From Sanghuangporus weigelae (lineage: Eukaryota; Basidiomycota; Agaricomycetes; Hymenochaetales; Hymenochaetaceae), in contig CP137319.1 in NCBI GenBank assembly GCA_033182465.1, positions 992,001 through 1,056,000 of the forward strand: DNA of 64,000 bases, written 5' to 3'. The translations under genes and the position numbers were made by a program. Positions within the stretch are counted from its first letter, which is position 1. Each line of letters opens with the position of its first letter. This document shows positions 1 through 64,000 of the stretch, piece by piece. The notes under the pieces were generated by a model. That model made no database searches. It had not been told where the DNA came from and saw nothing but the letters and a program-made list of their open reading frames with translations.

Positions 1-917
1 TCATGACTTGTTTCGATATATTGATCGAGTCTATGCAGCATTACTACACACACTCGCCTCCCTATCGGCCTATCGATGAGCAGGCGCCTGCATATCAGCA
101 AGGAATCAGCCAAGAGCGCCTGGAAGCAGTACAAAGGTAGTATTCACATCCTTTCACGACTTCCAGAAAGACAATTCATAATGAGCACGAAAGCCGTGGA
201 GGCAGTATTGTCGTCTGGGTGAGCAATTGCGCGCCTGTGAAATACCTATTATTCAGACTCGACCAGGACACCGGGGGACCTCGAACATACACGAGTAAGT
301 TCTTTTCTTCAGGAAGAGACAGATGAGTATCCCAAAACAACGGCAGCAACTCCTCATTTGCGGTAACGAGGTTTGACAGTGTTTGTATCAAGAATCGAGT
401 GGTCATAAGCTCTTTGGACCCTTGCTTGAGCATCGAAATTAGAAATTCCAAATAGAGAGAAACCTTACCTTTTTCATCTTCGAGGAAAACATGAGAAGTG
501 TATGTATGAGCGACCGTTCGAATCGCTGGTTCAAATTTACTGCAGGAAAATTATTCTCTGTGCGTCACGAACGTCCATTGAATGCTGGACGCACAATGCT
601 TCTAGCTGGTTCTTTGGATTTTGAGCAACAAGGTTACGAGTGAAGCGGGCGATACTAATAGCCCAAGTACTGTAGATTGGACCAGAAGTGAGCGTGTTGA
701 TATCCCTTGCGGCCAAAGAAGTCCAGACTTTGCACAGTGGCTCCCATATTTTCGGAGAAGAACGTCCTACATCCTCCCTTTCAGTGCCATTCCGTGCGAT
801 AACGACGGAAATCTCATCTAAGCCTTTAAGTGCATCACCGAATTCCTGATTCTCGGTATTTCTGGAGCGAAGAGAAGACAAGTACTGATAAACCAGTGCA
901 TTACGACTACACGACAT
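1..917 (-). CDS. Ataxin-10 homologue (CTR86-like), 5' part only
   Basis: Partial gene that continues past the left edge. Four exons can be joined on the minus strand: 917-595, 539-291, 234-148 and 87-1, with introns of 45-60 bp. The joined product shows ataxin-10 armadillo-like features: a FTRNLVAQNPKNQLEA segment, then FEPAIRTVAHTYTSHVFLED, LSNLVTANEELLPLFWDTHL, and a TAFVLIMNCLSGSRERM segment running into RLLIDRPIGRRVCVV. In yeast the homologue is CTR86; ataxin-10 proteins act in cytokinesis and cell growth. The frame stays open upstream of the ATG at 917 to about position 970, so a further 5' exon between about 970 and 1100 is likely and the true start is uncertain. The family assignment is firm; the N-terminus is not. 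Confidence 0.82.
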
Positions 918-1827
918 CAGCAGGAAGGAGAATGTGTTTTTCAGTTTGAAATCTTTGGCGAAATCGACGGCAGCTTACGTCATTTCATGTCATTTGATTT
1001 GCTTACCAAAAGAGAGAAATATCCAAAAGGGGCGGAGGCGGTTCAAGTGCATCGATATTCCAAAGTGTTGGCTTCCTGCTTGCCGTGCTCATCGGTCGAG
1101 TCAAAGATGCGGCTATGTGCACAGCACGCATAGCCTCATAGCCTCTTCCACGGGACCGTTCTCGTTGTTTGGGCCATTAATATTAGACGAGTCATCAACT
1201 CGCGCCTCACACCCCCTTTGTGAGTCGTAACCAATCAGTCCGATCTTGTATACATGACTTTATTCACTGAGGTTGTAATCTGAAGCGTATAGAAACATGT
1301 CGGCGACAAAATGCTCGCGTTGAAAACGCGGTGTACAGAAAACACCGATAGTGTTGTTGCTCATGTGCTTGGAAATAGACTTTCTGCCGAGGACCTCGTA
1401 AAAGGATTCCCAGATAAGCACTGCTTGTGATGCAACTCAAGTTCACGAAGTAAAACGCGACATGCCGTTTTGGTACGTGAGGCCGGATTTAGCCAAGCAG
1501 CGTCCCGTCTTGTATTAGAATCTTTCCTTCGAATGCACTGGATATCCCGCGCCATCCCCCTTATGCACAGGCTATAAGTACGGCGAATTTACCATTCCTA
1601 GCATCACCAGCGATGAATCCTGTTCTACACTGGTCCTTCTTCCGCGTCCCTAACTCTGTAGTCGACAACAAAAAGGCATCATCTACCGGAAGGCTTCTCG
1701 CCCATTCAGTTCCATCGTACTCCCACACGAGTCTGGGGAGAGAAGTGGACGTGGACCGCTATCTACTATAATATATATTGCCTCCTTGTACAAGTTGCTC
1801 CCTGCTCTCCTACTTTTTTCCGACGCT
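918..1827. other. Divergent intergenic region, probable hidden 5' exon
   Basis: This 0.9-kb stretch lies between two divergently transcribed genes. On the minus strand a candidate first exon of the ataxin-10 homologue lies around 990-1100, ending in a GTAAG donor near 1004. I could not settle its phase. The rest shows no convincing coding signal and probably holds both promoters. Confidence 0.5.
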
Positions 1828-3551
1828 ATGACTCCATATAACATCAGTGTCGTGAAGTGAGTCACTATTTCATAATGGCGAGTAGTGGGTAACCTATCTT
1901 TTCATACGCAGGCCTGATGACGAGGAACCTTTATATAATGCATTACAACTTCAACCCTCCCCTTTTGCTTTCGGCCATCAGAACGGTCCATCACCGTATG
2001 TGGATGCACATATCGCATCGTCCGGCCGAGCCGGCTCGTACCCACATATATCTACATCTGGTTTCGTAAACAATGTATGTACTATTTACGCGACATCTGA
2101 TTTCTTGTTTCTTGCACTTACATCTACTTATAAAAGCCTTACCTCTCTCTCTCGCATTTCACCCATCTTGTACCTACGCCGAACCAATCATTAACAGATA
2201 TGCAGAGCGGCGACACGATGGAACCTGACGAGACTCACAGGTATCCCCGAGTAGACAGCACCATGTTCACTGCCGGACAGCAGCCCGTGCATCAATCTCC
2301 TCACACGTATTATTCATGGTCGACGGCTAATAACTTTGCGAGCATGAACGCCTCTCCCAACCTCATGAGCGGCTCACCTATTTCGCAAGGCACTAGTCCG
2401 CTCACTCCTGACACACCATTATCGACCGTCGAGGCCTCGTCGACTGTGTCGTCATTCCCGTCCCCCGGGTCACAGGGAAGCAATGAGGTCTTCTACCTCG
2501 CAGCGTCTCCGGACAATCACCCCTCCACGCTAGCCACGCCCACAGAGTTGCAAAACTTTCATGTGGGCAATGTTTACAGTCGTCATAGTGGGTCCGAGAC
2601 GCAATTGTCTGTGCCGCAGACAGTGCCAGACAGTCCGTATCCACCGTATGAGTACCCCGGTACTGCGAGTGGCCTTGTCCACCCACTCACTCTGACTCGA
2701 CGGCATTCCCACACAGCCTTGACTCGACCTCAGTCGAATTCGCCCTCTGCTGGTCACGCACCGTATACAACCCATCCCCAATCGTCAGCGAGGGCAGCGG
2801 GGTGCAGCAGCCCGTTCACTCAGGTCGAGCTTATCGCACGACCAGAGTATAGATTCGAAAACTGGCTTCTTCCAGGTCCTTTGGTACCCCAAACGACGTA
2901 CTTGCCACATACTGCCAGCGACCGACGGCGTTACGTCGACGGGTTCCCCTTGCAAGCACCGATTTATTTCAAGAGGACAGCACCACAAGGCACTCCTGGA
3001 ATTGGCATCACGCTTGTCGAGTGTGTTACGCAGCGTTTCAAGAGTCTTGAAGGATACGATGACGAGCTATTAGAGACTTGTGGACCATCGGTATCGATCC
3101 GCCTAAACGTTAGTGATCAACCTGTCTCGCATCCTCTTTTGAGAATCTGACACGTCTTTTAAGTGGGTTGGGTATGAAAGATCCTGGAGCCGCCAGATTC
3201 CTACCAGGAACTTCAAAGTCCCACCGGGACCCATCACCAGGAAGAATCTCGCCAAAAACGTAGCGAAGACGGTCCAAAGGTTCATCGATGTAAGTACATG
3301 AACTTGTCTTGCTCTCAGACGCTCTGAATGCCATGTCTGATTTCCCCATCTTATAGGATCACATTAGCGTTCCGATGCAACCGGGTGCTGATTCACGCTG
3401 GGCAGTCGGACCCGGAAGAATCGTGTTCAGTGATTTGGTATTGCTGAGCATACATCATGTCTCGAAAGGCAGTTGGCAGGCCAACATCTGCCTTAACCAA
3501 CCTCTCGAACAAATTTTGAGCAGGTCCTCTGTGATCCCTCATTCCAGTTAA
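1828..3551 (+). CDS. Conserved fungal protein of unknown function
   Basis: Five exons join in frame: 1828-1856, 1912-2074, 2206-3108, 3164-3289 and 3357-3551, giving 471 residues. The first two thirds are low-complexity, rich in Ser, Pro and Thr, and probably disordered. The C-terminal ~170 residues are compact and charged: IYFKRTAPQGTPGIGI, then GPSVSIRLNWVGYERSWSRQ, a Pro/Lys-rich KVPPGPITRKNLAKNVAKTV stretch, and a closing segment with IVFSDLVLLSIHHVSKGSWQ. From memory this domain recurs in many agaricomycete hypothetical proteins, but I know no function and no catalytic motif is visible. The start at 1828 was chosen because exons 1 and 2 join in frame and the second exon reads as coding. 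The domain and size suggest a nuclear or scaffolding role, but that is only a guess. Confidence 0.75.
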
Positions 3552-4538
3552 TTTTCGCTCTCGCTCGTAACCAATTTTTTCTTCCCTGTGCCCATTGCTG
3601 TAATCTTCGTTTTCTCATATTGTGTCCGTGTACTACACGATATCGATTTTGTTCTGTAGCTTAGTTTTTCATTTCTGTCTCTTTGTTTGCTCCGCGATGT
3701 TTGTTGCTTTTTAGCTAATGTTTTGGTGCTTTGAGCATTTGTTCCCAGATTAATACCAAACAATAAATATCCCTGAATTTATCGGATTCCTTCTCAGTAG
3801 ATTTTGGCTATCGACTAAAGTATCGGTATAATATTTTCTTTCATCCGACGTTTGATACCGGCGAGATGAGTCCTAGTGGCCGCCCGGACGGTTCTTCGTT
3901 TAGTGCCGCACCGAATAAGAGATTTTCTCCGCGCTTCTCTGCCCGTATCCGAGAGGCGTCATTTCTTCCTGATCTGCATGACACAGGGATCAATTTGTTA
4001 TGCTTCTGGATCTTGTGCAAATGCGGCGCTCAGCAACCGTCTTTGAAGCATCATTCGCTTATGTGCCTGTACCATTTACATTTTAACTTGTCTCTCTTCC
4101 GTCAAGGCCCTTTCCATTCCCCGACTCTCGTTGCGAAGATACTAGATCTCGAAGCCTAGTAAAGCCACCGTTCAGCGCTTACAGACTCTCCACGCTATGT
4201 CCGTTGATCTTGGTGAAACGATACTCCACGCTCCATCCCGAGATCAGTTTTGAATCCGAAGTTAGTAATCTTTTGCATCAGAGTCGCGGCAAATCAAGGA
4301 CACCGTGGAATCGACGATCTTTTTTCTAATCGGAGATAGTTCCTCCTTCGCCAAATCGCATCAAAAAAAACTTTAGAATATCGCAGATACTGATGATGAG
4401 GTAACAAGCTTGCGTATTGTCCTTGTGGTTCATGATGGGGCCTAACCTGTACGGATTCGTAGCTTCGGTTCCAAGAAGTGCGGAGAATAGTTGAAAATTG
4501 GGCGTAGAATACGAGCCCCTTTTTCACAATCCTCGATT
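3552..4538. other. Intergenic, nothing recognised
   Basis: The stretch is A/T-rich directly after the preceding stop codon (probable 3' UTR and polyadenylation region). Open frames here are short, overlap on both strands and lack recognisable motifs. Confidence 0.6.
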
Positions 4539-4546
4539 GTTGAGCA
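4539..4546 (+). repeat. Target-site duplication, left copy (GTTGAGCA)
   Basis: This is the direct copy of the 8 bases at 5170-5177 that abut the right end of the MITE. One further base of identity (T) is part of the element on the left side. Confidence 0.8.
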
Positions 4547-5169
4547 TAGTGTTCCGACCGTATGCGTATAATGCGTATACGGCTTTCCGTATACGGGATA
4601 CGGCCGTATCGTATAAGAGAAAAAGAAGAAAATATACGGCCGTATCCCGTATAGAGTTGGGAAAGAAATGCCGTATACGGCATATGCGCCATATACGGAA
4701 CTCCACCTCGCATGCCCTTTGGAAGGGTATTTGTCCCTGCCTTCCATGCGGGGAGCATATTATTTTCTTTGGAAATCATAATTTGAGTGTTGCCAAGCAC
4801 GGCAGGACTGGTGTCAGCAAAAATTTTGGCAGTATGCAACCAGGTAAGCGATTATTCACACACATCCGGTGAGCACATACACGCTGATCTTCTCAGACAG
4901 CTATGAAAATCATCCCTAAGCACCATTATCAGTGAACAGAACCTTCATTGTATCGAGATAGACTTTGAACACTTTGAAAAAATATTTGTTAGTATGTCCT
5001 GATGCGGTAGAGTTACGGAACCTCCGTATACGCCGTATTCCCGTATACGGGTGTTCCGTATCCGTATGAGACCTTGACCACCAAATATACGGCCGTATTT
5101 CATACGGTCGTATCCGTATAAGACTCGAGTTATACGGCCGTATCCGTATACGATACGGTCGGAACCCTA
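4547..5169. mobile_element. hAT-like MITE with 8-bp target duplication
   Basis: A 623-bp non-autonomous element. Its left end reads TAGTGTTCCGACCGTAT and its right end, read inward on the other strand, TAGGGTTCCGACCGTAT: a terminal inverted repeat with one mismatch in 17. It is flanked by the direct repeat GTTGAGCA at 4539-4546 and 5170-5177, an 8-bp duplication typical of the hAT superfamily. The subterminal ~130 bp at each end (4555-4690 and 5020-5160) are packed with short palindromic motifs built from CCGTATACGG and GGCCGTAT, as expected of transposase-binding subterminal repeats. The middle (4690-5015) is unique sequence with no transposase. Open frames that cross it are artefacts of the repeats. 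The superfamily call rests on TSD length and TAG/CAG-type ends, so it is probable rather than certain. Confidence 0.85.
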
Positions 5170-5177
5170 GTTGAGCA
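5170..5177 (+). repeat. Target-site duplication, right copy (GTTGAGCA)
   Basis: Identical to 4539-4546. Together they mark the insertion boundaries of the 623-bp element. Confidence 0.8.
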
Positions 5178-6602
5178 TTGGTGAGTGATTGCTCCTGTCG
5201 TTGCTGACTATTTGACGTTCTTGGATAGAGTACTTCCGACGGACGCGCTCACAGCACGTGGTGTTTCCAAATCCCGTCAGAGTAGAGTTCTGGATGTGGT
5301 GATGATAAAAAAAGCCGCTAAGTGGACACTCATTTCCGGATCTGGAACATTATCGGGCCCTCAAAGCCAAACCACCATGGAGCGGAGTGTCTCTTTAAAT
5401 CTCGTCGGACAACGAACCACCGAAAACTCACGAATTTGGAGAGTATTTGGGGTCGTTTGCGATACCCGTCAAACGCTCGTCGAGGCTAAGTGAACAACAT
5501 TAAAGACATGGGATTCTGGATTTCGGATTCTAGTCTAGTCCATCGGTATTTGTTTCAGACCACATCCAAAGTCGAAGAGGGTATTGGATTTCGACTCTCA
5601 TATTATTTTTCAGCAGCTACGCACGCTTTGTTCCTGAAAAGACTATTCGATGAGTTTGTATATCTATGACTTGGAGAGCATGTTGCAGCAAGTATACACC
5701 CGGTACGCGAGGAATGAAATTCTCCGGTAAATGCCCCAAGAAATCACTGCAGTGGGGTGATACTGAATTTCATCAAATCTCACAGTAATGCTCGTTGCCA
5801 CTAGCCGAGTATTCGCACAAGTCTACCATCCTAAAAGTTTCTGGAACTTTACCATACCAACGTCAGTATGGAGTCGGCGCCAGCGCCATGTGTACTGGTG
5901 CAGACATACCCAGGCAACTATACGCAGTATCTGAAATGGAACAATGACAGAATGTCCAAATCTTTCCGATCCTAGGCAACTCGCATGTAAGTTGTCTTCA
6001 CAGCATGTTTAATGTTAGATACTTGAAGAAAATACCGGAACAGGGAGGTAAATGTTCCGGAGGAATGGTACACTCCGCCCCTCACTTCACTCACTAAATT
6101 TTGTTTTAAATACCAAAGAAAAAGGAAGGGCGGAACCAAAAGGCAAGCTAGGACATTCTCAAGGTCCGGACCGGTCGTGACTAGAGGCGGGGCCGCAACA
6201 AAGACGATGGATTGAGTATCCACGCGGTAATGCTTATCGTAACGACTTGGCCAAGCCATGATACTTCGACTTTCGTGTTCTTGACTTCCGTAAGAGTAGT
6301 GTATGAGCAACTGAGTATAACATGTTCATAAGCTTCGGGCTTGAGAACGAAACATGTTTGACACACTCTAATTAAAGCTTTGACGACTAGCACAGCCGAT
6401 CCAAAACAGGGAAAAGAGCAATTGAGATGATGGTTGACACTGACAGCCTAGGCCGCATCACGAGGAAGACGCGACGCGTCTTGGTCACGTGAAGACAGAA
6501 AGTCGCGTCACATTTCTTTTCTCCGTCGTCGTTTTAACACACCATGGGAATATAAAGAAATTCTAAGTTCATTCTCTCATTCGTTTCATCCTCTTCGCGG
6601 AA
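5178..6602. other. Long intergenic region upstream of lanosterol synthase
   Basis: No convincing gene. Open frames such as those near 5185-5493 (+) and 5972-6310 (-) have no family signature. The last ~150 bp before the lanosterol synthase start hold a perfect 17-bp palindrome (6466-6482, AAGACGCG-A-CGCGTCTT, containing ACGCGT) and the E-box-like octamer TCACGTGA at 6485-6492. Confidence 0.55.
6466..6492. promoter_or_regulatory. Palindrome plus E-box upstream of lanosterol synthase
   Basis: The palindrome AAGACGCG-A-CGCGTCTT (6466-6482) is followed two bases later by the symmetrical octamer TCACGTGA (6485-6492), about 110 bp before the ATG. CACGTG cores are bound by bHLH factors, and fungal SREBP homologues control sterol genes through related sites. 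The link to sterol control is inferred from position only. Confidence 0.4.
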
Positions 6603-9266
6603 ATGTGGTCACCATTGGATGTCCCGGAGAATGGTGACGCTCCTTTCTCAGATCTCACTCGTTGGCGATTGAATGCAGACGACAATGGCCGTCATGTCTG
6701 GGAATACTTGGAATCGGATGAAGCATGCCAGGCACGGCCGCAGACGGTCATGGACAAGTTCCAACTCGGTCTACCTACAGTATGTAGCTGTAAATAGAAA
6801 ACCGCGACCGCTTTGATAACGGAGATGTAGAACCTTCCGGTTTTACCACGTCCGAAAACTGCACTTGATGCAGCACGAAACGGTTTTTCATTTTTGAAGC
6901 ATTTGCAAGCTCCTGACGGACATTGGCCTTGCGAATATGACGGACCTATGTTTCTTACACCAGGTCTCGTCATTGGATCCTATGTGACCGGCATGGAGCT
7001 CAAACGAGCAGAGCGACTTGAACTTATTCGGTACTTATTTAGAAAAGCGCATAAAGAAGACGGAGGCTGGGGCCTGTAAGTGCGTTCATTCTTTGACTTT
7101 ACCTATCTATCCATGTTTGTCCTCCAAGGCACTTTGAGGGCCGTTCGACAGTCTTTGGTACTGCCTTAAACTATACAGCACTGCGAATCCTGGGCGTCGG
7201 GCCAGACCATCCTGTCATGGTAAAAGCAAGGAACACATTGCACAAATTCGGTAAGCTACGAAGGAGCAAAGAATGGTTCTTGTAGCTCATTCGCAATACA
7301 GGGGGTGCCGTGCGTTCACCGCAATGGGGGAAAGTTTGGCTGTCAATCCTCAATACCTACGACTGGGAAGGAGTTAACGCGTTACCGCCAGAGCTCTGGC
7401 TTTTGCCGGAATGGCTACCACTACATCCTCACCGATGGTGGATTCACGCACGCAATGTCTTCATACCTATGAGTTTCCTGTATGCCCACCGTTTTAAAGC
7501 TCCGGAGGACGACCTCATTCTGTCTCTTCGACGAGAACTATATGTTGAAGACTATTACTCGATTGATTGGCCGGCTCAGCGTAATAATATCTGTCCCGTT
7601 GATATTTTTGCTCCGCACACGTTCATTCTCGATTCGCTATTCGCTATTTTGGGAGCCTACGAACCATGTGCGATTCCTCCGCTTCGAAAGGCCGGTCTGG
7701 CTCGTATATATGACCTGATTGTTATGGAAGACGAGAACACTGCATACCAGAATCTAGGTCCGGTAAATAAGATGCTGAACCTTGTGGCTCGTACAGTTGC
7801 CGAGGGTCCTGAGTCTGAGGCATATGCTCAGCATAAGCTGAAGCGTCGCGACTTCATGTGGATTGGGCCTAATGGGATGAGTATGGGCGGAACGAACGGC
7901 GTCCAGCTATGGGATCTTGCGTTCATTGTGCAAGCACTCGTCGAAACTGGGCTCGCGCAGGAGGAAGAGAATCGCGAGTCCCTCTTGAAGGCACTGCAAT
8001 GGCTAGACGAATCTCAGATCCGGGAGAACCCAAAGCATTATGAGAGTGCTTATCGACATCGGACGAAAGGGGCTTGGCCATTCAGTACGAAGGAGCAAAG
8101 CTATTCTGTCAGTGATTGTACAGGCGAGGGAATGAAGGCTGTGATCTATCTTCAAGAACATGTACTGTGAGCAAATTCCGTTGTTTGATTAGAGATTAGA
8201 TACGATGGAAGTACAGTTCTATGCCAAAGCTTGTATCGAAGGAACGCCTTTGCGATGCTGTGGACATCATCATTTCCATGCAGAATCAAAGCGGTGGTTT
8301 CGCGAGCTACGAGCTGGTCCGAGGTCCGAGATGGCTTGAATGGATCAACCCTGCAGAGGTCTTCGGTAAGCGTCAGAGCCCCTGCCCATTCCTTCTAGTT
8401 CTGAAGTCTTTTTTCTAGGGAATATCATGATCGAGTACGAATATCCAGAATGCACGACTTCAGCCATCACAGCGCTTGCTATTTTCCGAAAACATTACCC
8501 AGATTATCGCTCCGCTGATATAGAGTATGTGACGCTCCTTTTCTGCATCTCAGCAACTTTTGACCCGATCACGGTAGAGATACTATCCGAAAAGCTGTGA
8601 AATATCTGCACGCAGCCCAGCGACCTGAGGGCGGCTGGTTCGGCTCATGGGGTATCTGTTTTACGTATGCGACACAGTTCGCCCTTGAAAGCCTTTCGCT
8701 TGTCGGTGAAACCTACGAGACAAGTGCAAGAGTACAGAAGGCTTGTCATTTCCTTCTGTCGCACCAAAGGGAGGACGGAGGATGGGGAGAGAGCTACGAG
8801 GTCCGTTTCTCCACATGAATTGCGCGTCGACTCATTTTGCTGATATATACCTTTTCCATCTCTCAGTCCTGCGTAAAGGAAGTATGGGTAGATCACGAGA
8901 ATACGCAGGTGGTTATGACTTGCTGGGCAGCGATGGCATTGATGTACGCACAGTACCCGGAGCCGGAGCCTATCGAACGGGCCGTGAAGATGGTTATGTC
9001 GCGGCAGCTTCCTGTAAGTCTCTTATTCTTGTCCGGGGAGCCATGCCCTCTGACAATTGCCAACTGGCTAGGATGGCTCCTGGGCCCAAGAAGCTATTGA
9101 AGGAATGTTCAACAAGACGTGCGCGATCGTATACCCGAACTTCAAATTCTCGTTCACAGTTTGGATGCTTGGGCGTGCGCACCGATACCTCGAAAAATTG
9201 CACGCGACACGGGGGAAGAGAGCGGGGAATGGGAATCTCGCAAATGGGAATGGATATCTGCACTAG
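6603..9266 (+). CDS. ERG7: Lanosterol synthase (oxidosqualene cyclase)
   Basis: Converts 2,3-oxidosqualene to lanosterol, the first cyclic step of ergosterol synthesis, normally on ER membranes or lipid droplets. Nine exons join in frame: 6603-6779, 6831-7075, 7129-7250, 7302-8166, 8217-8365, 8419-8524, 8578-8800, 8867-9013 and 9072-9266. The product has 742 residues, the usual length for fungal enzymes. Repeated QW motifs are visible ([44 protein letters not shown]), as is [19 protein letters not shown] near residue 165. The catalytic segment reads VSDCTGEG, with the catalytic Asp at about residue 453. The family consensus is DCTAE, so Gly replaces Ala while Asp, Cys and Glu are kept. The last ~30 residues are a Gly/Asn-rich tail. 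Two introns may use unusual or weak donors, including GTCCGT after 8800. The neighbouring Nudix gene starts 170 bp downstream in the same direction. Confidence 0.95.
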
Positions 9267-9435
9267 ATTCGTAAACCATTTAGGACGGAAGCATATTTTG
9301 TCATTTGGAACTTGGATTTACAAATATATTCACAACAAAACACGATGATCATCGTCGTGTCGATCTGTAGATCAATCATGAGTTCGTTCCATTCAATGTC
9401 AATGAAGCCAACCTTTTGAGTGCAGTGCAAGTGCC

Positions 9436-10492
9436 ATGTCGAATTCCTTAGGCCTCACACTCCCGCGACTCGTTTCATCACAATCGGGTGTTTCTCTCGC
9501 TGCTCCTTTCACGCCTCGATCGCTCATCTTTATCAGAAGCGTACTCTCTGAGGCCCTCCAGAACTCGAAACCATTCCAAAGCGAGAATGCGGAACTAAAC
9601 GCTGCTGTACTGATCCCATTAGCGAATGTTAATGAGACTCCCGGTGTAATTCTTGAGCTTCGCGGAGCGTTACGATCTCATGGGGGAGAAGTGAGGTAAG
9701 GTTCGGGAAGGCATGCATTATATCAAGCCTCACTCGCAATGCTTACTGGAGATGTTTTCTATAATTACTCCGGCATTTCTTCAGCTTTCCTGGTGGGCGA
9801 GTAGACGACGTGAGGCCATCTGTAGTATGAATTGCACTACAGATCGTTACTTAACCGTCTATAAGGGAGACGCATCGTTTCTGGCGGGAGCTTTGCGGGA
9901 AGCGGATGAAGAAATTGCATTGAAGCCAGAGCAGGTCGAAGTACTAGGCGAGCTCAGCCCGCCAGAGCGGTCGCTCAGTGGACTACGCGTCTGGCCACAC
10001 GTCGTACGTAGTTAATTTGATGATAGTGAGACTAATGCTGAACTTCTGCAGGGATTCGTACATCATGACAAACGTCCTTCAACTCCCTTGAATGAAACGA
10101 AGCGGTTACACACAAGCATGGATTCAAATACAAGCATAGACCTAGACTCTCCATTTCCTTCGCTAAGCATGTCTTCTCTTCATGCTTCCGCACCTGAGGT
10201 AGCACATGTATTCCACCTACCCTTCTCACAGCTCGCACAGCCCGCAAGACTACGGGCGCATAGATTTCGAGGGGATAGACCGTATTGGGCAATAAACGTA
10301 ACGGATATTGTGTCTTCTTCGGCCGCGAAGCACGGGGATTCTGATAAGGGCGATGAGGAGAGGTTGGTGGAGTGGGCTGGAGAGACAAATGTTGATGAGG
10401 TTGGCGGTGGGCGTGAGGGTAAATTGGAAGTATGGGGTCTGACTGGGTGGTACCTTAATGTTCTCATGCGCGCACTACGTATGTTTGGCTAG
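9436..10492 (+). CDS. Nudix hydrolase, CoA diphosphatase type (Pcd1/NUDT7-8-like)
   Basis: Members of this group cleave CoA or oxidised CoA, often in peroxisomes or mitochondria. Four exons join in frame: 9436-9695, 9785-9809, 9866-10003 and 10052-10492, giving 287 residues. The short second exon completes the segment LRSHGGEVSFPGGRVDDGDA, which runs into FLAGALREADEEIAL. This matches the CoA-type signature upstream of the Nudix box plus the REx2EE metal-binding core. The usual Gly near the end of the Nudix box is Ala here (EEIAL). After the box come GELSPPERSLSGLRVWPHVG and a tail ending in a WxLTGWYLN segment typical of the family. No clear PTS1 is present (C-terminus ALRMFG). A disordered Ser-rich insert lies around residues 155-180. 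Confidence 0.88.
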
Positions 10493-10817
10493 AAGCTATA
10501 TCATGCTATCTCCGCCACCTGTGCTATTGACTTCTGCTGTGCGAGCTGTCCGTCTTCGGATCCACCGCTGTGTAAGAAGCACGTAAAAGCGGGTAGAACT
10601 TGAGCGTCTTTGCTTTGAAGAATTGTGAAAACGCCGCAGGCTGTGACAAGTATAATATTAGGGCGGAAGCACAAGGTTCAATGCCGAGATGCAAGGAACG
10701 ATAGTAGGATAGGGTCCCTGGGGACAGCATGTCGACTGGCACCGCGTGCAGTGTAGCTTATTTCCCTCCGTCTGGCTTCTCATTTCATTCTTGTCCCATA
10801 CCGAACCTATGAAGACT
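10493..10817. other. Convergent 3' intergenic region
   Basis: Lies between the ends of the Nudix gene and the Vma12 homologue. No coding signal or element seen. Confidence 0.6.
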
Positions 10818-11563
10818 TCATCCGTCCTTTTTGTGCGCTAGTCTATGGCGCAGTCGGGGATCAACATTCTCCAGATTGAGATGGTCGACGTGAGTAGACC
10901 GCATCGGTCCTTCTGGCTCCCCGTTGTCGTCGGACTTCTTTTGTGACGCAATTGTATTCGACTTAAGCATCTGTTGGCGCTGATAATGCCGGGGCTCAGA
11001 AGGAGACGAGCGGGACTGCCATATGAGAAAAAGAATAGTCTCGGAAACGCCGACTATAGTCGCTACCATGAGGGCCAGGAGCACTTTCTAAAGCATGATT
11101 GATAAAAGCGCGATCAGAACAAAGTCAAAACACTTACCCATTCATCTCTCCAGCCTGACCTATCGGCAGCCCACCACACCGCTCCTCCAGCACAGCCGAT
11201 ACTCAGCAATCCATTCATAACAGCGACGAGCGCCTTTCTGTCGTTTCGCTCTCTTTGTACCCGTGACTCTGAATCAGGTGGCATGTCTGGAGGCGGTTTT
11301 GATGAAGGCGATGTCCGAGTACCGGCCAGTAGAGATACCATGTTGTCATAGTTGCGAGGATTGAGCTGTGCTGCGCGAAGCCTGGCTTGACCAGCATCAG
11401 ACCGCGCCCAGCGTGATATCTGAGTGAGAAGATCATAATGTATTTCCACGAGATCCAGTTCAGCAGCAAGGTTGCTACATAGTTCAGGGGGCAAAACGGA
11501 AAGTAGCGGCCTGAGCGAGAGAGCCAAATGAGATTCAAGAGATACTGTGACGGTCGAAACCAT
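10818..11563 (-). CDS. VMA12: V-ATPase assembly factor Vma12/Vph2 (TMEM199-like)
   Basis: Vma12 sits in the ER membrane and, with Vma22 and Vma21, assembles the V0 sector of the vacuolar H+-ATPase. Two exons, 11563-11138 and 11087-10818, encode 231 residues. The family core is visible: a N-terminal helical region rich in Leu and Glu, RNDRKALVAVMNGLLSIGCA leading into a first membrane segment with GGAVWW, the short loop GWRDEWK, and a second membrane segment LLALMVATIVGVSETILFLI. The C-terminus is hydrophilic and ends HKKDG, fitting a cytosolic tail with a dilysine-like ER retrieval signal. I chose the ATG at 11563 rather than one 96 bp upstream because the added residues are not family-like. 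The gene is divergent from the condensin gene, with 170 bp between start codons. Confidence 0.85.
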
Positions 11564-11733
11564 TACCAGTACAAAGACTATGTGTTTCCGAGTTCGTGTC
11601 GTGTTATGACGCCAAGGCACGTGGGCGGGAACACATCGCGTGAGGTCACATTTAGTCACAGAAGGTCAACTGTCACGCATCGTGGTTCAACGTGTTTTGC
11701 TCACGACTCTCAACATCCTCATTAACAACAACG
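11564..11733. promoter_or_regulatory. Compact bidirectional promoter (VMA12 / condensin)
   Basis: Only 170 bp separate the two divergent start codons, so both promoters must overlap. The stretch holds CACGTG (11618-11624 area) and GC-rich boxes but no clear TATA. Confidence 0.5.
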
Positions 11734-14719
11734 ATGGCAAGGCCTGCACGTCCGCGCACTCATCAGCCATTATATGCAGACTCAGACTCAGATGGTGACG
11801 AAAATGATTTTGACGCTTCCGACCATGAAGCCACACCGAGAGCGAAACAACACCAGACCAACGGCAAAAACAAGGGCAAGAAGCGCGTCTCAGACGTCCA
11901 TCAGCCCGTAGACCCGGGCAGTAGTCCCAGTGGGAATCATAGGGTCCCTTTCAAAACAGTAAACCTCAATGACGATGAGGCGGAAAAGCGAAAACGCAGG
12001 AAAAGTGCAAAGCTCGCACAGCCGATGGTATTAGTCGATGACGCCGACCATGCTGATGGGAATGCGATAGCAGGCTCGTCCACTGGTGAAACACCGAAAG
12101 GGAGTAGATTCTCAAAGCACAAGCAGCAGCTTATGGCGGTGACAGAAGCACCAATCATTAACGTCCCTCTTGATGTTATGAGCTCAAACTTTGAAGAATG
12201 GATGAAAATGGCCACCGATAACGTTCGTTGCCTATTCTGCCCAGCCATGACTTGTTTGCTAATCACTCTGTCTGACAGAAAATCAATGCGACTAACTCCT
12301 GGAATTTTGCTCTCATCGACTACTTCCACGACATGTCCTTACTGCGGAATAACACGGACAACTCGATCAATTTTCAGAAAGCGTCATGTACACTCGACGG
12401 TTGCGTAAAGATATGGACGAGTCGCGTAGACAGTGTTGGTACAGAAACAGGGAAACTTCTAAGCAATCTTGCTTCAGAGGGAAAAGCCGACGACGACGAT
12501 GGGGACGTAGGGGACAACCCAGACGCTGGCGAGGGTCAACGAAAGCGCGCCACAAAGCCAGCACGCACTGAATCGACACTCGCAAAGAATGCGTCACAAC
12601 TACGGAGCAAGAAACTTGACCTTGAATTTAGCGTGGATCCACTTTTCAAGAAAACATGTGCGGATTTTGATGAAGGCGGGGCTCAAGGATTGTTAATGAA
12701 CCACCTTAGCCTTGGTATTGGTAGCGAAGGTTGCATGCGAGTCATTTTCGATGCTAGTGACTCCATGGGGAAAAGCAAAGACGAGGACGAGGAAGTCGCT
12801 GACATTGAGCCGTACGACGATGTCGACCTTAGCAATATCCGAAGTACGAGCTCAATTTCTGCCTTCAACTTTTGTACATTGCTAACCTGTATCTTCAGGT
12901 GAATTTATTCCTGATCTTTCAGTGCTGGAAGATAAGGCTATCGCCCCGTCTTTAGAAGGCTTCTCCTTCTCAAAGTCTTTTGAACAGTCGAATTTCATAA
13001 GCTCGAAGTTTGCGGGAGCGCTAGACGATGACGATGATTTCGGCGCTGGGCCCGACTATGGGTATACAGATGCACCGATGGACATTGATGGCGATATGGG
13101 CTCTGGACAAGACGTGCAGGACTTCTTTGTCGGCGACCAGGCCGTTGGTGATGACTTCGGATATGATCCCGGCTTCGACGGCGGCATGGATGATCAAAGT
13201 CACGCAGGTGGAGAAGGCGGGGATATCAATGAAAGCGGTGCAGCACAAGGTCCTCGAGTTGGAGGATTTGAGCCATTCGACCCGCGACGTGCTCCAAATG
13301 AACGCGATTTACTCCTTGCGATGACCGAGCCAGGCGCAAATGGAAGTTCACTAGATTATTTCGACCAAACGTTCCTTAAGAATTGGGCTGGACCCGAACA
13401 CTGGAAGATTCGTAAGGTCATTCGACGACGTAAGTATCTTCAGAAGTACCAGGACGGTGTAGAATTGTTGACTTTTTCGCAGCTGAAGCAAACGCCGACA
13501 CGTCTGCAAACAAGACGAAAACACGCGAAAAGAAGGAGCCCTTTAAGATCGATTTCCTGACTCCATCAACAAAGTCTCAAAAGGAAGTCACAAAGGAGAT
13601 ATTCGCGCCTGTCGGTCGCGGGGCAAGTATAACCTTACCACAATTCGCGAAAAGGAAAGGCAGGAAAGGGAAGGACAAAGAGAAGCGCAGTGAACAGACT
13701 CTTCCCGATGATATGCATTTCTCTAGTCGACAACTGGTCACCTTATTCCTTAAACCCAATTTTGCGGTATGTATGATTTATGCTTTTGACTCGTCGAGTT
13801 TAGAACTGAAGTATGATTCAACAGTTAAAGATGCGTGGCAACAGAGCTCGGCTCAACGATAACGACGGTGAGGTTGACGAACGCTTCTGGGCTCAGGCTG
13901 CCGCAGACCAGGCTGCGGGACGACACGGTGATGATGCAGAAGAAGGTCCGTGTACATATGCGACTCACTTCCCTTTCTGACGTAAGCTTACAGGCGGTAC
14001 CGACGGAGCAATACCGTTTAATACGCAATTCTTTCATGATGAATATGACGACGGGCCTGGTTTTGATGATATTTACGATGGCGATGGGGGCGGAGATGCA
14101 CTCGGCATTGATGCCGAACCTGGTGAACGCGACCTCCTGGCTGAGACACAGGGCATGTCACGCCGTGTGCGTCCGGAGACGGTTAATTATGCACGTCGTG
14201 CGAAGCGAGTGGACGTTCGTAAGCTCAAAGAGAATATTTGGAGAGGACTGGACATCGTTGTTCCGCCGTCCCAAGGACTTGAAGAAGATGAGGGTGATGA
14301 TACTCCGATGGTATGTGCCTTTTCCCTGAATGCGGTTTCTGATGCTAACTATTGTTTTTAGGAAACTCCGGATGGCCGTCCTCCAACAGATCCAGAAGAG
14401 CCGCGTGTTTTCTCCTCGATTGTCTCTGGTCTACAGACCGTGTACCCGAAAGAAAAAATGACGGATATCAGCACGAGTTTCTGTTTTATTTGCCTATTGC
14501 ATCTAGCGAATGAGCGAGGGCTTAAACTTGAAGTTGGCGATGAGGACGAGGGTGTCGCGCCACAGAATCCAGTTGTCATTCCCGATGCAAATGAAGAGAC
14601 GCGAGTAGGGAATCTATGGGGTCTCAAGGTTCGTCGTTATAGGATAATCAACGAAAGGTCAATCAGTAATATCCCCTTTCCAGGTGTACCGAGATCCAAC
14701 AGCTATTCCGGCAGCATAA
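11734..14719 (+). CDS. BRN1: Condensin complex subunit 2 (CAP-H / Brn1, kleisin)
   Basis: Kleisin subunit that bridges Smc2 and Smc4 in condensin and compacts mitotic chromosomes in the nucleus. Eight exons join in frame: 11734-12222, 12279-12843, 12899-13429, 13483-13766, 13825-13945, 13994-14310, 14362-14628 and 14684-14719, giving 869 residues. Family blocks in order: an acidic, Ser-rich N-terminus, NSWNFALIDYFHDMSLLRN and QKASCTLDGCVKIWTSRVD (Smc2-binding side), LEFSVDPLFKKTCADFDEGG, GPEHWKIRKVIRR, KEPFKIDFL, RPETVNYARRAKRVDVRKLK and the C-terminal winged helix ISTSFCFICLLHLANERGLK. Acidic patches are frequent. The last exon has only 11 codons, as often in this family. The downstream Arp9-like gene starts 290 bp later in the same direction. 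Confidence 0.95.
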
Positions 14720-15009
14720 AGGACATTGATACACTACATTTGACATTAACAATTGCCTCGTTTCTACGCACTGATCACGTTCATCATACCACACTTACTA
14801 GCAACTTGTATACGTGTATCTTGTTCGACTTCCATTCTCGCCATATACTCTCTCTCTTCTTGTTTTTGATGTCTTATTACTGTCGGAATGTGTAAATACT
14901 GACTTGAGAGTAACCCGAGTAGTAAACGTGGAGTACGAAATTTCAGCACGTGACCGACTCACGTCTAACCACCGCACTTGCAAACTTCGACTTGGACGCG
15001 TAGAAGACG

Positions 15010-16616
15010 ATGAGCAACATAGCATTCAGAGACTCGAGTGTTGTCATCATTGAAACGGGCTGCACGACAATTCGGGCGATTCACGGTCTTGCTGAATTGC
15101 TCAAGCCACCCGCTATTGAAATCGAAGCGCGCGTTGGTTTTCGACGAGTAGAGGAAAACAGTAGTGCCCAGCCATCAAAGCCCCAACCAAAAGTGAATGA
15201 TTACCTCGCTGGGCGACAACTTGATGAGGCGCTCGCCGCAGGACAAGATATTTCGGTATCATGGCCATTTGACAACGGGGATATAAAGGACTTCCTTGCT
15301 GCTGAAGCGCTGTGGTACGCCCGTTCAGTAGAATGATGTATCTGCCTTCCTTGACTATGGTTGTAGGAAGTACGTGTTATTTAAGGAGCTTGGCCTCAAA
15401 CGAACGCAGATGGAGTCACCTGTGCTCTTGTCCTTTCCGCATGGGCTTTCTCGCGACGACCACGAACGCATCTGCCAGATTTTCTTCGAACGATTCAACG
15501 TCGCTGCACTCAGCGTACTCGAGCGTCCTCTGGCACAATTATACGCAGCGAACTCCCTGAACGGGCTTGTCGTTGACATTGGTTACCATCGTACAGACGT
15601 TGTTCCAATATACGAATGCACTGTACAGCATAACTGTGCGAATTACATACCAATAGGGCTTGTTGATTGCGAGGCGTATCTTGCGAATGTCTTGCGAAGC
15701 AACGAGCAGGTCATGTCGACACTCTCACCGCCAGATGCTCCTCTGTCGGATAAGGATCTTTATTCGCAACTTCTGGAGCTCTCGCGAAAGATTTGGAAAG
15801 AAGGTTATGTCAAACTTGGCGAAGCGGAAGTGGCAGCAGACGACGAGGGCGTCACCAACATCGCTGCAGTCTTAGTTGCAGGAAAGGAGAAAGCCATCAT
15901 CGAGAGTAATCAGAAAAAGCGTGCCACTGCGAAGGCCTCTGCAGCAGAGCAGGCACGAGCACGCGAGATAGAGGCGCTCGATCTTATTACTCTTGACTTC
16001 AAAGACAAGCAAGTTACACTTGGGCGTGAACGACACCGTTTCTTGGATCCCCTCTTCGATCCCACTCTTTTGCGCGACATTGAATTGTCTAAGGACAAGA
16101 GGTGGCAAGGTGGTGATGTACTCCCTCTTCAGGATGTGTGCGGATATACCGTCGCGAAAACGGACCTGGACGCACGAGTGTCGATCTGGGAAGGTTTATT
16201 CGTCACTGGTGATTGTGCGAGCCTCATAAAAGGTATATTTGAAACTGAGCACTGCTGAGCATATCCGCTTATGAGTTTTTAGGCATTGGGCAAGCTCTGC
16301 AGATGCGGCTCGAACCCTTCATGCTAGGAAATACCGAAAATTCAAATGATGCACAACCAAAACAAATCCGCGTCCTCCATGTTCCGGATTACTTTGCGGA
16401 ATATCGAGAAAAGGGGGATGGGCTTGCTGCTTTCCTTGGCGCAAGCATTGTTGCGAAGGTTGGTCACTATCTTTTTGCGAGAAAGTAAGATGGCACTCTG
16501 ATTTTCCGATCAAGATTATTTTTTCGGACCCTGTAGGCAAAAACTTCGTCTCGAAAACTGATTACGGGTCAAGAGGACCGAAAGCTATATTGGAGATGTC
16601 CGCTAGCCTCTTGTAG
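15010..16616 (+). CDS. Actin-related protein, Arp9-like (chromatin remodelling)
   Basis: Four exons join in frame: 15010-15314, 15367-16232, 16283-16458 and 16515-16616, giving 482 residues. The protein has the actin fold pattern: an N-terminal VVIIETGCTTIRAIHGLAE in place of the phosphate-1 loop, SPVLLSFPHGLSRDDHERIC, then FFERFNVAALSVLERPLAQL and SLNGLVVDIGYHRTDVVPIY, matching actin subdomains 1-4, and a C-terminal HVPDYFAEYREKG block. ATP-binding residues are degenerate, as in Arp9, a subunit of yeast SWI/SNF and RSC. A charged Lys/Ala-rich insert (about residues 275-310) is probably disordered. A box ACGCGT (14996-15001) lies just upstream of the ATG. The gene is convergent with the BRAP2 gene, with 106 bp between stop codons. 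The exact Arp class (Arp9 versus Arp42-like) is inferred. Confidence 0.8.
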
Positions 16617-16722
16617 AATTTACACGTATCCATATGTATCAGTACAGTACAGTAGAGATTAGAGCTACATTATTTAAGTATTTGCTTTCGATGATCACAC
16701 CGCATCTACGTCGTACCTATTG

Positions 16723-18783
16723 TCACCTCTTCTTTTTCTTCTTTCCTCCAGTTCCTGTCTTGTTGGGAGGAGACTGGGGTAACTCGATCGAGCCTCCTGC
16801 AGCTTCTGAGATAGCGCCTCCGCCTTGCTCAATCTTGTCCCGAGCCTCAAGGAAGAACATCAGATCTCGCATCTGCTCCTCCAAGTCAGAAACCTTTGAG
16901 GAGAGTTCGTCCTTCTCTTTCTTTATCACGTCTAAATTGCCCTTCAGACTGGTGATATTATTCATCAGGCCCTCGCTGACCGTTCGTTCCTCCTTCAATT
17001 CCTTCTCCAGTCTGCGCACCAACTCGGCCATCTTTTCCGCTTTCTTCTCGGCCTTCATTCGTTCACGTTCCAAATGAGCTTGTCGTTCCTCGTCTTCAGT
17101 CCGCCTCCTCTGCAGCTCCTCGTGTGCTTCACGTACTTTCCGCTCGGTGTCTTCCGACATGATCTCCGCCTTTCGCTGAGCATCCTCGAGTTTTCGGCGT
17201 AGCTCAATCATTTGTTCGTCATATGCAACTCGCTGATCTTCCATGGCACGCTGTAGAATTTGCGAGTACTGCATTGCGAGGATTTCCATCTTCTCCGCTT
17301 TGAGATTATCATCCTCTCCGGGACCCTGACCTTGCCTATTCCTTCCTTGGCCTTCTTCCACCCCTGCTGCAGGAGGGAGTTCAACAAGCTTTCCATCCGC
17401 CTTGTTCTGAATAAGTCGATGGACATAGTTGTCCCCAGCGTAATCCCACACGCGTTGTGTTGACAGTTCCATGGCATAGCAGTGCGATGTGAGATCGAAG
17501 TGACCTTTTGCGTGCGCGCGGCCTTGGCGCCCGCAACCAACATTCCCGCAAATCAGACAGATCCAAAGGTTTAATCGTGAATCACATTCCGTGCACGATA
17601 CGAGGCGTGAGCCGGACGGCGGAGGAGGATAGGGGAATCCGGATGTGGATTGCGAAGCCGACGAGAGTGCGATTTGTGAATAACGACAGACAGGACAACT
17701 GTGCGTTGTTAGCGCTATCTTATGCTGGGGTTAATATTTCCGCTCACCGGCTGTCTCCCCATTTACTTAAACACATGCAGTGAAAAGTATGTGAGCAGGG
17801 GACCGTCACCAAACCAGTAGCTGACGCATCCATCCTGTCAAGACACACCGGACACGTCGGTAATTCGTACACTGAGGACAAATTCGCAGATCCACGATTG
17901 ATCGTATGAGAAACTGGATCATCTGTGTCGATCTCAACAGACTTGACGCGAACGATACTACATGTTTCTGGCTAGCCTAAGTTTAGCGAAAGTCGACGTC
18001 GCCAGCCACATGAAGCTTACCTCAACGGAATTAAATTGCTTTCCGTTGAATCCTTCGATGAACTCAGTCGCATTCGAAGCTTCCCTGAACTGGATGATAA
18101 CCATAGTTCGATTTGGGGAAACATCACGAATGAGTCGTAAGTGTTTCATTCCTTCAGCAGCGGGAGCAACGAAAGCCAGGAAGTCCGCCGGCGTCATCCA
18201 TGGCGGGACAGCCAGTACTGCGACTGTCGTAGCAGCTTGTCCGAGAGTACTGGAAGATATTGGTTCGGAAGACGAAGCGATCCCTGCGCTTGAGGTAGAA
18301 GGCTCCGCGGCTGAGGAAGTAGATGCGATAGGACGAGAGTCTTGCTCAGGCTTCTCTCGGAAGATATGTACAATACCCTCTGGTAAATTTGCTGTACCGC
18401 TAGGTGAACCCGGAATGAAGATTGCCGCTGGTGTCTCTGATACATACCAAACGTTCATCAGTAAAGAAATATAATAGAGTAACGGATTACGCACGCCATT
18501 CTTCTGACTGACGACCCTTGACCGCTTGAGTACCGTTACTAGCGTCCGTATTACCCATTTCTTCAAAGTCTATCCAATCAATCCTGATAGGTCCAAATCT
18601 GTAGTCTTTCTTGCTTGTACTATGGAGTGTATCTCGTCGTTTGCTGATAGGAGCAGCTGAATGCGAGGGAAGCTTGTCGAAAAGCGATTTCGGGAAAGTA
18701 AGTGGGGGCTGAGGGCCAGATGATTTGCTTTGGTATTCAGACTCCTTATCGATCTGGATGAGGATATGATAGAAACTAGACAT
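16723..18783 (-). CDS. BRAP2-type E3 ubiquitin ligase (RRM, RING, UBP zinc finger, coiled coil)
   Basis: Human BRAP/IMP is a Ras-responsive E3 ligase that also binds nuclear localisation signals. The yeast relative Etp1 acts in ethanol tolerance. Four exons, 18783-18495, 18436-18021, 17971-17748 and 17698-16723, encode 634 residues. Domains in order: a BRAP2 RRM-like domain ([55 protein letters not shown]), a RING domain ([29 protein letters not shown]), a UBP-type zinc finger ([40 protein letters not shown]), and a long C-terminal coiled coil of Glu/Lys/Arg heptads ending in a polylysine tail. All zinc ligands expected for RING and ZnF-UBP are present. Introns are 49-58 bp. Confidence 0.93.
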
Positions 18784-19058
18784 TGTATAGTTTCATTTCA
18801 GCTTTCAGAGCACATGAACTATGAAGTCAAATGCTCATGGATGGGAGGCGGCAGTTACGAGACGAGATGCGTGATCGACCTCCTACCTGAAATGACAAAT
18901 CAAATCCGAGCCTTTGAACGTTTACTCACTCGATCACGCTTCAAACTTTTTGTGTAACATTTTTTGATTCAGACGAAAAAAAAACAAGTATGCTCTAATG
19001 GTATATCGCAAAACAGTGGTATACAGGGACTCGAGGGGCTTTTGGGTCTGGGTTCTAA

Positions 19059-20500
19059 TCAGTTCATCGTCGCCTTCGTGTTCCCAGTGTTCGCAAGACC
19101 AACACGATTGTTCGTCATGTCATACACAGAATAGAACCGCTCGAGGAACGTGTACCCGCTGATGAAGTCGAGTCCTGATCCACTATTCGATCCAAGCTAC
19201 AGGAACCGAGTCAGCTCGCATATCTGCAGGAGAAATCACGAAAACATACATCGCTAACAATCAAGTATACGTTATCGCCAGAGCCACCGATATATGAATT
19301 CAGCGACCGAGGCCAGATTTGCGCATTCGCAGTCAACTCGAACTTCGTGCCTCCGATTTGGAAGTACAGGCTCTGCAAGTTCTGGAACTGTGCGCTCGTG
19401 AGCATCAGCAGTCCTGTCGTCCCATCGGACGTCGCTCCAGTCAACGATTTGTACCGATTGAATGCATCCGTCGCAAGAAGGACCAACGTCGTTCCCGTGT
19501 CAAGGATTCCGGCCGTCGATGATAAAACATTCGACCCAGACGAGCCGTAAGTGATACTCTGCTCAAGTCCCCAGTAGTGCTTCGCCGGTGTCTGCTTTGT
19601 GATCGGAGCGTAGGTGATCGATCCCGTGTACTTCGACGAGTCAACACCGCCGAACGTGAGTTCACCGTTCGTCTGAGAGGATGAGGTGAACGGGTTGTAC
19701 GAAATGCCGACGACTTCCGTGTTAATTTTCTTTTGAGAGTACAGGTTGTCGACGACAGTGGGTACTTTGGATGTGCCCGTGACGGTGCCCATGGTCAGGT
19801 CGACAGGTCCAAGACCAAGTATCCCGTCAACATTCTGGAGGCCACTTGATGTCGTGGCAACTCCAATCGACTGACCATCGATGACGAGCGATGAGGAGAG
19901 AGCTACCGTGTCGGTATCTGGGATAAGAACAAAACAAAACCTCTGAGTACATTGTCTCGGAGTAGCAAGTAAAGACAGCGACTTACACTCGTCGCCAGAC
20001 ACCTTCCCGGAGCCATAGCTCACATGGAACTGCTGTCCTGTGCTCTTACTAGACCCTGTCTTCGAGTACGCCTTTTGAGCGCCCACCTGATCTTGCCAGT
20101 CAGTACACACTTGCATCGCGAGAGTTCAAAAACCAACCCATGTGTTCGAAGATCCAGTGTCAATCAAGAGCGTATAGCTCGTCCCAGGACTACCAATGTT
20201 CACCGACGCAGTATACGTCACGGCGGTGTTCGTCACCGCGACATTGGATGCCCGCTTGTTGACATCAAACGGGAGCGTCGCATTGGCGTCCTGCGGGTCG
20301 ACCGAGTCCATTTCCTTCCCGCGAGCAAGGAAAAGCGCAGCGCGGGCTCGGTCGAGCTCAGGCAGTGTCGTGCCATTGAGATTCAGGTTCAGCGAGAATG
20401 GAAGAGTTCCGCTCGGTCCATCATCGCGTATGGTCAGAGGAGATCCAGCGACGGTAAGTGCAAGAAGCACAGTGGTGAGTAGTGACGATGTGGGAAACAT
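19059..20500 (-). CDS. Secreted pepsin-like aspartic protease, copy 1
   Basis: Family A1 endopeptidase, 422 residues, from exons 20500-20138, 20086-19987, 19917-19250 and 19196-19059. The N-terminus is a signal peptide (hydrophobic run LLTTVLLALTVA, small residues AGS). A propeptide follows, with a dibasic NKR site at residues 81-83 that Kex2-type proteases could cut. The two catalytic aspartates are in DTGSSNTW (about residue 114) and DTGTTLVLL (about residue 294). A flap-region Tyr lies in VSYGSGKVSG. The likely role is extracellular protein digestion at acidic pH. Copies 2 and 3 (27796 and 35984) share the same exon phases and about 98% of residues. Copy 1 has Thr at residue 4 and ends KATMN. 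Its 3' flank matches copy 2 further than copy 3. Confidence 0.93.
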
Positions 20501-21345
20501 CGTTGTGAGTGAAGTGTTTAGTAGGGTGGTGAGTAGAGTGGGTTAGATGATGGATGAGTAGATAGATTGGTGTATAATGTACAATGCAGGTGCTCGTCTT
20601 TTAAAGCTTTCTTGGTCGAGTTCATGGCCGCGCTTCAATCTATTGTTGCATGTAAGACTTGCAAAGCAGAACTAGATGGCCAAAATGCAAGAAAGACACA
20701 GATTCTGGCTCGAACGGTGTAGGTGATTATTGAAAGGTGAGCCGGTAAAGGCCTCGAACGTTGGAAAATAACCTGACAATAAAGCTAAATAGGCGCAAAA
20801 TAGAGAACAAATGTTGTGCTATAAATAGTAGTCACATCCGCGACATCCAGATCAGGTCTCTGAAAAGGCACATTTGTGTAAGTAAGGCCTAGATCTCCAC
20901 ATACTGACTCTGCTGGATTAAAATCAAGATCTGGATCGTAAAGGGCTCTGCTTCATATCTTGACTTTTCGTGAGCTGCAGTACAAACGTCCGTGACGACG
21001 CGCTGAAAGTTCCAAATGCCAATGCTGTGCAGTAAGACAACATAACATCGAAAGAGAAAGAGACACCTAGCATTTCCGCTACTTGAATCTTTGATTGTCA
21101 AGAGAGAAGCATACGAGCTAGAAGGCCAGGTCTCCCAGAGGTAGATTTGCCTCGGCGGGGTTTTCTATGACTTACATGGCTTGAAGAACAATCAATCGTC
21201 GAGTGACTCTTCGTAGACCGTCGGCCTTTAACAACCCGTAGGAGGCATATATGGTAAAGAAGAAGCCGTCTAACATTCGGAAGTCCCTATGTCGGTCAGA
21301 ACTACTAGTACTAAGAAGCAGACGTGGTGTTGTGGAATAAATAAA
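20501..21345. other. Intergenic: duplicated upstream region of protease copy 1
   Basis: No gene. The ~330 bp next to the protease are almost the same as upstream of copies 2 and 3 and hold the shared promoter, including a TTTTAAAGC stretch about 100 bp before the ATG. The block out to about 21310 is also found, inverted, at 35190-35640 in the other arm. Confidence 0.6.
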
Positions 21346-21843
21346 CACAGCGGGCAAGTAAGGCTGGGCATGGGTGAGAAATGACAATAGATATTAATAA
21401 GGATATGCAAAAGGATATTCGAAATGTCCAAAAGAGTATCCGAGGCTCAGAAATTTAGTGCAGATATGAATTTAGATATTTAGAATATCCAAAAAGGTAT
21501 CAGAGGCTCAGATATCAGTTAGAGAAATGCTTATAGAAATTTGAAATATCCAAAAAAGTATCTAAGGCTCAGATACTCTTTTATAAAGAATCTCATTGGC
21601 TAATTAGAGTATCTGAGCCTTAGATACTTTTTTGGATATTTACAATTTCTATAAGCATTTCTCTAACTGATATCTGAGCCTCTGATACCTTTTTGGATAT
21701 TCTAAATATCTAAATTCATATCTGCACTAAATTTCTGAGCCTCGGATACTCTTTTGGACATTTCGAATATCCTTTTGCATATCCTTATTAATATCTATTG
21801 TTATTTCTCACCCATGCATGCCCAGCCTTACTTGCCCGCTGTG
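21346..21843. mobile_element. Fold-back (near-perfect palindromic) non-autonomous element
   Basis: A 498-bp sequence made of two inverted arms of about 235 bp around a short spacer near 21580-21610. Its ends are CACAGCGGGCAAGTAAGG on the left and the reverse complement on the right. The right arm has an extra CAT beside the CATG near the end. The inner part repeats motifs of the type GAGGCTCAGA / GGATATT. AAA abuts both ends, a possible 3-bp target duplication. It carries no gene. The matching intergenic region of the other arm (around 35110-35190) lacks it, so it is absent from one of the two duplicated copies. Superfamily is uncertain; CAC ends with a 3-bp duplication would fit a CACTA-like element. 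Confidence 0.8.
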
Positions 21844-22253
21844 AAAGAGAAAGTTAAGAATAGTCACGTGGACTCGGCGCCCCTCCGGGCCGGTACATCC
21901 GTATTATTCAGAATTTCTTTCGATTTACCAAGCTCATTTTTTCGCCAAATTCTGACATTTGATCTGGCTGTGTTGAAGTTGAAGTTGAAGAGTTGGTTAT
22001 CGAGTTTGAGTAATGAGAAGAACAGGATTTGCTGACTTCAAGTGATAAGTATACGCGTGAACATTGGTCTTGAATGACCTGGATATGGCGTGCTTGTGAA
22101 CTTATTTCTTCAATTTTTATATTCTGTAATATAATGCGGCCAGCAACTCTGTTCGTAATACTAGACCGTTTCCTCCGCCCTCCTGGTTGCCGTAGGTATT
22201 TTGGTCGGGTTATTTTGTGCTACCCTGTCTGTGCTGATAAGTTACTTTAGTAG
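21844..22253. other. Upstream region of sulfite reductase copy A
   Basis: No gene. TAGTCACGTG at 21861-21870 matches a block at 35103-35112 (inverted) in the other arm. The last ~130 bp before the ATG are nearly identical to those before reductase copy B. Confidence 0.55.
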
Positions 22254-25200
22254 ATGGGTCCGTCGGCGGCAGTGGCCGTTGCTCGAGTTGCTTTCATCTG
22301 CTCTGACGTCGTCGTCGACCGTCAGTCGAAAGCTGGCCCATCTCTCTTCTCAGACGAATACAAGATCCTCTCGAGAAAGTCCGTACAGCGACCGCAACTC
22401 GTCTCCGTCCCCGATGCTGCAGATTCGGCATCCTATGTTCAGCGTTACATTGACTCTGGCTTGGTCTCATTAACGTCCGCTTCAAGTCCGCGTCTGGTTT
22501 CCCAGCTCCTGCCGTACCTATCTGAACTAGCACACTCTCCGTTTGTGCTGCACATTGCAGTCGGCGGTGACCTTTCCGACGCGCTCCTCCTCCGATCAGC
22601 GGTACCGTATTTCATACACTCCTCCACTCTTCATCAAGCGTACGACAATGCTTTGGTAGCGTCGAAGATCGCGAGGATAGAAAAGAGACTTGTTCTCCAT
22701 GCATTCCAAGTAGACGTCGAAGACGTGGATCTGCGAGAATTGACGGAGGAACAAGTCCGTGCTTATCTAGCTGATAACCGACGTCCAGCGCCACTCAGCG
22801 GAAATGGTAAACGTGGTTTGGAAAATGGTCATGGCAATGGTCATGCGGACGGCCAGACCAATGGTGCTGCGAAAGGCGTCATGAATGGACATGCGAACGG
22901 TTCTGTTAACGGACACACAAATGGTTCAAGTCTATCCATTAGTGGGTATGCCTCGCCCACCTCCCCAGCGCCCGTGGAACAATATACAGATGACCAGACG
23001 CTTCGTTCTTTATACGAAGCCTACGAGATTGCCTCTGTCTCTATCGTTCCTTTGGTTGGACGGCCAGTCCGATCTCTTATTGCGCGTGCTGTGTCCGATG
23101 CTCATACGGTGGTTTTCATTTTGGGCCGACCGCCAGCTCTCGACGTAGATGGCGTCTCGTGGGTGGAGGTGTCGCTATTAGCTCCTCTCCTTCACTCAAA
23201 GATACTGCGGAATATTCCTCGCTCTGCGAAGAGGGTTATCGTATTGGAACAGCTATATAGTTGGAACGTTAAATGGACGCCTCTTTACCTCGAGGTGATG
23301 ACTGCGATCCAGCGTCTCGATGAGTCAAATCGACCAGAAGTGCAGTCTGGATTCCTTGGTGACGACTCGCATATCACGCATCAGGATGTTCTCAAACTCC
23401 TACAGCAACCTATTTCGGAGCGGGTGAGGCTCGGAAAGCCTATACAGCGCTCGGAGCCTGCTACAGTTTCGGGACCTACTGTGCCACAGGTTCCCAAACA
23501 TGAGGCATCTTACACAAAGATCCTTGAGCACCTTTTTGAACAGAGGTTGGAAATTGCGAATTCACCTACGCATGTAATCACTCATGGTTCACTCGCAACG
23601 ACTCCAGAATTTGCACTGGGACGAGTTCGTAAGCAACTCGAAGAAAGAGAGCAGCTAATTAGTGCTGTTGAGGCTCTTCTTGCATCATCCACGGTTCCGG
23701 CTGACTTGCATGAGCTTCTTAGTAAATGGCTGCTCGCGAGAAATGATCACGCGAAGAGCGGGCTTCTTGGCGAACAAGTCGTCTCTCAATTGGACAGGAT
23801 TTCGATAGAGCACGAGTCTGTTCAGACTATCCTGGCTCTGCGTTCACACTTTGCTTCAAAATCGCGTTGGATTATTGGTTCGGATGCATGGTCCTACGAT
23901 CTCGGCGCATCTGGTCTGCACCACCTTATTGCATCTGGATTGAACGTGAACACTTTGATCATCGATACCGTACCGTATTCGTATCGCAATTCAAGTGATC
24001 CATTGAGACGCAAAAGAGATGTTGGTCTGTACGCGATGCACCACTCCGATGTTTATGTGGCCAGTGTTGCAGTGTACTCGTCATATACACAGGTGTTGCA
24101 GGCTCTCGTAGAAGCGGATCAATTCCCAGGACCTTCAGTCGTATTAGCGTATCTGCCGTATCAGAATGAGCAAGCATCCGCACTCGAGGTGCTGAAAGAG
24201 ACGAAGCTAGCTGTTGACACTGGGTATTGGCCGCTTTACCGTTGGGATCCTTCGAAGGAGCATGAAGGGGAGGAACCTTTTGCCCTTGATTCAGATGCAA
24301 TCAAGACGGAGCTACGCGAGTTCCTTGATCGTCAAAACCATCTTAGCCAGCTCTCGCGCGCAAAGCCAGCGCTTGCCGCAGAGCTTGTGAGCAGCCTTGG
24401 CGAGAATGTCAAGGCAGCCCGTCAGAAGCGAGCAAAGCAGGCCTATGAGAACCTGCTGAACAATATCTCGGGTGCCCCGCTGCTCATCCTATATGCTTCT
24501 GATGGCGGCAATGCAGAGAAGAAGGCCAAGCGACTTGCAAATCGTGGGAAGGCCCGGGGACTTGCGACTACGGTTGCGACAATGGACTCTACCACGCTTG
24601 AAGATCTCGCGAAGGAGGAGTACGTCGCGTTCGTGACATCGACTGCAGGTCAGGGTGAACCCCCTCAGAATGGACGCACTTTCTTCAAGAGCGTCAATGC
24701 GGCCGTTGCGAGGGGCGACACACCTCTTCAAAATGTCAAGTATTCGGTCTTCGGCATGGGTGATTCGCACTACTGGCCCCGTCCAGAAGACGTGCATTAC
24801 TATAGTAGACCCGGGAAAGATCTTGATGCTCGTCTTGATGCTCTGGGCGCAACACGATTTGCAGACCTTGGTCTAGGTGATGACCAGGATGCCGATGGTC
24901 CTGAGACTGGTTACAAACTGTGGGAACCTCTCATCTGGAAAGCTCTCGGTGTTGACAACATCGAAGTGACAGAAGCGGAGCCAGATCCAATCACAAATGA
25001 ACACATGAAAGCGGCATCCAATTACTTACGTGGTACAATCGTGGAAGGACTTGAGGACACGACAACAGGTGCAATTGCACCGAGCGATGCTCAATTGACG
25101 AAATTTCATGGTATTTATCAGCAGGACGACCGCGACATCCGCGATGAGCGACAAGCGCAAGATGTTGAGCCAGCGTACGCTTTTATGATCCGTGTGCGGC

Positions 25201-26984
25201 TACCAGGAGGAGTTTGTGCACCTGAACAGTGGCTAAGTATGGATCAAATTGCAGACGAGCATGGAAACGGAACTTTCAAGATCACGACACGGCAGACCTT
25301 TCAGTTTCATGGTGTAATCAAGATGCGCCTCAAGAAGACTATTCGAGAAATCAATCGAGCGATGTTAGATACCTTAGCTGCTTGCGGCGATGTGAACAGG
25401 TGCGATGCTTGTCAGGTTCATGTCATCTGTAATTTTTGATAGTTATCTTCAGGAACGTCATTGTCTCTGCGACTCCTACAAAATCTCGACTACATGCTGA
25501 GGCTCACGAGTTCGCGAAGGATTTGAGCGAGAGACTGCTTCCTCGTACTACAGCTTATCACGAGATCTGGCTAGACAAGAAATTCGTTGCTGGAAATGCG
25601 GTGCGTGACTTTGAGCCATTGTACGGCGAGGATTATCTTCCCCGAAAGGTATGCTTCATCCTCTCGGTTAAGTATACCTTATCAATTCTAGCATAGTTCA
25701 AAATTGCTGTTGCGGTGCCTCCTACAAATGATGTGGACGTCTTTGCTAACGACCTCGGTTTCATCGCGATTGTCGGAAAAGATGGAAGGCTTGAAGGATT
25801 CAACGTGACTGCAGGAGGAGGTATGGGTGTCACTCATGCAAACAAAAATACATATCCTCGTCTGGGTAGCATTCTTGGTTTCTGCATGCCGGATCAGGGA
25901 CATGAAGTAGCGGAAAAGATCGTGATTGTACAGCGAGATAATGGCAATCGAGCAGAGTAAGTCGCAGTGTTCACGCCAGGAATGACTTGGTTAATCATGC
26001 TTGACGTCTTTAGCCGTAAGAATGCTCGATTAAAATATACAATTGATCGTATGGGATTGGATGTCTTCAAGGCCAAGGTCGAGAAGCTTCTAGGATGGTC
26101 GCTTGCACCTGCTCGGCCTTATGCATTCGATCGCAACATAGATGACTTCGGGTGGTCAACGGGCGAAAACGGGAAACACAACTACATGATGTTCATTGAA
26201 AATGGTCGAGTACAGAACGCGCCTGGGAGAGATTTCAAGAAAGGACTACGAGAGATCGCCAAAGTGCACAAGGGCACATTCCGCCTGACTACAAACCAGC
26301 ATCTGATGCTCGCGGATATTCCAACAGAGGAAGTACCACGAATAAAGGCGTTGCTTGCTGAATATAAACTTGATAACCTCGATTTCTCTGGTTTAAGACT
26401 ATCCTCATCTGCTTGCGTTGCGTTCCCAACATGCGGTCTCGCGATGGCGGAATCAGAAAGGGTAAGGAGGATTCGAATACTTTCTAGAGGGATTCCGGAC
26501 TGACCTGCGCATCAATAGTACCTTCCTGTGCTTATCGGCAAGGTCGAAGCGATCTGTGAAGAATACGGTCTTCGGAACGACTCGATTGTCATGCGGATGA
26601 CAGGCTGTCCGAATGGTTGTGCGCGACCATATGTGGCAGAAGTGGCTTTCGTTGGTAAAGCTCCAGGTAGCTATCTGATGTTACTTGGTGGTGGATACCA
26701 TGGACAACGACTGAACAAAATTTATCGGGGTGAGCTCTGCGTGCACATCCATTCATTCATTCTTATGAAACTGAGGTTTTGTTCCAGAATCGGTGACGGA
26801 ACCCGAAATTTTAGCAATTCTCCGACCAATGATAAAGCACTACGCCCTTCAGAGACTGGACGGCGAGCATTTTGGAGATTTTGTGATTCGTGCGGGATAC
26901 ATTTCTGCAACCACTTCTGGAAAGGAATGGTACGATGGTATGGGCGGACTTGGCGCACACCGCGGCGTGAGTACAGCTTCGTAG
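22254..26984 (+). CDS. MET5: Sulfite reductase [NADPH] beta subunit (Met5-type), copy A
   Basis: Hemoprotein subunit that reduces sulfite to sulfide for cysteine and methionine synthesis. Six exons: 22254-25399, 25453-25648, 25697-25956, 26014-26461, 26519-26729 and 26788-26984, total 1485 residues, normal for fungi. Domains: an N-terminal region related to pyruvate-ferredoxin-oxidoreductase-like folds (about 1-700), a flavodoxin-like domain ([20 protein letters not shown] and [18 protein letters not shown], about 742-900), then two siroheme reductase half-domains with [16 protein letters not shown] and [20 protein letters not shown]. The Fe4S4-siroheme cysteines are CVAFPTC (about 1335) and CPNGC (about 1378). 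A NGH/NG-rich repeat at about 190-225 is a probable flexible linker. A second full-length copy lies inverted at 29518-34256. Confidence 0.96.
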
Positions 26985-27445
26985 GAACCGTAGCACAAGT
27001 GATCGTATCTAGAAATCTCGTCGAAAATTTAATTTGCAGTTATTAATGTTACACAAATTGGATTACATTTCTTCAAATCATTCAAGTTCATGTCACGTGA
27101 CTGAACTAATATAGTGTAGATTTAGTGATAAGACAGTGCCGCACTTATCCTCACAACTTCTATCCCTGTAAACTCGCGACCGTTCACAGAACTTTCAGTG
27201 TTTTCCTTGGCTTTCTTTGGAGAGGACTGCGTCTATCCATCCGAATGTTATTAGCACTCGATTACGTCTCAGAACAGTCGATGTTGTCTATGTATTTCTT
27301 AGCGTCTCGGAAGGCCTAGGGCATTGCCCGCTATCTGTTCTGTTCATAATTAAACGAACGAGAAGCATGGCGAAAGGACTAGACCTCAACCTGATTCAAT
27401 CGAGGTAGAGGCTTATGTAAACCGAGGAAATGGGCCCTCTTAGAG
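26985..27445. other. Intergenic between reductase copy A and central protease copy
   Basis: The first ~75 bp match the 3' flank of reductase copy B. The rest (about 27070-27445) has no counterpart elsewhere in the window and no convincing gene. It marks the left edge of the central segment of the palindrome. Confidence 0.55.
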
Positions 27446-29430
27446 ACCTGATCTGGATGTCGCGGATGTGAGTACTATTTTTAGCACAACATTTGTTCTC
27501 TATTTTGCGCCTTTATTGTCAAGGTTATTTTCCAACGTTCGAGGCCCTTACCGGCTCGCCTTTCAATTATCATCTACACCGTTCGAGCCAGAATCTGTGT
27601 CTTTCTTGCATTTTGGCCATCTAGTTCTGCTTTGCAAGTCTTATATGCAACAATAGAGTGAAGCGCGGCCATGAAGTCGACCAAGAAAGCTTAAAAAGAC
27701 GAGCACCTGCATTGTACATTATACACCAATCTATCTACTCATCCATCATCTAACCCACTCTACTCACCACCCTACTAAACACTTCACTCACAACGATGTT
27801 CCCCGCATCGTCACTACTCACCACTGTGCTTCTTGCACTTACCGTCGCTGGATCTCCTCTGACCATACGCGACGATGGACCGAGCGGAACTCTTCCATTC
27901 TCGCTGAACCTGAATCTCAATGGCACGACACTGCCTGAGCTCGACCGAGCCCGCGCTGCGCTTTTCCTTGCTCGCGGGATGGAAATGGACTCGGTCGACC
28001 CGCAGGACGCCAATGCGACGCTCCCGGTCGATGTCAACAAGCGGGCATCCAATGTCGCGGTGACGAACACCGCCGTGACGTATACTGCGTCGGTGAACAT
28101 TGGTAGTCCTGGGACGAGCTATACGCTCTTGATTGACACTGGATCTTCGAACACATGGGTTGGTTTTTGAACTCTCGCGATGCAAGTGTGTACTGACTGG
28201 CAAGATCAGGTGGGCGCTCAAAAGGCGTACTCGAAGACAGGGTCTAGTAAGAGCACAGGACAGCAGTTCCATGTGAGCTATGGCTCCGGGAAGGTGTCTG
28301 GCGACGAGTGTAAGTCGCTGTCTTTACTTGCTACTCCGAGACAATGTACTCAGAGGTCTTTTTTGTTCCCATTCCAGACACCGACACGGTGACTCTCTCC
28401 TCGTCGCTCGTCATCGATGGTCAGTCGATTGGAGTTGCCACGACATCAAGTGGCCTCCAGAATGTTGACGGGATACTTGGTCTTGGACCTGTCGACCTGA
28501 CCATGGGCACCGTCACGGGCACATCCAAAGTGCCCACTGTCGTCGACAACCTGTACTCTCAAAAGAAAATTAACACGGAAGTCGTCGGCATTTCGTACAA
28601 CCCGTTCACCTCATCCTCTCAGACGAACGGTGAACTCACGTTCGGCGGTGTTGACTCGTCGAAGTACGCGGGATCGATCACCTACGCTCCGATCACAAAG
28701 CAGACACCGGCGAAGCACTACTGGGGACTTGAGCAGAGTATCACTTACGGCTCGTCTGGGTCGAATGTTTTATCATCGACGGCCGGAATCCTTGACACGG
28801 GAACGACGTTGGTCCTTCTTGCGACGGATGCATTCAATCGGTACAAATCGTTGACTGGAGCGACGTCCGATGGGACGACAGGACTGCTGATGCTCACGAG
28901 CGCACAGTTCCAGAACTTGCAGAGCCTGTACTTCCAAATCGGAGGCACGAAGTTCGAGTTGACTGCGAATGCGCAAATCTGGCCTCGGTCGCTGAATTCA
29001 TATATCGGTGGCTCTGGCGATAAAGTATACTTGATTGTTAGCGATGTATGTTTTCGTGATATCTCCTGCAGATATGCGAGCTGACTCGGTTCCTGTAGCT
29101 TGGATCGAATAGTGGATCAGGACTCGACTTCATCAGCGGGTACACGTTCCTCGAGCGGTTCTATTCTGTGTATGACACGACGAACAATCGTGTTGGTCTT
29201 GCGAACACTGGGAACACGAAGGCGACGACGAACTGATTAGAACCCAGACCCAAAAGCCCCTCGAGTCCCTGTATACCACTGCTTTGCGATATACCATTAG
29301 AGCATACTTGTTTTTTTCCCCCTTTCCTTTGATTACAAAATAATATACAAAGAATTTAAAGCCTGATCGAACGAGTAAACATGTTCAAAGGCTCTCGGAT
29401 TTGTCATTCGGGTAAGAGGTCGATCAGGCT
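27446..29430 (+). repeat. Central extra copy of the protease segment
   Basis: A protease gene with ~350 bp of shared upstream sequence and the downstream flank also seen beside copy 1. It starts at the conserved GAGACCTGATCTGGATGTCG and runs through a T-rich 3' end into sequence homologous to 18868-18990. It sits between the two reductase copies, so it is extra to the simple palindrome. Confidence 0.82.
27796..29236 (+). CDS. Secreted pepsin-like aspartic protease, copy 2
   Basis: A full 422-residue family A1 protease, from exons 27796-28158, 28210-28309, 28378-29045 and 29099-29236. The features of the family are all present: signal peptide, dibasic NKR site at 81-83, catalytic DTGSS and DTGTT motifs. 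Compared with copy 1, I count about seven residue changes, for example Ala-4, Met-62 in place of Lys, Val for Phe near residue 78, and Lys for Asn in GDKVY. No disabling change is visible. It stands between the 3' ends of the two reductase genes and reads toward copy B. Confidence 0.93.
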
Positions 29431-29517
29431 CTGAAGAAATGTAACGCGTAACATTATATAAAAACTGCAAATTTTCGACGATGTTTTTCTGGATACGATT
29501 CACTTGTGCTACGTTAC
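29237..29517. other. Junction between protease copy 2 and reductase copy B
   Basis: Contains the T-rich 3' end shared with copy 1, then a segment (about 29340-29430) homologous in inverted orientation to 18868-18960, then the 3' flank of reductase copy B. It is the key junction for reading the order of duplications. No gene. Confidence 0.7.
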
Positions 29518-32500
29518 CTACGAAGCTGTACTCACGTCGCGGTGTACGCCAAGTCCGCCCATACCATCGTACCATTCCTTTCCAGAAGCGACCGCAGAAA
29601 TGTACCCCGCACGAATCACAAAATCTCCAAAATGCTCGCCGTCCAGTCTCTGAAGGGCGTAGTGCTTTATCATTGGTCGGAGAATCGATAAGATTTCGGG
29701 TTCCGTCACCGATTCTGGAACAGAAACTCAGTTTCATAATAATCAATGAATGAATGTGCAAGCAGAGCTCACCCCGATAAATTTTGTTCAGTCGTTGTCC
29801 ATGGTATCCACCACCAAGTAACATCAGATAGCTACCTGGAGCTTTACCAACGAAAGCCACTTCTGCCACATATGGTCGCGCACAACCATTCGGACAGCCT
29901 GTCATCCGCATGACAATCGAGTCGTTCCGAAGACCGTATTCTTCACAGATCGCTTCGACCTTGCCGATAAGCACAGGAAGGTACTATTGATGCGCAGGTC
30001 AGTCCGGAATCCCTCTAGAAAGTATTCGAATCCTCCTTACCCTTTCTGATTCCGCCATCGCGAGACCGCATGTTGGGAACGCAACGCAAGCAGATGAGGA
30101 TAGTCTTAAACCAGAGAAATCGAGGTTATCAAGCTTATATTCAGCAAGCAACGCCTTTATTCGTGGTACTTCCTCTGTTGGAATATCCGCGAGCATCAGA
30201 TGCTGGTTTGTAGTCAGGCGGAATGTGCCCTTGTGCACTTTGGCGATCTCTCGTAGTCCTTTCTTGAAATCTCTCCCAGGCTCGTTCTGTACTCGACCAT
30301 TTTCAATGAACATCATATAGTTGTGTTTCCCGTTTTCGCCCGTTGACCACCCGAAGTCATCTATGTTGCGATCGAATGCATAAGGCCGAGCAGGTGCAAG
30401 CGACCATCCTAGAAGCTTCTCGACCTTGGCCTTGAAGACATCCAATCCCATACGATCAATTGTATATTTTAATCGAGCATTCTTACGGCTAAAGGCGTCG
30501 AGCATTAGCAAAGTCATTCCCGGTGTGAACACTGCGTGAACACTGCGACGTACTCTGCTCGATTGCCATTATCCCGCTGTACAATCACGATCTTTTCCGC
30601 TACTTCATGTCCCTGATCCGGCGTGCAGAAACCAAGAATACTACCCAGACGAGGATATGTCATTTTGTTTGCATGAGTGACACCCATGCCTCCTCCTGCA
30701 GTCACGTTGAATCCTTCAAGTCTTCCATCTTTTCCGACAATCGCGATGAAACCGAGGTCGTTAGCAAAGACGTCCACATCATTTGTAGGAGGTACCGCAA
30801 CAGCAATTTTGAACTATGCTAGAATTGATAAGGTATACCTAACCGAGAGGATGAAGCATACCTTTCGGGGAAGATAGTATTCGCCGTACAATGGCTCAAA
30901 GTCACGCACCGCATCACCAGCGACGAGTTTCTTGTCTAGCCAGATCTCATGGTAAGCTGTAGTACGAGGAAGGAGCCTGTCGCTCAATCCCTTCGCGAAC
31001 TCGTAAACCTCAGCGTGGAGTCGAGATTTTGTAGGGATCGCAGAGACGATGACGTTCCTGTTAATAATTATTTAAGAATACAGATAACATGAACCTGACA
31101 AACATCGCACATGCTGACATCGCCGCAGGCAGCTACGGTATCTAATAGTGCTCGATTGATTTCTCGAATAGTCTTCTTGAGGCGCATCTTGAGTACACCA
31201 TGGAACTGGAAGGTCTGCCGTGTCGTGATCTTGAAAGTTCCGTTTCCATGCTCGTCCGCAATCTGATCCATACTTAGCCACTGTTCAGGAGTGGAAACCC
31301 CTCCAGGCAGGCGCACACGAATCATAAAAGCGTACGCTGGCTCGACGCCCTGCGCTTGTCGCTCATCGCGGATGTCGCGGTCGTCCTGCTGGTAGACACC
31401 ATGGATTTTCGTCAACTGAGTGTCGCTTGGCGCAATTGCACCTGTCGTCGTGTCCTCCAGGCCTTCCGCGATTGTACCACGTAAGTAATTGGATGCCGCT
31501 TTCATGTGTTCATTTGTGATTGGATCTGGCTCCGCTTCTGTCACTTCGATGTTGTCAACACCGAGAGCTTTCCAGATGAGAGGTTCCCACAGTTTGTAAC
31601 CAGTCTCAGGACCATCGGCATCCTGGTCATCACCTAGACCAAGGTCTGCAAATCGTGTTGCGCCCAGAGCATCAAGACGAGTATCAAGATCTTTCCCGGG
31701 TCTATTGTGGTAGTGCGCGTCTTCTGTACGGGGCCAGTAGTGCGAATCACCCATGCCGAAGACCGAATACTTGACATTTTGAAGAGGTGTGTCGCCCCTC
31801 GCAACGGCCGAATTGACGCTCTTGAAGAAAGTGCGTCCATTCTGAGGGGGTTCACCCTGACCTGCAGTCGATGTCACGAACGCGACATACTCCTCCTTCG
31901 CGAGATCTTCAAGTGTGGTAGAGTCCATTGTCGCAACCGTAGTCGCAAGTCCCCGGGCCTTCCCACGATTTGCAAGTCGCTTGGCCTTCTTCTCTGCATT
32001 GCCGCCATCAGAAGCATATAGGATGAGCAGCGGGGCACCCGAGATATTGTTCAGCAGGTTCTCATAGGCCTGCTTTGCTCGCTTCTGACGGGCTGCCTTG
32101 ACATTCTCACCAAGGCTGCTCACAAGCTCCGCGGCAAGCGCTGGCTTTGCGCGCGAGAGCTGGCTAAGATGGTTTTGACGATCAAGGAACTCGCGTAGCT
32201 CCGTCTTGATTGCATCTGAATCAAGGGCAAAAGGTTCCTTCCCTTCATGCTCCTTCGAAGGATCCCAACGGTAAAGCGGCCAATACCCAGTGTCAACAGC
32301 TAGCTTCGTCTCTTTCAGCACCTCGAGTGCGGATGCTTGCTCATTCTGGTACGGCAGATACGCTAATATGACTGAAGGTCCTGGAAATTGATCCGCTTCT
32401 ACGAGAGCCTGTAACGCCTGTGTATATGACGAGTACACTGCAACACTGGCCACATAAACATCCGAATGATGCATCGTATACAGGCCAACATCCCTTTTGC

Positions 32501-34256
32501 GTCTAAGTGGATCACTTGAATTGCGATACGAATACGGTACGGTATCGATGATCAAAGTGTTCACGTTCAATCCAGATGCAATAAGGTGGTGCAGACCAGA
32601 TGCGCCGAGATCGTAGGACCATGCATCCGAACCAATAATCCAACGTGATTTTGAAACAAAGTGTGAACGCAGAGCCAGGATAGTCTGAACAGACTCGTGC
32701 TCTATCGAAATCCTGTCCAACTGAGAGACGACTTGTTCGCCAAGAGGTCCGCTCTTCGCGTGATCATTTCTCGCGAGCAGCCACTTACTAAGAAGCTCAT
32801 GCAAGTCAGCCGGAATAGTGGATGATGCAAGAAGAGCCTCAACAGCACTAATTAGCTGCTCTCTTTCTTCGAGTTGCTTACGAACTCGTCCCAGTGCAAA
32901 CTCTGGAGTCGTTGCGAGTGTACCATGAGTGGTTACATGCGTAGGTGAATTCGCAATTTCCAACCTCTGTTCAAAAAGGTGCTCAAGGATCTTTGTGTAA
33001 GATGCCTCGTGTTTGGGAACCTGTGGCACTGTAGGTCCCGAAACTGTAGCAGGCTCCGAGCGCTGTATAGGCTTTCCGAGCCTCACCCGCTCCGAAATAG
33101 GTTGCTGTAGGAGTTTGAGAACATCCTGATGCGTGATATGAGAGTCGTCACCAAGGAATCCAGACTGCACTTCTGGTCGATTTGACTCATCGAGACGCTG
33201 GATCGCAGTCATCACCTCGAGGTAAAGAGGCGTCCATTTAACGTTCCAGCTACTTAGCTGTTCCAATACGATAACCCTCTTCGCAGAGCGAGGAATATTC
33301 CGCAGTATCTTTGAGTGAAGGAGAGGAGCTAATAGCGACACCTCCACCCACGAGACGCCATCTACGTCGAGAGCTGGTGGTCGGCCCAAAATAAAAACCA
33401 CCGTATGAGCATCGGATACGGCACGCGTAATAAGAGATCGGACTGGCCGTCCAACCAAAGGAACGATAGAGACAGAGGCAATCTCGTAGGCTTCGTATAA
33501 AGAACGAAGCGTCTGGTCATCTGTATATTGTTCCACGGGCGCTGGGGAGGTGGGCGAGGCATACCCACTAATGGATAGACTTGAACCATTTGTGTGTCCG
33601 TTAACAGAACCGTTCGCATGTCCATTCGTGACACCTTTCGCAGCACCATTGGTCTGGCCGTCCGCATGACCATTGCCATGACCATTTTCCAAACCAAGTT
33701 TACCATTTTCGTTGAGTGGCGCTGGACGTCGGTTATCAGCTAGATAAGCACGGACTTGTTCCTCCGTCAATTCTCGCAGATCCACGTCTTCGACGTCTAC
33801 TTGGAATGCATGGAGAACAAGTCTCTTTTCTATCCTCGCGATCTTCGACGCTACCAAAGCATTGTCGTACGCTTGATGAAGAGTGGAGGAGTGTATGAAA
33901 TACGGTACCGCTGATCGGAGGAGGAGCGCGTCGGAAAGGTCACCGCCGACTGCAATGTGCAGCACAAACGGAGAGTGTGCTAGTTCAGATAGGTACGGCA
34001 GGAGCTGGGAAACCAGACGCGGACTTGAAGCGGACGTTAATGAGACCAAGCCAGAGTCAATGTAACGCTGAACATAGGATGCCGAATCTGCAGCATCGGG
34101 GACGGAGACGAGTTGCGGTCGCTGTACGGACTTTCTCGAGAGGATCTTGCATTCGTCCGAGAAGAGAGATGGACCAGGTGTTGACTGACGGTCGACGACG
34201 ACGTCAGAGCAGATGAAAGCAACTTGAGCAACGGCCGTTGCCGCCGACGGACCCAT
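29518..34256 (-). CDS. MET5: Sulfite reductase [NADPH] beta subunit (Met5-type), copy B
   Basis: A second full-length gene of 1485 residues with the same six exons as copy A, each of identical length: 34256-31111, 31057-30862, 30813-30554, 30488-30041, 29983-29773 and 29714-29518. All splice sites read GT...AG, and the Fe4S4-siroheme cysteines (CVAFPTC and CPNGC) are intact. Over the first ~1049 residues I count about 40 differences from copy A by eye (roughly 96% identity). They are mostly conservative and spread out, with a small cluster in the flavodoxin region. Intron 3 holds a short internal tandem duplication (GCAGTGTTCAC) that removes its in-frame stop, but the splice sites remain. Both copies therefore look functional. 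Confidence 0.95.
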
Positions 34257-35983
34257 CTACTAAAGTAACTTATCAGTACAGACAGGGTAGCACAAAATAA
34301 CCCGACCAAAATACCTACGGCAACCAGGAGGGCGGAGGAAACGGTCTAGTATTACGAACAGAGTTGCTGGCCTGCATTATATTACAGAATATAAAAATAG
34401 AATTCGCGGGGAACCTCAAATATGCCGGTGGTAACTAGTTGTCAACAGGTCTAGGAGGTCGTGTGGAAATGTTTTCAATAGTGTGGAAACTGTGGAAGCT
34501 CCGGTGTAATAAGTTACCTAAATAAAGCAATTTGTTTTATTTGTAAGCGACTTTCAGGTATAATTAGCTCAGCATCAAGCTGAGGCTGCTTATTCAAAAG
34601 AAAAAATGACAGATTCGCACTCTCTCCTCAGACTGGAGTCCTAATCTATGTTAGTGCCTTCAACTGTCTTCTTACCTTTACTTTCTTTTTTCCCTTCACA
34701 ATCACATCATCTGGATTTTGTTTCTTCAAGTTGTCTGGACAATTCTTGCATATTACAAGAGCTGTATATACTGAGTCGAAGATGGCCTCATAGATACGAG
34801 CTTCCACAGTTTCCACATGCCCATTTCCGGTCATCTGAGTTGCCAATGTTAACACCCCGCGGGAAACCATCAACTTCTGAAATTGAGAACTCAGACTCTA
34901 TATGAAGCCGGCGAATCCCGTTTTTCTAGTTACTCAAACTCGATAACCATTAACCCTTACTCTTCATCTTCATCTTCTGTACAGCTAGATAAAAATGTCA
35001 GAATGGTCGGTCGAAAAGTCAGCTTGGTAATTAGAATGATAAAAGAAATTCCGAATATTAAATTTGTACCGGTGCCGCGGCCTATCCTGGCCAATCAATT
35101 CACGTGACTATTCAGATTCTTGTCTCGTAAGTTAAGTTTTCTTCACTCACTAATTTCACGACACTACGACTACTTCTTACTACCTTCGACTAGTTCTGAC
35201 CGACATAGGGACTTCCGAATGTTAGACGGCTCCTTCTTTACTACCTATGCCTCCTTCAGGTTGGTAAAGGCCGAAGGCCTATGAAGTCACCGGGCCGACA
35301 ATTGATTATTCTTCAAGCCTTGTAATGGAAAACCCCGCCGAGGCAAATCTGCCTCTGGGAGATTACTCTAGACCTGGTCTTCTAGCTCGTATGCTTCTCT
35401 CCTGACAATCAAAGATTCAAGTAGCGGAAACGCGACGTGTCTCTCTCGATGTTATGTTGTCTTACTGCACGGCACCACTTGGAACTCTGAACGCGTCGTC
35501 GTTTGTATGGCAGCACAAAAGTCCAGACATGAAGCAGAGCCCCTTACGACCTAGACTTTTGTTTTGATTCAGCAGAGTCAGTTTGTGGAGATCTAGGCCT
35601 TACTTACACAAATGTACCTTTTCAGAGACCTGATCTGGATGTCGCGGATGTGAGTACTATTTATAGCACAACATTTGTTCTCTATTTTGAGCCTATTTAG
35701 CTTTATTGTCAAGGTTATTTTCCAGCGTTCGAGGCCCTTACCGGCTCGCCTTTCAATTATCATCTACGCTGTTCGAGCCAGAATCTGTGTCTTTCTTGCA
35801 TTTTGGCCATCTAGTTCTGCTGCAAGTCTTACATGCAACAATAGATTGAAGCGCGGCCATGAACTCGACCAAGAAAGCTTAAAAAGACGAGCACCTGCAT
35901 TGTACATTATACACCAATCTATCTACTCATCCATCATCTAACCCACTCTACTCACCACCCTACTAAACACTTCACTCACAACG
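34257..35983. other. Intergenic between reductase copy B and protease copy 3
   Basis: Counterpart of 20501-22253. Shared blocks lie next to both genes (34257-34380 and about 35190-35983). The middle, about 34380-35100, is largely unlike the other arm. The fold-back element of the other arm is missing here. No gene seen; short open frames near 34646-35107 lack motifs. Confidence 0.55.
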
Positions 35984-37424
35984 ATGTTTCCCGCATCGTC
36001 ACTACTCACCACTGTGCTTCTTGCACTTACCGTCGCTGGATCTCCTCTGACCATACGCGATGATGGACCGAGCGGAACTCTTCCATTCTCACTGAACCTG
36101 AATCTCAATGGCACGACACTGCCTGAGCTCGACCGAGCCCGCGCTGCGCTTTTCCTTGCGCGCGGGAAGGAAATGGACTCGGTCGACCCGCAAGACGCCA
36201 ATGTGACGCTCTCGGCTGATGTCAACAAGCGGGCATCCAATGTCGCTGTGACGAACACCGCTGTGACGTATACTGCGTCGGTGAACATTGGTAGTCCTGG
36301 GACGAGCTATACGCTCTTGATTGACACTGGATCTTCGAACACATGGGTTAGTTTTTGAGCTCTCGCGATGCGAGCGTGTACTGACTGGCAAGATCAGGTG
36401 GGCGCTCAAAAGGCGTACTCGAAGACAGGGTCTAGTAAGAGCACTGGACAGCAGTTCCATGTGAGCTATGGCTCCGGGAAGGTGTCTGGCGACGAGTGTG
36501 AGTCGCTGTCTTTACTTGCTACTCCGAGACAATGTACTCAGAGGTCTTTTTTGTTCCCATTCCAGATACCGACACGGTGACTCTCTCCTCGTCGCTCGTC
36601 ATCGATGGTCAGTCGATTGGAGTTGCCACGACATCAAGTGGCCTCCAGAATGTTGACGGGATACTTGGTCTTGGACCTGTCGACCTGACCACGGGCACCG
36701 TTACGGGTACATCCAAAGTACCCACTGTCGTCGACAACCTGTACTCTCAAAAGAAAATTAACACGGAAGTCGTCGGCATTTCGTATAACCCGTTCACCTC
36801 ATCCTCTCAGACGAATGGTGAACTCACGTTCGGCGGTGTTGACTCATCGAAGTACACGGGATCGATCACCTACGCTCCGATCACGAAGCAGACACCGGCG
36901 AAGCACTACTGGGGACTTGAGCAGAGTATCACTTACGGCTCGTCTGGGTCGAATGTTTTATCATCGACGGCCGGAATCCTTGACACGGGAACGACACTGG
37001 TCCTTCTTGCGACGGATGCATTCAATCGGTACAAGTCGTTGACTGGAGCGACGTCCGATGGGACGACAGGACTGCTGATGCTCACGAGCGCACAGTTCCA
37101 GAACTTGCAGAGCCTGTACTTCCAAATCGGAGGCACGAAATTCGAGTTGACTGCGAATGCGCAAATCTGGCCTCGGTCGCTGAATTCATATATCGGTGGC
37201 TCTGGCGATAAAGTATACTTGATTGTTAGCGATGTATGTTTTCGTGATATCTCCTGCAGATATGCGAGCTGATTCGTTTCCTGTAGCTTGGATCGAATAG
37301 TGGATCAGGACTGGACTTCATCAGCGGTTACACGTTCCTCGAGCGGTTCTATTCTGTGTATGACACAACGAATAATCGTGTTGGTCTTGCGAACACTGGG
37401 AACACGAAGGCGACGACGAACTGA
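35984..37424 (+). CDS. Secreted pepsin-like aspartic protease, copy 3
   Basis: A 422-residue family A1 protease, from exons 35984-36346, 36398-36497, 36566-37233 and 37287-37424. It is intact, with signal peptide, propeptide, DTGSS and DTGTT active-site motifs. Distinguishing residues include NVTLSADV before the NKR site, Thr in LTTGT, and Ser in NTWVSF at the unspliced intron edge. About six residues differ from copy 2. The upstream 350 bp are almost identical to those of the other copies, so expression is probably similar. Confidence 0.93.
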
Positions 37425-37777
37425 TTAGAACCCAGACCCAAAAGCCCCTCGAGTCCCTGTATACCACTGGATCCTGATATACCCACAATTTATACCTGTA
37501 GAGCATTTCGGATGTCTTTTATCGATAAAAATAAAAAATAAACAAAAATAAACCGTTCTATCAGTGAAGTGATACGAACTGAGGATTTCTGATTTATAGT
37601 CATCGAAGAGTAATCTTCAGTTACAGCGACAAACTATTGGTACATGCTTCTCGATTCGGTGACTTAATATGATTTTTCGCGAAAAAAGTACGGAGAAGTG
37701 GGTAAACAGCACAAGACAAAACCGATCGTGTATACAATGAATCATCAAATTGGGATTCCACGCCATAAAAACGACCT
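37425..37777. other. Convergent intergenic region, right border of the duplication
   Basis: The first ~45 bp belong to the duplicated unit. The rest is A/T-rich and unique, probably 3' ends of both flanking genes. Nothing else seen. Confidence 0.6.
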
Positions 37778-39465
37778 TTACGTGCAGACGAAACTTAGAT
37801 CGTTGCCTATGTTGTCAGGGAAGTTCCAGAACGAGAGCGCGATTACCACATAAACCGCTAGAGTAATTCGAATTTAGCATATTCATCCCAAGAATGACGT
37901 ATAAATAAATATGCGGACCTACGAGGATAACGCCACTCATCCAGTGTGCCCGTCCATCTTCGACAGAGAACTTCACGAGGATTACCGCAAAGAACAAACA
38001 AAGCGTTTGCAAAGAATCGAAGACGAGAGAGAGTGGCTTTCCGGTGCCCCATGCTGCAAGGACGAGAATAGGGACGACGAACAAGGCTATTTGAATGCAG
38101 CTTCCGACCGCTACCTGCAGAGCAAGGTCGAACTTTCCCTTACTTGCAACCACAACAGCAGTCGTGTGTTCCGCTGCGTTCGAAATGATCGGAATTATAA
38201 TGAGAGTGAGGAACTCTCTCGAGAAAGGTGCAGCCTCTGCGACTTCGTCAAGCGCATCAACGAGAATCTCTGCAGTGAGATATGCGAGACCAGTGACAGC
38301 TGACAGTAAAGCCAGTGCAGACGGGATGTTCGTGCGTGGATACTCAACACGTTGACTTGGCGCTGAAGAAGTTGTAGGAACGGGAAGTGTCGAACCCATG
38401 GTAGATACCGAGCTCGTAGAGGACCGGCGCGACGTAGGTTGTTGAACGGTATCGACGAACAAATGAGAATGGGAATAGAACTGGAAGAAGAGGTATGCAA
38501 TATATCTAAAACGCGAAACACTCAGCGAACAAGAATTAAGAGTCTCGAAAGTTGGACACTTACATTAAAAGCAGAATGATCGCTGTACCACGACTCATGG
38601 TAAGGAGGAGAGGGGTCTCCTCGGCTGCCTGGATCTTCTCACTGAGGAACTCGTGGAATGCGGCCGGGACCAACAGTGCAATGACGGAAAGTGTCATGAG
38701 TGATGTATTCAGCTGTGCTACAGTCGGTTGGAATTCTTGTTGGTGGAAGCGGAAGCCACCTGCGAAGAAGGCCATGCCAAGAACCAAAAGCAGATTACTA
38801 AGAAGTCCGCCAAGAAGCGAGCTCTGGACGAGATTCAAGTCGCAACGGGACAAGGCGATACCCGCAACTATAAGCTCTATGAGATTCCCGAGAGTCGCGT
38901 TTAACAACCCGCCTACACATTGACTCGTGTGCAGGGCAATTTGTTCTGTCCCCAGACCGAGCAATGCCGCGAGCGGAATAATGCCGAGAGCAGCGAACAC
39001 GAAAACAACTGTCGGTGCCTGGTGCGAATAATGCAATGCCCAGGATACTGGCACACAGAAAAGGAATACATTGAGCGGCGAGTAGCGAATAAGTGCAACG
39101 AGGGATGCACGGTAAGACGGAGCAGGGCCCAACATGTGTTGAGGTGTGAACAAGGTTCGCAGACGTTCACTCCTGCTTAACGCACTCGTACGAGCTCTCG
39201 TTAGGTTAGGCAACGTAGCCTCTGGCTTTTCTTCATCGGATATTGCTGTTTTCCTTCCACGCACGAGGGACATAATCAAGCCACCTCCTCCGGCACGGAC
39301 GTCATCTCTCTGGGTCTCAGAGACGTGGCTCTGACTTATTTCAGTCGGCCTAGGGGGAGAATGCGGACTAGGGGGCTCATCGTCGTCAGCAGCGACGGGA
39401 ACGGAAGATGCTGGCTGGGGCACGACTGAAGCATCATGCTCAATTGACACGGATGGGTCTCCCAT
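37778..39465 (-). CDS. Ca2+/H+ antiporter (CAX family, Vcx1-like)
   Basis: Vacuolar exchanger that loads Ca2+ into the vacuole using the proton gradient. Three exons join in frame: 39465-38564, 38505-37919 and 37857-37778, giving 522 residues. A hydrophilic N-terminal tail of about 135 residues (probably regulatory) precedes about eleven membrane segments. Both alpha-repeat motifs are visible: GGLLNATLGNLIELIVAGIA and IIPIISNAAEHTTAVVVASK, with the conserved Asn-Glu and Asn-Ala-Ala-Glu-His residues. An acidic/Ser-rich loop joins the two halves. The third exon was placed by choosing a GTCCGC donor after 37919. It restores the typical C-terminal membrane segment VYVVIALSFWNFP, and the same kind of donor occurs in other genes of the window. 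Confidence 0.92.
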
Positions 39466-39768
39466 TCAAGGTGGGGCGTATGTGGGAAGGAGCAGCTCCG
39501 TCAAGCGTCTCCTTTATAGGCGCGGCTTCTTGGCGCCTTGGCCGCTACACAGCCACAATTCTAGATCGTCACATGGTCGTAACGGTGGCTTATCACGACC
39601 GTTTGAAGAAAGAACACAAACTTGAACTCCGGTGAAAGAGATGTCACGAGGAAAACATTCAAATAAACACAAGACGTGTTTCTTTCACACTCAGTTGAAA
39701 GTCCGCTTGGAAGGTAAGTGACGCGACAAAGTCACGGGATTCGAATGGTGAAAGCTTAAGGAATCTTA
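39466..39768. other. Intergenic, promoter side of the CAX gene
   Basis: No gene recognised. It ends at the 8-bp direct repeat that borders the next mobile element. Confidence 0.55.
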
Positions 39769-39776
39769 TCTATTAC
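39769..39776 (+). repeat. Candidate target-site duplication, left (TCTATTAC)
   Basis: Identical to 43076-43083. It directly abuts the left TIR; the right copy is offset by ten bases from the symmetric TIR end. Confidence 0.55.
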
Positions 39777-40390
39777 AGGCATTTACCGGTCCTTTGAACA
39801 CCCAATACAGATCCACTCGTACACAACACCACAAACATTTAAAAAAAAATCTAATTACATATCTGAGTAGTCTGCTATGGAGGCTATATGCTGAAATTTT
39901 TTTGAGCTGCAAAATGTGCAGGAAAAATCAAATTGTGCGTGTGAAAAAAGTAGGGTAAATGTCACGAAATTAACACCTTTGAACACCTTGTGACATAAGT
40001 GTCATGCTAGTGCATGTATTCGCGCGCCCGCCCGATTACATAATAATGTTGATAAGTCTGCCACACCGGGCAAAGAGTTATTATAATCTAAAAGAAATTT
40101 ATAATTAGCTGACAAACAAGATTTGAAATTAAATACTGCATTTAATTACGTGAAATATTTCATGTTTGTTCCTTGATAGAACTTGAAATAACAATAAGGA
40201 TTTAGATTCGGATTAGGAAAACAAAGAGATTTCAAATAATGTCGTGTGAGGAACACATAAAGAAACTTGAAGTCTTAGAAAAGCAAAAATGGTTAAGTTT
40301 AGTTATTGCCGAAATTTTATGTCTTTGATAGGAAGAAATTTAAAATTCTTTTTATTATTCTGACAAAGAAAAAATAAGTTTGACTCTCAG

Positions 40391-40552
40391 TGGGCGCTCA
40401 GCGGACGATCGGCGGGCGATCGGCGGGCGATCCGAGGGCGATCCGAGGGCGATCCGAGGGCGCTCAGCGGGCGCTCAGAGGATGATCAGCGGGCACTCAG
40501 AGGGCACTCAGCGGGCGATCAGAGGGTGCTCAGAGGGCGCTTAGCGGGCAAT
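40391..40552 (+). repeat. Decamer tandem array in left TIR
   Basis: About sixteen tandem, imperfect 10-base units of the types GGGCGATCGG, GGGCGATCCG and GGGCGCTCAG. It lies at the inner edge of the left arm. Confidence 0.85.
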
Positions 40553-40562
40553 CCTGATATTT

Positions 40563-42254
40563 CACCATACATACAATGCTTAACCAGTCCATGCATCCTC
40601 TATATAGCTCTTCAATAAAATAAGCATGCAGATGCATTTCTTCAGTATGGATGGATCTTTGAAAGGCACTTAATGAACGGAGAGTAAGTCTACCATTCAG
40701 TAGCGCCTGATCTAGTCTCATTTATCTATCAACGCAGTTATGTCCTCTTCAACAGACAGCCATAATTGCACGCACAAAGGTCTATGATGTGTCACAGGAT
40801 CCGACTAATGCCCTATTCAAGTGCGTGCTCGACCTATATGTTCATGTCTGAACTCTGACCAATTCTATGCAACCGTTCGTCTCAATCTTTCCATTACTCC
40901 TCCGTACAATGCCGACTTCGATGGTGATGAAATGAACATGCAGTACGTCGTATCACTGCCGCCTTGTGCTGCCGTTTCTCATCTTCGTGTAGTGTCCCCC
41001 AGAGCGAGGAGACTCGGGCCGAGCTCAGTCAAATAGAATGGGTCCCCAGGCAGATCATTTCGCCCCAAGCGAACAAGCCCGTTATTGGTATCGTGCAGGA
41101 TACTCTTTGCGGTATCCGCAAGTTCACCTTGCGAGGTTGTTCCCTTGATTGGCAACAAGTACAGAATATACTGCTTTGGGTACCGAATTGGGACGGCACG
41201 ATCCCAACACCAACCAATTTGAAACCCAATTTTTTATGGACGGGCAAGCAAATTCTTAGCATGACAATCCCGCGTGGGATCAACATTTTCCGGTCGCCCG
41301 AGAACAAGTCATGGAGTCCTGTCTTCGATGATGGCATACTGATCGAGAATGGCGAGATCATCTTTGGTATTGTTGAGAAAGAAGACCGTTGGCGCATCCC
41401 AGGGCGGCCTGATGCACGTTGTTTTCCGAGAGAAAGGTCCTGAAGCTACACGATCGCTCTTTACGGGTCTGCAGAATATCGTCAATTATTGGCTGTTCCA
41501 CAATGGATTCAGTATCGGTATCGGCGATACGGTTGCAGACAGAAAAACGATGGCGTACATCACGGAGCAGATTAAGATGCGGAAACAGAATGTTGCCAAA
41601 GTCATAGAAGATGCGGCCATGGATCGCCTGAAAGCAGCTCCGGGTATGACTATCCACGAATCCTTCGAGAGTCAAGTCGAACGGGAGCTCAATTTGGCTC
41701 GTGATCCCTCTGGTCAATATGCTCAGGAGAACCACAAAGAGGACAATAATGCCAAGCAGATGGTAGTCGCTGGTTCCCAGGGTTCCTTCATCAACATCTC
41801 CCAGATGTCTGTTTGCGTCGGTCAGCAATCCGTGGAAGGGAAGTGTATCTCGTTCGGCTTCAGACATCGAACACTACCGCACTTCATGAAGGATGATTTC
41901 AGTCCAGAGGCGCCGGGTTTCATTGAGAATTCCTACTTGCGTGGATTAACACCGCAAGAGTTCTTCTTTCACGCCATGGCGGGTCGCGAGGGATTAATTG
42001 ACACGGCTGTCAAGACGGCGGAGATTGGCTACATCCAACGGCGGCTTGTCAAGACTCTAGAAGACCATGGTACATTATGACGGGACTGTTCGGAACTCGT
42101 TGGGTAATCTCATACAGTTCGTCTATGGCAAAGGTGGCATGGATGAGACTTTCATTGAGAGACAGAGCATTAAAACGTTCGGTATCAATGATCGCGAATT
42201 CGAGCATCGCTACCGTGTCGATGTTACAGATCCGAAGGTGGCTTCCTTCCTATT
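40563..42254 (+). pseudogene. RPB1: Captured fragment of RNA polymerase II largest subunit gene (RPB1)
   Basis: Encodes the central catalytic part of RPB1 as exon-like blocks: about 40629-40683 (DAFLQYGWIFERHLMNG), 40738-40820 (YVLFNRQP, then MMCHRIRLMPYS), about 40879-40942 ([20 protein letters not shown], the Mg-binding NADFDGD motif) and 40993-42254 ([20 protein letters not shown] through REFEHRYRVDVTDP). GT...AG introns lie between blocks, so genomic DNA was captured. It covers only about 450 of some 1750 residues, with neither end of the gene. It is broken: TAA at 40763-40765 in NRQP-stop-LH, a one-base insertion near 41385 (GAGAAAGAAGACC), and a second frameshift near 42070. Several conserved residues are also changed. 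It cannot make a polymerase subunit. Confidence 0.92.
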
Positions 42255-42257
42255 GCC

Positions 42258-42365
42258 CGCCGATCGCCCTCTGAGTGCCCGCTGAGCATCCTCTGAGCGC
42301 CCGCTGAGCGCCCTCGGATCGCCCTCGGATCGCCCGCCGATCGCCCGCCGATCGCCCGCTGAGAG
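42258..42365 (-). repeat. Decamer tandem array in right TIR
   Basis: Inverted counterpart of 40391-40552, with units CGATCGCCCG, CGGATCGCCC and CTGAGCGCCC in about eleven copies. The shorter array suggests unit loss or gain since the arms were identical. Confidence 0.85.
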
Positions 42366-43083
42366 TCAAACTTATTTTTTCTTTGTCAGAATAATAAAAA
42401 GAATTTTAAATTTCTTCCTATCAAAGACATAAAATTTCGGCAATAACTAAACTTAACCATTTTTGCTTTTCTAAGACTTCAAGTTTCTTTATGTGTTCCT
42501 CACACGACATTATTTGAAATCTCTTTGTTTTCCTAATCCGAATCTAAATCCTTATTGTTATTTCAAGTTCTATCAAGGAACAAACATGAAATATTTCACG
42601 TAATTAAATGCAGTATTTAATTTCGAATCTTGTTTGTCAGCTAATTATAAATTTCTTTTAGATTATAATAACTCTTTGCCCGGTGTGTGCCTGTCACGCT
42701 TTTCAAGTCACCTTTATTGTATGCCTTATATTAATTCATTGGATAGCTCTTTCGCCACACAAACTAGGCTGCATGTACTTACAGTAGTGGAGTACTAATA
42801 TATCTGCTTTTGAGTCATGCTCAAAGCATGAATGAATAGCAAAATGCATCTGATTCATTGTTTCTCATTGAGTTTCACTGAAATTCAGCAGTAAATAATT
42901 TCTCTGTATTTAACGGGTCATAGTAATTTGCTGAAATTTCGCAGCATGACTCATGTGTATTCTGTCCACCTATGATAAAAATTTCAAGTTGCAAATTGGA
43001 GGTTTGAGTGAGTAAATGTAGGGTGTTCAAAGGAAGGGTACTGTTTAAAGGACCGGTAAATGCCTGTACTAATAGTCTATTAC

Positions 43084-43778
43084 TTACTTACCATCGTCAA
43101 CGTAAGACAAGTGGAGTACATGTGCTTGCTCAATAACTTTCTGTAGAGAAGTACGCAAACAGGCCTGAAGTACGCCGTACAATGCTGCTCGTCCAGTTCA
43201 CCGTCGTCCCTACACCTACGAGATACTTAGGAAGTTCTCGCGGACTACCTCATTTAGCGATGCAGAGCGTGCCTGAAAATGTCGGCATGGAAGAACAGCT
43301 ACATACGTGGAGGAAGAAACCGAGATCTAAGCTACAGCTAGTTAGTACAACTACCTTGTAGTTTCCCGGACTGAGGTCCCAAAGGAAAGGCCCTCTGCTT
43401 TCTTAACCAATATAAGTTATAACACTTTAGTATTAGTCTTGTGACTAACTTCACGTGCATCCATGGCCAGTCACGTTGGGTCACGTCTTGTAAGCTTGTT
43501 GTACTTACTGTACTTCAAACAGAGAGAGAATAGGTAACTATGGGTCTTATGAAATGGCAAGAATGTCGAATTTGATTGAATCCTACTGTATTACATCGAT
43601 ATCTCAGAGCGAATCACTCATCCAGGAATCAGTCTCTTGGTCTTTTCTGATGAAGCTTTGCTCTCGGATGACCGAGGTGTCCTCTGGTGAAGGCGTTTGC
43701 AAAGGCAAAGGATACCGACGTCTCGACAGGATGAACGAATGCACATGACGACCCGAATCTGCGGGTATCCGACGAATA
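43084..43778. other. Intergenic, 3' side of kinase-like gene
   Basis: No gene recognised. A short plus-strand open frame at 43554-43748 has no family features. Confidence 0.5.
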
Positions 43779-45791
43779 TCAACGGTACAGTCGAAGAAGA
43801 CCTAGCTTGTCAGCCGCGCTAATCGATTCTTCGCACGCATCCGTACCACCGCAATGGTGATCTGTGTGCGCATTCGAGAAGTCTGCCAAGCGCACGACGC
43901 CCTGTTCTGATCGCAGAATATTGCTCGGACGAAAGTCATTATGCTTGACGCCTGCTCGATGAATCTTTTGAAGAATCGCAAAAGTTTTAGACCTTTACAA
44001 TGCGCAATTTAGTCAGTTAGCAGAACGCATGACTGGTGAAATATCCAGACCTCTCCTCTTGTGTCAAGCTGTCGAAGGTCTCCAATGCGGCACCACAATA
44101 ACTGATCAAAATTGCCGAGTATTCGAAGCCATTGTTTTCTCCGCTGAAATGACCATAATATCTGGGTATGTCAATGTCATATAGGCTACGGAGCATGCGA
44201 TACGCAGCAGCCTCGGTAACAAGATATTCCTCGCAGTCTTCGTTGAAGCGCTTGACCGCGATGGGACCATTAGCTATCTCATCGTCGATAAAAACCTCCC
44301 CTCGAAAGACACGTGCAAACCCTCCGGCACCAATGAGATACGAAATGTCCACGTCTAAGATGTGCGGCTCTGTGGGAGAGCCGGGAACTTCATCTACGCG
44401 CGCCATGGAGATATCAGCGAGTACGGCACCGCCAGCAGCTGTTGTATGCAATACAGCCTATACAAATCTAAATCAAGATGCTCTTTGTTTCCGCTTGAAT
44501 GTGACATGCCTTCGATGAGGTCTCTAAATACTTTGCTTCGCTTTCTCTCATTTTGCGGGTCCTGTCGCGAGTACGTGCAAGATGCTTACGCGGCGGAGCA
44601 GCTGGAACCCGGACTTTGAATTGATCAAGATAGCCAAGCTCTTCTTTGGCTGTCAGAAGCATATAGCAAATGAGAGAATAAATGGATTCATTAGGAGATT
44701 CCCGAGGGATTTCCTTCGAGATAATTACGATTGGGTCTGCATCCCGATGATCAATCCTCACGATCCGCATCTTGAGAGCGCAATTGATGATTCCCCATCA
44801 ATACTTTTCCGCGATCATATACAAAGCTAACTAGGAATGGATGTCAGATGAAGGCGAAGATGCTGCAATAGATAGGTACCTTGAGAAGGATAGCCCGGAA
44901 TCCTGTTTCGGGTTGTTCAAGTTCAAGCCACCCACACATTCGAATAACCTGACCGTCGTTGCAGTGGTTATCATATACAGCGGGGATCTTATCCTCGCAT
45001 GCAATTCCAGCAGAAGCACCATCAAGACGAGACGCATGAACAATTGAGTCCATCCTTACCCCGGCGTCAGCGGTGGTGTGTTCTCGGTCAAGTTGGAATG
45101 ATGCTCCGACTGCCTCGATGGCTTTGATACATGCCCGGAAGACGGGTGTCGTTGCATCTGTAACTGACGATTCATTGCTTAACACGTGGTTAGCGAAGGA
45201 TGCTTCATATGATGCTACAATCGTTTCGGCATCTTGAAGGGCATCCGGATCGACGGTAGGAGGCCCTTGTAGTAGTACTCGAGAGAACAAATCTGCGACC
45301 ATATGTTGAACCATCGTCTGAGATTCGATCAAGTAGAGTGGACGAGTCAGATAAGGAGGCAGAAGTGCAGTGTCATATTGCCTTGTGTGAAGGGATCGAG
45401 AGATGTCAGCGCGCATCGGGGTCATCGTCCTCCTTTGAAGGAAAACACTAAGAGTCGTTACTAGAAAGAGAACTCAACAAACAAAGATATAGGAGATAAA
45501 GGACCAAAATTCATTTACAAGCATCAACGTCAATTTGGCTTGCAAGATTAACTATCGTCACCCTCCCAGTTGGTCGATCCTAAGAAATACGAACTGCATC
45601 GCGCGATATGCTAAAAGTTCGTTCCAGTGTACCACTCATTTGTAATCTTCAAGAACTACTCACCTCGTATGCGCAAGCATTTCAAATGTGCATACACTCC
45701 TGCGTAGCCAGTCATCCCGTTGAGTGAGAGTGGAGTCAATCTCAACATAGTAAGTTTCTTTGCCCAGTTGGACATAAACGTATAGTGGCAT
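43779..45791 (-). CDS. Protein-kinase-like gene, possibly inactivated
   Basis: Exon 1 (45791-45664) and exon 2 (45432-44880) join in frame, starting MPLYVYVQLGKETYYVEIDS. A 49-bp intron then leads to LALYMIAEKY, a TGA stop at 44800-44798, and WGIINCALKMRIVRIDHRDA in the same frame. Either the gene carries a nonsense mutation (Trp to stop would fit) or a longer intron ending at 44771 skips it. Later blocks give a kinase fold: LIGAGGFARVFRGEV (Gly loop), PIAVKRF (Lys), and a last exon ending at 43779 with KHNDFRPSNIL and LADFSNAH. The catalytic Asp and Asn are present, but HRD is HND and DFG is DFS. Boundaries of exons 3-5 are uncertain. It resembles agaricomycete orphan kinase-like proteins; the substrate is unknown. 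Confidence 0.6.
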
Positions 45792-46560
45792 GACTGGAAT
45801 TATGTGTAAGGAAGGAAGATGAGTAAGGACAACTCAATGACCAGACCGGGGATTGATATTGGGTCTTTGATTTACATGGATCTCGGCAGACCCTGGCATC
45901 TTCGGAGTTCAAAAGAGCTCGGCAGATTCCGTTCAAAGCCGTCCGGCACGATAACTATCTGGTCGTGGGGAGGATCTCGAGTAGGGAATTGATTCGATGA
46001 GGATGAGTTGATTTTCAGGCCAGCGTAGGCAGGATGGACAAACAGAGGTGCCCAAAATGGATGACGCAAGGTTCAGTCTACGAGCACAATAAAATTGTTA
46101 TCAAGTTCAGTCTTATCCGACGACGCTTTATCCAATGAGATTTCTCTTGAACGAGGAGCGAATACATGTAAGGAGTGTGAAATCATATATGCTCATAAAT
46201 CTTCACTCACAAGTAACGTCAACATGTATACACACGCCTCGGGTTGGTGCGATCAGTCGTATCCTTTCTGTACTTTTATCACCCTGAGAAGAGCATATGA
46301 CGGTGATGTAGAGCCAAAGAAACAACCGTTCCATCACAAATGTGTTTGATACGTGAGTCATATCAACAATGAAATATGTCCGCGGCGCATTTTTTTGAGA
46401 AAACGAGGGCCTTAAATCTACACATGTAATCAGAGCTTTATTTGTCAGACGTATACATTATGCGAGCATGCGAAGTGAAAGCATATCAATCTACGTAGAG
46501 TAGACCCAGCAACATAGAGCATAAGCCTAAGAAAAGTCATTCGGGAGCAACAACTATCTT
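45792..46560. other. Intergenic, nothing certain
   Basis: Lies upstream of the kinase-like gene and downstream of the ribosomal fusion gene. Minus-strand frames at 45872-46069 look partly coding (GLKINSSSSNQFPTRDPP) and could be an extra upstream exon of the kinase-like gene, but no splice chain is convincing. Confidence 0.45.
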
Positions 46561-47314
<754 letters not shown>

Positions 47315-47580
47315 TGCACTGCAACTACAGATGCAAAGGACAAAGCCTTAAGCACTGCGAAACCAGACGCACAAAAGTGATCTTGTCTATCCAACGAGCT
47401 TTACCTCTGGAGTCGTTGACAAGGGTTACACGATGCTGCTGACTGTCAAAAGTCGCGCCTGACTCGATGTATAGTTGCGGACGTAAGCATTTCCCACAAA
47501 AGCACGGGACTTGAAGACTGACGCGTGGCGCGTGACTCTTGTCATTCATTGAAACGCGTCAAGGTCTGACGATAAACACC
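47315..47580. promoter_or_regulatory. Bidirectional promoter with two MluI cell-cycle boxes
   Basis: The 266-bp region holds ACGCGT at 47521-47526 and 47554-47559, the latter 22 bp from the replication factor C ATG. In yeasts ACGCGT (MCB) is bound by MBF and drives G1/S expression of replication genes. Use here is inferred from sequence and position. Confidence 0.6.
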
Positions 47581-48971
47581 ATGTCGAGGGACGAGGATGT
47601 GCCAATGGCCGATGTAGACACGTTACATACCGCATCTTTTAAAGGAAAGGGAAAGGAAAATTATGCCGATTATTCACAAGATGAAAATCTACCATGGTAA
47701 GTTATGCGTCACTCGTGGCTCAAGCACTTTACTTGACGGTTCCCCCAGGGTTGAAAAGTACCGGCCTGTGACTCTGGAAGACGTTGTATCTCATAAGGAT
47801 ATCACCAGTACAAGTAAGTTCTTTGATGGTTGGAGCACTAAGGCATCAGTCGACTATCAACCTCCTAGTCGAGAAATTCATTGAGAAGAACCGCCTTCCT
47901 CATCTTCTCTTTTACGGTCCCCCAGGAACTGGAAAGACCTCGACTATCCTTGCCGTTGCACGTCGACTATATGGGCCAGAATATCGGAAACAAATCCTTG
48001 AAGTAGGTGTTTGAGCGTAAATCGGTTCGGTCCACTCATTGAGTCACCGCGGATAGCTCAATGCTTCGGACGATCGTGGCATAGACGTTGTCCGTGAACA
48101 AGTGAAGCAGTTCGCGGAAACACGCACCTTATTCTCAAAAGGCTTCAAGCTCATCATTCTGGACGAGGCAGACATGATGACGCAGGCCGCCCAGGCTGCT
48201 CTTCGGCGAGTGATCGAACAGTACACGAAGAATGTCCGATTCTGCATCATATGCAATTATGTCAACAAAATCACACCAGCGATACAAAGTCGTTGCACTC
48301 GCTTCCGATTTAGCCCATTGCCGATCAGCGAAGTTGAAAGACGCCTGGAGGGTATTATTGAAGCTGAGAAGTGAGTATTCTAACAGTGCCTGCGAATCAC
48401 TGCTAACGCCGAATGTTGCATAGCGTTAACCTGACGCCAGACGGAAAAGGAGCATTATTAAAACTTTCCAAAGGAGATATGCGACGAGCTCTGAATGTGT
48501 TACAAGCTTGCCATGCTGCATACGAAGTCATTGGAGAGACAGAAATATATAATTGTACTGGGAGTCCTCAGCCGAAAGACATCGAGACAGTCGTGAATTC
48601 TATGCTTGGCGATGAATTTACAACTTCGTATGAAAGTATGTCATCTCTTCTTTTGCAATTGTTTCTCTGCTGAACAAGTACTCCAGTGATTTCGGCTTTG
48701 AAAATCGAACGAGGCCTCGCATTACAAGATCTTATTACAGGGACATATGACTACATCGAGACAATAGATTTCGGGCCTCAAGCCCGCGTTTATCTTCTCG
48801 ATCAACTGGCTACCACTGAGTGAGCTACTGTTCTTTCCGCTTGTTGAAAACGTTGTCTCATTTTTCCTATCAAGATATCGACTATCAACGGGTGGTAGTG
48901 AGAAAATACAGTTGACTGCACTGCTGGGTGTCTTCAAGAATGCGGTGGAGCTTTCAAAAAAAGGAAAGTGA
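47581..48971 (+). CDS. RFC3: Replication factor C small subunit (yeast Rfc3 / human RFC5)
   Basis: Clamp-loader ATPase that opens PCNA at primer-template junctions. Seven exons: 47581-47696, 47749-47813, 47869-48002, 48057-48370, 48424-48635, 48687-48819 and 48875-48971, giving 356 residues. Motifs: VEKYRPVTLEDVVSHKDI, Walker A GPPGTGKTS, Walker B-like LIILDEADMMTQAAQAALRR, the SRC motif in IQSRCTRFRFSPL, and sensor 2 KGDMRRALNVLQA. The DEAD-type Walker B and SRC arginine are intact. The C-terminal collar ends TALLGVFKNAVELSKKGK. The N-terminal ~40 residues are disordered and acidic. Conservation to RFC5/Rfc3 separates it from the Rfc2 and Rfc4 subunits. Confidence 0.95.
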
Positions 48972-49255
48972 ACTTACTTCGTCGCAATTGTTACTACGTA
49001 TTTGTTTATCAACCATATGAAATGCGTATCGTCCTATGTCCAGTATCATCTTCCATCTCATGTATTTAAGTTTGACCTGCGATGACACGTCTAGTGTTAC
49101 GTGTAGATTTGGATATCTTACGTTGGATCTTCACTCTGGATTTCGAAATCAACGAAAATTAATCGTGTCGGATAAGCACGTGACCTGACGAATCAAATGA
49201 GGTTCCGCGCGCGACAACTGACGCACTGGCAGCCTGACGTGTCTGTTTACTGCTC

Positions 49256-52200
49256 ATGGCCTTTCCTGTTCCGGGTCACCTTCCACGCAAACAAGTGCCT
49301 ACGGATGTGTCTTCAAATATCCTTTCAAGGATATCTGATGCGACTAATAAGTCTCTCAACGCTGAAGTAGCTGCTGAATGGGTTGCTGAATTGCAACTTA
49401 ACATTCAACAAACCAAAGTTCGTTTGTCTACTCTTTGACGTATTGCTTAGCTGACGGTTTTTACAGGACCGTATTTACGATCGTATTCATGAGAAACTCC
49501 CTGACTTCGAACGTCAGCTTGAGTCGTCCAGGTTGGTTCAGACACGATTGAAGGACCTCTCGTTGAATGTGGACCAGCTCACGGAAACTCTTGAGAATCC
49601 AGAAGTATGTGTATTAAAGCTCCACTGTGCTGAGTTTCTGAAACGTATCAAAGACAGGCATTCTTCCTACCTTACTCAAATCCTTAGAGGCTCATAAAAA
49701 GCTGCAGCAGCGCGCGTCAGACGCTCGGGTGACATATGAGGCCGTCTCCTATCTGAGCGAATGCCGCTCTCGCTTTGAGAGTTTAACTACGCTTGTTCAC
49801 GATGGTAGCCTCGCGGAGGGTGTGCGACAACGCAATGAACTGTCTTCGTTTTTGGACCGTGCTCCAGAAGCTGTGGCGAATGCAGACATCATGATGGACA
49901 TGAAGGTTCGCCTCTCAGCTCTAGTAGACTGCTTTGACTCTAACTTTAGTGACAGAATCAACTACGGACTCTTAGAGACTGGATAGACGAACAGCTAAGC
50001 GACACATACTATAGGAGTATCCGAATATCGCCAACTGAACTTCGAATCTCTCCGTCGGTCCAAGGTGCGGATACTGCTTGCGCGAAGAGGTCTTTGTTCT
50101 TTACAATTTATTTACAGTTCGAAAATCCCAGGCAATTATTTCGCTTCCAGATATCCTCGAGTCGCTTTCTACTCAGTCGTTGGACTCGTATCTCACATCT
50201 TTACGTCGCGACATTGTCGCGCATTTCATCGTCTTCCCTTCGCAACAGGCGGCTTCTTCAACTGTTTCAAGGAACACCGATGTCGATGGCACTCCACACA
50301 TCTGCTTTTCCCTCTTCCCTCTTCCACCTTCTCCAGACTTTAAAAAGGCAATACCGGCTTACTTCAAGTCATTGTTTGACTTCTTGCGCGAACACCTCAT
50401 CTCTGCACTTCCACCCTTAATAAGGGAGTCTTTCCCGAGGACATTATACAAGCCCACTGCAAATGCTCTTCTCAGTAATGTCCTGGTTTCACTTCTCCCC
50501 AGTTCTCTATCAGGGCTTCCTCCGTTCCTTGAACTGGTCCAGGATGCCGTCAAATTTGAGCAGGAATACTTCTTCAGAGAGGATTCAGCTTTTGACGGTT
50601 TGCAAGGAGAAGGGGAAATTCGGACTTGGGGAAGAGGAGTCGCAGGTCATTATGGACGGAAACGACGGATTGACCTGCTGGCAGAGACTAGAAAGGTCAT
50701 TCTTACTAGTACGAATGGCGAGACCGTCCGTGTGGAAGTCTCTGAGTTGTCACTGAGTAATGACAATTTACCCGCACCCGGGCCGGAAGTTATACCAGTT
50801 CAAGGCGGAATCGAAGGCGGGGAGGAGACTGGCTGGGATTTCGATGATGACGCGCCTGCTGCTGGAGTCGATGTGCCAGAGATTGATAAACCTGCTGAAG
50901 AAATGACCAAGCAGACAGAAAGGGACATGAGCGGCCGGGATTTTGACGACGCGGATGCTGGTGCATCTGATCAAACGAAGGTCGAAGATGACGGTCTGGA
51001 CGACTCGGATGCATGGGGCTGGGGTGATGATGAGGAGAGCAGTACACCTGCCACGAGCGAGAATGGAAACATCGGGAAGTCTGGTCCTCCCACGAATGGG
51101 CGTCAGGTCGATGAACCGCGGCAAGAAGTGCGCGCAGAAGACTCTGCATGGGACACCGCATGGGATGAACCAGAGCCAGTCTCATCATCACCTCCATCTC
51201 CGGTGCGGCCGATATCTTCAGGGAAAGCGCCAAAGGTGGCAAAAGGCTTGGAGAAACTTTCTGCGAAAGGCAAGACAAAGAGACTCGCTTCTCCAGCACT
51301 TTCTTCCAACCCACCCTCGTCGACATTCTCAACGACTTCTAGATTTCCCTCAAGTATCTCGTCAAGTACCCAGCCTCTCAGTTCACCTAGTCCTCAATCT
51401 TCCTCTTCCACCACCTTCCAAAGTCCGCATCCGCAGTCTTCACATCCCTCAATTACGCCTCTCAAACTTCCAGCTTTATCTCTACCTCAAAAACCCAAAC
51501 AACCAGAAACCTACTTAATCTCAAGCCGAATACAAGATCTCATTCGACTTATCTCCAACATCCTCTCCGAGGGCAAGGCCTTATCAAAATCATCAGTCTT
51601 CTCCGACTTCCCGCTAGCACCTCCCGATTCAACCAGCAACGCCAGCACGCTCGTCTTACAAACGGCACCGGCTGCGCTAGATCTATACCGCGCAGTCTAC
51701 CCTGTTGTATTTGCGACGGACCTCTCGTGGCCGGCACGAGCTTTACGCTTCTCGAACGACTGCTTGTACATGCACGAAGAGGTCACCAAACTTGTTGAGC
51801 TAGAGTTTCAGAACGGCGCGGTTCTAGCGGGCTCGGCTGCCTCCGTACATGAACAGATGAATGAGGCGCTGGAGGGATTGCACGCGCTCGGCGCGTGGTG
51901 GTTTGATGAAGGCATCGTCAGTATTAATATTTCTTCGGTTATCTTTATCTCTATCTCAGGATTTTTGATTTAATATCTACTCTACTCCTTCAGGAACGCG
52001 AATGCGAACGCGTCTCACAGATCCTGTCGCGTGCGGAAGGTTTCGTAGAGCTCAGCCAGCAAGACCGATTCGACGAATGCGAGGCTGTGATGAGCGAGGT
52101 TCTCCGGAGCGCGCGAACCGGCACGGGAGAGTGGAAGGTGCGTGTTTATGTTTTCATCTCCGTTAAGAAGAACGAGCAACCAATCTAACTTTCTTATTAA

Positions 52201-52904
52201 ATGCATCCGGTTTTCTTTTTCTTGATTTGGTGCGATTATCACATTATCACATCATGTCTGATTCGGTGGTATTATGGGGCACGGTTATGTTTGTAGTCTA
52301 TTTTGTCTCGCACGCAGTGGCTGCGAGCTGCAGGGCGGGTCGTGGAGACAGCGTTAGCGCGCGTGTTGTCTGATGTGCTTGCGCTCCCTGACATCCCGGA
52401 GCTGGACTCTCGCCGGCTGAGCGAGCTATGCCGGATTCTGAACGCTCTGGAAGGTCTATTCGTTGACGTTGAGAATCCAGAAGCAGTGAGTGTTTCCTGA
52501 CCTATTTCCGTCCCAGCTCGATGAAGTCTGGCGCTCATGTATGATCATTCTAGCCATCGATGGTCCTTGATTACGTCCCCTCCTGGCTCAAATATTCATA
52601 TCTCTCCGAGCTGCTCGTGAGTAAACCTCTTCTCGCTCATTCGCTCGCGTTTTCTGACCAACGCTTCCATGCCTACGCCCTGATATGTCGTTTTATTAAC
52701 GTAATGATCAATTATCAATGACATGTGGGCGGATTGCAGGAGGCATCGATCGCGGATATCTCGTACCTGTTCGACGAAGGAGCGCTGATTGATTTCAGCG
52801 TGGACGAGCTCGTGAGGCTTGTGCGCGCGTTGTTTGCGGATACGCCGTTGCGAACGAACACGATTGCCAAGTTGCTGCGTGGGCATCCTGTATCTGTTGG
52901 GTAG
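49256..52904 (+). CDS. Zw10 homologue (kinetochore / ER tethering)
   Basis: Nine exons join in frame: 49256-49417, 49467-49604, 49654-49905, 49956-50064, 50118-51916, 51994-52137, 52318-52485, 52554-52616 and 52740-52904, giving 999 residues. The N-terminal half is coiled coil (NIQQTKDRIYDRIHEKLPDF, LLKSLEAHKKLQQRASDARV). The centre has SLSTQSLDSYLTSLRRDIVA. A long low-complexity acidic and Ser/Pro-rich insert covers about residues 440-720. The C-terminal domain matches Zw10 (TDLSWPARALRFSNDCLYMH, DISYLFDEGALIDFSVDELV, ALFADTPLRTNTIAKLLRGH). Zw10 links the RZZ complex at kinetochores and the NRZ/Dsl1 tether at the ER; in fungi the tethering role is better supported. Exon 4 uses an acceptor that avoids a TGA immediately upstream. 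Confidence 0.9.
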
Positions 52905-53893
52905 GTCAACTGGCAGGGGTTGTCTACTGGCTGTTCGGTTTCTCTTTCACTACATGTCTTCATGAACACATTTTCCGATCTGGCTATCTTACTTATGTCT
53001 GCGTCTGCATACCTGTTCATATTATCTTCCCTTCGCAATTTTCATTGTCTTTCATTGTATTTACTATCGCAATAAACGCCTCAGGTCAGAATCCAGCTGT
53101 AATCAGAGTATCCCGTGCTCAAAACTATGACGACCAGGGCCCTGAGAAAGGTGGGCCCATCTCGATCGAGACCGAAGAAAACGAGGTGAAACAGAGGTTC
53201 CGAATCTGAATTACTTTTACTACCATCCCGGGTGCTAGTGATTATTTGACGGATATAGGAACGTCCTTTTTTTTTGTACTGGTTGGTTGGTATTCGTAGG
53301 AGGTTTACGGCGAGATTCGCGAAGGTTTGTGGTATCGGGTTGGTTCGTTCCCGAGGGACGGGATGCACGGATCAGCACGCTGAGGTTTAAGTTGTTGTTA
53401 AGTTAGCCTATGCTAAGTAAATACAACGGGATAGAGTACTTGTAGCTGCGCCTGTTTGTGAGCTGAGGTATCGTGAGGTATGGAAGAAGAATGCAACGCA
53501 TGTCTAACACGCGAAACTGACATGACGACTGGAACTGAAATTGTCGTATCAAATTTCACATCACATCAACGCGCAAACCGGGTGGGGAGGTGCAAGGGCC
53601 CAAGGCTTGCCTCGCAATTGCAATGTTGTCTGGAATAATACATAATCGGGTGTGTCTCCGCTATAAGAAGCTGGCTATACCCTCTCCTCCCCTACTTACT
53701 TTGCGGGTTATCCCCCATTCAGAACACAAGGCCTTACTTCACTTACTCCGTTTTTCCTTTCCTTACTCCTTCCATCCATCTCAAAGTCTCGCGTAGAGTT
53801 CCCTTCCACTCGCGCATATAGACATCATCGAATTACAACACGCATCACACGAAATAGTTTATTAGACTCTCAACCAGTCATATCATAACGATC
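52905..53893. other. Intergenic, nothing recognised
   Basis: About 1 kb after Zw10 and before the TRAPPC12-like gene. A possible short 3' exon (from 53085) could extend Zw10 by splicing at 52901, but it meets a stop quickly. The 53600-53890 part is pyrimidine-rich and probably promoter and 5' UTR. Confidence 0.5.
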
Positions 53894-56800
53894 ATGCATT
53901 TGCCTCTCCGGCGCAACACAAGGCGGGGGAACAGTCCGCCCAAGGCGGCGCCCGTCCCGCCCGAGACGTCTGGCACGTCCGGCGCACATGAGCAACTCCC
54001 GCACGACTCCACTACTACTACGGCGACCCCACAGCAGCAGTCCTCGCCACACGGGCTGAAGGGCCTCGGACGTTCGTTCTCGAAGCCGGTGAGGATGCTC
54101 AAGACGATCGCGTCTCGCTCGAGCCTGAGGAACCCTGCGCACGGGCGCCGCGCCTCGGGTGTGAGCGTGCATAGTACGGGGAGCCAGCAGGAGGCCGCGG
54201 ACCATGCACACGAACACGAACATGGACATGAGCCGGGTGTGAAGGAGGAGAGGGAATCTGTGGACACGGATTACGGGAAGGAGCTGGCGAGAGGGTCTGG
54301 GTCTGGGGAAAGACCGGCTGGTGAAGAGAAGAAGGGCTCCGAGGGTGGGCAGCAGCAACAGCAGGAGAACGTGAAGGAAGAGCATGAGGAGGCCGTGAGG
54401 CAGGAACCACTCAAAGTCCAGGAGGAATCGCAGACACGCGTCGAGGACGCGGTCGTTAACGCCGTTGACGATGCGCAGAAAGCAACGCCCGCCGTCGAGG
54501 ACGCCGTCGCGCCTGTCGCCACCGACGTGAAGGAGGACGTCGCGATTGACACTCAGCACGATTCGCGTCAGCTCAAAGAGGCAACAGCCGAGGCTTCTGT
54601 CGGTAAACCGGCGGTTCCGGAACCGGAAACTCCTTCCACTTCCGCGCCGGCAGATTCCGTCATTCTCGTTCCGTCACAGAACGCGGAGACGATCTCGTTG
54701 TCGTCTTCCTCCACCACTGTCGATCCTCCTCTTCCTCCTGCTCCTGTTACTGCTAAAGACAACATCAAGAGCAACGGCGACGCGTCGGGTAAAGTAGTGC
54801 AAGCCAAGATGCAGCAAGAGTCAGAGGTGGCGAAGAGCGACGGCGCGGATGTTAACCCGTTCCTCGTTGATGACCCAGAGGATCCTCTCTCGGATCCAGA
54901 GTCACAAAAGGACGTGGTGGGTACTCCAGTCGTGCAGAGTGTGACTCTCTCAAAAGAACTTGAGAGTACCGACAAGACTGCCGTTGAGCAGAAGGAACCC
55001 GCGGCACCGACTCCGCCTGAAAAACTAGCAGCTGCAACAGCGACAACAACCTCAACCGGAAGCACAGCATCTCCAAAGCCCTCTTCCTCGTTGGAGGACG
55101 AGACTCCCGAGTTGCACGCGCCCGCTCTAACAGCCACTTCGCTCTTCCTGCCTGTACCCCAAGTACGTACATTTGTGCGCGGTGTCGTTTCTCTGACATG
55201 GTGGTTGACCACCAAGGCCGCTTCATATCCACTGTCCTATTGGCCCGGTCTCTCCACCTCTCGCATCTCTCGCTTCATCATTCATCCAGACTGATCCGCT
55301 AAGCGCGCTGCTCACGAAATATGTTCCCGAGCCTCACCTCCGCCCGCCGCGCGATACCAGTGGCGAGTGGCAGCATACCGACTTCCACACGCTTGTCGTG
55401 AGTGTTCTTATACGTGCATAACATACATACATACATTCCCTCCCTGTTACCCTGTCTTTTTTTTCTCTCATTCCTTCCCCTAAATGCTAAGTTATGGACT
55501 GGCAAAGTAAATTAATAAGATGTTGTGTTGTATTTTCTCACTGTACTTCCTCGTCCTCGTCCTTTTCCTTTCTGGTGAAATGCTATGAATCTTTGTACTA
55601 CCATTATCGCATCCATTTAGATGACGAACAACTGGCGTGCACTTGCGCGTATGGCGAGAGACCGGATCGTCACTGCCAACCCTCGGGACGTTGAACTTAT
55701 TCTGAACGTACGTTGCTGAGTACTATAAGTTCTCCAGTCTTGAAGCAGCTCATGATACTGGCTATTGAAATTAATGTTACTCTAGCTCTGGTACATCCGC
55801 CTCTCCTCCCTCGCGCGACTCCGGCTCTTTAACCAGACGTCAGCAGAGTGCGAGAATCTCTTCAGCGTGCTCTATACGATCGAGCCGCCCTCCGCACGTG
55901 CGTACATCCTGCGTAGTGTCCTGCCCTTCGAGCTCGAGGTCCTCCGTGCGAGGTGTGCGTACTGGGCCGGGGACCATTTGGGCTATTTGGATGATGTGTC
56001 GGCGCTCTTGCATAGGTGTCGTGTGCGGGCACGGCAGGCACCGGTAGTGAGTGAGTTGGGGAGAGATGAAAGAGCGATGTGGATGGAACGAGGTGCGAGG
56101 ATGGCGTTGATTGTTGCGAGTCAGCTTGTTGAGATGAAGGTATGCAAATAATTATGTCAATATGGACATTAAGACTTTGTGTCCTTTTCCTTATTTTTCG
56201 ATTTGAATCATTTCTGATACTTGAGTCTCTTTACAGGACTACACAGCGGCGACGACCCTCCTCGAACCCCTCAGCCTCACAGGTTCTTCCCCTCCCTCCC
56301 CGGCACTGCGTTCAGCCATCGCGCGCATATACCTGCAAGGCGGGAACCTCGCCGCCGCACAAGCGCACTTCGACGCCGTCGACGCCGATCCGGACGCTGA
56401 GGCATCGCTGAAAATGACGAATGCGGTCATTCGGGCTGCTGCGCTAGGAGATTGGGTTCAGGCTGCTGAACACGCGAGGAGCCTTTTAGATACGGATGCG
56501 GAACGGGAGGGGGATGCTAGCGACGTTGTTGTCTGTGTTTATTTAATTTAATTTAATCTACTGATATGTGATTGTGCTGATTGATATAAATATGCAGGCA
56601 GCGAATAACTACGCTGTAGCACTTCTCGGACAGGGGAGGATCAGAGAGGTGAGAAGCTGTTCATGTTGATATACTTCCTTATGGTCACACTACTGACTTA
56701 CTTTCACTTATATCATATCTATGTCGTTAATGTGTAGGGTATCCAAGTCCTCGAAGCAACCCTTCAAGCATCTCCTTCCGCAACGACAACCACAGAACCC

Positions 56801-56993
56801 TATCTCTTCAACCTCTGTACATTCTCCTTCATCAGTATCGGTCTCTATTTTCGGCTGACTTACTTTATCTGCAGCGACGATGTACGAGCTCCGCGCAGGC
56901 CTAACGGCGCACCGAAAACACGATCTGCTCATCGAAGTCGCAAAATGGAGTGGCGACGGGCTGCGCACGGCCTGTCTGAAGTTGAACGCCTAG
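53894..56993 (+). CDS. TRAPPC12-like TPR protein with long disordered N-terminus
   Basis: Eight exons: 53894-55162, 55290-55397, 55621-55707, 55786-56139, 56237-56530, 56598-56648, 56738-56816 and 56875-56993, giving 786 residues. Exon 1 encodes about 420 low-complexity residues rich in Glu, Gln, Ser, Thr and Val, with His/Glu repeats (HAHEHEHGHEP). The rest matches TRAPPC12: TDPLSALLTKYVPEPHLRPP, NWRALARMARDRIVTANPRD, WYIRLSSLARLRLFNQTSAE, then helical TPR-like repeats (IARIYLQGGNLAAAQAHFDA, AANNYAVALLGQGRIREGIQ) and the end TMYELRAGLTAHRKHDLL. TRAPPC12 is a subunit of the TRAPPIII tether for ER-Golgi and autophagy traffic. The disordered N-terminus is unusual in size, and its function is unknown. 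Confidence 0.87.
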
Positions 56994-57727
56994 GCTAGGT
57001 TCTCTTATTTGCCGCTATGGCGGGTCTCAATCGATATCAAGCATATGAATAATGCATAAATCGATAAAACGATATTAATTAATATTCGTACATGTATCTC
57101 AACCTGTTTAAGATATAAGCCCTCGTAAACGCTGGTTGGTAACTGTACGATGTAAGGCGGCACGGCGTACGTGAAATTCGTAAATGAATTCGACGCATAT
57201 GAACTATAACTATGCATATATGGATGTATGTAACAACTGAACCTTGCATGAAAGATGGTCTGATCTCATAAGACCAGGTCGGAAAGAAGCGGGAAAAGCA
57301 GAACGCAACCCGTTAAGAAGGAAAAAGTAATAACATGCGGTTGCGAAAGATACGTAGAAAGGGAAAGGGAGTAAAGGAAAAAAAGAAAAGAAAACTTGCA
57401 TGAAAGGAATCCATTGAATTGGGAATTGGGGGAAAAGAAGATTGAAGGAGCATTGGACATCGACATTTAGAGCAAGAGCAAAGCATTCAGCACGGCGCAC
57501 GTACATACATACGTGCGTACATAACAAGAAAGGAGGAAAAGGAGAGAGGCAGGATGACTTATGATACGACAGACATCCGGTAAGGAAGGAAGCTGGGAGG
57601 AATCGCGCTGTGTATGTACGGAGCTTGGAAGTGAAAAGCATGGTTAATCCCGTAGACATACACGACGTGATATTAAAGACTACGAGAGAGAATCGAGCCT
57701 TGAGCTGCGAGGTATATTTACAGATGA
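56994..57727. other. Convergent intergenic region
   Basis: Between the ends of the TRAPPC12-like gene and the Kar9 gene. Purine-rich runs around 57290-57560 create long minus-strand open frames (57210-57800) with no family features. Probably 3' UTRs. Confidence 0.55.
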
Positions 57728-60700
57728 CTAGTTGCCCGCTTGTCGACTGACAAGGTACAGCGAGAGTTCCTGCCAGCCTATCATGACAAGACGAGGACAA
57801 ATGTAAGCCGGAGTCAAGAGAGAATCACTAATAAGGAAGGAGAACGCACCTCCACCGATGCGACACATCACCCGCCGCGATTTCACGCCCGAGCGACTCA
57901 TAGTCAGCAGACGGCACGTCACGATCTTGCGCGCGAGGTGATTCGAGAACGCGTACTGAGCCTTGATCTCCTCGTTTTCCTTTGGGATGATCTTCAACGG
58001 TGGATCAACGCGCTCTATGAGTAGTCCGTGGGGGATCCTAGATAAGATCGAGTACGATGATAAATAAATAAACAATGCCGAAGACACATATATAAACCCA
58101 CTGATTTGCGACAGCCGCGACCTCGGCATCGAGTGGGTCCCTCGGATTGGCCGGGATGTATGTATGCATAGACCTCGACTCAAAGCTCGGCGTATAGACC
58201 CCCGCACGAGAGCCAGGTCTAGATGGAAGAGGCGGAGCAACAGAGGACTCGCGTCGGAAACTCGAAGGCGGGGCTCGACTCAATCGTCTACCGTTGCTAG
58301 GAGGCGTAACAGCTGAAGCATTATCATGATAATACGGAAGCTGTTGCACGCGTCCCCGTAGCGTGGCCTCCGGCGTCTGCGCACGATGCGCAAACGATCG
58401 GAACGACATAGACGTGTCAGGCCGGTCGAAATAATCGGACATGGCAGAAGTTGGCCGTGAAGCAGATTGGAGTTGAAGTTTAGGAACGGGTATCATTGAT
58501 CTACTGGGTGGACGAGGATGAGGTATTTGCGATCCAAGAGGCGTCTTCGCACGTTCGTACGGGTCGTATGAAGAGATGCCGCTTGCTGTTGACGTGGAGC
58601 GAGTTGGCGAGATACGTTGCATGATTGAGGAATCTGGGGGTGATCTATCATCAAAACTGATATCCGAGGAAGCAGCAGAACCCTTCCAGTGCGCAGGTAC
58701 TGGAATGTGACTGGGAGTCCTCGGACGCACTCGCGGGTTCGTATAATAGCCACCTGGAGACTGCGAACGAGATGGAGGTCGGCTAATGGACGACCGGGTT
58801 GTCGAGCCATTAGACATGGTAATGGGCGACCATGGCCTTGAGGACGCAAAAGAACTACGAGACATGCTTCTTGGTGGGTTAGGTGTCACAGGTGCAGTAG
58901 ATGGAATAGGTGGCATGGGAGGATAATTGCTTGAAACCGACCGCATATTCGCACTCGAAGTTCTCTTCCCCAGCGCCTTGGGCCTCGCAGGTTCCTCCTT
59001 CTCCACCCTCGTCGAGCTGTTCCAACGTGGAGCTTTGAATTTGATTGTTTCTTCCTGCGAAGTGTTTCGTGCACTCGGTGACTCAGGCGTCATCATGCTC
59101 TGAGAATGTTTATGCTTCGGTCGCTCAGGAGTGAGAGCAAGCTTATCACGCAGAGGAAACATGGACTGTCGATTGCGCGCTGTCGGCAGAGGATCGGACG
59201 CAGGTGGTTTCGCAAGCTCGACCTGCTTGATAGGAGTAGCCCTTCCACTGACTCTGCCACCCAACTTCTTTGCCAGTCTTCGAAAAGGTGAGATCGAATT
59301 TGACAGTGACTCAAGCGAGCCGCTGATTCGACGAGAATGGGATTCGGACGAACGAGGCGTGGCAAGATGACCATTACTCTGGTATGACGACCTTGACGCA
59401 TGTTCTGATGTTGACCCGAATTCATCTGGCTCATTGCCTTGCATTAGCAAGATCTTCCGAATAACTTCCATCTCAACGTCCGTTCGTTGTATTCGTTCTT
59501 TGAGATTTTTCCACCGCTGACTGGATTCCGCATGCCGACGTAGACATTCACCATTCTTTGTCACACGATCCTGAACTCCTTTGTCAATGATAGAAAGAAC
59601 CTTCGATGTTGCCGGCATATAATGCCTGGAAAATCAGATTGAGGTTTTGCAAGACCCACGAAGAGGATCTGATGACCTACTTTTTCTTCGCCTCGTACGA
59701 ATCTTGCAATGTACAGAAAGTTTCATAAGTAAGAGGAGCAACGTCTCGCGAAGATGGACTAGCTTGAGCAAGGAGCGTAGCGTCTTCGGATGGTATCCTT
59801 TTGCGAACTCGCCAAATAAATTCCTGCATTTCATCAGGTCAGGACGACCCAGTCTATTGATAGATTCAAGACAACGTACCTGGCAACGCTGTATTGCCTT
59901 CTCCAAGCTTGACATCATGCCGTCCGCTTGCTCGCTCACAGTGCGGAAGACGGTCAACCATTTATCCTCTTTTAGCTCTTCACGAAGAACGTCAGTCTCA
60001 TCTTGAACAGATTCCCAATCAGATTGCAATGCCTCATATTTCCGCAATAAAAGCGCGCGCTGGTCATTATGATCCTCGTCCTGTTTAGGGGTCTGGGACC
60101 GTAATGGCTCAAGAGCATCAGTAACGGCTTTCATGCCTCTGTTGACTGCTTCTAGCCGTTCGTCTAGAGACATTAGAGCTTGATCGATGACGCCCGAGGA
60201 AGAACCTTGAGGATCTCGGGATGATTGAGTCTGGTGACGAAGTTCCTGAATTTCTGAGACGCGTTCCGCTCAGCTAAGGTCTAAGCACACTAGAGATCGA
60301 ATTCACCGAATATACGCGTCTGGATGTCAGATATACTGTAAGACAATTCCGTCATATTCGTTGATATAGCGAGGAGACGTAGATCGCTAAGAGAAACTCT
60401 AGTCTGAGCGTGTCACTGTGTTTCCGTGGAATGATGATACGCACTCGAGGCTACGCTGTTTTCCATTGATGCTGCCATTATCGAGTGTCTTCTTCACGTT
60501 GATCGTAAGATCCTCTGAGCAGCCATTGGTTGAGAAACGCGTCATAAGGACCTATGAAGAGGACGTACCCGCGTCTGAATGAACGACCGAACTGCTCGAT
60601 GATGACGCGATGGAATTCTGTGCGGACCGTGCGGTGGACGATGCCGATGACGGTGGCCTCTCAAGTTCGGCGAGGCCGTCCTTAGCCATGGACGCCTGAC

Positions 60701-60740
60701 TTGTCGAGCGCGATAGAGATAATTTAAGAGACACCATCAT
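57728..60740 (-). CDS. KAR9: Kar9-type spindle-positioning protein with C-terminal GAR-like domain
   Basis: Eight exons: 60740-60569, 60514-60445, 60398-60307, 60268-59880, 59823-59681, 59625-58102, 58037-57850 and 57777-57728, giving 875 residues. The N-terminal half matches Kar9: SLSDLRLLAISTNMTELSYS, SLDERLEAVNRGMKAVTDAL, EFIWRVRKRIPSEDATLLAQ, KKHYMPATSKVLSIIDKGVQ. Kar9 links microtubule plus ends (via EB1/Bim1) to myosin V and actin for spindle alignment. A long Ser/Pro/Arg-rich middle has SxIP-like patches (RSMIPVPK). The end, about 85 residues, reads like a GAS2-related (GAR) microtubule-binding domain: LIERVDPPLKIIPKENEEIK, then VMCRIGGGWQELSLYL. The start could be 60740 or 60737. Yeast Kar9 lacks an obvious GAR domain, so the C-terminus is notable. 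Confidence 0.85.
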
Positions 60741-61118
60741 ACACGATGCCGACTCGATACGTATGTCAGGCTTCTAGCTAGAAGAGAAGTGATGATACTC
60801 CTGGTGGAAACGCGTGTTTCTCGAGAAGCCACGCTGAGACCGAGACCTAGAGGCACTGAGCCGTGTCCGTGTCCGTGCGTTGAGCACGCCGACGGCCTTG
60901 GATGTGTGCTCGCTGATGACCGTGATAGAGGTGCAGAGGGTATGAGGTGGCGGGTGTGGAATGTGAAGAGCGCACCTCCCGCGGCGAACTGAACTGGCTG
61001 TGACGCGCGGAAGTCGGAACTTACAACTCAACTCTCATCTAAGTACTCACCCAAACAATTCTGTTTATTCTTTATTTGCTTACTAGCCGACAACAACAGC
61101 ATAGCGTCCTCGTTGAGT
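60741..61118. promoter_or_regulatory. Divergent promoter region, Kar9 / RED, with ACGCGT
   Basis: 378 bp between divergent starts. ACGCGT lies at 60810-60815, 70 bp upstream of the Kar9 start. No gene seen. Confidence 0.5.
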
Positions 61119-62857
61119 ATGGACCAAGTGAGCCCTTGACGACGACTTCGGTCAAAATACGCTACTAATTCCGAAATCATTGTGTTCTAGGACGCTTTCC
61201 GGCAGCTGTTGTCCATTCCAAAACAGAACGGGTCGCATAACACGCCAAGCAGAGGGTCTTGGTTATCCAAAGCAAAAGAAGACCAGAAGTACGTATTCTC
61301 GTATCTTCGTTGTTTGTTGTACAAGACTCTGAGCTCACTAGGTAATTAGAAAAACTGCTGAAGCTTCTGCAGACAACTCAAAGCCTGGTTTCAAACCAAG
61401 AAAGGTCAAGAAACAATATGATCTCGGGTATCGCGACCGTGCAGCGGAGAGGCGGACGGGTGTCGCAGGAGATTTTGCAGAGGTGCGAATACCGACTTTC
61501 TTCTCAAGCTATTCTCCAACACGTTCCCTCAGGTTGAATCGGTCCTCGAAACGTTTGAGAAGCAACATGCGAATGAAGACAAGGAGATCGTGGGTTCAGA
61601 TCCTATTTCTTACCATCGTATTTCATATCTAATCTACTGTAACGTGCTTAGGTCGAGGAGCGACGGAAATATCTAGGTGGAGACTCCGAACATACAGTCC
61701 TCGTAAAAGGACTCGACTTTGCTCTCCTCGAACAAGCCAAAGCTCGCCTAGCAGCGAGCTCCTCCACAAAAGACGACGAAGAGCTCGAAGAGGCATTCCG
61801 TGGCGCGATTTCCGGCTCTCCGCCAGCTTTGGGAGAAGCTTTATCCTCAAAGAAGAGGACAAGAGAGGATATTGTACGGGAATTGAAGAATAAAAAGACT
61901 AAGGGCGAAGCGAATGGAGGTGATGCAACGGCGCTGGTGGTGGATAAGAGCATCGAAGAAGCGAAGAAGGAAGGGAAATTCAAGCCTATCGGGTTCAAAC
62001 CTACAGGCGGTTCGAACTCGAAAGCTAAGGACGGGAAGGAAGTGAAGAAAAAGAAGAAGCGAAAGGTTGAGGGAAAGGTGGTTTCTGCTCAGACCGCTAC
62101 GACTGCCTTGGTTGAGACGGAGGCAAGGAAAGTAGATGAGCCAAGTGGATCAAACGCCGCGCAAAACTCGGATAAGGAACCGCCTCGACCTGTCCCTGCG
62201 TCGGTTCCAGAGCCAGAACCGCTAAACGAAGATTTTGACATCTTCGCTGGTGCGGGTGAATACGAAGGTATCGATCTCGGTGATGATGACGACGAAGACG
62301 ATTCGGTCGATGGCGACAGTTCACGCGAACGCAAAGGTGATTTACCCTCTAGAACTCATTCTCCAGAAGGCTCGAGACAGGAACACGCAGAAAGAAGAGT
62401 CGACGGGCAGCAAAACGAGCAGCCTCGACCGAATCGAAAGTGGATCGAAGACGATGAGGAACTCGATAAATCTACTTCAGCTCCTCCTCCAGACCACCGT
62501 TCGCCTACCCATGCCAAAGGCAAACAAAGGTCTGCCACGCCCCATCTGGACGAACCTCCCTCCTCAGAGGCGCATCCAGAACATGAAGCAGAAACAGACT
62601 CCAAACCCGAACCAATAAGCCGCCTCGCCCCACTCGCATCCTCCTCCGTACCCTCAATCCAGGACATCCTCGCCGCAGACGCCGCACGCGAAGCAGAAGA
62701 AAAACGCAAAGCCCGCAAAGAAAAGCTGAAAAGCAAACGCGGTGGTGGTGGCGGGGAAGGACTAGGAGAAAAGAAGAAAGTTTCTGCGGAGACGAAGATT
62801 AATAGGGATTATCAGAAGCTTAAGTCGTATACAGCGAAGAAAGGTGGTGCTTTATGA
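61119..62857 (+). CDS. RED/IK-like spliceosomal protein
   Basis: Five exons: 61119-61127, 61191-61288, 61350-61482, 61533-61589 and 61652-62857, giving 500 residues. Exon 1 is only three codons (MDQ). The RED-like N-terminal domain is clear: YDLGYRDRAAERRTGVAGDF, then EERRKYLGGDSEHTVLVKGL and DFALLEQAKARLA. The C-terminal two thirds are Lys/Glu-rich and disordered, with a nuclear-localisation-like run EVKKKKKRKVEG, and end INRDYQKLKSYTAKKGGAL. RED/IK (Smu2 in plants) works with Smu1 in the B complex of the spliceosome. The first residues DAFRQLLSIPKQN are conserved in fungal homologues. Confidence 0.88.
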
Positions 62858-63209
62858 TATGGTGCAGAATTTGCGAGATTGGTTTTCAGAGACTCGTTGA
62901 CGTTCGTTACAGAGTTAGAAGTATTCTTTGATGACCACCTTGTAGAATAAACTAGTTTGAGAATGATCAGACCGTGCTACGCAGAAAAATGAGCTATCAT
63001 CTTTCAATCCCACCAAGAAAGTTATGAAGATATGATCGCCTGCAGCACATATGGGTTGCGGATTTCTATCAATGAAGCATCCGTCCTAGGGTCACTAACA
63101 GCTATCGTCTATAGCTCATTTAGTTCCACATGCATGCACTGCAGGCACTTGACGAACACACCCAGCAAATGGCATTTTATAAGTCGACAGCGACGAAAGC
63201 ACGGGAAAA
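62858..63209. other. Convergent intergenic region
   Basis: Between the ends of the RED-like and EMC5 genes. Nothing recognised. Confidence 0.6.
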
Positions 63210-63772
63210 CTATGATGACAGAATTTGACTTCCTCGATTGTTCCAGTTCGCAAAGCCCAACCGCGAATCCATGTCATCAATTTTCCTTCAATCGTACCCA
63301 CTTCAGTAGCCAGCACACAACACAACATCACGAGAAACGGTGACTCACCTTTTTCGCATCTCACTTCGCCAGGTGATCTCTTTCAATTCAGGTGCACTTA
63401 ATGAAGCACCAATGATTGCGAGAAAGAGCGAGATGAGCCCCTCGGCGACGATCTACATATCACGCGAACCAGCCAGTCAGTAAACACACAAAAAACACAG
63501 ATCAAAATGCGACTTACGTCTTGTGGGAGTGGCCCCTCCGGCCTACCCAAGGCCTTGAGATAGGAGAGATCTGTGCAGAGTGGAATGTTATGGAGACACG
63601 TGAACTGACATGGGAAGACGGAATGACTAACGCTCGTATGTGGAGAATGCAGCTGAATGAATGAATGAATGATGATGCCGTTAGCTTCAATCATCCAATT
63701 ACCGGTCGGAAAGTGATACTTACCGTGCAGTAAAGTCAGGACAGCGACTGTGAGCAGGACACGGCCGAGCAT
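63210..63772 (-). CDS. EMC5: ER membrane protein complex subunit 5 (EMC5/MMGT)
   Basis: Small two-spanning membrane protein of the EMC insertase. Five exons: 63772-63724, 63652-63632, 63570-63518, 63452-63349 and 63285-63210, giving 100 residues. Exon 2 has only 21 nt. The joined product reads MLGRVLLTVAVLTLLHAAFS, then TYEHLSYLKALGRPEGPLPQ, a second membrane segment IVAEGLISLFLAIIGASLSA, the family motif LKEITWRSEM, and DDMDSRLGFANWNNRG. Reading the minus strand without splicing gives a 124-residue frame that lacks the second membrane segment, so the spliced model is preferred. The tiny exons make the gene easy to miss in automatic annotation. Confidence 0.9.
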
Positions 63773-64000
63773 GCTGGCTGCGTGTTGTCTAGCGCACGAT
63801 GTGATGGTGATGGATGAGAGGAAGGGAGGGGAGACGCGTCGCGGTTCTGCGGCTAGCAGCGGAGTCGGAGAGAGAGATGACGAAACGCGTCTCCGCGCCG
63901 CAACTGACGCGCAGCTCCGAACTAAACAGTCCAGTCAGTCAGCCACTCTCTCTTCGTTCCACTTCTTGACCATAGACCACCATCATCATTCTCCTCTTTC
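63773..64000. promoter_or_regulatory. Promoter region at right edge with two ACGCGT boxes
   Basis: Upstream of EMC5 and probably of a divergent gene to the right. ACGCGT occurs at 63834-63839 and 63895-63900, within other CG-rich direct and inverted repeats (GACGCG). The last 60 bases are C/T-rich, like a 5' UTR. Confidence 0.45.

Follow-up and report, generated by a model that had tools for sequence, protein, structure and literature searches.

An RPB1 gene fragment between foldback arms in Sanghuangporus weigelae: a probable pair of nested non-autonomous DNA transposons

How did an interior piece of RPB1, the gene for the largest subunit of RNA polymerase II, come to lie between long inverted repeats in the basidiomycete Sanghuangporus weigelae? 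The locus is part of a 64,000-nucleotide stretch of contig CP137319.1 that was analysed as a whole (the window). In plants and animals, new gene structures are known to arise when cut-and-paste elements pick up gene fragments; for terminal inverted repeat (TIR) elements, such capture is well known in plants, with few fungal descriptions. The original prediction was that a TIR element had captured part of the gene. Our analysis supports such capture, by a TIR element that is non-autonomous, but the element responsible appears to be an inner foldback rather than the whole of 39777-43075. Probably one non-autonomous DNA transposon is nested here in another, the inner one being a Pack-CACTA-like foldback with an RPB1 fragment as its cargo.

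Homology to RPB1 is collinear on the plus strand from about 40607 to 42248 (about 1.64 kb, S. pombe Rpb1 residues ~420-910), between the arms of the inner element. As had been predicted, the fragment keeps introns, and three were found at codon-consistent places on the plus strand. Intron A (40684-40737, 54 bp, GT..AG) yields a spliced GAT codon where S. pombe Rpb1 has Asp; intron B (40821-40872, 52 bp) was placed from the exon alignment and has an acceptor that is not AG; and intron C (40943-40992) is 50 bp long, with GT..AG ends. Since the introns are retained, capture from genomic DNA is indicated. A retrocopy of a processed transcript would have a published fungal precedent in the histone H3 copies of a Pseudocercospora fijiensis hAT element, which are described in PMC6710886 as lacking introns, with a transcript or retrocopy origin concluded. 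For the RPB1 piece such an origin has almost no probability, as three introns of 50-54 bp in place refute it unless these gaps are not native introns.

The fragment carries in-frame stops near 40617 and 40764 and frameshifts near 41378, 42066 and 42236, that is, five certain disabling changes, to which one putatively lost splice acceptor can be added. Judged from its sequence, it is a capture of genomic DNA that is now a pseudogene and cannot encode a polymerase subunit. Dinucleotide indices give little sign of RIP-like C-to-T decay in the RPB1 piece: three host genes from the window have TpA/ApT values of 0.55-0.57, against 0.53 in the piece, and the second index is slightly higher in the piece than in these genes (1.31 versus 1.18-1.23).

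No transposase was found with the fragment, in agreement with the original prediction. For 39700-43100, 44 open reading frames of at least 40 aa were listed. Two of these lie outside the element, and Pfam was searched with the 42 that overlap it. Pfam cut-offs were reached only by RPB1 families, in four of the 42 frames. As in Pack-TYPE elements, no transposase matched in any of the 42, including a DDE transposase of the CMC(T) group. Six matches remained below the cut-offs (PF13665 with E 0.068, PF06431, PF23950, PF09005, PF17173 and PF03583; E range 0.0065 to 0.12), none of them to a transposase.

The long inverted repeat that had been proposed to enclose the RPB1 fragment is real, with arms at 40062-40552 (plus strand) and 42252-42687 (minus strand). 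The left arm consists of an A+T-rich part to about 40389 and a tandem array at 40386-40552 (about 15 units). The right arm begins with its array (about 42252-42363, 9-10 units) and continues as an A+T-rich part to 42687. In both, the array is at the inner edge, and its unit is 11 bp, not the decamer originally read. The arms are 436-491 bp long, are identical at 327 of 328 positions outside the arrays, and stop at one inner sequence, GGGCAAT / ATTGCCC. Long inverted arms with tandem arrays of differing copy number (15 versus 10 units of 11 bp) are the organization of FB-type foldback elements. At the outside, the tips CACACCGGGCAA are the exact end of the long-arm homology, with termini CACACC..GGTGTG at 40062/42687. 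The trinucleotide TGC adjoins both ends exactly (40059-40061 and 42688-42690) as a candidate target-site duplication, although a 3-bp duplication is weak alone, since 3 bp are common to a random pair of sites with a frequency of 0.017. Long arms, tips and TGC together delimit an EnSpm/CACTA-like foldback of 2626 bp on the plus strand (40062-42687). Neither its arms nor the outer TIR has further copies within the window.

A second foldback in the window, at 21346-21843 (no strand assigned), has the same 12-bp tip, CACASCGGGCAA, with termini CACAGC..GCTGTG at 21346/21843 and AAA on either side. Its arms contain 61-bp tandem repeats and its loop of 26 nt leaves no room for a gene; a paralogous segment near 35.1 kb is without it. 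The 12-bp tip occurs four times in the window, always mismatch-free, at the four ends of the two foldbacks. With up to one mismatch allowed, none of 100 shuffles reached four occurrences and the largest number was two. Because the second foldback has an identical tip, the boundaries of the inner element are independently supported. Pack-TYPE elements form sets with common TIRs and duplications; here there is one other foldback, and outside the 12-bp tip a comparison of the two gives a score of 22, which 74/200 shuffles reach, so that no resemblance above shuffles is seen.

Fungal EnSpm/CACTA elements have CAC..GTG ends and 3-bp target-site duplications, and both foldbacks have such ends with TGC/TGC or AAA/AAA next to them; in the extract of PMC12730594, this combination is consistent with EnSpm in fungi. 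The fungal EnSpm families treated there are like the inner element in termini and duplication length and include basidiomycete carriers of extra genes, TET/JBP dioxygenase genes being carried by basidiomycete TIR transposons. They differ in that they encode a transposase and, in some, a TET/JBP dioxygenase, neither of which was seen in the inner element. The superfamily is read from the ends and the duplication length only, no transposase belonging to it having been seen. The inner tip is CACAC/CACAG and not CACTA, a point against the EnSpm/CACTA reading.

Plant Pack-CACTA elements, as portrayed in the extract of PMC8903248, are like the inner element in being non-autonomous TIR elements with a fragment of a host coding gene, CACTA-superfamily-like ends and a 3-bp duplication, and with no transposase found. 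What lies between the TIRs here is likewise a host gene fragment from genomic DNA (RPB1, with three introns). The tip used for Arabidopsis Pack-CACTA in that source is CACTACAA, versus CACASCGGGCAA in the inner element. Unlike Pack-CACTA, the inner element is fungal, and its arms are hundreds of bp long and nearly identical.

Around the inner foldback lies a second, outer element. The repeat originally drawn at 39777-40552 is not a single one, as the outer flanks, 286 bp long on the left and 376 bp on the right, have in common only a terminal TIR and a 12-bp motif, and the long arms are internal. In the inner parts of these flanks no further inverted homology was found, the best local score being 24, with 5/200 shuffles at or above 24 (maximum 34). 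The short TIRs, the flank comparison and flanking TA dinucleotides place a non-autonomous element at 39776-43066 (no strand assigned), of which 662 bp remain after removal of the inner element and one TGC. Its left TIR, CAGGCATTTACCGGTCCTTTGAACACCC, is at 39776-39803 on the plus strand, and the first 20 bp match the right TIR at 43047-43066 on the minus strand without mismatch (20/20). At up to three mismatches the window holds only two matches to this TIR (shuffles, mean 0.00). TA adjoins both ends exactly (39774-39775 and 43067-43068) as a candidate 2-bp target-site duplication; two randomly chosen positions both show TA with a frequency of 0.002. An assignment to Tc1/mariner, ESTA or PHISTA, for which a TA duplication is expected, would be tentative, since an 8-bp match lies nine bases from the right TIR and no transposase was found by which to choose among them.

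That 39777-43075 is instead a single TIR element, with an 8-bp duplication TCTATTAC, long composite TIRs and RPB1 captured between them, is unlikely. The outer TIRs have no mismatch in their 20 bp, and the proposed 8-bp match does exist on both sides (39769-39776 and 43076-43083), where it is not trivially due to chance (for this particular 8-mer within 22 bp, P is about 0.0005; for any common 8-mer in 25-bp flanks, P is 0.004). However, the right copy does not abut its TIR, nine bases separating the TIR end at 43066 from the copy at 43076, and past the TIR the outer flanks no longer form inverted repeats. Two further features argue against a single element: TA adjoins both outer ends while TGC adjoins both inner ends, and the inner tip is found again in an independent hairpin. 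Rarer than chance as it is, the 8-bp match is left unexplained by two nested elements.

The decay of the RPB1 fragment looks greater than the divergence of the arms. If the arms differ by one change and 20% of changes are disabling, at least five lesions would have P 0.00017, a figure that depends on these assumptions, as with five arm differences, or with every change disabling, P is 0.11. The near identity of the arms beside several RPB1 lesions suggests either gene conversion of the arms or decay of RPB1 before its enclosure. The mismatch would also suit two separate inverted foldback or MITE insertions around a pre-existing RPB1 pseudogene segment, with no capture at all. We consider this quite improbable, because TGC flanks the arm pair as a unit and the inner end sequence GGGCAAT / ATTGCCC is common to both arms. 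Moreover, no RPB1 family matched any of the scanned frames of the arms and outer flanks, although a scan of this kind would miss RPB1 remains that are noncoding; for the outer flanks, this fits internal capture.

Other kinds of element capture genes as well. Helitrons are not known to make target duplications or to carry TIRs, and they have a 3' hairpin and an end motif. Capture by a Helitron, of the kind known from Pleurotus, would make the inverted repeats a coincidence; it would draw on the gene capture by Helitrons in basidiomycetes described in the extract of PMC4289320, and is very improbable at a locus with paired inverted arms, sharp boundaries and short flanking duplications.

In the nested arrangement that we prefer, a stretch of genomic RPB1 DNA of about 1.64 kb would have entered the inner EnSpm/CACTA-like foldback between its arms, probably when the repetitive arrays underwent template switching or gap repair. 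An EnSpm-type transposase, presumably encoded elsewhere, would then have acted in trans to insert this foldback into the outer element with its short TIRs and TA flanks. The foldback elements Tm1 and Drosophila FB4 with Ssk likewise have composite inverted repeats, unequal tandem arrays and a gene inside, and for FB4 the repetitive arms have been proposed as template-switching sites (extracts of PMC3169594 and PMC8277862, respectively). Tm1 differs in its 9-bp duplications and Mutator affinity, versus 3 bp and CAC..GTG ends in the inner element; FB-like structure is, in the extract of PMC3169594, not the mark of one family.

Among the matches listed by our literature search, none described a fragment of a host gene within a non-autonomous TIR element of a basidiomycete, and a search on RPB1 together with gene capture found no paper in the collection covered. 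The closest published fungal cases among those matches are ascomycete TIR elements of the hAT type with a captured housekeeping gene, namely histone H3 in Pyrenophora and Pseudocercospora (extracts of PMC3538342 and PMC6710886). Like the inner element, these are fungal DNA transposons carrying a housekeeping gene or a fragment of one. They are hAT and multicopy, and the P. fijiensis copies are intronless and transcript-like, versus the EnSpm-like, intron-bearing case here.

If true, an intron-bearing RPB1 fragment in an EnSpm-like foldback would place genomic DNA among the sources from which fungal TIR elements take their cargo. A tentative generalization, to which we give somewhat less than an even chance, is that a fungal EnSpm-like foldback family with the CACASCGGGCAA tip captures genomic gene fragments with their introns by means of tandem-repeat arms, which gene conversion keeps identical while the cargo decays. 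Such a family would be a Pack-CACTA counterpart on a foldback plan. The second, gene-free hairpin gives a 12-bp search key, the tip plus a 3-bp duplication, for fungal assemblies.

The suggestion that the captured copy could give rise to small RNAs against RPB1 gains no support from the anatomy, in which the arms enclose a single copy of RPB1 in a single orientation. With such an arrangement, a read-through hairpin would be expected to have double-stranded arms and RPB1 as a single-stranded loop. In fungi RPB1 also serves as a phylogenetic marker, and marker data could therefore be contaminated by captured copies.

Several broader scans were made. No tRNA and no Rfam match at the gathering threshold were found in the window. 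A bacterial promoter scan was uninformative, as was the single-strand fold of the left arm (z -1.95, 1/20 shuffles as good). A 19-mer from the inner tip had 0 matches in a viral collection, and a 16-mer from the outer TIR was found in five contigs of it, a result that we attribute to chance, given so short a sequence and so large a collection. Protein relatives of RPB1 occurred at one viral locus (42% identity). In prokaryote genomes a pattern was present in 31 stretches, 16 of which encode relatives, all archaeal by their titles, with 34-57% identity; neither scan yielded a fungal RPB1 for reference. The right end of the outer element contains a near-tandem 18-bp repeat (43024-43058), none being reported in the left end, and the outer element is located 310 bp upstream of a Na/Ca-exchanger-type gene.

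The window holds nested inverted structures with short flanking repeats, an intron-bearing piece of RPB1 inside the inner one, and, elsewhere, a second hairpin that shares the tip. The long inverted repeat of the inner element (40062-42687, 2626 bp) has a sharp left boundary at CACACCGGGCAA (40062) and its right end at TTGCCCGGTGTG (42687), and TGC adjoins it on both sides. Among fungal families, CAC..GTG ends combined with 3-bp duplications are described as fitting EnSpm (PMC12730594). The inward end of both arms is the same sequence, and outside the arrays of 11-bp units (15 left, 10 right; 14.9 and 9.0 copies according to Tandem Repeats Finder) a single position in 328 distinguishes the two arms. 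The identity reported by blastn is lower, 95.9% over 434 bp, because the arrays reduce it.

An independent control for the inner element is present in the window itself. The second hairpin (21346-21843) has no gene, AAA at both flanks and the tip CACAGCGGGCAA. Its arms contain 61-bp tandem repeats and show 99% complementarity over 212 nt; a 26-nt loop separates them, and there is also a perfect outer pair of 27 bp. Exactly four matches to CACASCGGGCAA were found in the window, all exact, and these are the four ends of the inner element and the second hairpin; when 1 mismatch was allowed, shuffled sequence gave 0.38 matches on average, and four were reached in 0 of 100 shuffles. Past the 12-bp tip, the likeness of the two hairpins (score 22) was matched by 74 of 200 shuffles, and thus they have a tip in common but not a body. 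A segment is present twice here (22109-27030 versus 34402-29469, 96%, plus neighbouring stretches), and one of the copies contains the second hairpin; the site in the other copy, near 35.1 kb, has none, though the alignment around it is gappy. The duplication as a whole is inverted and spans 18865-37469 (4.9 kb at 96% identity, opposite orientation), a region with three aspartyl protease copies and both copies of a sulfite-reductase-like gene (22254-25439 and 31068-34256).

The original prediction of an RPB1 fragment with introns between inverted repeats was borne out. After 54 bases (40553-40606) assigned to neither arm nor RPB1, RPB1 homology runs between the arms from ~40607 to 42248 and keeps three introns, at 40684-40737 (54 bp), 40821-40872 (52 bp, acceptor lost) and 40943-40992 (50 bp), and therefore the donor is genomic DNA. 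Joining the exons over these introns yields an Rpb1-like protein, and the upstream exons carry the match back to about residue 420 of S. pombe Rpb1. For the longest frame, of 245 aa, the match to the S. pombe protein has E = 5.5e-104; with X bridging the frameshifts, the cargo protein aligns to residues 471-910 with no large gap (E = 5.6e-197). This RPB1 piece is dead, and no polymerase subunit can come from it: there are stops near 40617 and 40764 and frameshifts near 41378, 42066 and 42236. Relative to the yeasts it has one extra residue and one missing, and it differs at 50 of the 302 aligned positions identical in S. pombe and S. cerevisiae. Its identity to the two yeasts is 65% and 66%, against 69% between them over the same stretch, figures for which yeasts stand in as reference for an intact relative from the fungus itself, and which do not date the capture.

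The cargo appears more decayed than the arms are diverged. If arms and cargo are assumed to have aged together, 1 arm difference in 328 bp corresponds to ~2.5 changes in the 1640-bp cargo, and the probability of five disabling lesions is 0.00017 when one in five changes disables, 0.0091 when one in two does and 0.11 when all do. If the arms are instead given five differences, roughly the upper Poisson limit for one observed, it is 0.11 at one in five disabling. Since the probability reaches 0.11 under these other assumptions, the age mismatch is no more than suggestive. It would be accounted for if gene conversion acts between the arms, or if the RPB1 copy had decayed before it was captured.

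In the outer element (39776-43066) the TIR is CAGGCATTTACCGGTCCTTT. A search of the whole window that allowed 3 mismatches gave 2 matches to it, both perfect (39776-39795, plus strand, and 43047-43066, minus strand; shuffled mean 0.00), and TA adjoins each end. In its flanks (286 bp left, 376 bp right), inverted homology inside the TIR is limited to a 12-bp motif; the local score of 39803-40061 against 42688-43040 was 24, equalled or beaten by 5 of 200 shuffles. The single repeat earlier placed at 39777-40552 therefore joins two different things. The flanks contain the subterminal motif CCTTTGAACACC more than once, and an 18-bp near-tandem repeat was reported in the right end (43024-43058) and none in the left. 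The proposed 8-bp duplication, TCTATTAC, does exist at 39769-39776 and 43076-43083; such a match is rare by chance (probability 0.0005 to 0.004), and nesting does not explain it, but between the right TIR and the right copy lie nine bases. We keep it as a rival to the TA repeats of two nested elements. TA duplications are known in Tc1/mariner. The fungal PHISTA and ESTA lineages also make them (PMC12730594). No lineage is chosen for the outer element, because no transposase was found in it.

Lack of a transposase had also been predicted, and no transposase family was found in the 42 scanned ORFs touching the element, from 44 of at least 40 aa listed in 39700-43100. For its movement the inner element would depend on an EnSpm-type transposase acting in trans. 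It may have captured RPB1 by template switching within its tandem arrays, a mechanism put forward for Pack-TIRs and for FB4 in animals (PMC8277862), or alternatively by tandem insertion and re-mobilisation, a route proposed for Pack-TYPE elements (PMC8903248). The suggestion of small RNAs against RPB1 finds no support in the layout, since RPB1 forms the loop and not the stem.

Plant CACTA elements capture host-gene fragments (PMC8903248), histone H3 is carried by hAT elements in Pyrenophora (PMC3538342), Helitrons carry genes in Pleurotus (PMC4289320), and several TIR lineages, EnSpm included, carry TET/JBP genes in basidiomycetes (PMC12730594). The histone H3 copies in Pseudocercospora hAT elements are without introns (PMC6710886), whereas the RPB1 cargo has three. 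Among the matches listed from the open-licence literature, none described a fungal element of EnSpm-like or foldback type that had captured part of a host gene.

The analysis was based on the 64-kb window, reference proteins and papers. By Pfam matches the window is gene-rich, with condensin subunit 2, an actin-like gene, BRAP2, aspartyl proteases, the two sulfite-reductase-like copies, a Na/Ca exchanger, KAR9 and RED. KAR9, like the intron lengths of 50-54 bp, is in keeping with a fungal source. The Na/Ca-exchanger-type gene, on the minus strand, has its inferred start codon at 39463-39465, which leaves 310 bp to the outer element; to the right of the nested elements, the first long ORF listed is at 44844-45473. 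The ORFs at 50039-51973 (644 aa) and 53858-55294 (478 aa) had no Pfam match at E 0.001. A squalene-hopene cyclase-family ORF lies at 7286-8167.
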